Shown here one piece after another: positions 1 through 52,124 of a stretch of DNA of 52,124 nt. The stretch's first letter is position 1; every line of letters starts with the position of its first letter. The position numbers and the translations under genes were made by a program. Origin of the DNA: Polyangium fumosum (lineage in GTDB: Bacteria > Myxococcota_A > Polyangia > Polyangiales > Polyangiaceae); assembly GCF_005144585.1 (NCBI RefSeq), contig NZ_SSMQ01000086.1, positions 1 through 52,124 on the forward strand, given 5' to 3'. Under the pieces are notes generated by a model. The model ran no database searches, was not told the origin of the DNA, and saw only the letters and a list, made by a program, of their open reading frames with translations.

Positions 1-160
1 CGGCCTCGGGCGCAGCGGCCACGGGGGCCGGTGTGGAGGGCGTGGCCTGCGCCGCGGGCGGCGGCGGGGCCGGGGGCGGCGCAGGCGGCGGCGCGGACGC
101 GCAGGCGGCGAAGAGGACGGCCGTGGTGGTCAGGGCGAACGAGCTGGAAAGGCGGCGCAT
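1..160 (-). CDS. Lipoprotein N-terminus, partial (runs off left edge)
   Basis: The minus strand opens with ATG at 160 and stays open to base 1, so only about 53 residues are visible and the gene is truncated by the window edge. It begins MRRLSSSFALTTTAVL and continues LFAAC, a standard type II signal peptide with lipobox and acceptor Cys. A Pro/Ala-rich linker follows (repeated APPP). The product should be a periplasm- or outer-membrane-anchored lipoprotein with a disordered linker before a domain that lies outside the window. No function can be given. It is transcribed leftward, away from the small ORF at 254. Confidence 0.7.
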   Translation of the reverse strand, partial: MRRLSSSFALTTTAVLFAACASAPPPAPPPAPPPPAAQATPSTPAPVAAAPEA

Positions 161-253
161 GGCGCGATGCAACAAGCCATTTCCAGAGGCGCGTCAAGCG
201 TCATTGTGGTGCAGCCCGCGGAACCCTGGCGGCGGCCGGGTGTCCTGCAAGGG

Positions 254-574
254 ATGAGGGTTCACGCTCATGCGTTGCGCGGTTGGCTCGTGGGTCGACG
301 GCTCGAGAAGCCTCGATGGATCGCGGCGCAGGTGACCACAGTTGTGTGGCTCGCGAGGGGCACGTTTTTCCTCGTGGCGGCCGCGACGGTGGTCGCGGGT
401 ACCGCAGTCATCGAGGCACGGCCAGGGCTCATGCCCCCCGTGCAGATCGAGCCCCTGCCGTTTTTCGGGGCGCACACGTGTATCTACCCGAGTGACGTGG
501 AAGAACCGCCGGCGCCCCCGCCCGAAGAGGAGCCGCCCTGCTCGCGAAAGGGCAAACGCTCGGGCGCGCGCTGA
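254..574 (+). CDS. Small hypothetical membrane-anchored protein
   Basis: A 106-aa frame starts at ATG 254, with AAGGG directly abutting the start, so initiation is poorly supported. Residues about 25-55 form one hydrophobic segment (WLARGTFFLVAAATVVAG), followed by a short extracytoplasmic tail rich in Pro and Glu with two Cys. The layout suggests a single-pass membrane or uncleaved-signal protein. No family is recognised. It ends 7 bp before the stop of the convergent cinA. An in-frame upstream ATG at 167 gives a longer form without a visible ribosome site. It could be a chance frame. Confidence 0.45.
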   Translation: MRVHAHALRGWLVGRRLEKPRWIAAQVTTVVWLARGTFFLVAAATVVAGTAVIEARPGLMPPVQIEPLPFFGAHTCIYPSDVEEPPAPPPEEEPPCSRKGKRSGAR

Positions 575-581
575 CGGCCCG

Positions 582-1829
582 TTACTGCGCCCGCTCGGGC
601 AAACCGAGCGCAATGCGGCGGAGCAGATCCAGCACGGCATACGCCGCCGCGATCTGCACCTCCTCGCGTTCGCCCTGAAAGACCTTGCTGCGCACGACCG
701 TGCCGCCCGGATGCGCGACGGCCCAGTACACGAGGCCCACGGGTTTCTCGGCCGTGCCGCCCGTCGGGCCCGCGATGCCCGTCACCGACAGGCCCACGTC
801 CGTCTCGCAGGTGCGACGCACACCCTCGGCCATCTCCGCCGCCACCTCGGCCGACACCGCGCCGTGGCCCCGCAGCGTGTCCTCCGAGACTCCGAGCAGC
901 CGCGTCTTCGCGCTGTTCGCGTACACCACCGCGCCGCCCACGAGGTAATCGCTCGCCGGATATCGCGTCAGCATGTGCGCGATGAGCCCGCCCGTGCACG
1001 ACTCCGCGAGCGCCAGCCGATAGCCGCGGCTGCGCACCGCGCGGCCCACCATCTCGGTGAACGCCTCGTCGCCCTCGCCGTACACCACGTCGCCGAGCCG
1101 CGCCTTCACCTCGGTCGCGGCCCGCAGCGCGAGGTCCCGCGCGACCTCGCGATTGGCGCCCCGCGCGTGCACCTTCACGTCGACCTCGGGGAAATGCACC
1201 CGATACCCGAGCGTCACGCCCGCGTGCGTGCCCTCGATGCCCGCGAGCGCCTGCCCGACGAGGCTCTCGCCGAGCCCGTACGTCCGCAGGCGCACCTGGA
1301 ACGTGTTGTTCGGCGCCGAGGGCCGGATCCGCGGCAAGACCTGGTCCGTGAACATGCGCTTCATCTCGCGCGGCACGCCCGGCAGGAAGAAGAGCGGCGT
1401 GTCCCCGATCGAGACCGCAAACCCCGGCGCCGAGCCCACGCTGTTCGGCAGCACGTCCGCGCCCGCCGGCAGATCGGCCTGCTTCTCGTGGCCCGCGTTC
1501 ATCGTCTTGCCGCGCGACTCCACGCGCCGCCGGATCGCGAGCAGCGCGCTCTCGTCCCGCACGAGCGACACGCCCGCGGCGCTCGCGGCGGCGGCCGCCG
1601 TCAGATCATCCGTGGTCGGGCCAAGCCCGCCCGTCACGACGACGAGCCGGTGCGTCTTTGCGAGCGTGCGCAACGTCGCGACGATCTGCTCCACGTCGTC
1701 GGGGATCGCGTCGATCACATCCACAGTGAAGCCCGCGGCCGTCAGCTCCGCGGAGATCCACGCCGCGTTCGTGTTGACGATTTCGCCTCGGGTGAGCTCG
1801 GTACCGATCGAGAGAATCGCGGCGGTCAT
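582..1829 (-). CDS. cinA: CinA family protein (nicotinamide-nucleotide amidase / competence-damage inducible)
   Basis: The protein has 415 aa, the usual CinA length. The N-terminal half is a MoCF/MoaB-like fold: it opens [17 protein letters not shown] and has [14 protein letters not shown] near residue 70. The C-terminal part (about 255-415) is the CinA amidase domain, with [17 protein letters not shown] and TGIAGPTGG. Family members deamidate nicotinamide mononucleotide in pyridine nucleotide salvage, and some have ADP-ribose pyrophosphatase activity in the N-terminal domain. The start at 1829 is chosen because the conserved N-terminus begins there, although the frame stays open upstream. 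It lies 68 bp downstream of the SUMF1-like gene on the same strand and may be transcribed with it. Confidence 0.95.
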
Positions 1830-1897
1830 TTTGGGGGCATGCACTCTATCCCATCGCGCGCCCTTGACGAGGGCCTCGATGGCGAAAAAGCCACGAT

Positions 1898-2830
1898 TCA
1901 GCGCGGAAGGGCGCCGCCCTCGGCCGCCGCCGCGAACGGATACACACACCGGAAGCCGACCTCGGCCGCGCGCGTGCTCGCCGCGATCTCCAGGCGATTC
2001 CAGCTTCGCAGCGCGCTCGCCGCGCCGTCCCCGAACGACCCGCCCCGCGCCTCGGCGAGCGCCGGGCCCTCGGCCACGCCCGCTTTGGGCGCCGCCCACT
2101 CGGCCACGTTGCCGGCGAGATCGTGCGCACCCTCGGGCGAAGCGCCGTCCGGATGCGAGCCCGCGACCTCGGGCCCCGCCGCGCCCTCACCACAAGGCCC
2201 GCGCACGAGCCCCCACGCCGCCCGTCGACAAACCGCGCCCGTATCGCCCCAAGCATACCGTCGGCCTTTGGCGCCCGCCGCCGCGAAGGCGAGCTCTTCC
2301 GGCGTCGGGAGCGAGCCGCCGGCCCACGCGCAAAACGTCCGCGCCTCGGACAAACCCACGCGGGAGAGCGCACGACCGGGCTCGCCCGAGAGCGCGACGG
2401 GCGTGCAAGCGGACGCGGCCACGCAGGCGGCATAACGCGCCTCCGTGACCTCGTAGGCGTCGAGGGCGAAGGCCTCCATCGGCACGGCGCGCGGCGTGAC
2501 CTGACCTTGCGCCTCCCAATCACTCGGCCCGATCCGCAAGAGGCCGGCCGCGATGCCCACGGCGCGCGGCGTGGCCACGCACCCGGCCTCCGTCACGACG
2601 AGCCCCGCCGCGCATCGATCGGGTTTGCCCACGCAACGATCGCCCGCGAGGGTTTGTCCTTCCCCACAACAACGCGCGCCGAGCGGCGTCATCCCGGGCG
2701 CGCACCGGGCCGGCGGCGCGGCGCGGTCGCGCGCCACGAGCACCACGGCGACGGCGAGCCCGATCGAAAGGGCGAAGAGGCCGATCGTCCGGACAACCGG
2801 CCTCGCCCCGCGCGCCTCAGGCCGAGCCAC
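1898..2830 (-). CDS. SUMF1/formylglycine-generating-enzyme-like protein, membrane anchored
   Basis: The 310-aa protein starts at GTG 2830, inside the last codons of the preceding gene (14-bp overlap), so it is translationally coupled. Residues 12-33 form a transmembrane or signal-anchor segment. A Cys-rich stretch (about 40-85) follows, then a SUMF1/EgtB/PvdO-type fold from about residue 95, with [41 protein letters not shown] and a final RGGSF...GFRCV. In this superfamily the fold either oxidises sulfatase Cys to formylglycine or serves as a non-catalytic scaffold. No sulfatase gene is nearby, so the enzymatic role is not established. It is the last gene of the cytochrome c maturation operon. 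Confidence 0.85.
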
Positions 2831-4400
2831 CCTCGCCGCGGGCCTCCCCTCGGGGTCGTCGTGTACCTTCCCGATCGCGCCTGCGCTGCTCGGCGCGCGC
2901 GGCCTTCACCTCGTCGAGGCGCGCCTCGATCCGCGCGAGCGCGTCGAGCAGCGCGGCCTTGAGCCGACCGTATGTCTTCGGACCGATGTCGCCCTTCCGA
3001 TGCGCCTTCTCCAGCGCGACGAACTCGCCGAGCAGCGCCTCGCGTGCTTCGAGCAGATCGTCCTTCGCCTCGTCGGGCACCGCGCCCTCGGCGCGCTGGC
3101 GGATCGTGTACGCCGCGGCGAGCCCGGCCGCCGAGAGCGCGAAGAGCAACGCGAACCAGCGCGTGTTTCCGGGCACGGGCAGGCCCGTGATGGTGATGTC
3201 GAGCGCGTTGATGCCGCGCTCGCCTTGCATCGCCTGGCGCATCGTCACCATCACCTTGCGGCCGTCGCGGCCCGCCTGGCGTTGCGCCTCGGGGAAGCCG
3301 GCGACCTGGAGGCCCATGGTCTTGTTCGCCTCGGAGAAGATGCGCACCTCGCCCACGCGCGGCGGCAGCTCGACGCGGAAGGTTTGGCGATCCTTGCCTT
3401 CGAGCGGGACCTGGTAGCTGAACGAGGCCTCGTGCCGACCGGGCGCGATCGTGCCGGAGAGCCACGGCCCCTTCGTGGGTTCGTCGACGAACCGCACGTC
3501 GGTCATGCCGTCGGGGATGCGGAAGGCTTGGTACCCCTCGGGCAAGCCGACCTGCGCGGCGCCCTTGCCCGGCACCCACGCGACCTTGCCGATGTTGAAG
3601 ACGTTGAAGAGCTGCTCGACCGAGAGCACGCCCTCGCGCAGCGACACGAACACGAACGCCTGCGCGCCGACGAGCGCGCCTTCGACGTTGTCGGTCGCTT
3701 CGTAGGCGTGCAAAACGACGCGCTTGCCGGCCTTGTCGGAGAGCGCGAACGCGTCGGTCGCGTACGTGCCGAGGCCACGCATCGTGGTGATGCGGTAACT
3801 CGTGCCGGCGCCGACGGGCAGCCCGTCGAGCCGCGCCGTGCCTTCCGCGTCGGTCGTGACCTCACGGCGCTCGCGCTTGTCGCCTTGCGCCACGCTGCTC
3901 TTGAGGATGCCGAGGATCGCGGTCGCGTTCGGGATCGGGCGCTCGTCGGCGTCGCGGATCGTGAAGACCATCGTGCCCGGCGGGAGCGTCTGATCTTCGA
4001 CCGCGGTGTCGGGCGGCGCCTCGAAAAACCCGCTGTTCCCGCCGCGGCGCGGCGCATCCCCGTGCGGGTTCCCTCCGTGCGGATTCGCGCCATGCGGCGA
4101 TTCGCCGGCGTGGGGATCGGCCTCCGCGCCTTCGTCGACGCTCGGATGCCCCGGCGGCAGCTCACCGACGTCGGGATGTCCGGCGGGAAGCGGTCCGGCC
4201 GTCTTGCCGCCGTCCCCCGCGCCCGCATCCCCGGGCCCCGCGTCGGGTTTGTCCGCGCTGGGCTTGTCCTTCTCGGCCTTCTTCGCCGCGGCGGGGTTGT
4301 CCTCGCCGGCGGCGGTCGCCACGTGCGGCAGCGAGATCGCGGCGGCGACCGTGAGGGCCGCGCCGAGGATCCCGAGGCGGGTTCGTCGGATCGAATTCAT
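2817..4400 (-). CDS. Exported protein with carboxypeptidase-regulatory-like beta domain and C-terminal membrane helix
   Basis: The 527-aa protein starts at ATG 4400 (MNSIRRTRLGILGAALT), which gives a clean Sec signal peptide; its ATGA overlaps the stop of the zinc-ribbon gene. After a disordered Pro/Asp/His-rich linker (HPDVGELPPGHPSVDEG, HGGNPHG repeats) there is a beta-sandwich region of carboxypeptidase-regulatory type (TMVFTIRDADERPIPNATA, then TDAEGTARLDGLPVG). A transmembrane helix (WFALLFALSAAGLAAAYTI) follows near residue 425, then a cytoplasmic charged coiled region of about 90 aa. The cytoplasmic tail (LEKAHRKGDIGPKTYGRLKAAL) resembles the tail of its CcmI-like neighbour. The operon position suggests an envelope role linked to cytochrome assembly, but that is inference. 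Confidence 0.85.
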   Translation of the reverse strand: MNSIRRTRLGILGAALTVAAAISLPHVATAAGEDNPAAAKKAEKDKPSADKPDAGPGDAGAGDGGKTAGPLPAGHPDVGELPPGHPSVDEGAEADPHAGESPHGANPHGGNPHGDAPRRGGNSGFFEAPPDTAVEDQTLPPGTMVFTIRDADERPIPNATAILGILKSSVAQGDKRERREVTTDAEGTARLDGLPVGAGTSYRITTMRGLGTYATDAFALSDKAGKRVVLHAYEATDNVEGALVGAQAFVFVSLREGVLSVEQLFNVFNIGKVAWVPGKGAAQVGLPEGYQAFRIPDGMTDVRFVDEPTKGPWLSGTIAPGRHEASFSYQVPLEGKDRQTFRVELPPRVGEVRIFSEANKTMGLQVAGFPEAQRQAGRDGRKVMVTMRQAMQGERGINALDITITGLPVPGNTRWFALLFALSAAGLAAAYTIRQRAEGAVPDEAKDDLLEAREALLGEFVALEKAHRKGDIGPKTYGRLKAALLDALARIEARLDEVKAARAEQRRRDREGTRRPRGEARGEGGSA

Positions 4401-5296
4401 GACGCCTCCGCCCCCTCGTCGGCCTTCTTCGCCTCGCGGGTCTCCTCCGCGGGCTCGGGTGCGGCCATGCGCGCGCCGCATTTCTTGCAGAACAAAGCGT
4501 CCTCGTCGTTCTCCGTGCCGCACGCATCACACGCGTGTTGCGCGGCGGCCTCGTCGCTCGTCGCTTTCGCGGGCGCCTTCGCCTTCTTCTTTTTCTTGGG
4601 CTTTTTCGAGGCCTCATCGGCCTCTTCCTTCGCCGCCGCGGGCTCCGGCGCGGCCTTGGCCTCCGCCTTCGGCGCTGGTGCCTCCGCGGCCTCCGCGGCG
4701 TCGCCCGCCTCGTCGTCCTCGTCCGTCTCTTCCTTCTCGCCGTCGAGCAGGCCGAGCTGCTTCAGGCGCCGCTGCACGAGCACCTCCGCCCGCTCGCGGC
4801 CGGGCGCCGCGTTCTGATCGAGGGCTCGCAGCAGGCGCTTGGCCTCGGCGCGGTATTTCGCGACGAGGGCGCGATAGTCCTCCTCGCTGATCTTGCCGAC
4901 GCTGCGCTCGAATTCGAGGTCCTTGAGCGCGCGGATCACGGCGCGCTTCTGCTCTTCCTCGGCGCGAGGCGGAGCCCCGATCGCGTAGGCGTCGGCGCCC
5001 GAGAGCGGCGTCTCGCCGAGCAGCGTGCGCAGGCTCGCCCAGAAGCTCGCGATCACCGTCACGAGCACGCCGGCCGCGAGGACCAGGATGGCCGTGGGCA
5101 CGTCGACGAACATGCCCCCGAGGAGCGCGAGGATGGCCGTCACGGCCGGAACGCCGAACTTCACGGCATCCGCGATCTTGCGCTCCAGCTCCTGGTCGAC
5201 GTTCGAAGGCTCCGCTCCGGCACGCGGAGCTGCGTCTCCGAGCCCGCGGTCCCGCTTGTCCGCGGCGCGTTTGTCCGTGCTGGTCTCGGAGCTCAT
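4397..5296 (-). CDS. Zinc-ribbon, CcmI-like membrane protein of the cytochrome c maturation operon
   Basis: The protein has 299 aa. Two adjacent hydrophobic segments (about 48-90) are followed by ALKDLEFERSVGKISEEDY and RALVAKYRAEAKRLLRALD, a motif typical of CcmI-like proteins next to CcmH. A Lys/Ala/Glu-rich low-complexity linker precedes a C-terminal zinc ribbon with two Cys pairs, CDACGTENDEDALFCKKCG. The start ATG overlaps the ccmH stop and the stop overlaps the next ATG, so it is firmly embedded in the operon. CcmI chaperones apocytochrome c to the CcmF/CcmH ligation complex. The zinc ribbon is not part of classical CcmI, so the exact role is inferred from position. Confidence 0.85.
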   Translation of the reverse strand: MSSETSTDKRAADKRDRGLGDAAPRAGAEPSNVDQELERKIADAVKFGVPAVTAILALLGGMFVDVPTAILVLAAGVLVTVIASFWASLRTLLGETPLSGADAYAIGAPPRAEEEQKRAVIRALKDLEFERSVGKISEEDYRALVAKYRAEAKRLLRALDQNAAPGRERAEVLVQRRLKQLGLLDGEKEETDEDDEAGDAAEAAEAPAPKAEAKAAPEPAAAKEEADEASKKPKKKKKAKAPAKATSDEAAAQHACDACGTENDEDALFCKKCGARMAAPEPAEETREAKKADEGAEAS

Positions 5297-5838
5297 TCGT
5301 CGTCGAGGTCCTTCAGCTCCTGATCGAGCCTGTCGTCGTACGCGTCACGCTTGTTGTTTTTGGTCGTGGCCTTCGTCCCCGCGGGCCCTGCTGCTGCGGC
5401 GAGGCCACGTCGTTGCCAGCGTCGGAGCACGACGAACACGAGCCCGGCTCCGGCCACGATCGCCGTGAGGGGCACGACCCAGAGCGCGCGGCTCGCGCCC
5501 TGGTTGCGCGGCACGGCGAGTGATTTGGGCCCGTACATCGAGACGTAGACGTCCTGCGCCTGCTCCACGGTCTTGCCCTCGGCGAGCATCTCGCGCAGCG
5601 CGGTGCGGCGCTGGTGCGCGATGTCGCACGGGCAGGTGCCGAGCGTCTCGCGCGGGCAGCCGCAGGTGCAGATGAGGCTCCAGAAGAGCTGGCGCTCGGT
5701 CTCGTTCTGGATCGACACGGTCCCCGTGCTGCCCGTGTGCTGTCCGTGCGCGAGGTGCGGATCGAACGTCAGCCACGCGGCGGCAATGCCGGCCGCGGTG
5801 AGCAGCGCGAGGTGGAGCGGTGTTCGTCGGGTCGTCAT
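5293..5838 (-). CDS. ccmH: Cytochrome c-type biogenesis protein CcmH
   Basis: The 181-aa protein has an N-terminal signal (HLALLTAAGIAAAW) and a CcmH/CycL domain with Cys motif LICTCGCPRETLGTCPC followed by ALREMLAEGKTVEQAQ. A transmembrane helix (ALWVVPLTAIVAGAGLVFVVL) and a charged C-terminus complete it. CcmH is the periplasmic thiol-redox partner that keeps apocytochrome CXXCH thiols reduced for heme ligation by CcmF. The Cys pattern is the multi-Cys variant rather than the enterobacterial LRCxxC, so four cysteines are available. It lies 6 bp downstream of ccmF and overlaps the next gene. Confidence 0.95.
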   Translation of the reverse strand: MTTRRTPLHLALLTAAGIAAAWLTFDPHLAHGQHTGSTGTVSIQNETERQLFWSLICTCGCPRETLGTCPCDIAHQRRTALREMLAEGKTVEQAQDVYVSMYGPKSLAVPRNQGASRALWVVPLTAIVAGAGLVFVVLRRWQRRGLAAAAGPAGTKATTKNNKRDAYDDRLDQELKDLDDE

Positions 5839-5844
5839 TCGGCG

Positions 5845-8073
5845 TTACTTGGCGGGAGCGAGGGCAGCGCCGGGCAGGGGCGCAGGGGAGGGGGCTTCGA
5901 TCGCCGGCGCAGGCGGGGCACGCGGGGCGCCCGTCCCGCCGTAGGCGAGCGAGGGGCCGGCCGCGAGGAGCAGGGCGAAGATGACGGACGTCGCGACCGA
6001 GGCCGCGGCGCGGATGTAGCCGAACGCGCCCGCCTCCTCCAGCGCGACCTCGGGCCACATCGACACGATCGCGCCGAGGATCAGGATGCCCACGCCGATC
6101 CAGATGAAGTTCACGAGCGGGTTCACGTGGAACTGGAACGAGGCGACCTTCGTCGTCGGGTTGACCATTCCTACGATCACGTAGAGATCGTCGCGGATGG
6201 TCATGTGCTTGGCGACCTCGGTCGAGGGCTGATCGGCGCCGGTCTTGTAGATGAACTTGGCCGGCGTGACGCGGCCGATGGGCTTGCCCTGACGGACCAC
6301 GTCGAGGTCCGTGAAGATCATGCGCTTCTCGTTGTCGACCTCCATGCGCGGGCCGACGTACGTCATGGAGTAGTAGTCGACCTGGGCCGTCTCGCCCGGC
6401 GACATGCTGAGCTCCTTGTCGACGCCCCACGCGCGACCGGTGAAGCCGAGGAACATGAGCGCGATGCCCACGTGCACGACGTAACCGCCGTAGCGGCGGC
6501 GCGACTTCGCCACGAGGTTGAAGAGCGAGGCGAAGAGGTTCTCGTCGCTCTTGCTCCGCTGCCGCGCCGCGACGCCGCGGTAGAACTCCTGCACGACGAC
6601 GGTGATGTTGAACGCGACGAGCATCACCGTGACGAACGGCAGCTTGCCCGAGACCCAGGCGAGCGCGCGGCCGAGCGTGCCCTCGTAGATCGGCGCGGCG
6701 TCATAGAACGCCGGGTAGTTGAAGCGCTTGCCGATCAAGAGGTGGATCGCGCCGACGACGAGCATCACCGCGACGGGCCAGCGGAAGCTCTTCACGAAGA
6801 GCTCCGGGCTCGTCTTGCGCCAGCCGAGCAGCGGAGCTGCGCCCATGGCGAAGAAGATCACGAGCGCGAGGGGCGGGATCCAGGTGTTGTAGAACGTCGG
6901 CCCGAGCGTCGACTCCTGGTTGAGCAGCCACTCGCTGATGCGCGGCCACGTCGTCGCCGTCGCGATGAACACCGTCAGGCTCAGGAAGCCCCAGTTGTTC
7001 AGCACGAACGCCGCCTCGCGCGAGAGCACGGACTCGAAGGCGCCCTCGCTCCGGAGCCGCGGCAAACGCCAGACGATCAGCGAGATGCTCACCGCGGCGA
7101 TGACGCCCATGTAATAGACGAAGAAGATGCCGATGCCGGACTGGGCGAAGGAGTGCACGCTCGAAATCAGGCCGGAGCGCGTGAGGAACGTGCCGAAGAT
7201 CGTGAGGAAGAACGTCGCGCAGATGAGGAAGACGTTCCAGACCTTCAGCATCCCGCGCCGCTCCTGGATCATCGTCGAGTGCACGTAGGCGCTCGCCGTG
7301 AGCCACGGCAAAAACGCCGCGTTCTCCACGGGATCCCAGGCCCAGTAGCCGCCCCAGCCGAGCTCCTCGTAGGCCCAGAGCATGCCGAGCGCATTGCCGA
7401 TCGAGAGGAAGAGCCAGGCGAAGAGCATCCACTTGCGCGTGGCCACGATCCACTCGTTGTCGAGCCTTCCTGTGGCGAGCGCCGCGATCGCGAACGCGAA
7501 GGGGATCGCCGAGCTCGTGAACCCGATGTAGAGGCTCGGCGGGTGGATGATCATGTAGAAGTTGCGGAGCTGGTAGTTCAGCCCGCTGCCATCCACCGGC
7601 GCGCCGCCCGCGCTCGTCGCGAAGGGGTTCGCCGCGAAAATCATGAGGATCGCGAAGAAGCCGATGATGGTCATCAGCGTCGCGATCACGAAGGGCTGAA
7701 GCTCGAGGTACTTGCGCCGGAGCCACGTCACGCAGCCCGCGGAGAAGACCGACGTGAGGAAGAGCCACCAGAGCAGGGAGCCGTCTTGGCCGCCCCAGAG
7801 CGCCGCGACGAGGTACGGCGTGGTCATCGAGCGGTCGCTGTACCGGGCGACGTAGCTGATGCGGAAATCGTGGCTCACGAAGGCGAACGCGAGCACGAGG
7901 ACCGAGAGGCCGACGAGGGACACGGTGCCGTACGCGCCCAGCCGAGCTGCCTGGAGCAGGCGTGGCCTGCCGGTGCTCGAGGCGAGCGCGACGGCGAACG
8001 TGTACGCCGCGGCGATCAGGATCGCGTAAAGAACGCCGGTTCCGAACTCGGGGAGCGATTGCCAGATCGACAT
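5845..8073 (-). CDS. ccmF: Heme lyase CcmF/NrfE family subunit
   Basis: This is a 742-aa multispanning membrane protein, about 100 residues longer than E. coli CcmF. The tryptophan-rich WWD heme-handling signature (GWGGYWAWDPVENAAFLPWL) lies at about residues 238-257, with conserved His-containing flanks (IIHPPSLYIGF near 172). A large periplasmic loop (about 520-660) precedes the final helix (FIWIGVGILILGAIVSMWPE). A Pro/Ala-rich tail of about 45 aa after a last hydrophobic segment accounts for part of the extra length. CcmF attaches heme to apocytochrome c. It is the first gene of the leftward operon; ccmA-E are not in the window. The 166-bp gap to the divergent gene at 8240 should hold the promoter. 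Confidence 0.96.
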   Translation of the reverse strand: MSIWQSLPEFGTGVLYAILIAAAYTFAVALASSTGRPRLLQAARLGAYGTVSLVGLSVLVLAFAFVSHDFRISYVARYSDRSMTTPYLVAALWGGQDGSLLWWLFLTSVFSAGCVTWLRRKYLELQPFVIATLMTIIGFFAILMIFAANPFATSAGGAPVDGSGLNYQLRNFYMIIHPPSLYIGFTSSAIPFAFAIAALATGRLDNEWIVATRKWMLFAWLFLSIGNALGMLWAYEELGWGGYWAWDPVENAAFLPWLTASAYVHSTMIQERRGMLKVWNVFLICATFFLTIFGTFLTRSGLISSVHSFAQSGIGIFFVYYMGVIAAVSISLIVWRLPRLRSEGAFESVLSREAAFVLNNWGFLSLTVFIATATTWPRISEWLLNQESTLGPTFYNTWIPPLALVIFFAMGAAPLLGWRKTSPELFVKSFRWPVAVMLVVGAIHLLIGKRFNYPAFYDAAPIYEGTLGRALAWVSGKLPFVTVMLVAFNITVVVQEFYRGVAARQRSKSDENLFASLFNLVAKSRRRYGGYVVHVGIALMFLGFTGRAWGVDKELSMSPGETAQVDYYSMTYVGPRMEVDNEKRMIFTDLDVVRQGKPIGRVTPAKFIYKTGADQPSTEVAKHMTIRDDLYVIVGMVNPTTKVASFQFHVNPLVNFIWIGVGILILGAIVSMWPEVALEEAGAFGYIRAAASVATSVIFALLLAAGPSLAYGGTGAPRAPPAPAIEAPSPAPLPGAALAPAK

Positions 8074-8239
8074 GGCGGGGGGCAGAGCTTAGGCCGGCCA
8101 CGGAGCCGGGGCCACGTCTACGCGCCCTATTTCCCGAGGACGCCTCGTCGCCGCTCATCGGGCGCGACGCGAGACGACGCGCGGCGGCAAATACGCGTCC
8201 CCTCGTCCGACGGGAGCGAACACGATTATACTCTTCCAC

Positions 8240-9498
<1,259 letters not shown>

Positions 9499-9499
<1 letters not shown>

Positions 9500-9740
9500 G
9501 GGGTCGATCGACCTGGTCGAGCCGGTCGCGGACGGGGTGGAGGGGGTCGATCGACCTGTTGGAGCTGGTCGTGGATGGGGTGGAGGGGGTCGATCGACCC
9601 GTTCGAGCCGGTCGTGGATGGGGTGGAGGGGGTCGATCGACCTGTTGGAGCCGGTCGTGGATGGGGTGGAGGGGGTCGATCGACCTGTTGGAGCCGGTCG
9701 CGGACGGGGTGGAGGGGGTCGATCGACCTGTTCGGGAGAA
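9499..9740 (+). repeat. 43-bp tandem array A (five full copies plus a partial sixth) upstream of phd/vapC
   Basis: Copies start at 9499, 9542, 9585, 9628, 9671 and 9714, exactly 43 bp apart; the last is cut after about 17 bp. Each begins GGGGGTCGATCGACC and so contains the perfect 12-bp palindrome GGTCGATCGACC. The remainder varies at a few bases (gagcCGGTCGTGGATGGGG). The first G is the last base of the upstream stop codon. The last palindrome (9717-9728) ends 22 bp before the antitoxin ATG. 43 bp is about four helical turns, so the palindromes face the same side of the helix. Confidence 0.95.
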
Positions 9741-9750
9741 TGAGGTCACC

Positions 9751-10023
9751 ATGAAGGGCACGGCCAAGCGGACGGGGAAGGTGTGGCGGCTCGAAGAAGC
9801 AAAGAGCCGGCTCGGCGAGGTCGTCGACGAGGCCAAAAAGCACGGGCCGCAGGTGATCCGAAGGCGCGGGGTCGAGGCGGCGGTCGTCCTGTCGTTCGAT
9901 GATTACGTGAAGCTCGTGAAGCCCAAGGGGAGCCTGGTCGAGTTCCTCGCGGGCTCTCCGCTGGCCGGCTCGGAGCTCGAGGTCGAGCGATCGAAGGATC
10001 CCGGACGTCCGGTGGATCTGTGA
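9751..10023 (+). CDS. Type II antitoxin, Phd/YefM family
   Basis: The 90-aa protein starts at ATG 9751 with GAGG 5-8 bp upstream (9743-9746). Residues 10-65 match the Phd/YefM fold: VWRLEEAKSRLGEVVDEAKK, then HGPQVIRRRGVEAAVVLSFDDYVKL. The N-terminal part binds DNA as a dimer; the C-terminal part (about 60-90) wraps the toxin. The stop overlaps the toxin GTG by 4 bp, so the two are translationally coupled. Phd-type antitoxins repress their own operon by binding palindromes, and six GGTCGATCGACC palindromes lie directly upstream, so they are the obvious candidate operators (inference). Confidence 0.93.
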   Translation: MKGTAKRTGKVWRLEEAKSRLGEVVDEAKKHGPQVIRRRGVEAAVVLSFDDYVKLVKPKGSLVEFLAGSPLAGSELEVERSKDPGRPVDL

Positions 10024-10445
10024 AGTATCTGCTGGACACGTGCGTCCTCTCCGAGTTCGCGAAGCCGCGGCCCAACCCGAACGTGCTGGCGTGGCTCGAA
10101 GAACGCGACGAAGCCGCGCTCTTTCTGAGCGTGCTTACGTTGGGGGAGCTGCAGAAAGGGATCGAGAAGCTTCCGAACAGCCGGCGGAAGACGGCGCTTC
10201 AGGAGTGGCTCGATCACGACATGCGGGAGCGGTTCGCCGGTCGCTTGCTCGACGTGACCGAGGAGATCGCGCTCACGTGGGGCAGGCTGCAGGGCGAGGT
10301 CGAGCGTCGTGGGCAGACGTTACCCGTCATCGATGCGCTCGTCGGGGCGACCGCGCTCGCGCATGGGCTCGTGGTCGTGACCCGGAACGAGACCGACATC
10401 GGGCGCACCGGAGTTCGCATCATCGATCCCTGGGCAGACGAGTGA
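10020..10445 (+). CDS. vapC: VapC/FitB-type PIN-domain toxin ribonuclease
   Basis: The 141-aa PIN domain starts at GTG 10020, overlapping the antitoxin stop. Acidic residues expected for the Mg-binding site are all present: Asp6 in YLLDTCVLSEFAK, Glu near 42 in LTLGELQKGIEKL, Asp near 105 in LPVIDALVGATALAHG, and the acidic/Asn position in VVVTRNETDIGRTG. VapC toxins cleave tRNA or rRNA and are held inactive by the cognate antitoxin. The pairing with a Phd/YefM-type rather than AbrB-type antitoxin is common. The family symbol is generic. Confidence 0.94.
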   Translation: MKYLLDTCVLSEFAKPRPNPNVLAWLEERDEAALFLSVLTLGELQKGIEKLPNSRRKTALQEWLDHDMRERFAGRLLDVTEEIALTWGRLQGEVERRGQTLPVIDALVGATALAHGLVVVTRNETDIGRTGVRIIDPWADE

Positions 10446-10525
10446 CCGCACGCGCACGGATCGGCCTCTGACGACCGCCTCTTGCCGCTGGTCCCCTCGC
10501 GCCATGCGCGCTAGCACCGAACAAC

Positions 10526-13480
10526 GTGAGCACCCCGCCCCCCGCTCCGAAGCCGTCGCGATACGCGCGGCTCGTCGCGCTGCTCGCGACGCTCGTGAGC
10601 CTGCTCTACGTGGCGGGGCTCTTCGATACGCGGCTCTCGCCGTTCGACCTCGCCATGCAGGCGCCCGCGCTTCCCGCGGTGCTCACCACACGCGACGCCG
10701 ATGTGCGTGTGGCCATCGTCGACGAGCACGATCGCCCGCTGCCCGGAGCTGTCGTGCGGCTGTTCTCGATTCAGGGCGGGACCACGTACTTCGCCGGTGA
10801 AGCGCGCGCAGGGGAGGACGGCGTCGCTTCACTCGAAGGCATGCCGCGCGGAGAAACGTGGCTCCTCGCGTATGCCGAGGGGCGCGCGCGAGGGTCGGTC
10901 CGGGTCGTGCTCGGCGCCGGGGAGCGCGTCGTGCGGCTCGTGCTTCAGCCGGCCGCGGCGATCGATGTCGTCGTCGTCGACGAGGCCGAAAAGCCGTTCC
11001 CCAGCGCGAAGATCACCGTCACCGGCGGCGATCCGCTCCCGTTCGTGGCCATGACCGGCGCGGATGGGCGCGCGCGGATCGATCGGCTGGGGCAGGGGCC
11101 GTTTTCGGTGCGCGCGACGGCGCGCGGGTACGATGACGTCGTACGGACGGGGGTTTTGCCGGGGCCGGTTCCCGTGCGGATCAAGCTCGAACGGCTCGGC
11201 GCGTTCGAGGTGTCGGTCGTGGAAGCCGACGGAAAACCCGCGCCCTATGCGCGTGTGCTCTGCGCGGGCGCGGGGCTCTGGCCGGCGCGCAGCACGGTCG
11301 CCGATGCGAACGGCGTCGCGCGGATCGTGGGGCTCCGGCGGGGCGGGTACGATCTCAAGGCCGAGCTTGGCGAACGCGTGAGCGCGACGGAGCTCGGCGT
11401 CGAGCTCGAGCGCGCCGTGACGAAGCCCGTGAAGCTCGTGCTCGGCGCAGGCCGAAGGATCACGGTGAAGGTGACCGACGGCGAGTCCGAGGACGCGCCG
11501 CCCGTGAAGGAAGCGAGCGTCGTGCTCGCCGAAGAAGGCCTGAGCCCCTTCCCGATCCACGGTCGTACGGACGCAAAAGGTGTGGTCGTGCTCGGCCCGA
11601 TCGCGCTCGGCTACGCGACCGTCAGCGCGCGCGCTCCAGGCTTCGTGCCGCGGAGCGCGGTGCCCGTCGACGACGACGCGACCGAGGTGCGTGTCTCGCT
11701 CCTGCGCGGCGGCGCGCTCGTCGGCGAGGTCGTCGATGATCGAGGGTTTCCCGTCGGCGGCGCGACGATCGAGGTCGTCGGCGTGGACATCGAGGGCATG
11801 CCGATCGACGAGACGAGCGCGATGGCCGAGTTCCGCGACGATCACTTCGACCTCGCGCTGCCCGGCCCGCTCCCGCTCTTGCCCATCGGCGAGCTCGGCG
11901 TGATGCCTGGCCCCATTCCCGACCTGCCGCGCGCCGGCGCCTTCGCCGCCACCTCGCTCGGCGGCGGTGATCCGTGGGTCACGCGCGGGGACGGCGAGTT
12001 CCGCGCCGAGCCCATCCCGCCCGGCCGCGTGCACGCCATCGTCCGGCACCCCGACTACGTCGAGGCCGAGAGCGAGACCGTCACCATCGTCTCCGGCGGC
12101 GAGGCCCGCGTGAAGGTCGTGCTGCATCAAGGCGGCTCGCTCGAAGGCCGCGTCGTCGACGCCGATCACCGCCCCGTCTCCGGCGCGCGCGTCGAGATCG
12201 CCGCCGCCGCCGGCACGCTCGAACGCGTCACCTACACCGACGACAGCGGCAGTTTTGCCTTTGCCGCCGTCCCGGACGAGGTCTTGATCAGCGTCGCGCG
12301 CCCCGAGACGCCGAGCGACGTCGCGGCGCGGCTCATCGTCGAGATCCCGGATCACGAGCGCAAGGAGGTCGAGATCGTCCTGCCGCGCCAGCGTGATGCC
12401 GTCGTCGTGCACGTCACCGACGATCGCGGCTATCCGCTCGATCGTGTCGAGGTGCGCGCTGTCTCCCTCGACCCCACGGTCCCGCTACGCCGCACGTTCT
12501 TCACGGACGATGACGGCGACGTCGAGATCCCCGACGCCGCGGGTTTGCCACTTCGTTTCGTGCTGACGCGGCCGAGCAAGGCGCCGCGCGTCGAGGAGGT
12601 CGAGATCGCCCCGGCGAAGCTCACGTACGAGCTCGCTGAAGGCATCACGGCGCGCGGCGAGGTCACGGGGCGCGACGGACGCGAGCGCATCGAGGGCGCC
12701 GAGGTCGTGGTCTACACCGACGCGGGCGTGCGCCGCGCACGCAGCGACGCCGAGGGCGCGTTCGAGGTAAAAGACCTCGCGCCGGGCCGCGTGCGGATCG
12801 TTGCCTCCCATCCGGACTGGGCGACGAACGAGAAGATCGCCGCCGTTGCGCCCGCGCCGAGCCGCGAGGTGGATCTCGGCGCCGTCGATCTCGCCGAGGC
12901 CGGCGAGGTCGAGGGCACGGTGATCGATCCGAACGACGAACCCGTCGCGGGCGCGCGCGTGGCGGCGGGCCTCGTGCCCACGTACCTGCCGCTCGGCCCG
13001 CTCCCGCGTGGCGTCGTCACCACGGATCGCGAGGGACACTTCAAGATCGTCGGCGTGCCCGAGGGCGATGCGACGATCGAGGCGTATTCGTCGGACCTCG
13101 GCCGTGCGTCGACGAACGTGAAGGTCCGCGCGGGTCGGAGCACGTCACGCGTGGACATCACGCTGCCGGGCGAGGGGAGCGCGAAGGGCGAGCCGAAGGG
13201 CGCGGGCAGCATCGCGCTCACGCTCGGCGAGCGGACCGAGCGCGGGGCGAAGGTGATCGTCGTCGTGATGGTGCCGCCGAACGGCGAGGCCGAGCTCGCG
13301 GGGGTCGAGCCGGGCGATCGCCTGCTCAAGGTGAACGATCGCGAGGTGCGGACGATCGAGGATGCGCGCCGGCGCATCTCGGGGCCGCTCGCCGAGGACG
13401 TGGTGCTGACGCTCGCGCCGGATGGGGACGGGGAAAAGCCGCGGAGGCTGCGGGTCCGGCGCGAGCGCGTGCGGCGGTAG
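10526..13480 (+). CDS. Large protein with repeated carboxypeptidase-regulatory-like domains and C-terminal PDZ domain
   Basis: The 984-aa protein starts at GTG 10526. A signal-anchor helix lies at residues 13-33 (LVALLATLVSLLYVAG). It is followed by about eight to nine beta-sandwich units of the carboxypeptidase D regulatory type, recognised by recurring patterns such as VVDEHDRPLPGAVVRL, EGRVVDADHRPVSGARVEI and EGTVIDPNDEPVAGARV, each followed by TDxxG and an F/A-hLxPG turn. Residues about 895-984 form a PDZ-like domain (AELAGVEPGDRLLKVNDREV). The protein is probably anchored in the inner membrane and extends into the periplasm. No protease domain is seen, so a scaffolding or adhesion role is more likely than catalysis. 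Confidence 0.88.
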   Translation: MSTPPPAPKPSRYARLVALLATLVSLLYVAGLFDTRLSPFDLAMQAPALPAVLTTRDADVRVAIVDEHDRPLPGAVVRLFSIQGGTTYFAGEARAGEDGVASLEGMPRGETWLLAYAEGRARGSVRVVLGAGERVVRLVLQPAAAIDVVVVDEAEKPFPSAKITVTGGDPLPFVAMTGADGRARIDRLGQGPFSVRATARGYDDVVRTGVLPGPVPVRIKLERLGAFEVSVVEADGKPAPYARVLCAGAGLWPARSTVADANGVARIVGLRRGGYDLKAELGERVSATELGVELERAVTKPVKLVLGAGRRITVKVTDGESEDAPPVKEASVVLAEEGLSPFPIHGRTDAKGVVVLGPIALGYATVSARAPGFVPRSAVPVDDDATEVRVSLLRGGALVGEVVDDRGFPVGGATIEVVGVDIEGMPIDETSAMAEFRDDHFDLALPGPLPLLPIGELGVMPGPIPDLPRAGAFAATSLGGGDPWVTRGDGEFRAEPIPPGRVHAIVRHPDYVEAESETVTIVSGGEARVKVVLHQGGSLEGRVVDADHRPVSGARVEIAAAAGTLERVTYTDDSGSFAFAAVPDEVLISVARPETPSDVAARLIVEIPDHERKEVEIVLPRQRDAVVVHVTDDRGYPLDRVEVRAVSLDPTVPLRRTFFTDDDGDVEIPDAAGLPLRFVLTRPSKAPRVEEVEIAPAKLTYELAEGITARGEVTGRDGRERIEGAEVVVYTDAGVRRARSDAEGAFEVKDLAPGRVRIVASHPDWATNEKIAAVAPAPSREVDLGAVDLAEAGEVEGTVIDPNDEPVAGARVAAGLVPTYLPLGPLPRGVVTTDREGHFKIVGVPEGDATIEAYSSDLGRASTNVKVRAGRSTSRVDITLPGEGSAKGEPKGAGSIALTLGERTERGAKVIVVVMVPPNGEAELAGVEPGDRLLKVNDREVRTIEDARRRISGPLAEDVVLTLAPDGDGEKPRRLRVRRERVRR

Positions 13481-13481
13481 C

Positions 13482-13877
13482 TCAGTTCTGCACGGACTTC
13501 ACGAGCACGATCTCCCGACCGTCCCCGATCCGCCACCGGAGCTGACCTTCTCCGACGAACGAAAGCTCTGCCTCGTCGCGGCCTCCCTCCTCGCGCAGAA
13601 AGCTCACGAGCAGGCGGTCGCCGTTTGCCTCCGTCACCCGGAACGAGCCGGTTCGCGGCGACTCCGCGGGGATCGTCACCGTCACCTTGTTCCCGGCGAA
13701 CTCGAACGCCGTGCCTTTCACCCAGCCCATGGCCTTGGCGAGGTGCGGCTCCGGCACGTTTTCGATCGATTCTCCGAGCCATCGCCCCTGGAGCCGGTCC
13801 TTCGGCGTCTTGCCGCATCCCGACGCGAACAGGGCGACGGCCGCCAGCACGAGGGCCGTCTTCTTGGAAAAACGCAT
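13482..13877 (-). CDS. Small lipoprotein, hypothetical
   Basis: The 131-aa protein starts at ATG 13877. A type II signal peptide (KKTALVLAAVALFASGC) has the acceptor Cys at residue 21. The mature part (about 110 aa) opens KTPKDRLQGRWLGESIENV and is mostly predicted beta strand, resembling small lipocalin-like quality-control lipoproteins of myxobacteria. This is only a layout resemblance. Its stop lies immediately after the convergent stop of the 984-aa gene. Confidence 0.8.
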   Translation of the reverse strand: MRFSKKTALVLAAVALFASGCGKTPKDRLQGRWLGESIENVPEPHLAKAMGWVKGTAFEFAGNKVTVTIPAESPRTGSFRVTEANGDRLLVSFLREEGGRDEAELSFVGEGQLRWRIGDGREIVLVKSVQN

Positions 13878-14095
13878 GGGCCTCCGGCCGACGAAGCAAG
13901 GCCGCGATCTCCACTCGCGTGCCAGGTCCGCCGGCTGGGCAAAACGTTAAGGGAGCCTGGATCCTGGGGCCAACAAATGTAGGAGATCAGGCGACAATGT
14001 GCCGACGTGGAGGTGTGTCCCCTACGTCCCTACGCCCCTGGCTCGCCACCTTCGGCTGGACAAGGAGCCTCGACCTGCGCCAAGGCTAGCGTCCG
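13878..14095. other. Intergenic spacer between divergent genes
   Basis: The 218 bp lie between the small lipoprotein (leftward) and the HAD hydrolase (rightward). The region must carry both promoters, but I see no convincing boxes, repeats or hairpins. Confidence 0.5.
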
Positions 14096-14851
14096 GTGGG
14101 AGCACTTTTCACGCATCGAAGGCTCGGCGAGGTCGAACGCAAGCGGCTGCTCCGCGAGGTGCTGGAGCGGGCGCGGGATCGTTCCCGCGGCGCGGGCGTC
14201 ATCGTCTTCGACCTCGACGGCACGATCATGGACAACCGGCCGCGGGTCGTCGCCATCCTGCACGAGCTCGCCGACCTCTGGCGCGCGCGACACCCGGGCG
14301 AGTCGGTCGCCCTCGCCGCCGCCGGCATCGATGACGTCGTCTACGGCCTCGTCGACACGCTGCGACGCCTCGGCGTCAGCGAACCAACGCTCCACGAAGA
14401 AGGCTTCCGCTTCTGGCGCGAGCGCTTCTTCTACGACCCGCACATCCGCCACGACACCGAGATCGCCGGCGCGCGCGACTACGTGCGCGCCTGTTACGAC
14501 GCCGGCGCGGTCATCGTGTACCTGACGGGCCGCGATCTGCCGAACATGGCGCTCGGATCCTTCGCGAGCCTGCGGGATCTCGGCTTTCCGATCGGCGTCG
14601 TTGGCACCGAGCTGGTCACGAAACCCGCCTTCGAGACGCCCGACAGCGTCTTCAAGCGTGAGGTCGCGCCGGCGTTCTCGCGGCTCGGCGAGGTCATCGC
14701 CGTCTTCGACAACGAGCCGGCGAACTGTAACCTGTTCCTGGAGATCCACCCCGCGTGCACGACGGTCTTCGTGGACACCCAGTACGCCCCCGATCCTCCG
14801 CCGCTCGATGCACGTGCCCACGTGATCCATTCCTTCGAGTTCGAGCCATGA
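14096..14851 (+). CDS. HAD-superfamily hydrolase
   Basis: The 251-aa protein starts at GTG 14096. All four HAD motifs can be read: motif I VIVFDLDGTIMDN near residue 35-47 (nucleophile Asp and acid/base Asp), motif II VIVYLTGRDLPN near 139, the motif III Lys in DSVFKREVAPAF near 185, and motif IV VIAVFDNEPANC near 200. The helical cap between motifs I and II (about 50-125) indicates a C1-type phosphatase. The substrate cannot be inferred. The stop overlaps the ATG of the next gene (ATGA), so the two are coupled. Confidence 0.9.
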   Translation: MGALFTHRRLGEVERKRLLREVLERARDRSRGAGVIVFDLDGTIMDNRPRVVAILHELADLWRARHPGESVALAAAGIDDVVYGLVDTLRRLGVSEPTLHEEGFRFWRERFFYDPHIRHDTEIAGARDYVRACYDAGAVIVYLTGRDLPNMALGSFASLRDLGFPIGVVGTELVTKPAFETPDSVFKREVAPAFSRLGEVIAVFDNEPANCNLFLEIHPACTTVFVDTQYAPDPPPLDARAHVIHSFEFEP

Positions 14852-16182
14852 AACCCACTGTCGCGCTCGCCCTGCTTCTCCCGGCCCTCGCCGCGTGCGA
14901 GGCGCCGCCCGGCTCGCCCCCTTCCTCGACCTCGCCGACCGACGCCGCGAGCCCGAACGCGAGCATCCTGCCCGCGCCCCTCGCCACCGAGGCCGAAGAG
15001 GCGCAGCACGACGCCGGCGGCCCCGTCCCCGAGGGCGGCCCGATTGGCCTCATGGCCGACTCCTCGGGCCGGCTCATCATCCCCGACGCGGGCGCGCCGC
15101 CGCCGGGGGTTCTTCGTGGCGACGAGGCGATCCCCGCCGAGTCGCCGACCACGAAGGACCTCGCGGGCGCCACGCTCGAAGCCGTCTTCCGCCCGCGCAA
15201 CGTCCCGCCCGCGCCCCGTGGCCCCGAGATCTCCCAGGACGGCATCAAGGCCGCCGCGGCGCTCACCGCGCCGAAGTGGAAGATCGACCTCACCGACACG
15301 GGCCGCATGCGGATCGAGTTCGCCTCGCGCGCGATGCCGCTGCCGCAGCGCTCGGAGATCCGCGCGCGCACCGATCGGTACGGCCACATTGCCCTCTGGC
15401 CTGACGCCACCGACTACCGCGTCGTCCCGCCCGGCGCGCTCCGCACCGTGCTCGGCGAGCGTCGCGTCGACGTCACGCCCCTCTCGCCCGGCGTCGCGCG
15501 CCCGCTCGGCGAGGGCAAACGCTTGCAGCTCCCCACGCGCAAGGTCGAGATCACGTCGAGCCTCGGCTCGGTGCGGCTCGAGCTCGGCAAGTCCGCGGAG
15601 ATCGGCGAGGGCGGCGCGCTGCTCTGCCGCGCGCTCGTGGAGATCGTCGGCGTCGATCCGCGCACGTCGGTTTGTCAGGGCGGCGAGGTCCCGCTCGCGG
15701 CCGCGTATACGTGGCAGGACGGCGGCGGCATCGACTTCGAGGTCACCACGATCACGCGACGCACCGACATCCCCACGAACGAGACGCTCGTGCCCCCGCC
15801 TGGCTCGACGTACCAACCGAGTGGCCTGCCTGCGTCGCCGGGCGGCGTGTTCCTCACGCGCGAGGAGGTCACGGCGTTCCGTTCGTCGGCGGTGCAGCTC
15901 CCGCCGCCCACGGATCCGCTCGCGCCCGGCGAAGGGTTCATCGCGGTGAACGCGTCCGACATGCTCGCGTACGTCCTCGTCGACGGCGTGCCCGTCGTCG
16001 CGGTCCCGCCGAACGATCAGCGCTACGTCATCGGCACCTTGCGCGGCCGCTACGTGATCCAGTGGCGCACGTTTCTCGGCGATCGCATCGGCCCGGCGAG
16101 CACGCTCGACCTCCCGGCGCGCTTCACGTTCGGCGAGGTCCCCGACGCGGGCGCGCCGGACGGGGGCGGCAGCGCGAACTAA
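14848..16182 (+). CDS. Large lipoprotein, hypothetical
   Basis: The 444-aa protein starts at ATG 14848 (MKPTVALALLLPALAAC), a clear lipobox with acceptor Cys at 17. A long Ser/Thr/Pro/Asp-rich linker (about 18-100) precedes beta-rich sequence containing three or four similar strands-and-turn units (for example VEIVGVDPRTSVCQGGEVPL and DMLAYVLVDGVPVVAVPPN). No family is recognised. It is co-translated with the HAD gene, and its stop overlaps the stop of the convergent thioesterase. Confidence 0.82.
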   Translation: MKPTVALALLLPALAACEAPPGSPPSSTSPTDAASPNASILPAPLATEAEEAQHDAGGPVPEGGPIGLMADSSGRLIIPDAGAPPPGVLRGDEAIPAESPTTKDLAGATLEAVFRPRNVPPAPRGPEISQDGIKAAAALTAPKWKIDLTDTGRMRIEFASRAMPLPQRSEIRARTDRYGHIALWPDATDYRVVPPGALRTVLGERRVDVTPLSPGVARPLGEGKRLQLPTRKVEITSSLGSVRLELGKSAEIGEGGALLCRALVEIVGVDPRTSVCQGGEVPLAAAYTWQDGGGIDFEVTTITRRTDIPTNETLVPPPGSTYQPSGLPASPGGVFLTREEVTAFRSSAVQLPPPTDPLAPGEGFIAVNASDMLAYVLVDGVPVVAVPPNDQRYVIGTLRGRYVIQWRTFLGDRIGPASTLDLPARFTFGEVPDAGAPDGGGSAN

Positions 16183-16613
16183 ACCGTCTCGGGGCTTCGA
16201 AACACGGCGGCGATCTCCGGCGGCAACCGCTTCGGCGTGAGCTCGTTCCCCACGCACGCGAGCAGCGTCTCGCCTTCACAGAGCACGTCCGCGCCGCGCA
16301 GGATGCGATAGCTGAAGCGCACGGTCACACGCGTCACCTCGGCGCACGTGCTTTCCACGACGAGCGTCTCGTCGAAGCGCGCGGCTTTCCGGTAGCGGAG
16401 CTTCGCCTCGACGACGGGCAGGTGGATGCCCATCTCGACCCACTTTTCGTAGGAGATCCCGCGGCGGTGGAGCCAGTCGACGCGGCCGGCTTCGAAGTAG
16501 GTCAGGTAGTTCGCGTGGTGCACAATGCCCATGAGGTCCGTCTCGCAGAAGCGGACGGTCAGGGTCATGCGGCTCGTGAGGTGCTCGGGGAGCGGCTCTT
16601 TTTCGGTGGGCAT
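16179..16613 (-). CDS. Acyl-CoA thioesterase, 4-hydroxybenzoyl-CoA thioesterase/YbgC-like hotdog protein
   Basis: The 144-aa single-domain hotdog-fold protein carries the family signature VRFCETDLMGIVHHANYLTY, with the catalytic Asp in ETDLMG and His-His at the active site, and WLHRRGISYEKW downstream. It hydrolyses acyl-CoA thioesters; the substrate is unknown. ATG 16613 shares one base with the stop of the upstream gene (TGATG); an alternative GTG lies one codon earlier at 16616. The tight coupling makes a two-gene unit with the hypothetical gene at 16613-17467. Confidence 0.93.
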   Translation of the reverse strand: MPTEKEPLPEHLTSRMTLTVRFCETDLMGIVHHANYLTYFEAGRVDWLHRRGISYEKWVEMGIHLPVVEAKLRYRKAARFDETLVVESTCAEVTRVTVRFSYRILRGADVLCEGETLLACVGNELTPKRLPPEIAAVFRSPETV

Positions 16614-17467
16614 CACGATTCGGCGTCGGCCTCGGCAGCGCCGCTGCCCTTCTTTTTCGTCCCTCGCTCGAACATCCGCCGGGCGGCGATGGGCACGAGA
16701 CGGGGAATGGTCGGATCCTGCTCGTGTGCATTCTCGAAGGCGCGAACGATTTGCGTGAGCAGCAAGAGATTCACGCCATCCGCGCGATCGAGCGAGCCCT
16801 GGGTGACCTTCTCGCCCGCGGGCCGCGCCGAGGCGGCGAGCGCTGCGGCCGAGAGCGTGGTTGCGGCGGTCTCCAGCTTTCCGATGTAATCGCCGTCGAG
16901 CCGCAGGAGCTTCGCTCGCGTCTTGATCGGTCCGGCCGGGATGCCCAGGTATTTCTTTCCCAGGGCGACGAGCGCTCCGATTCCCCTCGCGAGCGCGGCG
17001 GGGTCTTCCGCGGTCCCGACCGCCTGATTCACCTCTTCCTGCGCGGCCGCGTCATTGCCGGCGACGCCGAGCAGGACCGCGCGGGCCTGATCCCGCAGCG
17101 ACAGCGCCTTCTCGAATGCATCCCGCAATGCGACCTCGAGCGTCGCGCGCGAGGCGCCGCGTGAATCCCCCCGCTCCTCGTGATCGGCGAGCAGGGCGTC
17201 GAGCGCGAGCGCCTGGTGCACGGCGATCGAGAGCAACTCCGGCGAAAACCCCCGGAGCGCCTCTTTCTGCGTATCCGTGGCCGATTGCCAGAACGAATAC
17301 GCGAGCGCATAGAGCCGCCGCACGTCCGTGAGGACCCGGGCCGAGGCGATCTGATTGCCTTTGGCGACGAGCTGCGCCTCGCTGGCGCCGTCGAGCCATG
17401 CGTCGAGCAGCGCGGGATCGGGGGGGCCGAGGGCGTTGGCGATGCTCGCGAGGGTGTGTTCGGACAT
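16613..17467 (-). CDS. Hypothetical alpha-helical protein
   Basis: The 284-aa cytoplasmic protein starts at ATG 17467 (MSEHTLASIANALGPPDP); the frame remains open upstream but lacks coding character. The sequence is almost entirely Ala/Leu/Glu-rich helix. The middle part (LLSIAVHQALALDALLADHE, then ALRDAFEKALSLRDQARAVL) could form a helical bundle, and the C-terminus is Lys-rich. No signal peptide or membrane segment is visible and no family is recognised. It is coupled to the thioesterase gene. Confidence 0.75.
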   Translation of the reverse strand: MSEHTLASIANALGPPDPALLDAWLDGASEAQLVAKGNQIASARVLTDVRRLYALAYSFWQSATDTQKEALRGFSPELLSIAVHQALALDALLADHEERGDSRGASRATLEVALRDAFEKALSLRDQARAVLLGVAGNDAAAQEEVNQAVGTAEDPAALARGIGALVALGKKYLGIPAGPIKTRAKLLRLDGDYIGKLETAATTLSAAALAASARPAGEKVTQGSLDRADGVNLLLLTQIVRAFENAHEQDPTIPRLVPIAARRMFERGTKKKGSGAAEADAES

Positions 17468-17649
17468 GGGGGTGATTCTCCGGGTGAGGGGGTGAGAGTG
17501 GCGGGGCAAGGTAGGACGGGAGGGTGGTAGGTGTAAAGAGTGGGAACGTGGTCGGATAGTTGGCCCCGTGGGGGAGCCTCGGGCAACGAGGATCACCTGT
17601 ACCCGGGGGCTTGCCGGGAGGACGGGGTCGCGCCGGAGCGGGGTCGTGT

Positions 17650-18138
17650 ATGAAGCGGATGGCTGCCGGGGTGCTGGTGGCGTGGGGGTTCTTGTTCGGG
17701 GTGGGGTGCGGGAGCAAATGCAGGAATCCGAAATTGCACGTCGATGACGATGGAATCGAGGGCTCTGCCATTCAGTGCAACATCACGATCATGTGCCCCA
17801 ACCAGGCAGGGCGCGACCCTTCGGTGGAGCATTTGCAGGGCCTCGTGGATCCGGTCATCCGTGATCACGGCTCCACCAACGAAAGCCATTGCAGGAGGAA
17901 GGCGAAACATCGTGGTCACGTTCCGGAACACTGTGAAGTCGCAGCCGCGCCCGCATTGATCTGCCTCGACGGGGCTGGTGCGTCGGACGGACCCGACTTC
18001 ACCGGGCCCACGGGCGGGACGCTCGTTACGGTGGGCGTCGGTGCCGGTACGGGTGATTATTGGTTCGGCGAGGAGGGCGCGGGCGGCGCCGGGGACGACG
18101 AGGCCCACGTCGGCGAGGGGGGGCAGGGCGGGATTTAG
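17650..18138 (+). CDS. Small Cys-containing lipoprotein, hypothetical
   Basis: The 162-aa protein starts at ATG 17650 (MKRMAAGVLVAWGFLFGVGC), a type II signal peptide with Cys20. The mature part has several Cys and ends in a Gly-rich tail (GTGDYWFGEEGAGGAGD). Such Gly-rich ends are common in myxobacterial outer-membrane lipoproteins. No domain is recognised. The 182-bp gap from the divergent gene at 17467 holds its promoter. Its stop is 10 bp from the stop of the convergent Cys-rich gene. Confidence 0.7.
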   Translation: MKRMAAGVLVAWGFLFGVGCGSKCRNPKLHVDDDGIEGSAIQCNITIMCPNQAGRDPSVEHLQGLVDPVIRDHGSTNESHCRRKAKHRGHVPEHCEVAAAPALICLDGAGASDGPDFTGPTGGTLVTVGVGAGTGDYWFGEEGAGGAGDDEAHVGEGGQGGI

Positions 18139-18148
18139 CGTCTGGGGG

Positions 18149-18667
18149 TCACCGAATTGTGCGCTTGCGGGGGTAGCGCCTGGCGGCATCGTACCGTGCC
18201 AACCAATCCGTTCCGGCGAGCGCCGGACAGTGCCTCTCCACATCCGCGACGAAGCATGCGTCGTAGACATCGAACATGGCTGCCGTGACGTTCTCCGTCG
18301 GAGCCGGGAAGCCAGCTTTGTCGTCGCATCGGCTATCGGCCGCATCGGCGTTGCGCCAGAAGAGAGCGCCCTGCATGTCGTCGCAGGGGGCGCAGAACAT
18401 GGGGTCGAGGCCCGTGCACTCGTCTTGTTTGGGGCAGAACCCGAGCACACAACCGGCAACACACGCGTCCAGGAAGTCTTCGTCCACGTTCGGGCAGAAG
18501 TCCCACTCCCGGCACCCTTCGAAGACGTACCCCAGGTTATCCTCGCAGTGATCGAACAGCGAGTCGTTCTCGTCCGTCACCCGCGCCCCCAGCATGAGCG
18601 CGGCGGCGGCGATGATCACGAGGGCGGCGAACGTCGCGCGGCGCGTCTTCGGGCTCGGTGCTCTCAC
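18149..18667 (-). CDS. Secreted or membrane-anchored Cys-rich protein, hypothetical
   Basis: The 172-aa protein starts at GTG 18667. An N-terminal hydrophobic segment (FAALVIIAAAALMLGA) acts as signal or anchor. The mature part holds 12 Cys in a regular spacing (HCEDNLG, GCREWDFCPN, ACVAGCVLGFCPK, ECTGLDPMFCAPC, RCDD, ACFVADVERHC), so a disulfide-stabilised extracellular fold is likely. No family is recognised. It lies convergent with the small lipoprotein gene. Confidence 0.75.
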   Translation of the reverse strand: MRAPSPKTRRATFAALVIIAAAALMLGARVTDENDSLFDHCEDNLGYVFEGCREWDFCPNVDEDFLDACVAGCVLGFCPKQDECTGLDPMFCAPCDDMQGALFWRNADAADSRCDDKAGFPAPTENVTAAMFDVYDACFVADVERHCPALAGTDWLARYDAARRYPRKRTIR

Positions 18668-19344
18668 GGGGGTCGCAGGTTACTCCATCGGAGCCTCGAT
18701 CGCGAGCGCTTCGGTCGGTGTTCTGCGCCCGTCGGGCCAGGGACCCCACACGCGGCACCGGCAGTTGCGGTTGCGGTAGTGTCCATGGTACCGTCGTTCC
18801 ATCACGCCTTGAATCGTGCTTTGCGCGGCTGCGTGTCTTCTTGGAGAGCCTCTCCTCCAGAGGCGCTTACGATTTCCGCCAGTTATGGCGCCGCTCACGG
18901 CGGACTGTGGCGGTCCTTGTTGACACACAAGGAGATCGATTTGCCCGAAATCGATTGGATCGCGCTCGTCGAGCTGACTCTAAAGCGGATTATCATTGAG
19001 ATCGTGCGGTACGTTTCCCGGCACGTCCGCATCCATCGTGCATTACCGCAGCCAGACCGGCGGCGCATCTGCACCAATCCACGATGCTGCGGTAGCTGAA
19101 TAGGGCGGCCGGGTTCGGCCATCGGGCATCGTGCGCCGATGGTCGAGCTCGGCCTGCTCTCCTCACGTGCCCGCCTGATCAAGGCAAACACTGGCTTGAC
19201 CGCCAAGACCATGTGTGCTTGTCCCCGCTGGGATACCCGTCACCCGTCCGCGACCCACCGTCAGGGCGTCGAGGCTCACCGTCAGGGCGTCGAGGCTCAC
19301 CGTCAGGGCGCCGCGACCCACCGTCAGGGCGCCGCGACTCACCG
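18668..19344. other. Gene-poor interval of lower GC
   Basis: The 677 bp contain no convincing gene. The part around 18,780-19,100 is visibly less GC-rich than its surroundings. A perfect 8-bp inverted repeat (ATCGATTT, 5-nt loop, AAATCGAT) lies at 18935-18955. The right end holds a 21-bp tandem array (19242-19350). The open frame reading EIDWIALVELTLKRI near 18,945 is unlike random high-GC translation and could be the decayed remains of a mobile gene, but I cannot name it. Confidence 0.5.
18935..18955. repeat. Perfect 8-bp inverted repeat
   Basis: ATCGATTT at 18935-18942 is complementary to AAATCGAT at 18948-18955 around a GCCCG loop. It lies in a low-GC gene-free stretch. It could be a protein-binding site or part of a decayed element; there is no T-tract, so it is not a canonical terminator. 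Confidence 0.6.
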
Positions 19345-19350
19345 TCACCC
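19242..19350. repeat. 21-bp tandem array (about five copies)
   Basis: The core ACCGTCAGGGCG recurs with starts at 19257, 19278, 19299 and 19320, with a diverged copy at 19341, exactly 21 bp apart. The intervening bases alternate between tcgaggctc and ccgcgaccc types. Being a multiple of three, the array is open in several frames, but none has a convincing gene context. It abuts the 3' end of the Uma2 gene. Confidence 0.9.
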
Positions 19351-19926
19351 GCCTCGCAGCACCTCGCGAGAAGCCCGCACGGCCTGGCTCTGGTTAGGCG
19401 ACTCGACGAAGCTCTGGAGCAGCGGAAGGTCGAGCTCTGGCAGAAGAGCACTCCTCGGCGCCTTCTCGTACCGACCGTCCCTGAGGACGTGAACCGAGAA
19501 GCCCGCACCTCGCTCCCAGATCCACACCTCGCCCACGCCGAGGCTCCGGTAAATCTCCAGCTTGTTCACCCCGCCACTCGTCCACACGACCTCGATGACG
19601 AGTTGCGGAACGTCGCCGCTCGGTACGCCGAGCGCGTAACACGCATCCGGCTCTACACCTCGCTGGCCGAGCACACTCTTCAACGTCCAAGAGCCGTAGC
19701 CGTTGAGGCTCAGCCCCCGTTCGTCCGCGTAAGCCTCGATGAGCCGGCAGATCGTCTTCTTGACGGCCTCATGCTGGAAGGACGAACGCAAGAGCTCGAT
19801 CGATCCGTCGAGGTAGGCCATGCGCGCCCCGGCAAGATCCCCGCGCTCGGCGAGCAGCCTCTCGTAGTCCTGCCACGTCATCCCGTTCAGGATCACCCGC
19901 TCGTCCTCGGTCGCCGGAGGCGCCAT
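19345..19926 (-). CDS. Uma2 family (DUF820) restriction-endonuclease-like protein
   Basis: The 193-aa protein starts at ATG 19926. It has the Uma2 arrangement: N-terminal MTWQDYERLLAERGD, the acidic stretch ARMAYLDGSIELL, then a PD-(D/E)xK-like core with VEPDACYAL (Asp near 92) and VPQLVIEVVWTSG (Glu near 112), ending with KLEIYRSLGVGEVWIWE. Members are putative nucleases, often numerous in cyanobacteria and myxobacteria; most are uncharacterised. The stop falls at the edge of the 21-bp array, so the C-terminus may have been altered by it. Confidence 0.88.
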   Translation of the reverse strand: MAPPATEDERVILNGMTWQDYERLLAERGDLAGARMAYLDGSIELLRSSFQHEAVKKTICRLIEAYADERGLSLNGYGSWTLKSVLGQRGVEPDACYALGVPSGDVPQLVIEVVWTSGGVNKLEIYRSLGVGEVWIWERGAGFSVHVLRDGRYEKAPRSALLPELDLPLLQSFVESPNQSQAVRASREVLRGG

Positions 19927-20021
19927 ACCGCCAGCATAGCGCGCCGCGGGACCCGCCGGGAGCGCGCCCCGCGCACGTCCACCTAGGCGCCCCGCGCCGC
20001 CGGTGCTAGCTCGCGGACTCG

Positions 20022-20549
20022 ATGGCCACCAACGTCTCCACGATGATCGACGCCGAGAGCATCGCGCAGCGCGTGCGCGAGCTCGGCGCCGAGATCACGC
20101 GCGACTACGCCGGGCGCAACCTCGTCCTCGTTTGCGTCCTCAAGGGCAGCTTCGTCTTCACCTCCGACCTCGCGCGCCACATCGATCTCCCGATGCGCGT
20201 CGAGTTCCTCGGCGTGCGCAGCTACGGTGAGGACACCAAGTCCTCCGGCGTCGTGCAAATCACGCACGACCTCACCAAGCCCGTCGAGGGCGACCACGTC
20301 CTCCTCGTCGAGGACATCGTCGACACGGGCCTCACGATCGCCCACCTGCTCGAGCTGCTCCGCACACGCAAGCCCGCGAGCGTGAAGGTCTGCTCGCTTC
20401 TGCACAAGCCTGCGCGCACGCGCATCCAGGTGCCGATCGACTACCTGGGCTTCACGATCGAAGACAAGTTCGTCGTGGGCTACGGGCTCGACTGGGCCGA
20501 GCGTTACCGCAACTTGCCGTTCATCGGCCTCGTGGAGTCGGCGTCGTGA
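20022..20549 (+). CDS. hpt: Hypoxanthine phosphoribosyltransferase
   Basis: The 175-aa protein is the standard length for the family. It has the PP loop [18 protein letters not shown] (about 36-54), the PRPP-binding motif [20 protein letters not shown] (about 102-121) and the C-terminal purine-binding [18 protein letters not shown]. It converts hypoxanthine or guanine with PRPP to IMP or GMP in purine salvage. The start ATG 20022 gives the expected N-terminus. The stop overlaps the GTG of the small TPR gene (GTGA). Confidence 0.97.
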
Positions 20550-20860
20550 GCAAGCGCCTCGCGGTCCTGGAGAGCATGATCCAGAAGGGGTCGAAGGATC
20601 CCTTCGCCTGGTATGCGCTCGCGATGGAGTACGCGGGAGCCGATCGGATCGACGACGCGCTCCGCACGTACACGTCGCTGCGCGACATGGATCCGAACTA
20701 CGTGCCGCAGTACCTCATGTGCGGGCAGATGCTCGTGAAGGCGGGGCGCGTGGACGCGGGGCGCGCGTGGCTCGAAGAGGGTGTCACGCGGGCGCGCGCC
20801 AAGGGCGATTCGCACGCGCTCTCGGAGATTCAGTCGGCCTTGTCGGCGCTCGACGACTGA
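20546..20860 (+). CDS. Small tetratricopeptide-repeat protein
   Basis: The 104-aa protein starts at GTG 20546, overlapping the hpt stop by 4 bp. Residues 15-85 form two TPR-like helical hairpins ([40 protein letters not shown], then [20 protein letters not shown]). Such short TPR proteins are common in myxobacteria and probably mediate protein contacts. Its last 31 bases overlap the 3' end of the convergent rarA gene. Confidence 0.88.
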
Positions 20861-22302
20861 GCCTTCGGATCGGTTTCCTCTTCCCCCTCGGACGACGCCC
20901 TCACCCCCGCCCCCTCTCCCTCGCGGGAGAGGGGAGGAGATTGCTGCGCGCGAACCCATCGCACGCGTTCGGCGATCACCTTCTCGTAGCCGCGCTCCGT
21001 CGGCTCGTAGAAGTGCGTCCCCGCGATCGCGTCCGGCAGGTACGTCTCGCCCCACGCGACGCCGCCCTTCTCGTTGTGCGCGTAGCGGTATCCCGTCCCG
21101 TAGCCTTCGCGCTTCATGAGACCCGTCACCGCGTTGCGTAGCTTCATCGGCACGGGCAGGCTGCCCCTCTCGCGCACGACCTCCTGCGCCGCATGCCACG
21201 CGGCGTTGCACGCGTTCGACTTCGGCGCGCACGCCAGGTAGATCGCCGCCTGCGCGAGGAAGTAGGTCCCCTCGGGCATCCCCACGCGCTGGAACGCCGC
21301 GTCCGCCGCGACGGCCACGTCGAGCGCGCGCGGGTCCGCGTTGCCCACGTCCTCGCTCGCGAAGATCATCATGCGCCGCAGCAAGAACAGCGGATCGTCG
21401 CCCGCCTCCAGCATGCGCATCAACCAGTAGATCGCCGCGTCCGGATCCGAGCCGCGCATCGATTTGATGAACGCGCTGATGACGTTGTAGTGCTCGTCCC
21501 CCGCCTTGTCGTAGAGCAGCGTCTTCTGCCCGCTCGTCTGCACCACGTCCTCGCGCGTCACCCGCGCGCGCCCCTCGCGCTTCGCCTCGTCGGCCGCGAT
21601 CTCCAGCGTCGTCAGCGCCCTCCGCGCGTCGCCCGCCGCGAGCTTCGCGATCGCCTCGATCGCCTCCTCGTCCGCGCCCACGGACCCCGCGAGCCCCTCC
21701 GGCGATTCGATCGCGCGCCGGAGAAGCTCCGTGATCCCCTTCTCGTCGAGCAGGTTCAACCGGAACACGCGGCACCGCGAAAGGAGCGGCGCGTTCACGG
21801 CGAACGAAGGGTTTTCCGTCGTCGCGCCGATCAGCGTGATCGTCCCGTCCTCCACGTGCGGCAAAAACGCGTCCTGCTGCGCGCGGTTGAACCGGTGGAT
21901 CTCGTCGACGAACAGGATCGTCCGTTTCCCCTCGTAGGCGCGTGCCTCCTTCGCCGCGGCCATCACCACCCGCAGCTCCGGCACGCCGCCGAGCACCGCG
22001 TTGAACGGGACGAAGCGCGCCCGCGTCGACTCCGCCACGATCCGCGCGAGCGTCGTCTTGCCCGATCCCGGCGGCCCCCACAGGATCATCGACGGCACCC
22101 GATCGGCCGCGATCGCGTGCGCGAGCAGCTTCCCCTCGCCGACGAGGTGCTCCTGCCCGACGAGGTCCGCGAGCGCGCGCGGCCGCATCCGCTCCGCGAG
22201 CGGCACGAGCTCGCCGAGCTTCGGATCACGCTTCAGCGCGGCCTCGAACAACGTCGGGCCCGCGTCCTTCTCGCCGCCGCGAGGGCCTCGCCGGGCCGTC
22301 AT
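20830..22302 (-). CDS. rarA: Replication-associated recombination protein A (RarA/MgsA)
   Basis: The 490-aa AAA+ ATPase of the clamp-loader-like RarA/WRNIP1 family has Walker [18 protein letters not shown] near residue 74, Walker [21 protein letters not shown] near 128 and sensor 1 [14 protein letters not shown]. The MgsA C-terminal domain follows (about 290-450), with [15 protein letters not shown] and NKGG-type [20 protein letters not shown]. It acts at stalled replication forks. The last 35 residues beyond the conserved end are encoded by a repetitive extragenic-type hairpin element (20911-20934) and are atypical. The start at 22302 is 1 bp from the upstream tlpA-like stop. Confidence 0.96.
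20911..20934. terminator. Perfect 10-bp hairpin between convergent genes (REP-like)
   Basis: CCCCTCTCCC (20911-20920) pairs perfectly with GGGAGAGGGG (20925-20934) around TCGC. Preceded by CCCTCACCCCCG, it resembles a dispersed extragenic palindrome found in many high-GC proteobacteria (from memory). It lies just past the TPR gene but inside the rarA reading frame near its end, and could act as a bidirectional terminator. Confidence 0.65.
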
Positions 22303-22303
22303 G

Positions 22304-22807
22304 TCACCGGTCCATCAGCGCGATCACCGCGCGCTGGATGCTCGACGGATCTCGCCCCACGAAGCGCACCGTGCCCGATCGATCGACCACGAACGTCGTG
22401 GGCACCTGCGACACGCCGAACGCGTACTGAAGCCCGTGCCCGCCGTCGTGCACGATCGGGAACGACACGCCGAATGCCTCGGCGCCGGCCGCGGCCTCGT
22501 CGGGGCTATCGTCCACGCTCACGCCCACGACCACGAGCCCCTCGGCGCGTCGATCTTGGTAGAGCCGCTCGAGCGCGGGCATCGTCTGCTGACACGAGCC
22601 ACACCACGACGCCCAGAAATCGATCACGGTCACGTGCGTGCGCAGCGTGCCCGGCACGTCGACCGAGCGCTCGTCGATCGCGGTCTCGTGAAACGGCGGC
22701 GACGCGGCGCCGAGCAGCGGATGGCCCATCGACGCGGGCATGGGCGGCGCGCAACCGAAGAGGCCGATCGCGCCCGCGCAAGCGAGCACGCTCGGCGTGG
22801 CAGCCAT
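22304..22807 (-). CDS. TlpA-like thioredoxin-fold lipoprotein
   Basis: The 167-aa form starts at ATG 22807; an in-frame ATG at 22828 adds 7 residues. The signal peptide ends AGAIGLFGC (lipobox, Cys19). A TlpA/ResA thioredoxin domain follows with active site FWASWCGSC (Cys69, Cys72), the cis-Pro segment SQVPTTFVVDRSG near 130, and an insertion (VVVGVSVDDSPDEAAAGAEA) typical of TlpA/AhpC-TSA proteins. Expected role: periplasmic thiol-disulfide reductase, possibly in cytochrome c or envelope protein maturation. It is co-transcribed with rarA (1-bp gap). Confidence 0.92.
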   Translation of the reverse strand: MAATPSVLACAGAIGLFGCAPPMPASMGHPLLGAASPPFHETAIDERSVDVPGTLRTHVTVIDFWASWCGSCQQTMPALERLYQDRRAEGLVVVGVSVDDSPDEAAAGAEAFGVSFPIVHDGGHGLQYAFGVSQVPTTFVVDRSGTVRFVGRDPSSIQRAVIALMDR

Positions 22808-22889
22808 GGGATGAAGAGGACCACGCATGGGTTGCTCGAACTCTAGAGCATCGAACCCTTCGATGCTCTGCGAGATCGTGCAGCGAAGG

Positions 22890-23582
22890 CTATCGTGCGC
22901 CGAAGATGGCCGTGCCGACGCGGACGATCGTCGCGCCCTCCTCGATGGCCACGTGGAAATCGTGGGACATGCCCATCGACAGTTCGGGCAGAAGCGCGGG
23001 CGCTTCGAGCGTGTCGCGCAGCGCGCGCAGACGCGCGAAGAACGGACGGACGGCCTCGGGATCGTCGAGGAAGGGCGGGATCGCCATCAGCCCCACGACG
23101 CGCAGATGCTCGGCGCGCCTCGCCGCTTCGAGCAACGCTGGCAAGGCTTCGGGCGCGCATCCGGCCTTCGATTCCTCGCCGCCCACGTTCACTTCGAGCA
23201 GCACGTCGAGCTTGCGACCGAGCGCGCCGGCGCGTCGATCGAGCTCCGTCGCGAGCTCTTCGCGGTCCACCGTCTGGATCACGGCGGCCACGCTCGCGGC
23301 CAGCTTCGCCTTGTTGCGCTGGAGCGCGCCGATGAAGTGCAGCCGCAGCTCCGGCAGGTCCGCGAGCGCCGTGGCCTTTTGCACCAGCTCTTGCACGTAG
23401 TTCTCGCCGAAGTCGCGCTGGCCTGCGGCGTACGCGGCGCGGATCGCCTCGGGCGGCTTGGTCTTCGACACCGCGACGAGCCGCACCGCGCGCGGGCTTC
23501 GCCCGGCTCGGATCGCTGCTTCGTCGATGCGCGCGCGCACGGCGGCGAGACGCGCGGAGATCGTGCTTTCGTCCTCGTTCAC
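22890..23582 (-). CDS. YggS family pyridoxal phosphate homeostasis protein
   Basis: The 230-aa protein starts at GTG 23582, which gives the family length; the frame continues upstream without homology. It is an alanine-racemase-like PLP barrel with the PLP Lys in LVAVSKTKPPEAIRA (about Lys40), followed by GQRDFGENYVQELVQKA, LHFIGALQRNKAK and the C-terminal SMGMSHDFHVAIEEGATIVR. YggS/PROSC proteins bind PLP and control its free pool. It is usually near proC or sepF; here it is next to the tlpA/rarA pair on the same strand with an 82-bp gap. Confidence 0.96.
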   Translation of the reverse strand: MNEDESTISARLAAVRARIDEAAIRAGRSPRAVRLVAVSKTKPPEAIRAAYAAGQRDFGENYVQELVQKATALADLPELRLHFIGALQRNKAKLAASVAAVIQTVDREELATELDRRAGALGRKLDVLLEVNVGGEESKAGCAPEALPALLEAARRAEHLRVVGLMAIPPFLDDPEAVRPFFARLRALRDTLEAPALLPELSMGMSHDFHVAIEEGATIVRVGTAIFGAR

Positions 23583-23755
23583 AGGGCCCCACGATACCGC
23601 GCCCTGCGCGCCTCGCGAGCGGCACGCCTGTGCCAAAGGCCAGCACGATCCGGGCGTCCGGAGACGTGCCAAGCTGTGCCGCTCTTGTGCCCGTTTCCTC
23701 GTGGAAACGACGTCGCACGTCATGGCATGATGGTTGCGGCGTCACGACATCAGCC

Positions 23756-24136
23756 ATGCGAAAGCTCCTCGTCCTCTTCGTCGTCCCGGGCCTCGTCATC
23801 TCGGCGTGTACCTTCAACCCGCAACCCGATCCGCCTGGAGCCGAGTCCGGCAGCGCGGGCTCGGGCGCGAACAACGCGGTGGGCGCAGGTGGCGGCGGCG
23901 GAGTCCCGTCTTCGGGCGGCACTGGCGGCGATACGACGAGCGGCGATGCCGGGGGGGATGTAGGCGGCGCCGGTGGCGGCGGCGGCGCGGGTGGTGAAGG
24001 CGGCGCGGGTGGTGCCGGTGGCTCCGGCGGCATGGGCGGCGCGGGTGGTGCCGGTGGTGCAGGCGGCGCCGGCGGTGCAGGCGGTGCCGGTGGCGCCGGT
24101 GGCGCTGGCGGCGCGGGCGGCGCGCGCGGCAAGTAG
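23756..24136 (+). CDS. Lipoprotein with long Gly-Gly-Ala repeat tail
   Basis: The 126-aa protein starts at ATG 23756 (MRKLLVLFVVPGLVISAC), with the lipobox Cys at 18. A short PQPDPPGAES segment is followed by about 90 residues that are almost only Gly, Ala and Ser, with a GGA triplet repeat over the last 50. It is probably a surface-exposed, disordered or collagen-like extension. The triplet nature makes its length likely to vary among strains. It is immediately followed by the second 43-bp array. Confidence 0.75.
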   Translation: MRKLLVLFVVPGLVISACTFNPQPDPPGAESGSAGSGANNAVGAGGGGGVPSSGGTGGDTTSGDAGGDVGGAGGGGGAGGEGGAGGAGGSGGMGGAGGAGGAGGAGGAGGAGGAGGAGGAGGARGK

Positions 24137-24187
24137 CCGAGACGGATCGACGCCCTCCCTCCCAACGACGTCCCTCCCCTCGTCCTC

Positions 24188-24500
24188 CCCACGCTCACGA
24201 TGACCGAGGGGGTCGCCACGACGCGACCCCCTCGCGTCGCGATGACTTGCGACGGTCGCCTCGCGTCGACCCCCTCGGTGCACGATGACGTGCGGGTGTC
24301 GACACGCGGCGACCCCCTCGGTGCACGACGACCTGCGGGTGTCGACACGCGGCGACCTGCTCGGTGCACGATGACGTGCGGGTGTCGACACGCGGCGACC
24401 CCCTCGGTGCACGATGACGTGCGGGTGTCGACACGCGGCGACCTGCTCGGTGCGCGATGACCGGCGGAGGTCGACGCGAGGCGACCCCCTCGGGGGACCG
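24188..24500. repeat. 43-bp tandem array B (about seven copies)
   Basis: The anchor CTCG after the run of C recurs at 24231, 24274, 24317, 24360, 24403, 24446 and 24489, exactly 43 bp each time. The central copies are nearly identical: CGACCCCCTCGGTGCACGAT followed by GACGTGCGGGTGTCGACACG. Alternate copies read CGACCTGCTCGG. Each central unit contains the perfect 10-bp palindrome GTGTCGACAC. The array fills the space between convergent genes (24136 and 24530). The same period and the core CGACCCCCTC occur, on the opposite strand, in array A at 9499. Confidence 0.93.
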
Positions 24501-24529
24501 TCGCGACCGCTCTCGGCGGTCCGAGGCCC

Positions 24530-25036
24530 CTAGCCGTTCCGGTTGGGCCGGGTGTACTCGTCGATCACGTTGGCGACGAGCTCGGCGAGCAGGTTGTCGC
24601 AGACGCGCAGGCGTCGGGACATCTCGCGCGCGATGTTGAGCACGAGCAACGAGTAGGCGCGGAGGTCGCGCCGGTAGAGCGAGTCGAGGTCGTGCGCGGT
24701 GAGGCGAAGCAGCCTCGACGGCGCCACGGCGCGCACCGTCGCCGAGCGCGGGAGCACGTCGAGGATCGACATCTCGCCGAACCAGTCGCCCGGGCCGAGC
24801 ACGGCCACGCGTGTCTCGTGCTTGCGCTTCGACTGCTTCAAGACCTCCATCTCGCCGTCGAGCAAGACGAACATCTCGCGACCGCTGTCGCCCTCGCGAA
24901 ACACCACCGCGCCAGGCGGCAGCTCGATCATGTCGAGCGAGCCCGAGAGGTCTTGCAAGACCTCGTCGCCGAGCCCGCCGAACAGGCCGATCTCCCGCAG
25001 CCGCTCACTACCCTGGAAGCCGAGTTTCAGAGACAT
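24530..25036 (-). CDS. Cyclic nucleotide-binding domain protein, no DNA-binding domain
   Basis: The 168-aa protein starts at ATG 25036 (MSLKLGFQGSERLREIG), overlapping the last 10 bases of the upstream Cys-rich lipoprotein gene. Residues 15-130 are a CRP/cNMP-binding beta-roll: IELPPGAVVFREGDSGREMF, VLLDGEMEVLKQ, LGPGDWFGEMSILDVLPRSA (phosphate-binding cassette, with Arg) and TVRAVAPSRLLRL. The C-terminal 35 residues are helical (NIAREMSRRLRVCDNLLAEL) with no HTH, so it is not a CRP regulator. It may be a soluble sensor or a regulatory subunit for a partner protein. Confidence 0.9.
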   Translation of the reverse strand: MSLKLGFQGSERLREIGLFGGLGDEVLQDLSGSLDMIELPPGAVVFREGDSGREMFVLLDGEMEVLKQSKRKHETRVAVLGPGDWFGEMSILDVLPRSATVRAVAPSRLLRLTAHDLDSLYRRDLRAYSLLVLNIAREMSRRLRVCDNLLAELVANVIDEYTRPNRNG

Positions 25037-25938
25037 GCGCCGTACGTCACGTTGCCGATGATCACTTCCACTGCATCCGCGCCAATCGTGATCGGCGTAC
25101 ACGACGCGCCCGCAGGACAGCTCGGCGCGTTCACGTTGCAGTACTTCAAGCACACGTCCGAGCTGCCCGTGTTGAAGCACCCGAACGTCGCCGCGCAATC
25201 GGTGTCGTCCGTGCACGACGAGTTTTGCGTGCCACTGCCGGCCTCGCGGCACGTCGTGAAGAGCCGCATCTGCCCCGCCGCCTCGCGCCCGAACGTGCAG
25301 CCCGTGCCCGCCGCGCAACCGACGTTCGTCGTGGCGTTGCAGTTCTCCGAGCAGAGCGTGACGCCCGGGACCTGGCCGCCGCTGCCGTTGTTGAGCTTGA
25401 TGACACACAGGCCGCCCGGCGCCGTGCACTGCGCGTCGGTCGAGCAGAACTCGCCGCACGTGCTGAGCGTCGGCGTCGTCGCGAGGCAGATGCCTCCGGG
25501 CGCGCAGTCATTGTCGAGGTCGCAGACCCCGCCGATCTGCACGTTGCCCGCGGCCACACACACGCGCGCGTCCGCGCCGTCGATCTGGCACATCTCGCCG
25601 GCCGCACACCCGCACTGCGGCGAGACGAGCTTGCAAGGCGTCTCGTTGCACGCGCCGCCGCCGCCGGTTCCGCTCGCGGACGACGACGACGAGGACGAGG
25701 ACGAACCCGCGCCGCTCCCCGACGAGCTCACCGAGCCGCCGCCCATGCCTCCTGTGCCGCCCATGCCGCTCGCGGACGACGAGCTGTTCGACGACGGACC
25801 GGGCCCCGGCCCGCTCTCTTCGCCGCCTTCGCCGCCGCCTCCACCCGTGCCCGTGTACGCGCTGCCTTTCGCGCACGCACCGAGCCCCAATCCCCCGAGC
25901 GAAACGAGCGCCATCGCCACGAAAAAGCTTGTTCTCAT
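25027..25938 (-). CDS. Ser/Gly-rich, Cys-rich lipoprotein
   Basis: The 303-aa protein starts at ATG 25938 (MRTSFFVAMALVSLGG), with lipobox GLGLGAC at about residue 22. A Gly/Ser linker (about 23-95, containing long Ser runs) precedes a C-terminal module of about 200 residues with some 24 Cys in EGF/Dickkopf-like patterns (VCDLDNDCAPGGICLA, FCSTDAQCTAPGGLCVIK, CTDDTDCAATFGCF). This is a familiar class of myxobacterial outer-surface proteins of unknown function. It lies between the GNAT and the cyclic-nucleotide-binding gene on the same strand. Confidence 0.85.
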   Translation of the reverse strand: MRTSFFVAMALVSLGGLGLGACAKGSAYTGTGGGGGEGGEESGPGPGPSSNSSSSASGMGGTGGMGGGSVSSSGSGAGSSSSSSSSSASGTGGGGACNETPCKLVSPQCGCAAGEMCQIDGADARVCVAAGNVQIGGVCDLDNDCAPGGICLATTPTLSTCGEFCSTDAQCTAPGGLCVIKLNNGSGGQVPGVTLCSENCNATTNVGCAAGTGCTFGREAAGQMRLFTTCREAGSGTQNSSCTDDTDCAATFGCFNTGSSDVCLKYCNVNAPSCPAGASCTPITIGADAVEVIIGNVTYGACL

Positions 25939-26010
25939 CGTCACCTCGCGCGAACGGGAGCAAGAGCAAGAAGCGAGAGAAACCTTACGCCCAAGGGGCG
26001 AAAGCATCAA

Positions 26011-26460
26011 TCAACGAGCGGCGAGTTCCTTCGTGAACACGATTCGTTGACGACCGGGGCCCGCGTAGTCCTCGACCTCGGCCCTCGACCAGCCGAGGGC
26101 GTCGTGGAAGCGCACGGACCCTTCGTTGCCGAGCGTGGTGATTGCTTTCATCTGGCGGCACCCGGCCCCGTGGCAGTCGGCCTCGAACGCGGTGTAGAGC
26201 AGGCGCGCGACGCCGCGGCGCCGGTAGTCCGGGTGGATGCCGACGATGTGCACGTAGCCGACCGGCCCTTCGGGCGCGATGAACCCGAACAGGAAGCCCA
26301 CGAGATGCTCGTCGTGCTCCACCACCCGCGCGAGCCTTCCAAGCTCGTAGAAAAAGATCGGGTGCGCGAGCGCGCTCGTGGGGCCACCCCACCAGCGGTC
26401 GATCACGCGTACGACCTCGTCGTAGTCCGACTTCTTGAGGGGTCTCGTCGTCAGTTCCAC
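26011..26460 (-). CDS. GNAT family N-acetyltransferase
   Basis: The 149-aa form starts at GTG 26460 ([17 protein letters not shown]), the usual GNAT opening; an upstream in-frame ATG at 26526 would add 22 residues without homology. Acetyl-CoA-binding motif A is read as [20 protein letters not shown] followed by LYTAFEA (about 78-104). The C-terminal [19 protein letters not shown] is typical. The substrate is unknown. The gene is divergent from rpe with a 92-bp gap. Confidence 0.92.
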
Positions 26461-26552
26461 GGCGCCTCCTGCGTGAGCCCGGCTCGGGCTGCCCCAGGGT
26501 AGCCGCTCTTGGGCTAGGGACCCCACTCGAAAAACATGCTAGCCGTAGCGCC

Positions 26553-27278
26553 GTGAGCCGCGACGCGATCCGCATCGCCCCCTCGATACTTTCCGCAGAT
26601 TTCGGTCGCCTCGCCGAGGAGGTCCGCGCCGTCGAGGCCGCGGGCGCCGACTGGATCCACGTCGATGTCATGGACGGGCGGTTCGTGCCGAACATCACGA
26701 TCGGCCCGCTCGTCGTGCAAGCGGTCCGCGCCGCGACGCGCCTGCCGATCGACGTGCACCTCATGATCGTCGAGCCGGAGCGGTATGTCGCGGATTTCGC
26801 GAAGGCCGGCGCCGACCTCCTCAGCGTGCACGTGGAGGCCTCGCCGCACCTGCACCGCACCCTCCAACAAATCCGCGCCCTCGGGAAGAAGGCCGGCGTC
26901 GTCTTGAACCCGCACACGTCGGAGGAGACGATCCGCTACGTGCTCCCCGACTGCGACTTCATCCTCGTGATGAGCGTCAACCCCGGCTTCGGCGGCCAGC
27001 GCTTCATCCCGAGCGCCCTGCCCAAGCTCGACGCGCTCCGCCGCGCCATCGACGCGCAGGGCCTCGCCGTGGACCTCGAAATCGACGGCGGCGTCGCGGT
27101 CGGCACCGCGCGTGAGGTCGTCCGCGCGGGCGCGCGTGTGCTCGTCGCGGGCTCGGCCGTCTTCAATGCGGCGTCGGGCGCTGGGGACCTCTCCTTCGAC
27201 GCGCGGGTCGCCCGGTATCGCGCGGCGATCGACGCCCTGCGCGCGGACGCGGCCCTGGGCACGGGGACGCTGGCGTGA
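26553..27278 (+). CDS. rpe: Ribulose-phosphate 3-epimerase
   Basis: The 241-aa protein starts at GTG 26553. All family motifs are present: [36 protein letters not shown] (metal-binding His/Asp), [28 protein letters not shown] and [16 protein letters not shown]. It interconverts ribulose-5-phosphate and xylulose-5-phosphate in the pentose phosphate pathway. The stop overlaps the GTG of the next gene by 4 bp. Confidence 0.98.
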
Positions 27279-28648
27279 GACGGGCGTGGCTCGGGGCCGT
27301 CGCCCTCGCGCTCGCCTCCGGCTGTGGTCCCTCCTCGCCGCCGTCGCGCGCGCCCGAGCCGACACGACCGAGCCCTCCGCGACCGAGCGAGCCGAGGGAG
27401 ATCAACCTCGACGAGGAATCCGCGCCGGACGCCGAGAGCACGGCGGCGGTGCAGAGGATGCTCCAGCGCGTCGCGCGCGCGCGGGGCTTGCCGATCAAGC
27501 GCGCTGTGCCGGGCAAGGTCCTCGATCGCGACACGATGCTGCGCCGCATCCGCGAGACGGTCGAAGAGGACACGCCGAAGGACGCGCTCGTCGGGCAAGG
27601 CGAGCTGCTCGCGTCGCTCGAGCTCGTGCCTGCCGAGTACGATTTCGTCGCCGGCGCCTTTGCCCTGCTCGGTGGGCGCGTCGCGGGGTTTTACGATCCG
27701 GACGACGGAGCCATGTACCTCGCGGACGACCTCGGCGAGGCGGAGGCCGAGGAGACGCTCGCGCACGAGCTCGCGCACGCCCTCGCCGACCAGACGTTTC
27801 CCTTGGCGCCGATGGTCGAATACGCGCCGGGCGCGGGCGACCGCCTCTCGGCCGTGCATGCGGTCATCGAGGGCGACGCCACGAGCGCGATGCTCGACGT
27901 CACGCTCGGCTCGGCCTTTCAGATGACCGAGGAGCAGGTGCGCTTCGCGTTCGTCGCGTCGACCGCGATGTCCGACGTCGGCGTGAAGACCCCACGCGCC
28001 ATCACCTCGTCTTTGCTCACGCCCTACACCGACGGCTTTGCCTTCATCCAGGCGTTGCGCCGCCGCGGCGATTGGCGCGCGGTCGACGAGATATGGCGGG
28101 CGATGCCCGAGACGACGGAGCAATTGCTCCACATCGACAAACTCCTCGCGCGCGAGCCGGCGGAGGCCATCGCGCCGCCCGTGCTCGGGGCGCTCGCGCG
28201 ACAGGGTTATCGCGTGCTCATCGACGACGTGGTGGGCGAGCAGGGGCTGCGGATCTTGCTGGAGGACGTCGGCAGCCGCGGACAGGCGCGGGACGGCGCG
28301 GCGGGGTGGGGCGGAGATCGATTCGTGGTGGCGGCGCGCGAGGAGGGGGCGAAGCGGCTCTTCGCCGTGGCCTTCCGGCTCCGCATGGATACGGCGGCGG
28401 ACGCGGCCGAGGTCGCGGAGCTTTTCGAGCGCAAATACGGAAAAGGCTGCCGGGAGCGGGATACGCTCGGCCCTGTCGCGTGGGGGGCGCGGGGCCGGGA
28501 CCTCGCGTTCGTCGCGGGGCCGTACGAGAGGGAGGGGGGACGACCGCGGGCGCGTGGGCAATGCGCCGAGGCGGTCACGTGGCTGGGAGAGGTTTGGCAG
28601 GCCGCACCACCGGACGGCGAGGCGGGCAGGGCCCGCGCGGGACGATGA
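27275..28648 (+). CDS. Lipoprotein with HExxH metalloprotease-like motif
   Basis: The 457-aa protein starts at GTG 27275, overlapping the rpe stop. The signal peptide ends ALALASGC (Cys17), followed by a Pro/Arg/Ser linker. The zinc-peptidase motif [13 protein letters not shown] lies near residue 165, and a Glu-containing segment [12 protein letters not shown] about 28 residues later would supply the third ligand, as in gluzincins. The preceding sequence [19 protein letters not shown] is characteristic of this uncharacterised myxobacterial family. A C-terminal half of about 220 aa has no known domain. Proteolytic activity is inferred, not shown. Confidence 0.82.
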
Positions 28649-29583
28649 CGAAGACGCGCACGATCCTCGACGAGATTGGCCATACCCCCATCGTGCCGCT
28701 CAAGCGTATCGGCAAGGGCCTGCCCGTGCCGGTGTACGTCAAATGCGAGCACCTGAACCCCGGCGGCAGCATCAAGGACCGCATCGCGCGGGCCATCGTG
28801 GAGGACGCCGAGCGACGCGGCGCCCTCCGGCCCGGCGCGACGCTCGTCGAGGCCACGGCGGGCAATACGGGCATGGGCCTCGCGCTCATGGCGGCCGTCC
28901 GCGGCTACGAGCTCGTCTGCGTGATGCCCGAGAAGATGAGCGTCGACAAACGCGCGGCGCTCTCCTCGCTCGGCGCGCGCCTCTTCATCACGCCGAACGA
29001 TCCGCCGGACAGCCCCGACAATTTTCGCAATGTGGCCGAGCGCCTCGCGCGGACGGAGGGCTGGTTCTTGACCGACCAGTTCCGGAACCCCGCGAACATC
29101 CGGGCGCACGAGGAGACGACGGGCCCGGAGATCCTGGTCTCGATGGGCCGGAAGATCGGCGCCTTCGTGGCCGGCGCGGGCACGGGCGGCACGATCACGG
29201 GCGTCGGCCGGTATTTGAAGCGTATTGCGCCGGGCGTACGTATCGTCCTCGCCGACCCGCGCGGCTCGGTGCTGGCGCACTGGGTGGAGACGGGCGAAAT
29301 CGGCCCTGACATGCCCTACCGCATCGAGGGCATCGGCGCGAGCCGGCCGCCGGAGCTGCTCGATCGGACGGTGATCGACGAGGCGATCACGGTGAGCGAC
29401 GAGGACGCGTTCCTCATGACGCGCCGCTTGATCCGCGAGGAAGGCCTCTTCGTGGGCGCCTCCTCGGGCGCAGCCGTGGTCGCGGCGCTCCGCGTGGCGG
29501 CGAGCGGCGAGCTCCAGGGGCCGGTGGTCGCGATCCTGGCCGATAGCTGGGACCGTTATTTTACGCGCGAGTGGCTGCGCTAG
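28645..29583 (+). CDS. PLP-dependent cysteine synthase / cystathionine beta-synthase family enzyme
   Basis: The 312-aa fold-type II PLP enzyme starts at ATG 28645 (ATGA overlap with the preceding stop). The PLP-binding Lys44 lies in HLNPGGSIKDRIARAIVEDA, the substrate loop is EATAGNTGMGLAL near 72, the phosphate cradle is GAGTGGTITGVGRYL near 175, and the late Ser is in LFVGASSGAAVVAAL. It would form cysteine from O-acetylserine or cystathionine from serine and homocysteine; the PANIRAHEETTGPEI segment fits either. There are no CBS regulatory domains. The stop shares the palindrome CTAG with the convergent amidohydrolase. Confidence 0.93.
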   Translation: MTKTRTILDEIGHTPIVPLKRIGKGLPVPVYVKCEHLNPGGSIKDRIARAIVEDAERRGALRPGATLVEATAGNTGMGLALMAAVRGYELVCVMPEKMSVDKRAALSSLGARLFITPNDPPDSPDNFRNVAERLARTEGWFLTDQFRNPANIRAHEETTGPEILVSMGRKIGAFVAGAGTGGTITGVGRYLKRIAPGVRIVLADPRGSVLAHWVETGEIGPDMPYRIEGIGASRPPELLDRTVIDEAITVSDEDAFLMTRRLIREEGLFVGASSGAAVVAALRVAASGELQGPVVAILADSWDRYFTREWLR

Positions 29584-30413
29584 CCTAGCTTGAACACCCG
29601 CCGCGCGTTTTCCCCGAGGAACGCCGCGCGCGCCTCGTCATCGAGACCGAGCGAATCGAGCTTGTCGAGGCAATTCACGGGCGAGAGCATGGGCCAGTTG
29701 CTCCCGAAGAGCACCTTGTGGCGCCCGTGCCCGCGCAGGAACGAGACGAGCTCCGGGGGATACCGGCTCGCTTTGTAGGCGGAGGTATCGATGTACACGT
29801 TGGGATATTTCGTGGCGAGCGCGATCATCTCGGTCGTCCACGGATAGCCGATGTGCCCGCCGACGATGCGGAGCTCGGGAAACTCGCAAGCGACCTCGTC
29901 GAGATAAGGAATGGGCCGTCCGGGCTCGCTCGGCCGGAGCGGGCCTGCATGACCGACCTGGAGGCAAAACGGCACGTCGAGCTCGATGCATTCGGCGTAG
30001 AGGGGATAATACCGCCTGTCATTCGGCGGCAGGCCCCAGAGCCAGGGCAGGATGCGGAGCGCGCGCATGCCGAGGGAGCGCACGGCGCGCCGGAGCTCGC
30101 GCACGGCGTCCATGGGCCGAGCGAGGTCGACGGAGGCGACACCCACGAGGCGGTCGGGATACCGCCCGACGAACGCGGCCACGTGATCGTTGTCGAGCAT
30201 CGGCCCGGAAGGCCCCCACCAGGCGGAGACGAGCGCGACGGAGACGGAGGCGGCCTCGAGCGCGCCGAGGGTGAACGCATCGGGAATGACGTCCGGCAGC
30301 GCATCCGCCTCGACGCCCATCCACCGCCGGAGGGTGGCGAACAGGGGATCCCGCAGGAACGGGCCGGTAGGATGCTGGATCCAGGCATCAACGACGAAGG
30401 CAGGCGTGTTCAT
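29580..30413 (-). CDS. Amidohydrolase family protein (COG2159-like TIM barrel)
   Basis: The 277-aa protein starts at ATG 30413 (MNTPAFVVDAWIQHPTGPF). It is a metal-dependent hydrolase barrel of the amidohydrolase-2 type: VDAWIQHP in place of the usual DxHxH, VASVDLARPMDAVRELRRAV, MRALRILPWLWGLPPNDR, VPFCLQVGHAGP, VGGHIGYPWTTEMIALATKY and VLFGSNWPMLSPVN near the end. The first metal-binding His-x-His is replaced by WIQHP, so metal chemistry may be altered. Relatives include decarboxylases and lactonases; the substrate is unknown. Confidence 0.88.
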   Translation of the reverse strand: MNTPAFVVDAWIQHPTGPFLRDPLFATLRRWMGVEADALPDVIPDAFTLGALEAASVSVALVSAWWGPSGPMLDNDHVAAFVGRYPDRLVGVASVDLARPMDAVRELRRAVRSLGMRALRILPWLWGLPPNDRRYYPLYAECIELDVPFCLQVGHAGPLRPSEPGRPIPYLDEVACEFPELRIVGGHIGYPWTTEMIALATKYPNVYIDTSAYKASRYPPELVSFLRGHGRHKVLFGSNWPMLSPVNCLDKLDSLGLDDEARAAFLGENARRVFKLG

Positions 30414-30553
30414 GGCACCTCGGCGAGCGAGCATCGCACGCCCCGCCCACGCCGAGGAGGTGCGACGAGCGCCGCCCCGTGGTAGTGCTGTTCGTACGCC
30501 GCGCCCGGCAGGCGACCGGGACGAGGAGAGGATGGAGGGCGAGCAGCAGGGGA

Positions 30554-30585
30554 TTGACAAACCAGGAAGAAAAAGCCGATATGTT
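30554..30585 (+). promoter_or_regulatory. Putative sigma-70 promoter of the tRNA-Ser remnant
   Basis: A perfect TTGACA -35 box lies at 30554-30559. A weak -10 is read as GATATG (30578-30583, 18-bp spacer) or TATGTT (30580-30585, 20-bp spacer). It is 13-15 bp upstream of the tRNA 5' end, as expected for a tRNA promoter. This suggests the locus was once a functional tRNA gene in place. Confidence 0.55.
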
Positions 30586-30598
30586 CGGCGTCTGCTTG

Positions 30599-30667
30599 GG
30601 AGGAGTGGCCGAGTGGTCGAAGGCAGCGGTTTTGAAAACGCGCGCCTGGCCTTGAATGCGCTCCTCG
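30599..30667 (+). pseudogene. Degenerate tRNA-Ser(UGA)
   Basis: Bases 30599-30638 are a textbook tRNA-Ser 5' half: acceptor GGAGGAG, TG, D arm GCCGAGTGGTCGAAGGC, then anticodon arm GCGGT-TTTGAAA with anticodon TGA at 30633-30635. The 3' side fails. The anticodon stem partner reads ACGCG instead of ACCGC, the long serine variable arm is absent, the T loop is reduced to TTGAAT, and CTCCTC is left as an acceptor remnant without GCCA. I infer a pseudo-tRNA at a former integration site. A functional UGA-serine tRNA must exist elsewhere. Confidence 0.7.
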
Positions 30668-31062
30668 GGTGAAGCGGCGAAGAACCCTGGTTTCAAGCTG
30701 AAAACACGGCCTGGACGCGTACTTGGGTGCCTTGGGCATGGGGTTCAGCCGAGGTGGGGAAGGCGACAGTACGGGACGGGGGAGGACGGCTCGGGGCGGT
30801 CGCGTGGGCAACGGATGGGCAACGGATGGGCAACGGGGGTGTTGCCCGCTGGGGGACGCTGGGCTGGGGCCGGGGGGACTGCGAGCCTCGACCTCATCGC
30901 GCCCGATCATCTGCATGCATGGCGATGGCGAACTGCCGCGTCGCCGTGATCTTGCTGTCCCTTAAAAGTTCGTCGGCCGCTCCCTTCTGAGATGTGGAGT
31001 GTCTTGCCCACCTGGCACGCCCTCCCTGCTCACGGGCCCGTGCGCCTGGCGCCCTGCCATCC

Positions 31063-31080
31063 GGGGAAACTTTTTTCCCC
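31063..31080 (+). promoter_or_regulatory. Hairpin in the leader of the CHAT operon
   Basis: GGGGAAA (31063-31069) pairs with TTTCCCC (31074-31080) around CTTT, about 36 bp upstream of the GTG start at 31116. It could influence translation or mRNA stability, or be a weak attenuator; it overlaps the region where a longer form from ATG 31089 would lack a ribosome site. Confidence 0.45.
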
Positions 31081-31115
31081 GCGGGGCTATGGCAGGCGAA
31101 CATCCGGAGGAACCC

Positions 31116-34100
31116 GTGACGAAAGACTTCACCCCCCAGGAAGCCCTCTCGGGCTGGACCGCTCTCCAGAAGCGCATGGCCTTTGAAGAAGAGGTCTCCT
31201 CGACCCCCATCGGCCACCAGTCCTTCGAGCTGCGGCAGCGGGCGCATGCGCTCCGGGAGAGGGGCGACATGAAGAGCGCCATCGCGCTCTACGAGCAGGC
31301 CGCGAACCTGTTCGACAAGGGCGATCCGAGCCCGGCTGCGGCGATGGCCTGGTTCGACCTCGGCCGCGCCTATGAGCACCGTGACGACGGCGTTCACAAG
31401 GACAACCTGCGAAACGCCGAGGTGATGTATCGCCGCGCGCTCGATTCGCCCTCGCTGCCGAGGGATCCCCACCGCATGGGCATGGTCCGCGATGCGCTCG
31501 CATCGTGTCTGCGGTACCTCGCGTACGAGAATCCCGCGGCGGAGAAGAGGCTCCTCGACGAGGCCACGAAGCTCTTCGAGGAGGCGGTCAGGATCGCCCT
31601 GACCACGGGATCCGCGGGGTTCGAGGACGTCGTGAGCTTTTCCCACAACCTCGGCAATTGTCGGGCGCAGCGTGGCGAATTCGACGCGGCGCTCTTCGCC
31701 ATGGATCGCGCCGAGGCGTATGCCCGCAGGCTCGGGCGCTTCGTCAAACCCGGGGCGCAGGAGGAGTACATCTCGCGGATCCTCGTCCACGCGGCGGGTC
31801 ATCGCGCGCGACGCGGGCGGGGCGGGGATGAGGAGCAGGCCAAGAAACAGCTCCGCGAGGCCATCGAGATCGGGCATCCGCAGTGGGTGGACACGGCGAT
31901 GCTGCGGCTCGCCAGGGTGTTGCTCGAGGAAGCGCCGCCCGCGATCGAGGAGGCCCAGGCCCTCCTGCGCCGGATCCGCGTCGATCGAATCCGCGCGGAG
32001 CTCCAGCCGGAGTTCGCCCACCTCCTCGCGAGCGCGGGGCTGCGCAAGGAGGCGCTCGAGCTTCATCAACGCCGGATCCAGAGCGCGATGGAGCAGTGGA
32101 AGGGCGCGATGGCCGACCACATCGCCGATCATCACGCCGCCATGGCGCAGACCGCGGCGCACAGCGCGGCCCGATTGCACCTCGAGGAGGAGGACGCGCT
32201 CGAGGCGTTCTTCACCCTGGAGTACGTCTCGGGCCTTCGCTTCACGGAGAATGTCGAGGCATTCACGCGGCTCCAGGAGAATCCGCTGCTCCGCGTCCTC
32301 GGTGGCTACTATCACGCGCGGAGCGTCCTCGCCGTCGAGCTGGAGGACGCCGCGAGCCGCCTGACGCAAGGCTTTCTCGACATTCGTGAGGCCCTGGAGA
32401 AGACGAAGGAGATCCTGCCTGTCGTGGATACGGGCGAGGTGCCGCGTCAGATGGCCGAGGAGCTCGTCGGGATCCTGGAGGAGACCGTGAAGCACCCCGA
32501 TCCCGCAGGGTACCTGCAGCGGAAGGCGCGCGAGGTCGGGCGAGAGGCGGTCCGGATCCGAGAGCGAATGGACGAGCTCGACTCGACGAGCGTGCGCCCG
32601 AAGGACAAATCATGGCTCTTAAGGCTCACGCGTGAGGTCGTCCGCGATTTGCTGCGGGAGCACCCGGATCATGCGTTCGTGCGGCTCAGCCTCGCCGAGG
32701 ATCTGCTCGTCGTGTCCGTGTGGCTCGAAGGAGACGAGGTGGTCACGCGCCACCACCGCGTGGACGTGCCCCGAAACCTCTTCCGGCGCATCTTCGAGCA
32801 CCGAAAGGACGCGAAACACCCGCCGCTCAAGCGGCTCGAGAAGATCACGTCCGATCTCGAGGCGCTCGATCTCTCCCCGGGCCTCCCGCCCCGCCGCATG
32901 GCCCACGGGGTGCTCTTGACGTCGTACATGGCCTCCTTCCTGCCGCTCGGCGCGCTCGGGCCGCGGGGAAAAACCCCGCTCGACCATTTCGAGGCGCTCT
33001 CGTGGATGCCTTGCCTGACGCCGCTCTTCGTTCGTCAAGCGGCGCTCGCGCCTCGCGAAGGGGTCGTCTCGATCGCACCTGGAGGGACACTTCACCACGC
33101 CTTCGCGTTCGGCGTCCCCCTTCCCAACGAGACGCGGATCGAAGGCCCCCGCGCCACGGAGGAGCGGGTGCGAGCCGCCGCGCGCAAGGCCGACGTGGTT
33201 TGCCTGTACACCCATGGCCGGCACGCGAGCGAGCGAGGCCCACACGTCGACCTGCACGGAAGCGAGTTCCTCGGCGAGGGCTCGCTGCCCGAGGGGTGGG
33301 CGGGCATGGAGCGCGTCGAGCTCTGGGCTTGCCAGTCGGGGGTCAACATGCCCTCCGATCCGCTCGTTCCTCCCGTGGACGAGGCCTTCGGGCTCGACGT
33401 CGCCTTCGTGCGGAACGGCGTGCGGAGCGCCATTGGGACTCTCTGGTCCGTGCCTGATTTCGTCACCGCCTGCATCGTTCGGCGCTACCGGGACGGCTTG
33501 CGCCAGGGTTTGCCCGCGCCCCGGGCGCTCGCCGACGCGCAGCGGTTCTGGCGGGACGAGGGAGCGCGGTCGCTCCTCGAGCACCTCACGACGGCCCCCA
33601 CGTTCGATGCAGGATTAAGGGCCTTCAAGGCGACGCTCGGGGCTCCCGAGGCGGAGGAGGAGCACGACGCGGAGATCGCGGCGTTCCTCGGTCCGTCGGC
33701 CGCTCCGACCGAGGACCCGCGGCGGCGCATTGAGGAGCAGGTGCGCAGGCTCGCGCACCCCCTGTCCTGGGCCGGCTTCCGGTTCGTGGGCGTCCACGAG
33801 CGGCGCCCCACCGAGCTCTACAATCCCGAGCACTTCCGGCCGATCACGCCGGAAGAGATGGCGGAGGGCGAGCGCATCGTCGCCGAGGTCCTCGCGGCTC
33901 GGGGAAAAGAGCGAGAAGGCAAACCCCTGGACGAATGGATCGAGGAATGGCTCGCGGAGGCGACGAAGCTCGCGCCAAGCGCGCCTCCGTCGCCCGAGCA
34001 GGCGATCCGCGTGGCGCGGCTCTATCGAGACCGGCTCGTCGCCTCCCCGCGACACAACCTGCTCACGGCCCTCGCGTGGCTGCACGAGGCCATGGCCGTC

Positions 34101-36659
34101 CTCGAAGGGACGAGCGAGGAGATGGGCCAGCGCGAGGCGAAGCAAAAGCTCGCGCTCGAGGCGGCATGGCTCTGGATCGAGGTGGCCCGTGGAGATGCAG
34201 TCTTCCCCCTCGATCTCCCGCTCATGGGGGCGCATCCGGTGGCCCTGGCGAGAGCGGAGCGACTCCTCCAGGGTTTGCCCGAGGACGACCATGTCCGGAT
34301 GGCGCGCGCGTTCATCGATTTGCTGAAAGCATCCAATGCGCGCGAAGATGACCTCGTCGCTGTCTTCGAGCGGACCTGGGCCATCACGGCGTCGGTCATT
34401 CAAGCGATGGCCCTGGAGAGCTACGAGACCCTCCGCACCCTCACGATCGCCTGGGAGATCCCGCTCTTCGTGCCGCGGCTCCTCCCCGAGGCCCGGAAGC
34501 TCTGCGCCCAGAAGATCGCCGAGGTCCTCGACAACCCAACGCGATCTGCCGAGTGCATCGGAGCCCGCGCGCGCCTTCGGAGCACGATGGCGCTCGTCGT
34601 TGTCGAAGAGATGCCAGACATCCTCAAGGAGGTCGATGGCATGGGCTCGCTCACGCCGCGGGAGCTCGCCCGGGAAGCGCTGCATTCCGGCATGTTGAGT
34701 GACGCTGCGCTCTCGCACGAAAAGCCGATGCAGGACAGGCGCTTCAACCGCGCCTGGGATGCAATCGAGGGCAGCCTCTGGGGATACCCCGAGGACGATC
34801 GTTCCCCGATCTGGGCGTCTACCGGCACGCTCGACGGGGCTTATCGCCGGCTCGCCAGCTCCCTGCTCGTCGGCATTGCGAGCGCTCCGCCCGGCGCGAG
34901 GGACGCGAGCCAGTTCATCGCTTGCCTGCAGCCACTCTGCGACCTTCGCTTGCCGCTGCTCCGGCGCTGGGTGTGGTTGATGCAGCCGTGGCGCGATCAG
35001 CGCTCCCTCCGCTTTTGGGTCATGGCCCGAGAGCGCGAGACGGTGCTGACGTGCCTCGAGGAATCAGCGCTGATGGTCGATCCAGACAAAGCGAGCGAAG
35101 AGCCCCCCGAGCTCCAGCCGCACCGGCTAGACCCGTTCCACGACACGGCCAGAGACCTCGCAACGAAGGGCAGGAGCACGCCTGACCTGATCCCTTGGCA
35201 GCTCTCGGAGGCGTGCGGCTGGTTGCCGCTCCCTGCCCTCCAGGGGGCGCGGACGGCGGCGTTCCAGGCAGTGCGGAGCAATCAGGTCCGGACCGAGGAG
35301 ATGCTCGCCGTGTGGCGTGCGCTGACCGAGGTGGCCGCCCGCGCGCCCCGCAATCGGGACGAGCCCGGCCCGGACGTGCTCTTCGACCCGGGGCTCCGCT
35401 TGCCGGCGCGGCAGGACCTTCTGCGCCGCGTCCCGCCGGCTTCCCTCGTGCTCGGCCTCGCGGTCGAGGCCTCCGGGCACCTCGTCGCCGCGTCGATCTG
35501 GAACAACGGCGACGGCGTCGAGGAGCGGGTTCATCTCACGGAATCGAAGGTGGGCTTTCTCGTGCAAGATCTCCTCGTGCGGCTTCACGCGGGATCCCTC
35601 TCGGAAGAGCCTCTCCAGTGCATCTCGGCCGAGGGTCGCGCAGAAGCCTGGGACAAGCTCGAAGGGCTCCTCGCGCCCGTGCTGGAGCGCCTGCTCGGAC
35701 CCGCGCTGGAAAAGGAGCCCATGCTGGTCTACGTCCTCGCGCCGGGCTCGCTGCGGACCCTCCCGCTCCTCGGCATGCGTGTCGGCGGCGAGCCCCTCTT
35801 CAAGCGCGTTCGGGCGCTCGTTCACCTGCCGACGCTGAATTTCGAGCCCCCCGCCGCAAAGGAGGGAACGCTGGAGGCCTGCTGGCTCCCGGTGGAGCGG
35901 GAGCGGGGCGACACCTCGTGCGGCGAAGCGGTCGTCGAGACCCTGCGCCGGTGGTTCGCGCCCGTCACGATCTATCCGCCGACGACGCCGACGCGCGACA
36001 TCCACGAGGTGGAGCAGCTCGATCCGATGGGGCCCGCGCTCCGAACGCTGCGGATTTCCGCGACCTCGCATCCCTTCACGGCGACCGACGGCACCGCCTC
36101 GTTCAACCTCGAAGGGGGACGCGCGTACAGAGTCCGGAACACGCACGGCCTCATGCTCCCGTCCTGCGAGGAAGTCGAGCTCTGGGCCGCCACCGCCGGG
36201 ATCGGCCCAGTCGATGCCATTCGCAGAAACGATCGGGATCACCTCCCGGGCCTCGTCGGCGACTTCCTCGCCTGCGGCGCGGCAGCGGTGCTCGATCTCG
36301 CCTGGCCCATCTTCGACCTCGTCAAGGCGCTCGTCTGCGAGCGCTTCGGCGTCCTGCGGCGCCTCTCCGAGCTCAGCGGCCCTGGGGCGCTCGCGGAGGC
36401 CGTCGCCAGCGCGGCCGACTTGCTTGCGCAATGGCGCGCCGCCGCATCTTCCTTCGCGGACGTGGAGATCGCCCTTGAATTCCTCGATGAGCAGCGGCGC
36501 CGGTTCGCCCGCGACGCAGGGCTCGATCCTCGCGCCGTCGTTCCTCTCGCGGCTCGGCTCGACGCGCCCTCGCTGCGAGGCCTCTCCGTCGAGGCCCTCG
36601 TGGAGGAAGCTTGCAGCCCCGTCCATCTCGCGGCATTCCGGTACTGGTCCTGGCTCTGA
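31116..36659 (+). CDS. Giant TPR protein with tandem CHAT caspase-like domains (second one inactive)
   Basis: The 1847-aa protein is given a start at GTG 31116 because GGAGG lies 5 bp upstream; ATG 31089 has no such site. Residues about 35-430 are TPR-like helical repeats. CHAT domain 1 (about 515-850) has the dyad His700 in CLYTHGRHAS and Cys739 in VELWACQSG, followed by VRSAIGTLWSVPDFVTACIV. Residues 850-1440 are helical without a known domain. CHAT domain 2 (about 1445-1845) aligns with the first: His1652 in ATSHPF is kept, but the Cys position is Ala1692 in VELWAATAG, and GTLW is degraded to DLAW. CHAT proteases act in bacterial immunity and cell death (for example TPR-CHAT/Csx29). It heads a four-gene operon. 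Confidence 0.93.
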   Translation: MTKDFTPQEALSGWTALQKRMAFEEEVSSTPIGHQSFELRQRAHALRERGDMKSAIALYEQAANLFDKGDPSPAAAMAWFDLGRAYEHRDDGVHKDNLRNAEVMYRRALDSPSLPRDPHRMGMVRDALASCLRYLAYENPAAEKRLLDEATKLFEEAVRIALTTGSAGFEDVVSFSHNLGNCRAQRGEFDAALFAMDRAEAYARRLGRFVKPGAQEEYISRILVHAAGHRARRGRGGDEEQAKKQLREAIEIGHPQWVDTAMLRLARVLLEEAPPAIEEAQALLRRIRVDRIRAELQPEFAHLLASAGLRKEALELHQRRIQSAMEQWKGAMADHIADHHAAMAQTAAHSAARLHLEEEDALEAFFTLEYVSGLRFTENVEAFTRLQENPLLRVLGGYYHARSVLAVELEDAASRLTQGFLDIREALEKTKEILPVVDTGEVPRQMAEELVGILEETVKHPDPAGYLQRKAREVGREAVRIRERMDELDSTSVRPKDKSWLLRLTREVVRDLLREHPDHAFVRLSLAEDLLVVSVWLEGDEVVTRHHRVDVPRNLFRRIFEHRKDAKHPPLKRLEKITSDLEALDLSPGLPPRRMAHGVLLTSYMASFLPLGALGPRGKTPLDHFEALSWMPCLTPLFVRQAALAPREGVVSIAPGGTLHHAFAFGVPLPNETRIEGPRATEERVRAAARKADVVCLYTHGRHASERGPHVDLHGSEFLGEGSLPEGWAGMERVELWACQSGVNMPSDPLVPPVDEAFGLDVAFVRNGVRSAIGTLWSVPDFVTACIVRRYRDGLRQGLPAPRALADAQRFWRDEGARSLLEHLTTAPTFDAGLRAFKATLGAPEAEEEHDAEIAAFLGPSAAPTEDPRRRIEEQVRRLAHPLSWAGFRFVGVHERRPTELYNPEHFRPITPEEMAEGERIVAEVLAARGKEREGKPLDEWIEEWLAEATKLAPSAPPSPEQAIRVARLYRDRLVASPRHNLLTALAWLHEAMAVLEGTSEEMGQREAKQKLALEAAWLWIEVARGDAVFPLDLPLMGAHPVALARAERLLQGLPEDDHVRMARAFIDLLKASNAREDDLVAVFERTWAITASVIQAMALESYETLRTLTIAWEIPLFVPRLLPEARKLCAQKIAEVLDNPTRSAECIGARARLRSTMALVVVEEMPDILKEVDGMGSLTPRELAREALHSGMLSDAALSHEKPMQDRRFNRAWDAIEGSLWGYPEDDRSPIWASTGTLDGAYRRLASSLLVGIASAPPGARDASQFIACLQPLCDLRLPLLRRWVWLMQPWRDQRSLRFWVMARERETVLTCLEESALMVDPDKASEEPPELQPHRLDPFHDTARDLATKGRSTPDLIPWQLSEACGWLPLPALQGARTAAFQAVRSNQVRTEEMLAVWRALTEVAARAPRNRDEPGPDVLFDPGLRLPARQDLLRRVPPASLVLGLAVEASGHLVAASIWNNGDGVEERVHLTESKVGFLVQDLLVRLHAGSLSEEPLQCISAEGRAEAWDKLEGLLAPVLERLLGPALEKEPMLVYVLAPGSLRTLPLLGMRVGGEPLFKRVRALVHLPTLNFEPPAAKEGTLEACWLPVERERGDTSCGEAVVETLRRWFAPVTIYPPTTPTRDIHEVEQLDPMGPALRTLRISATSHPFTATDGTASFNLEGGRAYRVRNTHGLMLPSCEEVELWAATAGIGPVDAIRRNDRDHLPGLVGDFLACGAAAVLDLAWPIFDLVKALVCERFGVLRRLSELSGPGALAEAVASAADLLAQWRAAASSFADVEIALEFLDEQRRRFARDAGLDPRAVVPLAARLDAPSLRGLSVEALVEEACSPVHLAAFRYWSWL

Positions 36660-36668
36660 GGAGAAACC

Positions 36669-37211
36669 ATGACGAGCGCGCAGGTCTATGACCCGATCGA
36701 CGATTGGACGCCCGAGGGTCGGAGGCGCCTCGTCGAGGCCCGCGGGGACGAGATCCGCGCGCTGCTCGACCTCGCGTTCACCGATTTCGTCGAGACCCAC
36801 GAGGTCGGCCTCTCGTCGTTCGGGTTTCGCGGGGACGACCCTGTCAGCGAGGCCGTGGAGTGGTCGATGAAGCGATTCGTCGACGCCGATATCGATCCCG
36901 CGTACCTGCACCCTGGGTCCCGGAGCTTGCGCCTCTTCACGGAGGCGCGGTTCTGGCTGCATCAGAAGGTCGGTCGTGAAGGATATGGCCGTCTCCTCGC
37001 GGCTCCGCGCTCCCCCGAAGTCCCACGCGAAGAGGCACACGGTGGGGAAGGGGACGGTCTCGATCCCGGCGCAGTCGAGGAGTTCGGGAAGACGCTCGCG
37101 GCGACTCTCCGCACGCTCGGCCATCGCACCTGCGCGGACCTCGCGGGATTCTGGCTCGAAGCGACTCGGACATTGCGGCGTGCGTGGTTCGGCTGGCGTG
37201 AGCGCGGCTAG
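36669..37211 (+). CDS. Hypothetical protein, second gene of the CHAT operon
   Basis: The 180-aa protein starts at ATG 36669, 9 bp after the CHAT stop, with GAGGAG overlapping that stop. It is soluble, acidic in the first half and helical. The stretch EAVEWSMKRFVDADIDPAYL, then SLRLFTEARFWLHQKVGREG, loosely resembles the layout of sigma-70 region 2, but this is weak and no region 4 HTH is obvious. A linker (about 110-135) separates a C-terminal helix rich in Trp/Arg. Function unknown; operon position suggests a substrate, regulator or partner of the CHAT protein. Confidence 0.75.
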   Translation: MTSAQVYDPIDDWTPEGRRRLVEARGDEIRALLDLAFTDFVETHEVGLSSFGFRGDDPVSEAVEWSMKRFVDADIDPAYLHPGSRSLRLFTEARFWLHQKVGREGYGRLLAAPRSPEVPREEAHGGEGDGLDPGAVEEFGKTLAATLRTLGHRTCADLAGFWLEATRTLRRAWFGWRERG

Positions 37212-37232
37212 ATCTCGGAAAAAGGGGCGGCC

Positions 37233-37670
37233 TTGTCGAAGAAACAGCGGAGCTTCTACGGCCACGACGCCATGTTCCGATTCCTGTGCTTGCTGCACGA
37301 CCTCGTCCCACCCGAGCCGGAGGACCTCGCCGAGCGCGCGCTCCTCCTCACGACGCTCTCCCCTTGCGAAAACACGCCGCCCTATCGTGTCCCCGATGAC
37401 GTCGTTCTGCCGCTCCTCGGAGCTCTCGGCGTACAAGGCCGACGCGAGGTCGGGCATTTACGTAAAGAGGGAGCCAAGCGGTGCGTGCGACGTTGCCTCG
37501 AGCAGGCATTTCCACGCGCGCTCGCGGCCGCGAAGGAGAGCCTCGCCGCCGAGCTGACACGCCAATCGCTCGGCCCCACGACCCTGCATGCGCTCGGCAT
37601 CGAGGACGATATCACGTTGCGAGAGCAGATCGGCGCCCTCTCCAAGCCCAGCTCGGAGGCCTCTTCATGA
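37233..37670 (+). CDS. Hypothetical protein, third gene of the CHAT operon
   Basis: The 145-aa protein is assigned the TTG start at 37233 (LSKKQRSFYGHDAMFRF), with AGGGG upstream; ATG 37272 is a shorter alternative. It is helical, with conserved-looking LLHDLVPPEPEDLAERALLL, a Cys/Arg cluster GAKRCVRRCLEQAFPRALAA and a C-terminal TLREQIGALSKP. No membrane segment or known domain is seen. Its stop overlaps the next ATG (ATGA), so it is translationally coupled to the fourth gene. Confidence 0.72.
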   Translation: MSKKQRSFYGHDAMFRFLCLLHDLVPPEPEDLAERALLLTTLSPCENTPPYRVPDDVVLPLLGALGVQGRREVGHLRKEGAKRCVRRCLEQAFPRALAAAKESLAAELTRQSLGPTTLHALGIEDDITLREQIGALSKPSSEASS

Positions 37671-38281
37671 GCCGGCCGGATGCGGAGACGCTGGACGCGC
37701 TCGTCCTCGGCACGGACGCGCCCGAGGATCGCGAGGCCTGGGAGGCGCTCGTGCGGAACCCGGGCGGTGCGGAGATGTTTCGGGAAGCCGTCACGCGACG
37801 GCGGCGCCGAGATCTCGTAGCTTCCGCGCTCCTCGGCAGACCGTGGCTCGCGCGGGCCATTGCGAGGCTTTCGGCGATGTCACGCCAAACGAAGGCTGCG
37901 CCGACGGGGACGTTTTCCCTCCTGTTTCCGGATGCCGAGCTCGACGCGCTGGTCACCGCGACGCTGGGCCCGGCGGAGGAGGGACCAGGCGCGGAGAGTC
38001 TGGCGCCCCGCTGGGGACAGGTCGTTCCTGTGCGAATGCGGGTGGGCGACCGAATCACGCTCGAGCCATCGCCCGGCGCGGATCCGGTGGACGTGCGTTA
38101 CGTGTGCCAGGGGGCGGAAGGTGCTCTCCCCACGCGGACCTGGAAGCTCGAAGCAGGGGAGGCGCCGGTTTTGCTGGTCGCGCTCGTGGGGACAGCGCCT
38201 GGAGAGACGCTCGCGGAGGCCCTGGTCCACGCAAAGGCGATGGCAGGTGTGGTTCTGCTGGACGAATCGTGGAGCCTCTGA
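37667..38281 (+). CDS. Hypothetical protein, fourth gene of the CHAT operon
   Basis: The 204-aa protein starts at ATG 37667. The N-terminal 80 residues are helical (LDALVLGTDAPEDREAWEAL, then MFREAVTRRRRRDLVASALL). The C-terminal 90 are beta-rich (VRMRVGDRITLEPSPGADPV, then DVRYVCQGAEGALPTRTW), suggesting a two-part protein. The opening resembles short regulatory domains of anti-sigma type, but no zinc-binding motif or membrane helix follows. No family is recognised. It ends the operon, 12 bp before the stop of the convergent 207-aa gene. Confidence 0.75.
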   Translation: MSRPDAETLDALVLGTDAPEDREAWEALVRNPGGAEMFREAVTRRRRRDLVASALLGRPWLARAIARLSAMSRQTKAAPTGTFSLLFPDAELDALVTATLGPAEEGPGAESLAPRWGQVVPVRMRVGDRITLEPSPGADPVDVRYVCQGAEGALPTRTWKLEAGEAPVLLVALVGTAPGETLAEALVHAKAMAGVVLLDESWSL

Positions 38282-38293
38282 GAGCAGAGGCGT

Positions 38294-38917
38294 TCAGCTC
38301 GTCTTTTTCCTTGTTTCGAGCTTCGTGTCCTTGATCTTCGTATCTGTGGGCAGCTTCAACTCCCCGACCTTCTCGAACTTGAGCATGAAGTCGTACGCGA
38401 GATCATGGAGCAGAAGCCTGGGGTCGTAGCCGAGCCCCTTCGCGATCGCGTCGAAGCGCTCCTTATCAGCAACCCTGTCGAAGGTCACGATGATGCTGTC
38501 AGGGTAGATATCGCTATCCGGAACCCTCCAGCACGTGATCACCTCGATCCTGCCGTCGGGCGTCTCGACTTCGACCACAAATGTATTTCCAGCGTGCTTG
38601 AACACGATGTGTTTGCGGTGGTCTCTGAAGTACCTCCTGTCGTTCTCGGATAGGTACTGCCTGGCCTCTTCGGCATCGACGAATCGGCCATCGCGCATCG
38701 ACTTAGCGAAAGAGGGCCACAGCAACTGGAAAAGTTGCTTGCACTTCGAATCCGAAAGTTGGGGCTTATTCCGGTAAACGATATCGTCGAGCGTCAGCCC
38801 TGCCTCCTGGTAAAATGGCTCGAACAGCACAGTTGGAGCCACGTACCGCGTGAATGCGGCAACGTTGAGCCTGCTGAAGTCGATCTCGTCGTTCCAGATC
38901 GCCGCCTCTTTGCTCAT
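38294..38917 (-). CDS. Hypothetical protein of lower GC content
   Basis: The 207-aa protein starts at ATG 38917 (MSKEAAIWNDEIDFSRLN), 31 bp downstream of the 1050-aa gene on the same strand. The composition is unlike its neighbours: more Lys, Ile, Phe, Tyr and Asp and less Ala/Arg, and the DNA is visibly poorer in GC, so recent transfer is likely. Readable features are FARYF-type aromatic clusters (ENDRRYFRDHRKHIVFKHAG) and a beta hairpin NTFVVEVETPDGRIEVITCW. No domain is recognised. It could be a late cargo gene or part of the leftward operon. Confidence 0.8.
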   Translation of the reverse strand: MSKEAAIWNDEIDFSRLNVAAFTRYVAPTVLFEPFYQEAGLTLDDIVYRNKPQLSDSKCKQLFQLLWPSFAKSMRDGRFVDAEEARQYLSENDRRYFRDHRKHIVFKHAGNTFVVEVETPDGRIEVITCWRVPDSDIYPDSIIVTFDRVADKERFDAIAKGLGYDPRLLLHDLAYDFMLKFEKVGELKLPTDTKIKDTKLETRKKTS

Positions 38918-38948
38918 CGTCTTCTCCGTCTGCGCGATAGTGCCTGTC

Positions 38949-41900
38949 CTACCCCGACAGCAACACCCGATTGATCAAATCCACATCCAGCACCTGCACC
39001 GCGACCTGCACCTTCCCACTTTTCACCGTCTTCCCCCGGGTCACCTGCGCCGGCGGCAGCAAGCACACCACCTCGATCGCCGCCCCCTGCGCCCCCCGCC
39101 ACTCCAAGAGCAGCTTCGGCAACTCCGTCCCCGCCTGCTCTTCACCCGCCAGGGCCGGCCAGATCACCCACGACAGGGCTTCCCGCGCCACCTCCGCCGC
39201 CGGTCCATCCCCGGAGAGCGCATGCTGAAGTGCCCCAACCAGATGCCCGATCCGCCGCCCGAGTTCCCCGCCGATCTGGGCCTTCGACAGGTCCACATCG
39301 ACGTTTGGATCCAGCGTCGTGTACCCGAGAACGAAAGACAGCCCGTCGTCCTTCTTGGTCACGCCGAGCCAAACCATCCCCTGCGAGTCATCGTGGGGCT
39401 CGCCGACCAGCGCCTCGTAGCTCTGCCCCTCGATCGGCGCGATCACCGGCGGCGTCGATCCCCCGGCTCTCCTCCCGATCTCGATCGCGAGCAGCCCCGC
39501 CGCGACGAGCTGCTCATTCGTACGCCGCAGCGACACGAGCCCCGCGCGCGTCGCCGATGCGAGCCTCGTAGCGAGCGACTGCAATGCTTTCGGGCGCTCT
39601 TCGTGCAGCTCGACCTTGCGCAGTCCCTGTTGCACGGCCCGGATCGCGGGCCGCACGTCACGCGTCACGACCGCGCACGTCGCATGCTCATCCACCCGCT
39701 CGTGCACGAGCAGGAACGAGCGCAGCGGCGGCCTCCTCCCAACGCTCGGCCCCACGATGACGCCCCACGTCGCATTGCCGAGCTGCAGCCGCTCGAGCTC
39801 CGCGCGCAGCGATAGCCCCGAGGCATCCGCGATGAATGCGCGCTGCGCTGCCCTGCCGCGCGACGCGGCGTGGAGCGCCTCGAACGCCTCGAGCTCCGGG
39901 ACGCCCGCGATCGACGTGCGAACCCGGAGCCGATGCTCCCGCAGCTCGAAGACCGTCCGCACCGGCCCCTCTGGCGCCGAGAAGGTCTGGTGCGCAGGGG
40001 ACGCCGGCTCTTCATTCTCCTGTGATGTCGCCGGGCGGCCGACATGGATCGCGATATGCGGCGCATCCGCGCCAGCGGCGGCCGCGCCGACGGGGAGGGG
40101 CCCCAGGCGCAAGCGCCCTTCGCCGAGGAGCCCCTGCGACGCGGTAAAGGACCGACCCGAGAGATCCGGCGGGCGAGCGCAAAGCACGGAGAGCTCGCGC
40201 AGGCTGGGCGCCTCGAATGCAATGGCGCCACGTGAAAGCCCTTCGATCAAGGGAGCCGCTTCGCGATCGTTGTAGATCGCGACACGACACCCGAGGAGCG
40301 CGTGGGGGCACAGCGATAGATACCGGCGAATGAGCTGCTCGCCCAGCTCGACGAGCGAGCTTTGAGGGATCACCTCCGGCGTGCGCTCGAAGACGAGCAA
40401 GCCGCCCTCGGTCCCCGAGTACCCGAGCTCCGCCCCGTCCACCTCCAAGAACTCGGCGGGCGCCGATGGCGCAGCCTCGATCGCCCGCTTGACGCGCTTC
40501 CGCGCCGAATCCGACAGCGACGCGAGCGCCCGTTGCCGCATGTACGCGAGCCCCAGTGTGAGCAGGTGCGTGGGGCCCGCGACGCGGACGGTCACGCCCC
40601 CGCTGTCGCGAATCGCGCACGTATCGAGCGCGAGGACCTCCCGCATGGTGGCCTGGTCCGCGTCGACCGCCGCGTTGTAGAGTGCGATGGTCGCGTCTAC
40701 GAAGCGGCGTGCCGCTCGCTCGACATTCCCATCCTCGAGCAGCTTCGGCAATGCGCCGGCGAGCAGTACCCCAGCGTTCTGCCCCTCGAAGACGAACGCG
40801 ATCGCCTCGAGGAGGTTCTTCCGCTCTTTCGCCCACGCGGCCCATTCCCTCGGCAGCTCCCTGAGCGCGCGCTCCGAGCGGCGCACGCTGAGCGTCGCAA
40901 TCTTCGGCAACCCTTCGAGAAACGAGCGCGCCCCGACACGCAACGTCGCCTCGACCGGATGCCCCTCGTCGCGGAGCAACTCGTCCACGAGCACCGCGAG
41001 CCCCTTCGGCAGAGCGGGAGCATGAACGCGCGCGTGTTTCGCAGGCCCCGGCGCAGGCGACGGTTCCTCGGCCTGCTCGACCTCGTCTTCTTCTTCTTCA
41101 ACCTCAAGGACGTCAGCGTCACGTGAAGCTCTGGGCTCGACCTTTGGCGACGCTTTGACCGGAGGACTCTCGGCGCGCCCTTTTCCCTTTGGCGCGGGCG
41201 GCGGCGGCGGCTCCGGGGCGCTAGCAGCCTTCGCTTTGCCGGGCTTCGCAGGAGGCGCCGCGGGCTCCGGGGGCTCGACGGGGGACGGCTTCGGCCTCGT
41301 CGCTTTCGGCGGGGCGAGCTGACGCGTGGTCAAGGGCTTCAGGTCGATCGCGGCGAGCGCCTTCTGACGCGCCTGCCCCGTCGAGCTCGCGAGGGCCTCC
41401 TGGACCTGGGCCTCCATTTCGGAGAGCGGCCCCTCCGCCGTGCGCCGCCGCGACTCACCCGTCTGCGCAGCCCTCACGATCTTTGCATTCGCGGCGAGCC
41501 GATCCGCCGCGTCCGCCTTCGATAGCCTCGTATCGCGCGCCAGCCCCATGACGGGGAGGCTGTTCCCGACGGCCTCCCACGCTGGAGCTCGCGCCCCGGC
41601 GGCCTTTGCCGCCTGCGCGAACTCGCACAGCGTGGCGATGCGGACCTGGCGATCGAGCCCCGACTTCTTTAGCGACTCCGCGAGACCAGCGGGCAACCCG
41701 CTGTCCTTCTGGTCGCACCAAGCGAGGAATGCATCGCGGAGGGCGTCCTCGCGAACTGGCACGAGGCAATCCTTCAGGCCGCTCGCCTTCGGGTGGTCCT
41801 CCACGCTGACGTAAATCAGGTGCTCCTTGGACTTGACCTCGACGCTATTCCGCCAGGCTGTCGCCTGCTCGGCAGCGCGGTGATCTGGCGCGATCATCGT

Positions 41901-42101
41901 CCGCTCGGAGCGCTCGAAAGGAACCCCTGGCGCGGACCCGACGATGAAGACCTTCGCGCCGAGTACCCGGCGGAGCTCTTTTACCACGTCGACGAGCTCC
42001 GAGGCCGTGAGGGTGATCGGGCAGATGCGAAGCCCGAGGCGCTGCGGCTCCTCCTTGAAGAGCTCGCTAGCCGCCAGGGCGATGAGCGTAGATACCTTCA
42101 T
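38949..42101 (-). CDS. 1050-aa protein of unknown function, third gene of leftward unknown operon
   Basis: ATG 42101 overlaps the stop of the 466-aa gene (ATGA). Residues 1-150 form an alpha/beta domain (SELVDVVKELRRVLGAKVFI, VGSAPGVPFERSE, HLIYVSVEDHPKASGLKD). Residues about 230-370 are a disordered Pro/Ala/Lys linker ending in an acidic patch (LEVEEEEDEVEQAEE). The C-terminal 680 residues are folded, with hydrophobic strands such as SLRAELERLQLGNATWGVIV. No Walker motif, nuclease signature or methyltransferase motif is visible. The two-domain, linker-joined plan resembles components of multi-gene phage-defence systems lacking their ATPase. Function unknown. Confidence 0.85.
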   Translation of the reverse strand: MKVSTLIALAASELFKEEPQRLGLRICPITLTASELVDVVKELRRVLGAKVFIVGSAPGVPFERSERTMIAPDHRAAEQATAWRNSVEVKSKEHLIYVSVEDHPKASGLKDCLVPVREDALRDAFLAWCDQKDSGLPAGLAESLKKSGLDRQVRIATLCEFAQAAKAAGARAPAWEAVGNSLPVMGLARDTRLSKADAADRLAANAKIVRAAQTGESRRRTAEGPLSEMEAQVQEALASSTGQARQKALAAIDLKPLTTRQLAPPKATRPKPSPVEPPEPAAPPAKPGKAKAASAPEPPPPPAPKGKGRAESPPVKASPKVEPRASRDADVLEVEEEEDEVEQAEEPSPAPGPAKHARVHAPALPKGLAVLVDELLRDEGHPVEATLRVGARSFLEGLPKIATLSVRRSERALRELPREWAAWAKERKNLLEAIAFVFEGQNAGVLLAGALPKLLEDGNVERAARRFVDATIALYNAAVDADQATMREVLALDTCAIRDSGGVTVRVAGPTHLLTLGLAYMRQRALASLSDSARKRVKRAIEAAPSAPAEFLEVDGAELGYSGTEGGLLVFERTPEVIPQSSLVELGEQLIRRYLSLCPHALLGCRVAIYNDREAAPLIEGLSRGAIAFEAPSLRELSVLCARPPDLSGRSFTASQGLLGEGRLRLGPLPVGAAAAGADAPHIAIHVGRPATSQENEEPASPAHQTFSAPEGPVRTVFELREHRLRVRTSIAGVPELEAFEALHAASRGRAAQRAFIADASGLSLRAELERLQLGNATWGVIVGPSVGRRPPLRSFLLVHERVDEHATCAVVTRDVRPAIRAVQQGLRKVELHEERPKALQSLATRLASATRAGLVSLRRTNEQLVAAGLLAIEIGRRAGGSTPPVIAPIEGQSYEALVGEPHDDSQGMVWLGVTKKDDGLSFVLGYTTLDPNVDVDLSKAQIGGELGRRIGHLVGALQHALSGDGPAAEVAREALSWVIWPALAGEEQAGTELPKLLLEWRGAQGAAIEVVCLLPPAQVTRGKTVKSGKVQVAVQVLDVDLINRVLLSG

Positions 42102-43498
42102 GACAGCTCTCCACCGACCTCCGCACCACCATCCGGCAGGCGACGCGCAACGCCACGGCGTACCGCGTTCGACAGCAGCAACTCCGCGTTCTCCGCGAGC
42201 TGCTCGGCGCTGACGTTCTCGATCCCGATCGACTCCAGCGCTGCCGTATCGGCCGACACGTTGCTGCCGACGACGACCCCGAGCTCCTCTCGGACGCTAC
42301 GCCAGAAGTCGTTCCACGGGCGCGGCATAGAGCCACGCGGGACAAGCATCAGGACGAGCACTTCCACGAGCTCCGATGTGAGCGCGAGGTGCTTTCCCCA
42401 CCCGGCCTTGTCATTGCGCGGCAAGACGCACCCAGCCTTGCGGCCGAAGGCCACGAAGAACTTGTCGGGCCAATACAGATCCTTCTCGTCTCCCTTGCTG
42501 CCACCATAGTCGCGCGCGGCGGCGATGATGCCCTCTGCGCTGCTCGCGAGCGGGCCGCGAGGTACCTCCAGGCAATCGGCCTTGGCCCGCGGCTTCGCCT
42601 CGATCTCCTGCGCATACGGGTGGCTCGGGATCAGCTTGGCGACGCACTGATCGAAGGCATCGATACCGCGCTTGAACGAGCCCACCGCCTCCTGCCGCAC
42701 GGGCTTGATCTGCCCTTGCTGCTCGGCGGCGAGCGCGAGCACGAGGGGACGCCCGTGCGGGCGACCTGCGCCCAGGAACTTCAGTACGACCCCAAGGCTC
42801 GCCCCGAGCGCGAAGAGCCGAAGAATGGCCGGCTTGCTCAAGGGCTGCGCGAGGAGCGTCGAGAGCCTGCGCCCCAGGGCCTCGTCGAACGCCGTCCGCT
42901 TGATCTCCTTGGGCGGCTGCTTGTCCACGAGGTCCGCCTCGAGGAGCAGCGGGCGGAACGCGCGCGTGATCGGATCCCCCTCGTCCTCGAGCAGGCGCTT
43001 CAATCGCTGCCGGCCCTCGGCCGCGAGCGCGTTCGCGAGGTAGCCGCCAATTCGGAAGCGCCGGAACCCCTCGAAGCCCAGGAGGGCCTTGTGCGTCGCG
43101 AGCGGGCTGGCCATCGACGTGCCGGGCGCGTACAAGCCGCCGTCCGCGTTCAGCACGATGCGCGCGGCGCGGCGGAGATCCTCGACGCGCTGCGGGCCGA
43201 GCGACGGCGGAAACGCCTGGTTGAACGCGGCGCCGAATCGCTTGTCGCTGCGCATCGCGCGCTCGCTGTTGTCCTCGTCCTCGACGTCGAACCGGATCAC
43301 GCGGGAGAGAAAGTCTCCGCCATGGGCCGGCGCGCCTCCGAGGATGGATTGCGCCACGTCGTTCATGAGGTGGACGCCCTTGTAGGCCGTCGTCGCCGCG
43401 CGGAAGCCGAGCGCTTGCTCGAAGGCCCCGGGGACCTCCTGGTCTCCCATGAGGGTCCGGCGGACAGCCTCGAACTCGACCTTGCGGGTGTTAGACAT
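42098..43498 (-). CDS. 466-aa protein of unknown function, second gene of leftward unknown operon
   Basis: ATG 43498 lies inside the end of the 133-aa gene (8-bp overlap), and the stop overlaps the next ATG, so the gene is tightly coupled on both sides. Mostly soluble mixed alpha/beta sequence is seen. Readable segments are ALGFRAATTAYKGVHLMNDV, ADGGLYAPGTSMASPLATHK, AILRLFALGASLGVVLKFLG, YWPDKFFVAFGRKAGCVLPR and MPRPWNDFWRSVREELGVVV. None matches a family I know. Its long conserved-looking blocks suggest a real, structured core component of a system. Confidence 0.85.
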   Translation of the reverse strand: MSNTRKVEFEAVRRTLMGDQEVPGAFEQALGFRAATTAYKGVHLMNDVAQSILGGAPAHGGDFLSRVIRFDVEDEDNSERAMRSDKRFGAAFNQAFPPSLGPQRVEDLRRAARIVLNADGGLYAPGTSMASPLATHKALLGFEGFRRFRIGGYLANALAAEGRQRLKRLLEDEGDPITRAFRPLLLEADLVDKQPPKEIKRTAFDEALGRRLSTLLAQPLSKPAILRLFALGASLGVVLKFLGAGRPHGRPLVLALAAEQQGQIKPVRQEAVGSFKRGIDAFDQCVAKLIPSHPYAQEIEAKPRAKADCLEVPRGPLASSAEGIIAAARDYGGSKGDEKDLYWPDKFFVAFGRKAGCVLPRNDKAGWGKHLALTSELVEVLVLMLVPRGSMPRPWNDFWRSVREELGVVVGSNVSADTAALESIGIENVSAEQLAENAELLLSNAVRRGVARRLPDGGAEVGGELS

Positions 43499-43892
43499 AC
43501 CTCGCTGCTCCGTTCTTCTCCGAGCGCACGCGCGCCGCCGCGACCAGCTCACCCCTCGGACGCTCGAGGATCGCGGCCTCCTCATCCACCGGCCCGCGAG
43601 CGCGGGTCTCTTCATCCCACCCCGCGAGCCGCACGAGGAACCGCTGCACAGGCTCCGGGATCGACACGGGCCCCGACGTCCCGGAAGCCGCGCGGAGGGC
43701 CGCGAGGAGCTCGGGATCGACGCGCAGCGAGACACCGGAAGCACGGTGGTACAGCCACGCGACTTCTGGCGGGGGCCCAAGGGCGTCGGCGATCCAGGGG
43801 GCGCGAAGGGGGCGCGTGAAGTCCTCACGCGCCCCGGACAACCCCGTGTGATGCCGCGAGAGATCCGGGCGTAGCGTCTCGCGAGTCCACAC
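43491..43892 (-). CDS. 133-aa protein, first gene of leftward unknown operon
   Basis: The small basic, soluble protein starts at GTG 43892 with no clear ribosome site. It reads GPPPEVAWLYHRASGVSLRV, then ELLAALRAASG and PEPVQRFLVRLAGWDEETRA, and ends with AARVRSEKNGAARYV. No domain is recognised. It precedes the 466-aa gene with an 8-bp overlap, and its start lies at the left edge of the 21-bp periodic tract, from which its promoter must arise. Confidence 0.7.
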   Translation of the reverse strand: MWTRETLRPDLSRHHTGLSGAREDFTRPLRAPWIADALGPPPEVAWLYHRASGVSLRVDPELLAALRAASGTSGPVSIPEPVQRFLVRLAGWDEETRARGPVDEEAAILERPRGELVAAARVRSEKNGAARYV

Positions 43893-44230
43893 GCAGGCAT
43901 ATCGGCTTCACGCGACCCCGACCCAGGTCCAGGCGTCCACCTCGCGAAACCCACGCCTCCCTTTCGGTGCTACAGGCGCCCCCGCCCGAACCACGCGCGC
44001 GCCGTCGCTGAAGTCCAACCGCGCGGCCGTCACCTCCAGCCGCGCCGTTCGTGAGTTTCAGGCGGCCCCGACCCCGGTCCACGCGCCCCCTTGCCAAGTT
44101 CACGCGCCACCGCGTGGCCTTCATTACATCCCGACCCGAACCGCACGCGCTTCCGAGCCAACCTCACGCGCCCCTGGCCCAGGTTCACACGCCGCCCGGT
44201 CAGGTCCACGCGCCTCCACCCTGGACACAC
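43890..44230. repeat. Degenerate 21-bp periodic tract (about 16-17 units)
   Basis: A (T/C)CACGCGCC-like core recurs at about 43930, 43952, 43973, 43992, 44016, 44037, 44059, 44080, 44101, 44122, 44144, 44165, 44186, 44207 and 44228, nearly always 21 or 22 bp apart. Individual units are diverged. On the minus strand it reads as heptads (GRRVDLT, GRRVNLG, QGRVRLA, RKRVRFG), but the frame changes along the tract and it lacks a proper start. It fills the divergent gap between the unknown operon and the gene at 44279. Confidence 0.85.
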
Positions 44231-44278
44231 GTATGCCAGCTCATGTAGCGTGCTCACCTCACGGGAGGACGTTTCCAC

Positions 44279-45040
44279 ATGGCGCTCGATTTGAACACCT
44301 TTCCCCCCGAAGCTCGCGCGGCCTTCATCAAGGACGGTGAGCGGTTCGGTTCCGAGGACACGCTGGAGCAGGCGAATCAGACGCTCAATGCCTACCTGAC
44401 GCACGGATCGAAGCTCGCGGCGTTCGGTTTCGCGCCCGAGGACGCCGCCGAGCTGAAGGACGCGCGGGACGCGCTGATCGATGCGGGCGTCGGGCGCGAG
44501 GCCAAGCGGACGAGCAAGAAGATCGATACCGTCGCACACGCGACGGCGATGCGGGACGGGCAGGGGGTGCGATTACGCGGGCGCTCGGTGCTCGCCGGAA
44601 CGAAGCGTGCGCTCTTGCTTTCAGGCAATACGGAAGCCGTGAAGAAAATCGAGGTTCTGCTCGATAGCGAGTCCGCTGTCGCCGAGGATGCCGAAGGGCT
44701 GGCCAAGCAGCTCGATGCCCTGCGCACCGTTCTGAAGGAGCCTGCCGTCGCATCCGCCGCGCAGAATCGCGGGGGTCCGCAAGCGGCGGTCGATCTCGAA
44801 GCGAAGGCGGCGGCGCTGCGTGACGCGGCGAAGGCGAAGGCGGAGCCGCGGGGAACGCCGGTCGAGACCGAGGCGCTGGACCTCATCGACGGGATCATCG
44901 TGAGCTTGACGCGAACGGCACGCGAGGCCGCCGAGGCGGCGGCGCGGGAGCTCGCGGAACCAGCGATCGCCACGGCATTCGAGCTCTCGGCGCTGTACAA
45001 GCGGCGGGGGAAGAAAAAGCCGGAAGAGCAGGGCGGCTGA
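44279..45040 (+). CDS. Hypothetical helical protein between unknown operon and helicase fusion
   Basis: The 253-aa protein starts at ATG 44279, preceded by GGGAGG at about 10-15 bp. It is almost wholly helical, Ala/Glu/Lys-rich, with possible coiled-coil segments (SAVAEDAEGLAKQLDALRTV, DLEAKAAALRDAAKAKAEPR, REAAEAAARELAEPAIATAF). It begins FPPEARAAFIKDGERFGSED. No membrane segment or known domain. It is co-oriented with neither neighbour: divergent from the unknown operon and convergent with the helicase fusion. Confidence 0.78.
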   Translation: MALDLNTFPPEARAAFIKDGERFGSEDTLEQANQTLNAYLTHGSKLAAFGFAPEDAAELKDARDALIDAGVGREAKRTSKKIDTVAHATAMRDGQGVRLRGRSVLAGTKRALLLSGNTEAVKKIEVLLDSESAVAEDAEGLAKQLDALRTVLKEPAVASAAQNRGGPQAAVDLEAKAAALRDAAKAKAEPRGTPVETEALDLIDGIIVSLTRTAREAAEAAARELAEPAIATAFELSALYKRRGKKKPEEQGG

Positions 45041-45044
45041 TTGC

Positions 45045-48000
45045 TCAATCCTTCGAGGCGAGCGCCTCTTTCACGAGCAGGATGGCCCAGCCCGTATCGA
45101 TGTAACGCGTCGAGCCCTTCGGCGTGCCTTCCAGATATCGCAAACGGTGAACGAGCTCCTCCTGGAGCAGGCGCGGATCTTCGTTCCCCTCGGAGAGCGC
45201 GGCGAGGGCCCAGCCGATATCCGTGAGCGACACCGTCCGTTCCTCGAATCCACCCGGCCCGCCGTCGATACGCACGCCGCCGCGTTTTGTAGGTCCGACG
45301 AGCCGGAATCGTTTTCCATTCCGCTCGACGCTCGACCCCGCGCCCTTCTTGCGAAGTAGCTCATCGATGAGGCGACGCGCCCGATCCTCGGCGGATTTAT
45401 GCAACGTGCGAGACGCCTCCCGGCCCTCTCCCAGCGTACGGAAGGCCGGGAGATCGATTCCCGCGCACGCCCACAGGCCATCCTCTTCGAGGAAGCAGGC
45501 GACGCCGGCGTAACGCCATGTCGACCCCTCCGGCGCCCGTGTCAGCACGAACGCCGTTTCACCTGGTCGCGGTTCGATGCCCGGGAAACGGATCCGATCC
45601 GGCGCTACGAGCCTTCCCTTCTCCTCGATGAGCAGAAAGAGGTGACCATCCACCCTTCCGCTCCGCGGAGGCACCGAGAGACCGAATGCTTCGGCTAGCT
45701 TTTCATCCTCGATGGTCGCGCCGACCGGTGGCCCGAGCGATTCCGGCTTCACCACCTCGACGAGCATCGCGATGGGCACCATGTCGGCCGTGGCGTCGAT
45801 GGAGAGAAAGGCAGGGTTTTCCGAGCGCAAGACCCACCGCTTGTCGTCCCGGACGATGCGCTTGACCAGATGACTTGCGCCGAGATCGGAATCCGGCATC
45901 TCGACCAGCACAATTTTGCCCTGGATGGCTTCACGGGACGCGCTCCGTGCGAATCGCATCACGAGCCAATCACCGTCTCGGATGGGCTCCTTGCCTCCAT
46001 TCATGGAATCGCCCGTCGCACGCACGGCGAACAATCCTTCCCCACGAGCCTTCATCGGTAACCGGACCTGCTCCCCTTCGGGCGCGAGCGCGATCGGATC
46101 CCGCGCAGCTCCGGCGGCTGCGCGGAGCGTGGGGAATGCAACGAGCAGCCCGCGCTCGGCACGCGCCACGACGTATCGCTCCTCGGGGCCGACCCACCAT
46201 CCATCGGGGGATCGGTTGAATCGCACGTGAAATTGGGTTTTGGGATGACCGGCGGATGGCCCGAACCACCGGCGCATGAGGTCGGCAAGGGCGTTCCGCT
46301 GCGAACCCACCGGACGCGCGACGTTGCAGAACTCCTTCACGAACGAGAATTGCCACGAGGATCCGTCCGGCAGGCGCACGTCCTGGAAGCCGAAAGGAAG
46401 ATCCGGCCATTGCTCGCGGGACGGGAGCTTCAGGATGGGATTGCGCTGGTTCCAAGTGACCTTGGCCGTGAAGGAAGTGCCCGACGCATCCTGACGCAGG
46501 CGTGCTCGGCAGGCTGCCAGGCGTTCGTCGACGAGCTCGGCCGTCATGGCGACGAGCGTGTCCTCGTGCCCCGCCGGGCAGGGAATGCGAGGCACGAAGC
46601 GTTCGCCTCCGGGAGAGAAAAAGCGTCTCCCCTTGTCTTCGGTCCAGTCCGCAAGAGGGCCCGTTTTCCACGCCGTCGAAGAACTCACCGGATCGGTATT
46701 CGCGAGCTTGCCGCACTCCGCCGCAAGCTCGGGGAAACGCACGAGCACGTCGCGGCAATGGCGCACGAGGGTATCGATTGGCATTCCCTGAAGGAGGGCG
46801 CCAGCTTCGAGGAGCGCTTCGAGCACGAGAAGCCGCGGAGCGTGGGTCGAGGGGATCGATTCGACGTGCTGGAACCACGCGCGGGTGGTGCCCAGAACGC
46901 GCCGCTCGTCCTCGTGGAGGTCACCTTCCGCATTCACGAAATCGAACCACCCATCGTATTCGTCGGGCAACGTGGACGGGGGGTATCCCATACGGCGCAG
47001 CTCCCCAGCGGTCGGACGTTCGCCGCGGATGGTCCGCAGATCGCGGTAGACTTGCACGATCAGGCCACCTTCGCGCGACGACATCATCGAGCGCAGGAGG
47101 TCCTTGGCTTCGAGCTCGAGGTCGACGTTGCACCCGGGGGCCATCTTCGCGGCCTGCTTGCCCTCCAGGAAGTCGCGCAGGCTCGTGGGCTCCGGTTCGA
47201 GCGAGATCAGCGTGCGTACGCGCTCCAGGAACACGCGGTGATTGCCCACGAAATCCAGGGCGACGAGGCGCGTCTTCCCCTCGGTTGCGCGGAGGCCACG
47301 ACCGAGCTGCTGAAGAAAGACGACCGGGGACTCCGTCGGGTGGAGCATCACCACGCGATCGATGGCCGGGATGTCGATCCCTTCGTTGAAGAGATCGACC
47401 GTGCAAAGGGCGTCCAGCGTCCCGTCGATCAATGCAGCAATGGCGCTTTCGCGTGTCGCCGAGGTTGGTCCCGAATGCACGGAGGCCGCGCGAACGCCCT
47501 GCTTCGCGAGGAACGCGGAAGCATGATCGGCGTGGCGAATCGAGCAGCAGAACACGAGCGTGCGTTTGCCTGGATGGTCCTGCCAGGCGCGGAACATCCG
47601 TTCGAGCCGAGCGTCCGTGTCGACGGCCTGTTCGAGCGCCTCGGGATCGAAGCGACGATTGCGGAACGGGATGGCGTCGTAATTCGTCTCGTCCTTCAGC
47701 CCGAAGTACGCGAAGGGCACGAGCAGGTCGCGCTGGATCCCTACGCCGATGTCGGCCCGGTAGGCTACGTGGTCGTCGAAGAGCCCTGCCACGTCCGCTC
47801 CGTCGGCTCGTTCCGGAGTGGCCGTGAGCCCGAGGAGAAAGCGTGGCGTGAGCCGGTCGACGATGCTGCGATAACTCGGGGCGGTGGCGTGATGGACCTC
47901 GTCGACGATGACGTAATCGAACCCCTCGGGGGCGAGGCGGGCGAGGTGCTCCGGGCGGGAGAGCTTCTGGATGGAGGCGAATACGATGTCGCCTCCGAGG

Positions 48001-49280
48001 TCGTCTTTGTCGCCGACGAACCACCCAAAACGCACGCGCGCATCGCGGAGCTGGCGCCGAAATGTATTCGCAGCTTGCACGAGCAGCTCCTCTCGGTGAG
48101 CGAGAAGAAGCACGCGGGGGCGATTCCCGTGTAACTCTGCAAAGGCCGCCACATCGAACACGGCGAGCCACGTCTTGCCGAGGCCCGTCGCCAGAACGCA
48201 AAGCGCCCGGTTGCGCCCCTCGGCACGCGACTGCGCGAGGGCGGCCAGGGCTTCCCGCTGGATGGGATGCGGCTCGGGCGGCGCTTTCGTCTCGTCGTCC
48301 TCCTCGCCGGGAGGCAGGGCGAAGACGGGAGCCTCTCGAGCCCGGCGCGCATAGTCTGCAATCCAATCGGCCGTGAGCGGAACGGCGGCCGTCCACCACT
48401 GCTCGTAAGCATCGACGATGGCCTGATAGGCGGCTTGATCGCGATGACGATCCACGCGAAGGTTCCACTCGACCCCTGTGCGCAGCGCGACATGCGAAAG
48501 ATTGCTCGATCCGACGAACGCAGTACCGAAATCGGGCCCCTCGAAACGCCAGGACTTGGGGTGGAAGGACCGGATGCCCTCGGGTAGGCGCTCCACTTCG
48601 ACGACGCGCGCCTCAAAGCGCCCAGGGGACGAGCCATCCGGAGCGATGCGCGCCTCCCAGGTGTCCATCCAGTCGCGGAGCTTCGCGAGGGCCTCGCTCT
48701 GGGTGATGTTGAGATAATCGCCCGTGACGAGTCGGACGTGCGCGCCCCGCAAGAGGGCGCCGAAGACATGGGCCTGGAGCAGGCTGACGCCGCTCTGCTG
48801 TACGAACGCCGCGAGAATGGCGATATCGGTGGCTTGCCGGAAGAGGGGATCGATGTGCCGGAGGAGCGGGTCGACCTTGCCGCCACGGGTGAGGGGAGCG
48901 GGCCGATTCTCCAGGTAGTTGCCTTTGCCGGGAATGACGTGCCGCACGCCGCCGCGTGGGTCGTCGACATCACCGCGGTACCGCGGGATGACGTGCACGT
49001 GCAAGTGCATGACCGTCTGGCCTGCGGCCTCGCCCGCATTGATGCCAATGTTGTAGCCGTCCGGGGAGCGCTCCGCGTCGAGCTTGCGCTTGACCTCGTC
49101 GACGAGCTGAAAGATGGCCGCCTGCTCCTCGGGGGTCGCATCGAACCAGGTCGCGATGAGCCGGCGGGGGATGACGAGGGTGTGGCCGGGGCTCACCGGG
49201 TAGAGGTCGGGAACTGCGAACGCGAGGGGGTTACTCGCGAGCCAATGGGAGGGCGGGATTCCGAGAAAGGGGGAGGACAC
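45045..49280 (-). CDS. HIT - PLD nuclease - SF2 helicase - S24/LexA-like fusion protein
   Basis: The 1411-aa protein is assigned GTG 49280 because the HIT homology (FLGIPPSHWLASNPLAFAVP) starts there. Domain order: HIT domain with triad HLHVHVIPRY near residue 90; phospholipase-D-like domain with HPKSW near 240 and GSSNLS near 258; SF2 helicase with LATGLGKTW near 365, VDEVHH near 458 and QQLGRGLRA near 660; a middle region (about 700-1050) without a clear domain; then an S24-peptidase-like fold with ATGDSMNGGKEPIRDGDWLV (Ser near 1091) and LVKRIV (Lys near 1138), and about 270 further residues. PLD plus SF2 helicase is a recurrent anti-phage combination. S24 folds carry LexA/CI-type self-cleavage. 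It is divergent from the DruA-like gene. Confidence 0.92.
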   Translation of the reverse strand: MSSPFLGIPPSHWLASNPLAFAVPDLYPVSPGHTLVIPRRLIATWFDATPEEQAAIFQLVDEVKRKLDAERSPDGYNIGINAGEAAGQTVMHLHVHVIPRYRGDVDDPRGGVRHVIPGKGNYLENRPAPLTRGGKVDPLLRHIDPLFRQATDIAILAAFVQQSGVSLLQAHVFGALLRGAHVRLVTGDYLNITQSEALAKLRDWMDTWEARIAPDGSSPGRFEARVVEVERLPEGIRSFHPKSWRFEGPDFGTAFVGSSNLSHVALRTGVEWNLRVDRHRDQAAYQAIVDAYEQWWTAAVPLTADWIADYARRAREAPVFALPPGEEDDETKAPPEPHPIQREALAALAQSRAEGRNRALCVLATGLGKTWLAVFDVAAFAELHGNRPRVLLLAHREELLVQAANTFRRQLRDARVRFGWFVGDKDDLGGDIVFASIQKLSRPEHLARLAPEGFDYVIVDEVHHATAPSYRSIVDRLTPRFLLGLTATPERADGADVAGLFDDHVAYRADIGVGIQRDLLVPFAYFGLKDETNYDAIPFRNRRFDPEALEQAVDTDARLERMFRAWQDHPGKRTLVFCCSIRHADHASAFLAKQGVRAASVHSGPTSATRESAIAALIDGTLDALCTVDLFNEGIDIPAIDRVVMLHPTESPVVFLQQLGRGLRATEGKTRLVALDFVGNHRVFLERVRTLISLEPEPTSLRDFLEGKQAAKMAPGCNVDLELEAKDLLRSMMSSREGGLIVQVYRDLRTIRGERPTAGELRRMGYPPSTLPDEYDGWFDFVNAEGDLHEDERRVLGTTRAWFQHVESIPSTHAPRLLVLEALLEAGALLQGMPIDTLVRHCRDVLVRFPELAAECGKLANTDPVSSSTAWKTGPLADWTEDKGRRFFSPGGERFVPRIPCPAGHEDTLVAMTAELVDERLAACRARLRQDASGTSFTAKVTWNQRNPILKLPSREQWPDLPFGFQDVRLPDGSSWQFSFVKEFCNVARPVGSQRNALADLMRRWFGPSAGHPKTQFHVRFNRSPDGWWVGPEERYVVARAERGLLVAFPTLRAAAGAARDPIALAPEGEQVRLPMKARGEGLFAVRATGDSMNGGKEPIRDGDWLVMRFARSASREAIQGKIVLVEMPDSDLGASHLVKRIVRDDKRWVLRSENPAFLSIDATADMVPIAMLVEVVKPESLGPPVGATIEDEKLAEAFGLSVPPRSGRVDGHLFLLIEEKGRLVAPDRIRFPGIEPRPGETAFVLTRAPEGSTWRYAGVACFLEEDGLWACAGIDLPAFRTLGEGREASRTLHKSAEDRARRLIDELLRKKGAGSSVERNGKRFRLVGPTKRGGVRIDGGPGGFEERTVSLTDIGWALAALSEGNEDPRLLQEELVHRLRYLEGTPKGSTRYIDTGWAILLVKEALASKD

Positions 49281-49501
49281 GAGGGCTGGGCGGATGGTAC
49301 ACGAAGCACGCGCGGACAGGGAACAAGCTGGGCATCGCCTTCCAGCCCCGTCTCGAGGACCACGCCCCGCCGCTGCGAGCTCTCGCAGAGTTCGTCGAGG
49401 GCCTCGACGAGGAAGCCCAGACGGCAGCGGCTGCGCTCCAGGAGCAGATCGAGCAGGCGAGGGGAGAGCAGCCACCGGCGCGCCGCCATGTCGCCGCTCT
49501 C
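49281..49501. promoter_or_regulatory. Divergent start region of helicase fusion and DruA-like gene
   Basis: The 221 bp lie between the canonical starts. In the DruA frame the sequence stays open back to at least 49328 and reads like protein (FQPRLEDHAPPLRALAEFVE), so most of it probably belongs to the DruA-like gene. The true intergenic part may be only about 50 bp, too short for two independent promoters without overlap. Confidence 0.5.
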
Positions 49502-51262
49502 TTGATCCTCCGCGATCTCGTCCAGATCGGCTGGCAGGTACGGTCGGAAGGGGAGGCTATCTGGATTCGTCCCCACGACGACCAAGATGCCGGGCCGACG
49601 AAGGAGGCCGTGCGCCGGCAGCTCCTCTTCGGCCGCAAGGACCAGCTCCACAGCCACTCGGTACGGCGCTTCATCGAAGAGTTCGAGCGTCCGTCACGCG
49701 GCGCGCGATACGAGTCGATCATCAACCTCATCGCGGACGGTCGGAGGCTCGCCGCAGCGCTGCGCCCGGTCGCAGCCAAGTCGCGCGCCGAGCGCGCAGA
49801 TCTGCTCCGGGGGATCTGTCGGCCTTATTTACAAGCCGCGGAGACCGGTGTCCGGGATCGATTCACGAACATCGACCTGTATCAGGTGTGGCGGTACTTC
49901 CGGCACACGTGGTCGAGCCGGTACCGACGAACGCCGGGGCGCGTCCTCGCCTACCTCATTCGAGATGCCGCGCAGCCGCACCACCCCGTCATTGGCATTG
50001 CGTCATTGAGCAACGCCGTGATGCAGCTTTCCGCCCGTGATGAGTGGATCGGTTGGACGCTGGATGGGCTCCTCGCGCGGATTCGGCTAGGAGAGCTCAC
50101 GGATGTGGAAGCCCTCGAAGCCTTGCGCCGCAGGGTTCGTGAGGATCTCGGGGCCCTCTACACCGAGGATCTGGGGTTCGACGGCGCCCACCCCCCGCTG
50201 CTCGAGGACGCGCTCGAGCAGCGGCTCGCAGAACTCGCGCGAGAGGCTCTCGGCCAGAGAGGCGCGCAACTCAAGGAGGGCGGCGTAGAGCGCGAGGTCT
50301 CGCTCGAGGGCGCAGACCTGCTCGATCGTGCCAAATCCCCGCTGTTCCGTGCCAAGCGGGCCGCGACTGCGAGGGTATTGCTCCGGGCCCACCGTGCACT
50401 TTCCAGCACGCAGGGCTCTCTTTCATCGCTGTTGGCCGACTCCGAGGCGCGATGGGCGGCGGAGCTCGCCCTGCGTCAGACGAAGCAACATTTCGCTTCG
50501 TCGGCGATCATGGAGATCACCACCTGTGGCGCGGCGCCTCCCTATGGTCACCTGCTCGGCGGAAAGCTCGCCTGCCTGATGATGGCGAGCCCGACCGTCG
50601 TGAGGGCGTACCGCGCCCGTTACGAAGGCGAGGCGAGCATCATTGCGAGCCAGATGGCCGGTCGACGGATCACGAAGGATCCGACCCTGGTCATGCTCGG
50701 AACGACGAGCCTGTACCCTGAGCGCTCGTCGCAATACAATCGGGTGCGCCTCCCCTCGGGCACGATTCCAGGGCAGACGTCTTCTGTCGATTACATCGAG
50801 GTGGGGCGCAGCGGCGGCCACGGCTCGACAAACTTCAGCGCAGAAGCGGAGGAAGCCCTCGCCAAGCTGGCGGTGGATCAACGGGAGTTCCAGAACGTGA
50901 ACTTCGTCTTCGGGGAGGGCGTGAGCCCTAAGATGCGGCAGATCCGGGAGGGGCTCGCTGCACTCGGGCTTCAGGCGTCGGATTTGATCCGCCACGGTTC
51001 GCCGCGGATCGTGTATGTCGTCCCGCTCGCGCGAAACACGCGGAGGTTTTTGCTCGGCGTCGACAGCTCGCCGGAGTACGCATTTCCGCTGGATGACGAT
51101 GGCGGGGAGGCGGTCGCCGAGTATTGGCGGTCGAGGTGGCTCGCGAGCAGGCTGGACCATGCACCCATGCTGGACGAGCTTGCCAAGATGACGCCCGAAG
51201 GCCTGCGGGTGTCGTGCGAGTGGGATCATGCGCCACCGGGGGTGCAGCGGCTGTTGTTCTGA
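49502..51262 (+). CDS. DruA-like DUF4338 protein (Druantia-type defence)
   Basis: The first canonical start is TTG 49502, giving 586 aa. Residues about 160-185 carry the DUF4338-type segment HPVIGIASLSNAVMQLSARD followed by EWIGWT. Later blocks are TKQHFASSAIMEITTCGAAP, PYGHLLGGKLACLMMASP, TLVMLGTTSLYPERSSQYNR and EVGRSGGHGSTNFSAEAEEA. DUF4338/DruA proteins occur in Druantia anti-phage systems with a large helicase; biochemical role as a nuclease is suggested in the literature but not certain here. Coding-like sequence extends 58 codons upstream to a possible CTG at 49328. No DruE-type helicase is adjacent; the divergent helicase fusion is the only candidate partner. Confidence 0.85.
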   Translation: MILRDLVQIGWQVRSEGEAIWIRPHDDQDAGPTKEAVRRQLLFGRKDQLHSHSVRRFIEEFERPSRGARYESIINLIADGRRLAAALRPVAAKSRAERADLLRGICRPYLQAAETGVRDRFTNIDLYQVWRYFRHTWSSRYRRTPGRVLAYLIRDAAQPHHPVIGIASLSNAVMQLSARDEWIGWTLDGLLARIRLGELTDVEALEALRRRVREDLGALYTEDLGFDGAHPPLLEDALEQRLAELAREALGQRGAQLKEGGVEREVSLEGADLLDRAKSPLFRAKRAATARVLLRAHRALSSTQGSLSSLLADSEARWAAELALRQTKQHFASSAIMEITTCGAAPPYGHLLGGKLACLMMASPTVVRAYRARYEGEASIIASQMAGRRITKDPTLVMLGTTSLYPERSSQYNRVRLPSGTIPGQTSSVDYIEVGRSGGHGSTNFSAEAEEALAKLAVDQREFQNVNFVFGEGVSPKMRQIREGLAALGLQASDLIRHGSPRIVYVVPLARNTRRFLLGVDSSPEYAFPLDDDGGEAVAEYWRSRWLASRLDHAPMLDELAKMTPEGLRVSCEWDHAPPGVQRLLF

Positions 51263-51343
51263 AAAACCAGGTGCGTGGGAGGCATAAGAGTAATGAATGG
51301 CATCACGCCATTCGCTTGACCCCTCGAAAAGGAGCCGCGCACC

Positions 51344-52124
51344 TTGTCCGACGCTCCCGACGACCACCAATCGTTGCCGGCTGGGACTTCTGACCTCCAC
51401 AGCGCCCCCACCGAAACCCTCCTCGACCACGTGCTCGGACGCCCCGGCGTCGCAGCCCATCTCCTCGAATACCTCGGCAACCTCGCCTCCCTCGCCCGCC
51501 TGTCCCCCCTCGCCCTGACCGAGCGCTTCGCCCTCACCTCGGACGAAGCCACCCGTCTCCTCGCCGCCCTGGAGCTCGGCCACCGCCGGTTCGTCGAAGC
51601 CGCAGACGTCACCTCGATCGCCTCCTGCCTGGACGTCGTCGCCTGGGCCCAACCCCGGCTCGGGCACCTCATCCACGAGGAGATGCACCTCCTCGCGCTC
51701 AGCGGGCAGAGCCACTTCCGTGGGGCACGGATGCTCGCCCGAGGCGGTCTCCACGCACTCGCCGTTCGCACATCCGACATCCTGCGTGCTGGCCTCGAGC
51801 TCGCCGCTTCGGGGTTCGTCCTCATCCACAACCACCCGAGCGGCAATCCCGATCCCTCGGCCGAGGACATCGAGCTCACCCTGCGCGTCAAGGAAGCTGG
51901 AGACCAAGTCGGCCTCCTGTTCGTCGACCACGTGATCGTTACAGCGTCGGGCCGCTTCAGCTCGTTCGTGGCGAACCAGTGCGCATTCCGCTCCACCTGG
52001 GCACCCGTTCCGCTGGCACCTGGGCACCCGTTCCGGCGCACGTGGGCACCCTCGGAGCGAAGCGACGTTCCCCTGGCCGTGCCCTCGGCGCATGGTGCTC
52101 GGGAGCACGATCGGAGCGGAGCGA
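51344..52124 (+). CDS. RadC-like JAB-domain protein, 3' end altered or partial
   Basis: Start at TTG 51344, with AAGGAG 10 bp upstream. An N-terminal helical region (about 20-95) with helix-hairpin-helix character is followed by a RadC JAB/MPN domain with the metal-binding signature HNHPSGNPDPSAEDIEL near residue 161 and LLFVDHVIVTASGRFSSFVA near 193. RadC normally stops within a few residues after that point. Here the frame continues without a stop through short direct repeats (51994-52060) to the window end at base 52124, so the C-terminus was probably replaced by inserted DNA. RadC-like genes are frequent on mobile islands. Confidence 0.88.
   Translation, partial: MSDAPDDHQSLPAGTSDLHSAPTETLLDHVLGRPGVAAHLLEYLGNLASLARLSPLALTERFALTSDEATRLLAALELGHRRFVEAADVTSIASCLDVVAWAQPRLGHLIHEEMHLLALSGQSHFRGARMLARGGLHALAVRTSDILRAGLELAASGFVLIHNHPSGNPDPSAEDIELTLRVKEAGDQVGLLFVDHVIVTASGRFSSFVANQCAFRSTWAPVPLAPGHPFRRTWAPSERSDVPLAVPSAHGAREHDRSGA
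51994..52060. repeat. 22-23-bp direct repeats at right edge, possible insertion-sequence end
   Basis: CACCTGGGCACCCGTTCCG occurs at 51994 and 52017 (23 bp apart), with a diverged copy CACGTGGGCACCC at 52039. Several short tandem repeats at one end are typical of IS21-family elements. No transposase is visible before the window ends, so the assignment is a guess. The repeats sit directly behind the conserved end of radC. Confidence 0.5.

What the first reader, a model, noticed from the sequence alone, without database searches (positions are those of the whole stretch)
31116..38281. Operon headed by a TPR protein with two CHAT domains, the second a pseudoprotease
Seen directly: one 1847-aa frame contains two alignable CHAT domains. 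The first keeps His700 and Cys739; the second keeps a His (1652) but has Ala (1692) where Cys should be, and its GTLW motif is degraded. Three small unrecognised genes follow with 9-bp, 21-bp and overlapping junctions. Known: TPR-CHAT proteases act in type III-E CRISPR (Csx29/Csx30) and in other immunity or death modules, where a small neighbour is the substrate. Inference: domain 2 may be an allosteric or substrate-binding arm, and the three small proteins may be substrate, inhibitor and sensor. A catalytic/dead CHAT pair in one chain would parallel active/inactive caspase pairs.
Basis: partly seen in the sequence, partly recalled or inferred. Interest (0 to 1): 0.85.

Follow-up and report, generated by a model that had tools for sequence, protein, structure and literature searches.

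The report
Protease operon with dead twin domain
A myxobacterial operon, sitting beside virus-defence genes, encodes a protease of the kind used in bacterial immunity that carries a second, disabled copy of its own cutting module and is inherited with two unknown partner proteins and, in its relatives, with the antiviral enzyme viperin.

Summary
The 1847-aa protein (A) has two CHAT modules. The first matches Pfam CHAT (1.1e-16), matches a TPR-CHAT chain in PDB weakly (E 0.02), and keeps His700/Cys739. The second is CHAT by profile (hhalign 96.8%, E 2.3e-10; the So ce26 copy by Pfam, 4e-4) and is dead at both catalytic positions: Cys to Ala1692 in all four sequences aligned, His to Thr1650 (Ala or Val in relatives). 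The "three small genes" are two: B and C are halves of one gene, interrupted here by an in-frame TAG and whole in relatives. A-BC-D order is conserved in Sorangium cellulosum So ce26 and twice in a Myxococcales metagenome bin; in those three the next gene is a prokaryotic viperin, absent here. Three of the four loci have recognised defence neighbours (BREX, GmrSD-like, Druantia); the fourth was not surveyed. More distant loci pair BC-like genes with another CHAT protein, or a subtilase, and a different radical-SAM enzyme. A single-CHAT relative has sigma-like and zinc-finger genes, as in Craspase; BC and D failed those tests. Best reading: a protease-gated immune operon, a new variant of TPR-CHAT systems; the window copy looks partly eroded. 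Substrate and trigger unknown.

The parts
31116..36659 (+). Gene A: TPR-like region, CHAT1 (catalytic dyad present), middle region, CHAT2 (dead); 1847 aa
31116..32525 (+). N-terminal TPR-like region, residues 1-470
   Evidence: TPR_12 E 3.4e-5, below its curated cut-off
32613..33815 (+). CHAT1 module, residues 500-900; His700 codon 33213-33215, Cys739 codon 33330-33332
   Evidence: Pfam CHAT 1.1e-16; profile of the module hits PDB 7zoq, molecule 'TPR-CHAT', E 0.02; dyad identical in aligned rows
35403..36656 (+). CHAT2 module, residues 1430-1847; Thr1650 codon 36063-36065 (His position), Ala1692 codon 36189-36191 (Cys position)
   Evidence: hhalign to CHAT1 96.8%, E 2.3e-10; So ce26 counterpart Pfam CHAT 4e-4; Foldseek, weak; column check
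36669..37211 (+). B: first half of the BC gene (180 aa), ending at an in-frame TAG (37209-37211)
   Evidence: one frame with C; relatives have one 330-335 aa gene
37233..37670 (+). C: second half of the BC gene; possible restart at TTG 37233 behind an AAAAAGGGG stretch
   Evidence: the restart is inference
37667..38281 (+). D: 204-aa partner, ATG overlaps the C stop (ATGA)
   Evidence: conserved next to BC in So ce26 and both MAG copies, 31-50% identity
38286..38306 (+). terminator-like hairpin after D
   Evidence: consensus scan only; 7 such sites found in 30560-38600 against 3.3 expected
49502..51262 (+). DruA (Druantia), a defence gene to the right of the operon
   Evidence: Pfam 9.5e-37, PADLOC 1.4e-147

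Best explanation
A protease-gated immune operon. A is held inactive. An infection cue sensed through its TPR-like and middle arms frees the CHAT1 His700/Cys739 dyad. The second CHAT module no longer cuts and serves as a docking or allosteric platform for the dedicated partners. BC (predicted mostly helical, in a low-confidence model) and/or D are the client or the brake. Cleaving one of them releases the effector arm, which in the complete form of the operon is the viperin encoded just downstream (prokaryotic viperins make chain-terminating nucleotides; recalled). Shown: domain anatomy, dyad, dead CHAT2, conserved A-BC-D order, viperin in three of four double-CHAT loci, defence neighbours at three of the four. 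Inferred: cue, substrate, CHAT2 role, link to viperin. In the window BC is interrupted and viperin is absent at the locus, so this copy is either reduced or decaying.
For: CHAT1 has the dyad and the family profile. CHAT2 is a conserved pseudo-module. A-BC-D order in the window, So ce26, MAG copy 1 and MAG copy 2 (contig-broken). Viperin directly after D in 3 of these 4 by PADLOC pVip: MAG copy 1 5.1e-81, MAG copy 2 5e-82, So ce26 in two halves 3e-50 and 2.8e-28. Defence neighbours: BREX PglZ/BrxC/BrxD/BrxHI at So ce26, GmrSD_N/HEC-05 at MAG copy 2, DruA and a restriction-type helicase in the window. BC-like genes next to another CHAT protein in G273 and G281 (Pfam CHAT 1.6e-10 each), followed by a radical-SAM enzyme of PADLOC type PDC-M51A (4.3e-142; 2.6e-143).
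Against: No substrate, cleavage or phage assay. BC and D reach no curated cut-off in Pfam or NCBIfam and no PADLOC hit (C has one 19-bit NCBIfam match against a cut-off of 324), and the BC and D profiles have no credible PDB hit. The AF2 model of BC is unusable (mean pLDDT 42.7). The window copy has no viperin on its contig (32 radical-SAM matches in the genome, none on C185) and has a stop in BC. The genome's best viperin match lies elsewhere (C156, E 1.1e-70) with no A, BC or D profile hit in the 19 kb fetched around it, so viperin can live without this operon. The flanks of MAG copy 1 were not surveyed for defence genes. The double-CHAT locus is rare: strong CHAT2 hits in 3 of 317 genomes of the class.
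Confidence: 0.45

Rival explanations
1. Craspase-like transcription switch: BC is a divergent sigma factor, D its anti-sigma, and CHAT1 cuts the anti-sigma to turn on a stress regulon.
For: In G160 a single-CHAT relative of A's N-terminal half (34% identity) is followed by a sigma-70-like gene (Sigma70_r4 1.9e-4, r2 0.015, both under Pfam's cut-offs; hhalign 68.6%, E 4.6e-5 and hmmsearch 5.8e-8 in the in-house test) and a zf-HC2 protein (3.7e-4, just under cut-off). Csx29 cuts Csx30, which inhibits CASP-sigma (PMC10028731, passages). By eye, B resembles sigma region 2 and the D N-terminus a zinc-less anti-sigma; the sigma profile gives window C 0.02 and B 0.065 in a six-sequence hmmsearch, marginal at best.
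Against: hhalign of BC and its halves against a profile of 30 sigma-70 loci of the same genome: 0.1-0.3%. D against five zf-HC2 sequences: 0.2%. No sigma hit for BC in Pfam at E 10 or PDB. The G160 sigma-like gene itself has no PDB hit by phmmer at 0.1.
Confidence: 0.15
2. The window locus is a decaying remnant: viperin lost, BC broken by a nonsense codon, A and D not yet eroded.
For: In-frame TAG in BC; no viperin-like match on the window's contig. Two of the other three double-CHAT loci also look damaged: So ce26 viperin split by IS21 genes (IstB_IS21 4.5e-63), MAG copy 2 A apparently split across two contigs.
Against: A keeps full length and its dyad; C and D keep homology and the overlapping start. 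C has a possible ribosome site and TTG start, so two chains may be made. A sequencing error is not excluded.
Confidence: 0.3
3. Abortive-infection protease that kills by cutting house-keeping proteins or a pore former; BC and D are inhibitors only.
For: A TPR-CHAT protease is said to activate a bacterial gasdermin (PMC9729208, passages). Damage at three of four loci would fit a costly toxin.
Against: No gasdermin or other pore-protein hit among the nine proteins scanned from A rightward; viperin in relatives points to a nucleotide-based effector.
Confidence: 0.15
4. Regulatory or developmental module of myxobacteria, not defence.
For: The strong double-CHAT hits come from 9-15 Mb genomes of one class; one of four loci (MAG copy 1) has no defence neighbour shown because its flanks were not surveyed.
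Against: Patchy distribution: none of the five other same-genus genomes searched. Defence genes beside three of the four loci.
Confidence: 0.08

Closest known systems
Csx29 / TPR-CHAT of type III-E CRISPR (Craspase, CASP)
   Same: TPR-like region followed by a CHAT protease; His and Cys in the corresponding motifs (YTHG/YCHG and WACQS/GAC in the alignment); encoded with small dedicated genes.
   Different: No Cas7 or Csx hit among the nine proteins from A rightward in PADLOC; the only cas matches are weak helicase cross-hits of the 1476-aa restriction helicase (DinG 1.2e-5, Cas3 0.011). No CRISPR-type array in 24000-52124. A second, dead CHAT module. BC and D profiles do not hit the PDB's sequences credibly. 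Viperin in relatives.
Separase
   Same: Caspase-like active domain paired with a pseudo-domain in one long chain. The resemblance of TPR-CHAT to separase, and the pseudo/active pair in Csx29, are from PMC9729208 and PMC10028731 (passages); separase's own pseudo-domain is recalled.
   Different: Here the dead copy follows the active one and is a second CHAT module; separase itself was not compared.
Prokaryotic viperins (pVip)
   Same: The downstream gene of the relatives is a pVip by PADLOC.
   Different: Placed in an operon with a CHAT protease; absent from the window locus.
Caspase-ECF sigma conflict systems (EACC2/DUF1822; Kaur et al. 2021)
   Same: Caspase-family protease coupled to an ECF sigma gene (PMC8195603, passages), as in G160.
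   Different: BC is not sigma by test; the word CHAT does not occur in that paper's main text.

Membership tests
TPR-CHAT protease | CHAT domain by profile | tested here: met
   PF12770 1.1e-16, 61.5 bits against a cut-off of 24
TPR-CHAT protease | His/Cys dyad | tested here: met
   His700, Cys739 identical in the aligned homologues; activity not tested
TPR-CHAT protease | TPR repeats before CHAT | tested here: inconclusive
   TPR_12 3.4e-5 but under the curated cut-off
CHAT family (second module) | homology to CHAT | tested here: met
   hhalign to CHAT1; So ce26 piece Pfam 4e-4, under cut-off; no Pfam hit in window or MAG pieces
CHAT family (second module) | His/Cys dyad | tested here: not met
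   Thr1650, Ala1692; Ala/Val and Ala in relatives
Type III-E CRISPR CASP | Cas7-11 encoded nearby | tested here: inconclusive
   no Cas7 hit in nine proteins; whether PADLOC-DB holds a Cas7-11 model was not checked, and the left side was not scanned with PADLOC
Type III-E CRISPR CASP | CRISPR array nearby | tested here: not met
   none in 24000-52124; the left 24 kb not checked
ECF sigma factor (BC) | sigma2/sigma4 homology | tested here: not met
   hhalign 0.1-0.3%; shallow BC profile, so a remote relation is not excluded
Zinc anti-sigma (D) | zf-HC2 HxxxCxxC | tested here: not met
   no such motif in the four D sequences; hhalign 0.2%
pVip (gene after D in relatives) | pVip profile | tested here: met
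   5.1e-81, 5e-82, and two halves 3e-50 and 2.8e-28; the window locus lacks the gene
anti-phage defence system | protection against phage | not testable with these tools
   only neighbourhood evidence

The most novel reading that the evidence does not exclude
A CRISPR-free, protease-gated viperin immune system. A TPR-CHAT protease regulated by its own dead twin processes the BC/D pair to unleash a radical-SAM antiviral enzyme. It is one branch of a modular family in which the protease (double CHAT, single CHAT, or possibly subtilase) and the radical-SAM enzyme (viperin or PDC-M51A type) are swapped around a BC-like adaptor.
Probability: 0.28. Interest if true: 0.82.

Novelty: new variant of a known kind. 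Interest (0 to 1): 0.62.

Why it matters
It would put a caspase-type protease and viperin, two immune enzyme types known from animals, in one bacterial operon. It also gives a case of a protease carrying a conserved dead copy of its module in the same chain, so the role of a pseudoprotease can be tested by deletion. The adaptor BC links loci with CHAT and subtilase proteases and two radical-SAM types, pointing to a wider family.

Tried and rejected
Sigma/anti-sigma identity of BC and D was attractive by eye and not supported by profile tests. The first sigma test used the wrong strand for 16 of 30 loci and is void; one search replaces it. Of the six sequences printed there one (L027) is still in a wrong frame; the other 24 were not inspected. 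Searches compared a wrong-strand reading of the own-genome viperin and are void; one search replaces them (48.5% identity to MAG copy 1).

A whole TPR-CHAT duplication was not supported: N-terminal against middle region, hhalign 0.6%; only the CHAT module is visibly repeated. CHAT2 as an active protease with a surviving His was rejected. AF2 of BC was unusable. Homology of D with the gene in the same place in G273/G301 was not supported (0.17%). A PDB sequence search with the CHAT2 profile gave only chance hits, and the G160 CHAT protein had no credible PDB hit. The G442 hit to the BC profile (E 3.3e-4) was dropped as chance: no A or D profile hit in its 14 kb. Marginal A or CHAT hits in G173 (4.1e-4, 8.4e-4) and G185 (1e-3) were not counted as relatives.

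Viral contigs: 102 pattern stretches, none a relative. Plasmids: no match. The phage collection was not searched.

Papers, ten searches: CHAT + sigma factor + viperin, 0; CHAT domain + anti-sigma factor, 1, the Craspase paper; CHAT/pVip/defence island pairs, 2 papers, neither with pVip; CHAT/protease/phage defence/sigma/operon, 35 with four terms, 15 listed (its top hit, PMC11229360 on type III CRISPR effectors, was seen only in the listing); (listings); PDC-M51, 0; 'two CHAT domains', 'tandem CHAT', 'inactive CHAT', 0 occurrences in the 30 of 37 papers listed. Passages only were read of PMC8195603, PMC12839542, PMC7159879, PMC10853773, PMC9729208, PMC10028731 and PMC10907252. Only open-licence PMC papers are searched; the first prokaryotic-viperin paper (recalled) was not seen.
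Full report
WHAT IS THERE. The window is a whole 52,124-bp contig of a 13-Mb genome; the contig is about 69% GC. Gene A runs 31116-36659, GTG start with GGAGG upstream. Pfam finds CHAT at residues 673-892 (1.1e-16), weak TPR at 40-90, and nothing in the C-terminal third. B, C and D have no hit in Pfam or PADLOC, and in NCBIfam only one 19-bit match of C against a cut-off of 324.

CHAT1. A profile of the window, So ce26, MAG copy 1 and G160 sequences hits one PDB chain, named TPR-CHAT (7zoq; that it is Csx29 is recalled), at E 0.02, with the YTHG and WACQS motifs lying on its YCHG and GAC. His700 and Cys739 are identical in the rows compared.

CHAT2. The C-terminal profile (window, So ce26, MAG copies 1 and 2) aligns with the CHAT1 profile over 370 columns (96.8%, E 2.3e-10; 94.3%, E 1e-7 with three sequences and other boundaries). 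Alone, the So ce26 piece matches Pfam CHAT at 4e-4 over profile positions 15-263 (20.4 bits, cut-off 24); the window and MAG pieces do not match at all. The AF2 model is poor (mean pLDDT 43.6). Of five Foldseek PDB hits under E 0.001, two are chains of entries titled Craspase with TPR-CHAT (7y84, 7y83). The best (7xc7, 'bacterial protein complex') has a chain of similar length, but its title does not name TPR-CHAT. The other two are one ciliary entry. TM is about 0.2, so this is support, not proof. Cys739 corresponds to Ala1692, Ala in all four rows. His700 corresponds to Thr1650, Ala in So ce26 and Val in both MAG copies. CHAT2 is not drifting freely: 50% identity between window and So ce26, against 58% for CHAT1, 44% for the TPR-like and 43% for the middle region.

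BC AND D. In So ce26 (335 aa) and both MAG copies (330, 331 aa) one gene stands where the window has B and C. The BC profile matches the window 36669-37640 with one internal TAG (E 3.6e-96). Hence B and C are one gene with a nonsense codon, or a recent split with a TTG restart, or a sequencing error. D is conserved next to it, 50% to So ce26 and 31-33% to the MAG copies. Neighbouring stops and starts overlap or nearly touch.

RELATIVES. Full-length A was found in 2 of 144 genomes of the order (window and G056). In a second draw of 144 from the class, 3 had a match: the window, G160 (N-terminal half only, 34%), and G173 with marginal hits. A genome-collection scan gave So ce26 and MAG JAUSAZ01 (only two short patterns were used, so it is insensitive). 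The CHAT2 profile gave 7 of 317 genomes of the class at E <= 0.001, but only window, G570 and G056 are strong (E below 1e-220); the other four lie at 1.9e-4 to 4.1e-4. So there are four double-CHAT loci. In three the gene after D is a viperin by PADLOC: MAG copy 1 (5.1e-81), MAG copy 2 (5e-82; 85.8% identical to copy 1), and So ce26 in two halves (3e-50 and 2.8e-28) separated by IS21 genes. MAG copy 2 lies on two contigs and its A seems interrupted; the ORF beside the break looks like a transposase by eye but has no Pfam hit. The window's contig has no viperin-like match among 32 in the genome; the profile also rings in all 14 control genomes, so most of these are other radical-SAM proteins. 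One strong match (1.1e-70) lies on contig C156, with no A, BC or D hit in the 19 kb around it.

MORE DISTANT LOCI. BC-profile searches gave 5 of 329 phylum genomes and 3 of 289 class genomes, the window included in both. Counting loci, with G442 dropped: eight have BC or a BC-like second half (window, So ce26, MAG twice, G273, G281, G301, G039). In six of eight the upstream gene is a CHAT gene or its fragment (G273 and G281: Pfam CHAT 1.6e-10 each, no TPR hit above cut-off). In G301 a subtilase (PADLOC 1.7e-13) lies divergently beside it; in G039 no CHAT was found on its 6.4-kb contig. A radical-SAM gene lies downstream in five (the three viperin loci, G273 and G281), on the other side in G301, and none was seen in the window or G039, whose contig ends 0.3 kb after the gene. 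The G273, G281 and G301 enzymes are PDC-M51A by PADLOC (4.3e-142, 2.6e-143, 1.7e-146). G273 and G281 are two species of one genus and nearly the same locus. G160 has a single-CHAT relative of A's N-terminal half followed by a sigma-70-like gene and a zf-HC2 gene, each a little under Pfam's cut-off, with DISARM drmA beginning about 6 kb further on.

CONTEXT. So ce26: BREX PglZ, BrxC, BrxD and BrxHI upstream, ending about 1.8 kb before A. MAG copy 2: GmrSD_N/HEC-05 protein divergently upstream. Window: to the right, weak SspH/SspG matches, a HIT-helicase-S24 fusion that also matches type IV restriction profiles, and DruA. To the left, seven ORFs scanned in Pfam gave an amidohydrolase, a RarA/MgsA-type ATPase and others, none a known defence gene; PADLOC was not run there. 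MAG copy 1 flanks were not surveyed, apart from one radical-SAM-like gene.

MECHANISM. Craspase is the working precedent: RNA recognition rearranges TPR-CHAT, which cuts Csx30, and Csx30 binds a sigma factor (PMC9729208 and PMC10028731, passages only). By analogy CHAT1 would be released by a cue and act on BC or D. CHAT2, dead but conserved, would hold the client or the switch, and viperin would be the effector in complete operons. Each of these steps is inference. The direct sigma-switch copy of Craspase was tested for BC and D and not supported, though G160 suggests that the CHAT/sigma pairing exists nearby in sequence space.

NOVELTY. A second CHAT module dead at both positions, a two-gene partner set, and a viperin in the same operon were not found in the searches made, which cover open-licence papers only. 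I rate it a new variant of TPR-CHAT immune proteases. Damage in three of four double-CHAT loci may mean the system is costly; that is a remark on four loci, not a statistic.

Noticed in passing
window 45045-49475 (-): 1476-aa fusion of a HIT domain, a weak PLD-like stretch, an SF2 (ResIII) helicase and a Peptidase_S24 domain; also matches type IV restriction helicase profiles.
   Followed up: no
window 49502-51262 (+): DruA of Druantia (PADLOC 1.4e-147; Pfam 9.5e-37).
   Followed up: partly
window 38949-43954 (-): Two adjacent genes with weak SspH (6.8e-5) and SspG (0.0039) matches, possibly a divergent restriction pair.
   Followed up: no
window 24208-24508: Head-to-tail array of a 43-nt unit; no spacers, not CRISPR-like.
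   Followed up: no
L011 2354-6955 (G160): Operon of single-CHAT protease, sigma-70-like gene and zf-HC2 protein, DISARM genes nearby: looks like a Craspase-style switch; no cas gene was looked for beyond the proteins scanned.
   Followed up: partly
L020 4436-8941 (G301): Subtilase beside a BC-like gene, a small gene and a PDC-M51A radical-SAM gene.
   Followed up: partly
L012 17216-20756 (So ce26): Viperin gene split by an IS21 istA/istB-type insertion.
   Followed up: yes
G000 contig C156:199130-199951 (L059, L069): A viperin at another locus of the window's own genome, with no A, BC or D profile hit within 19 kb.
   Followed up: partly
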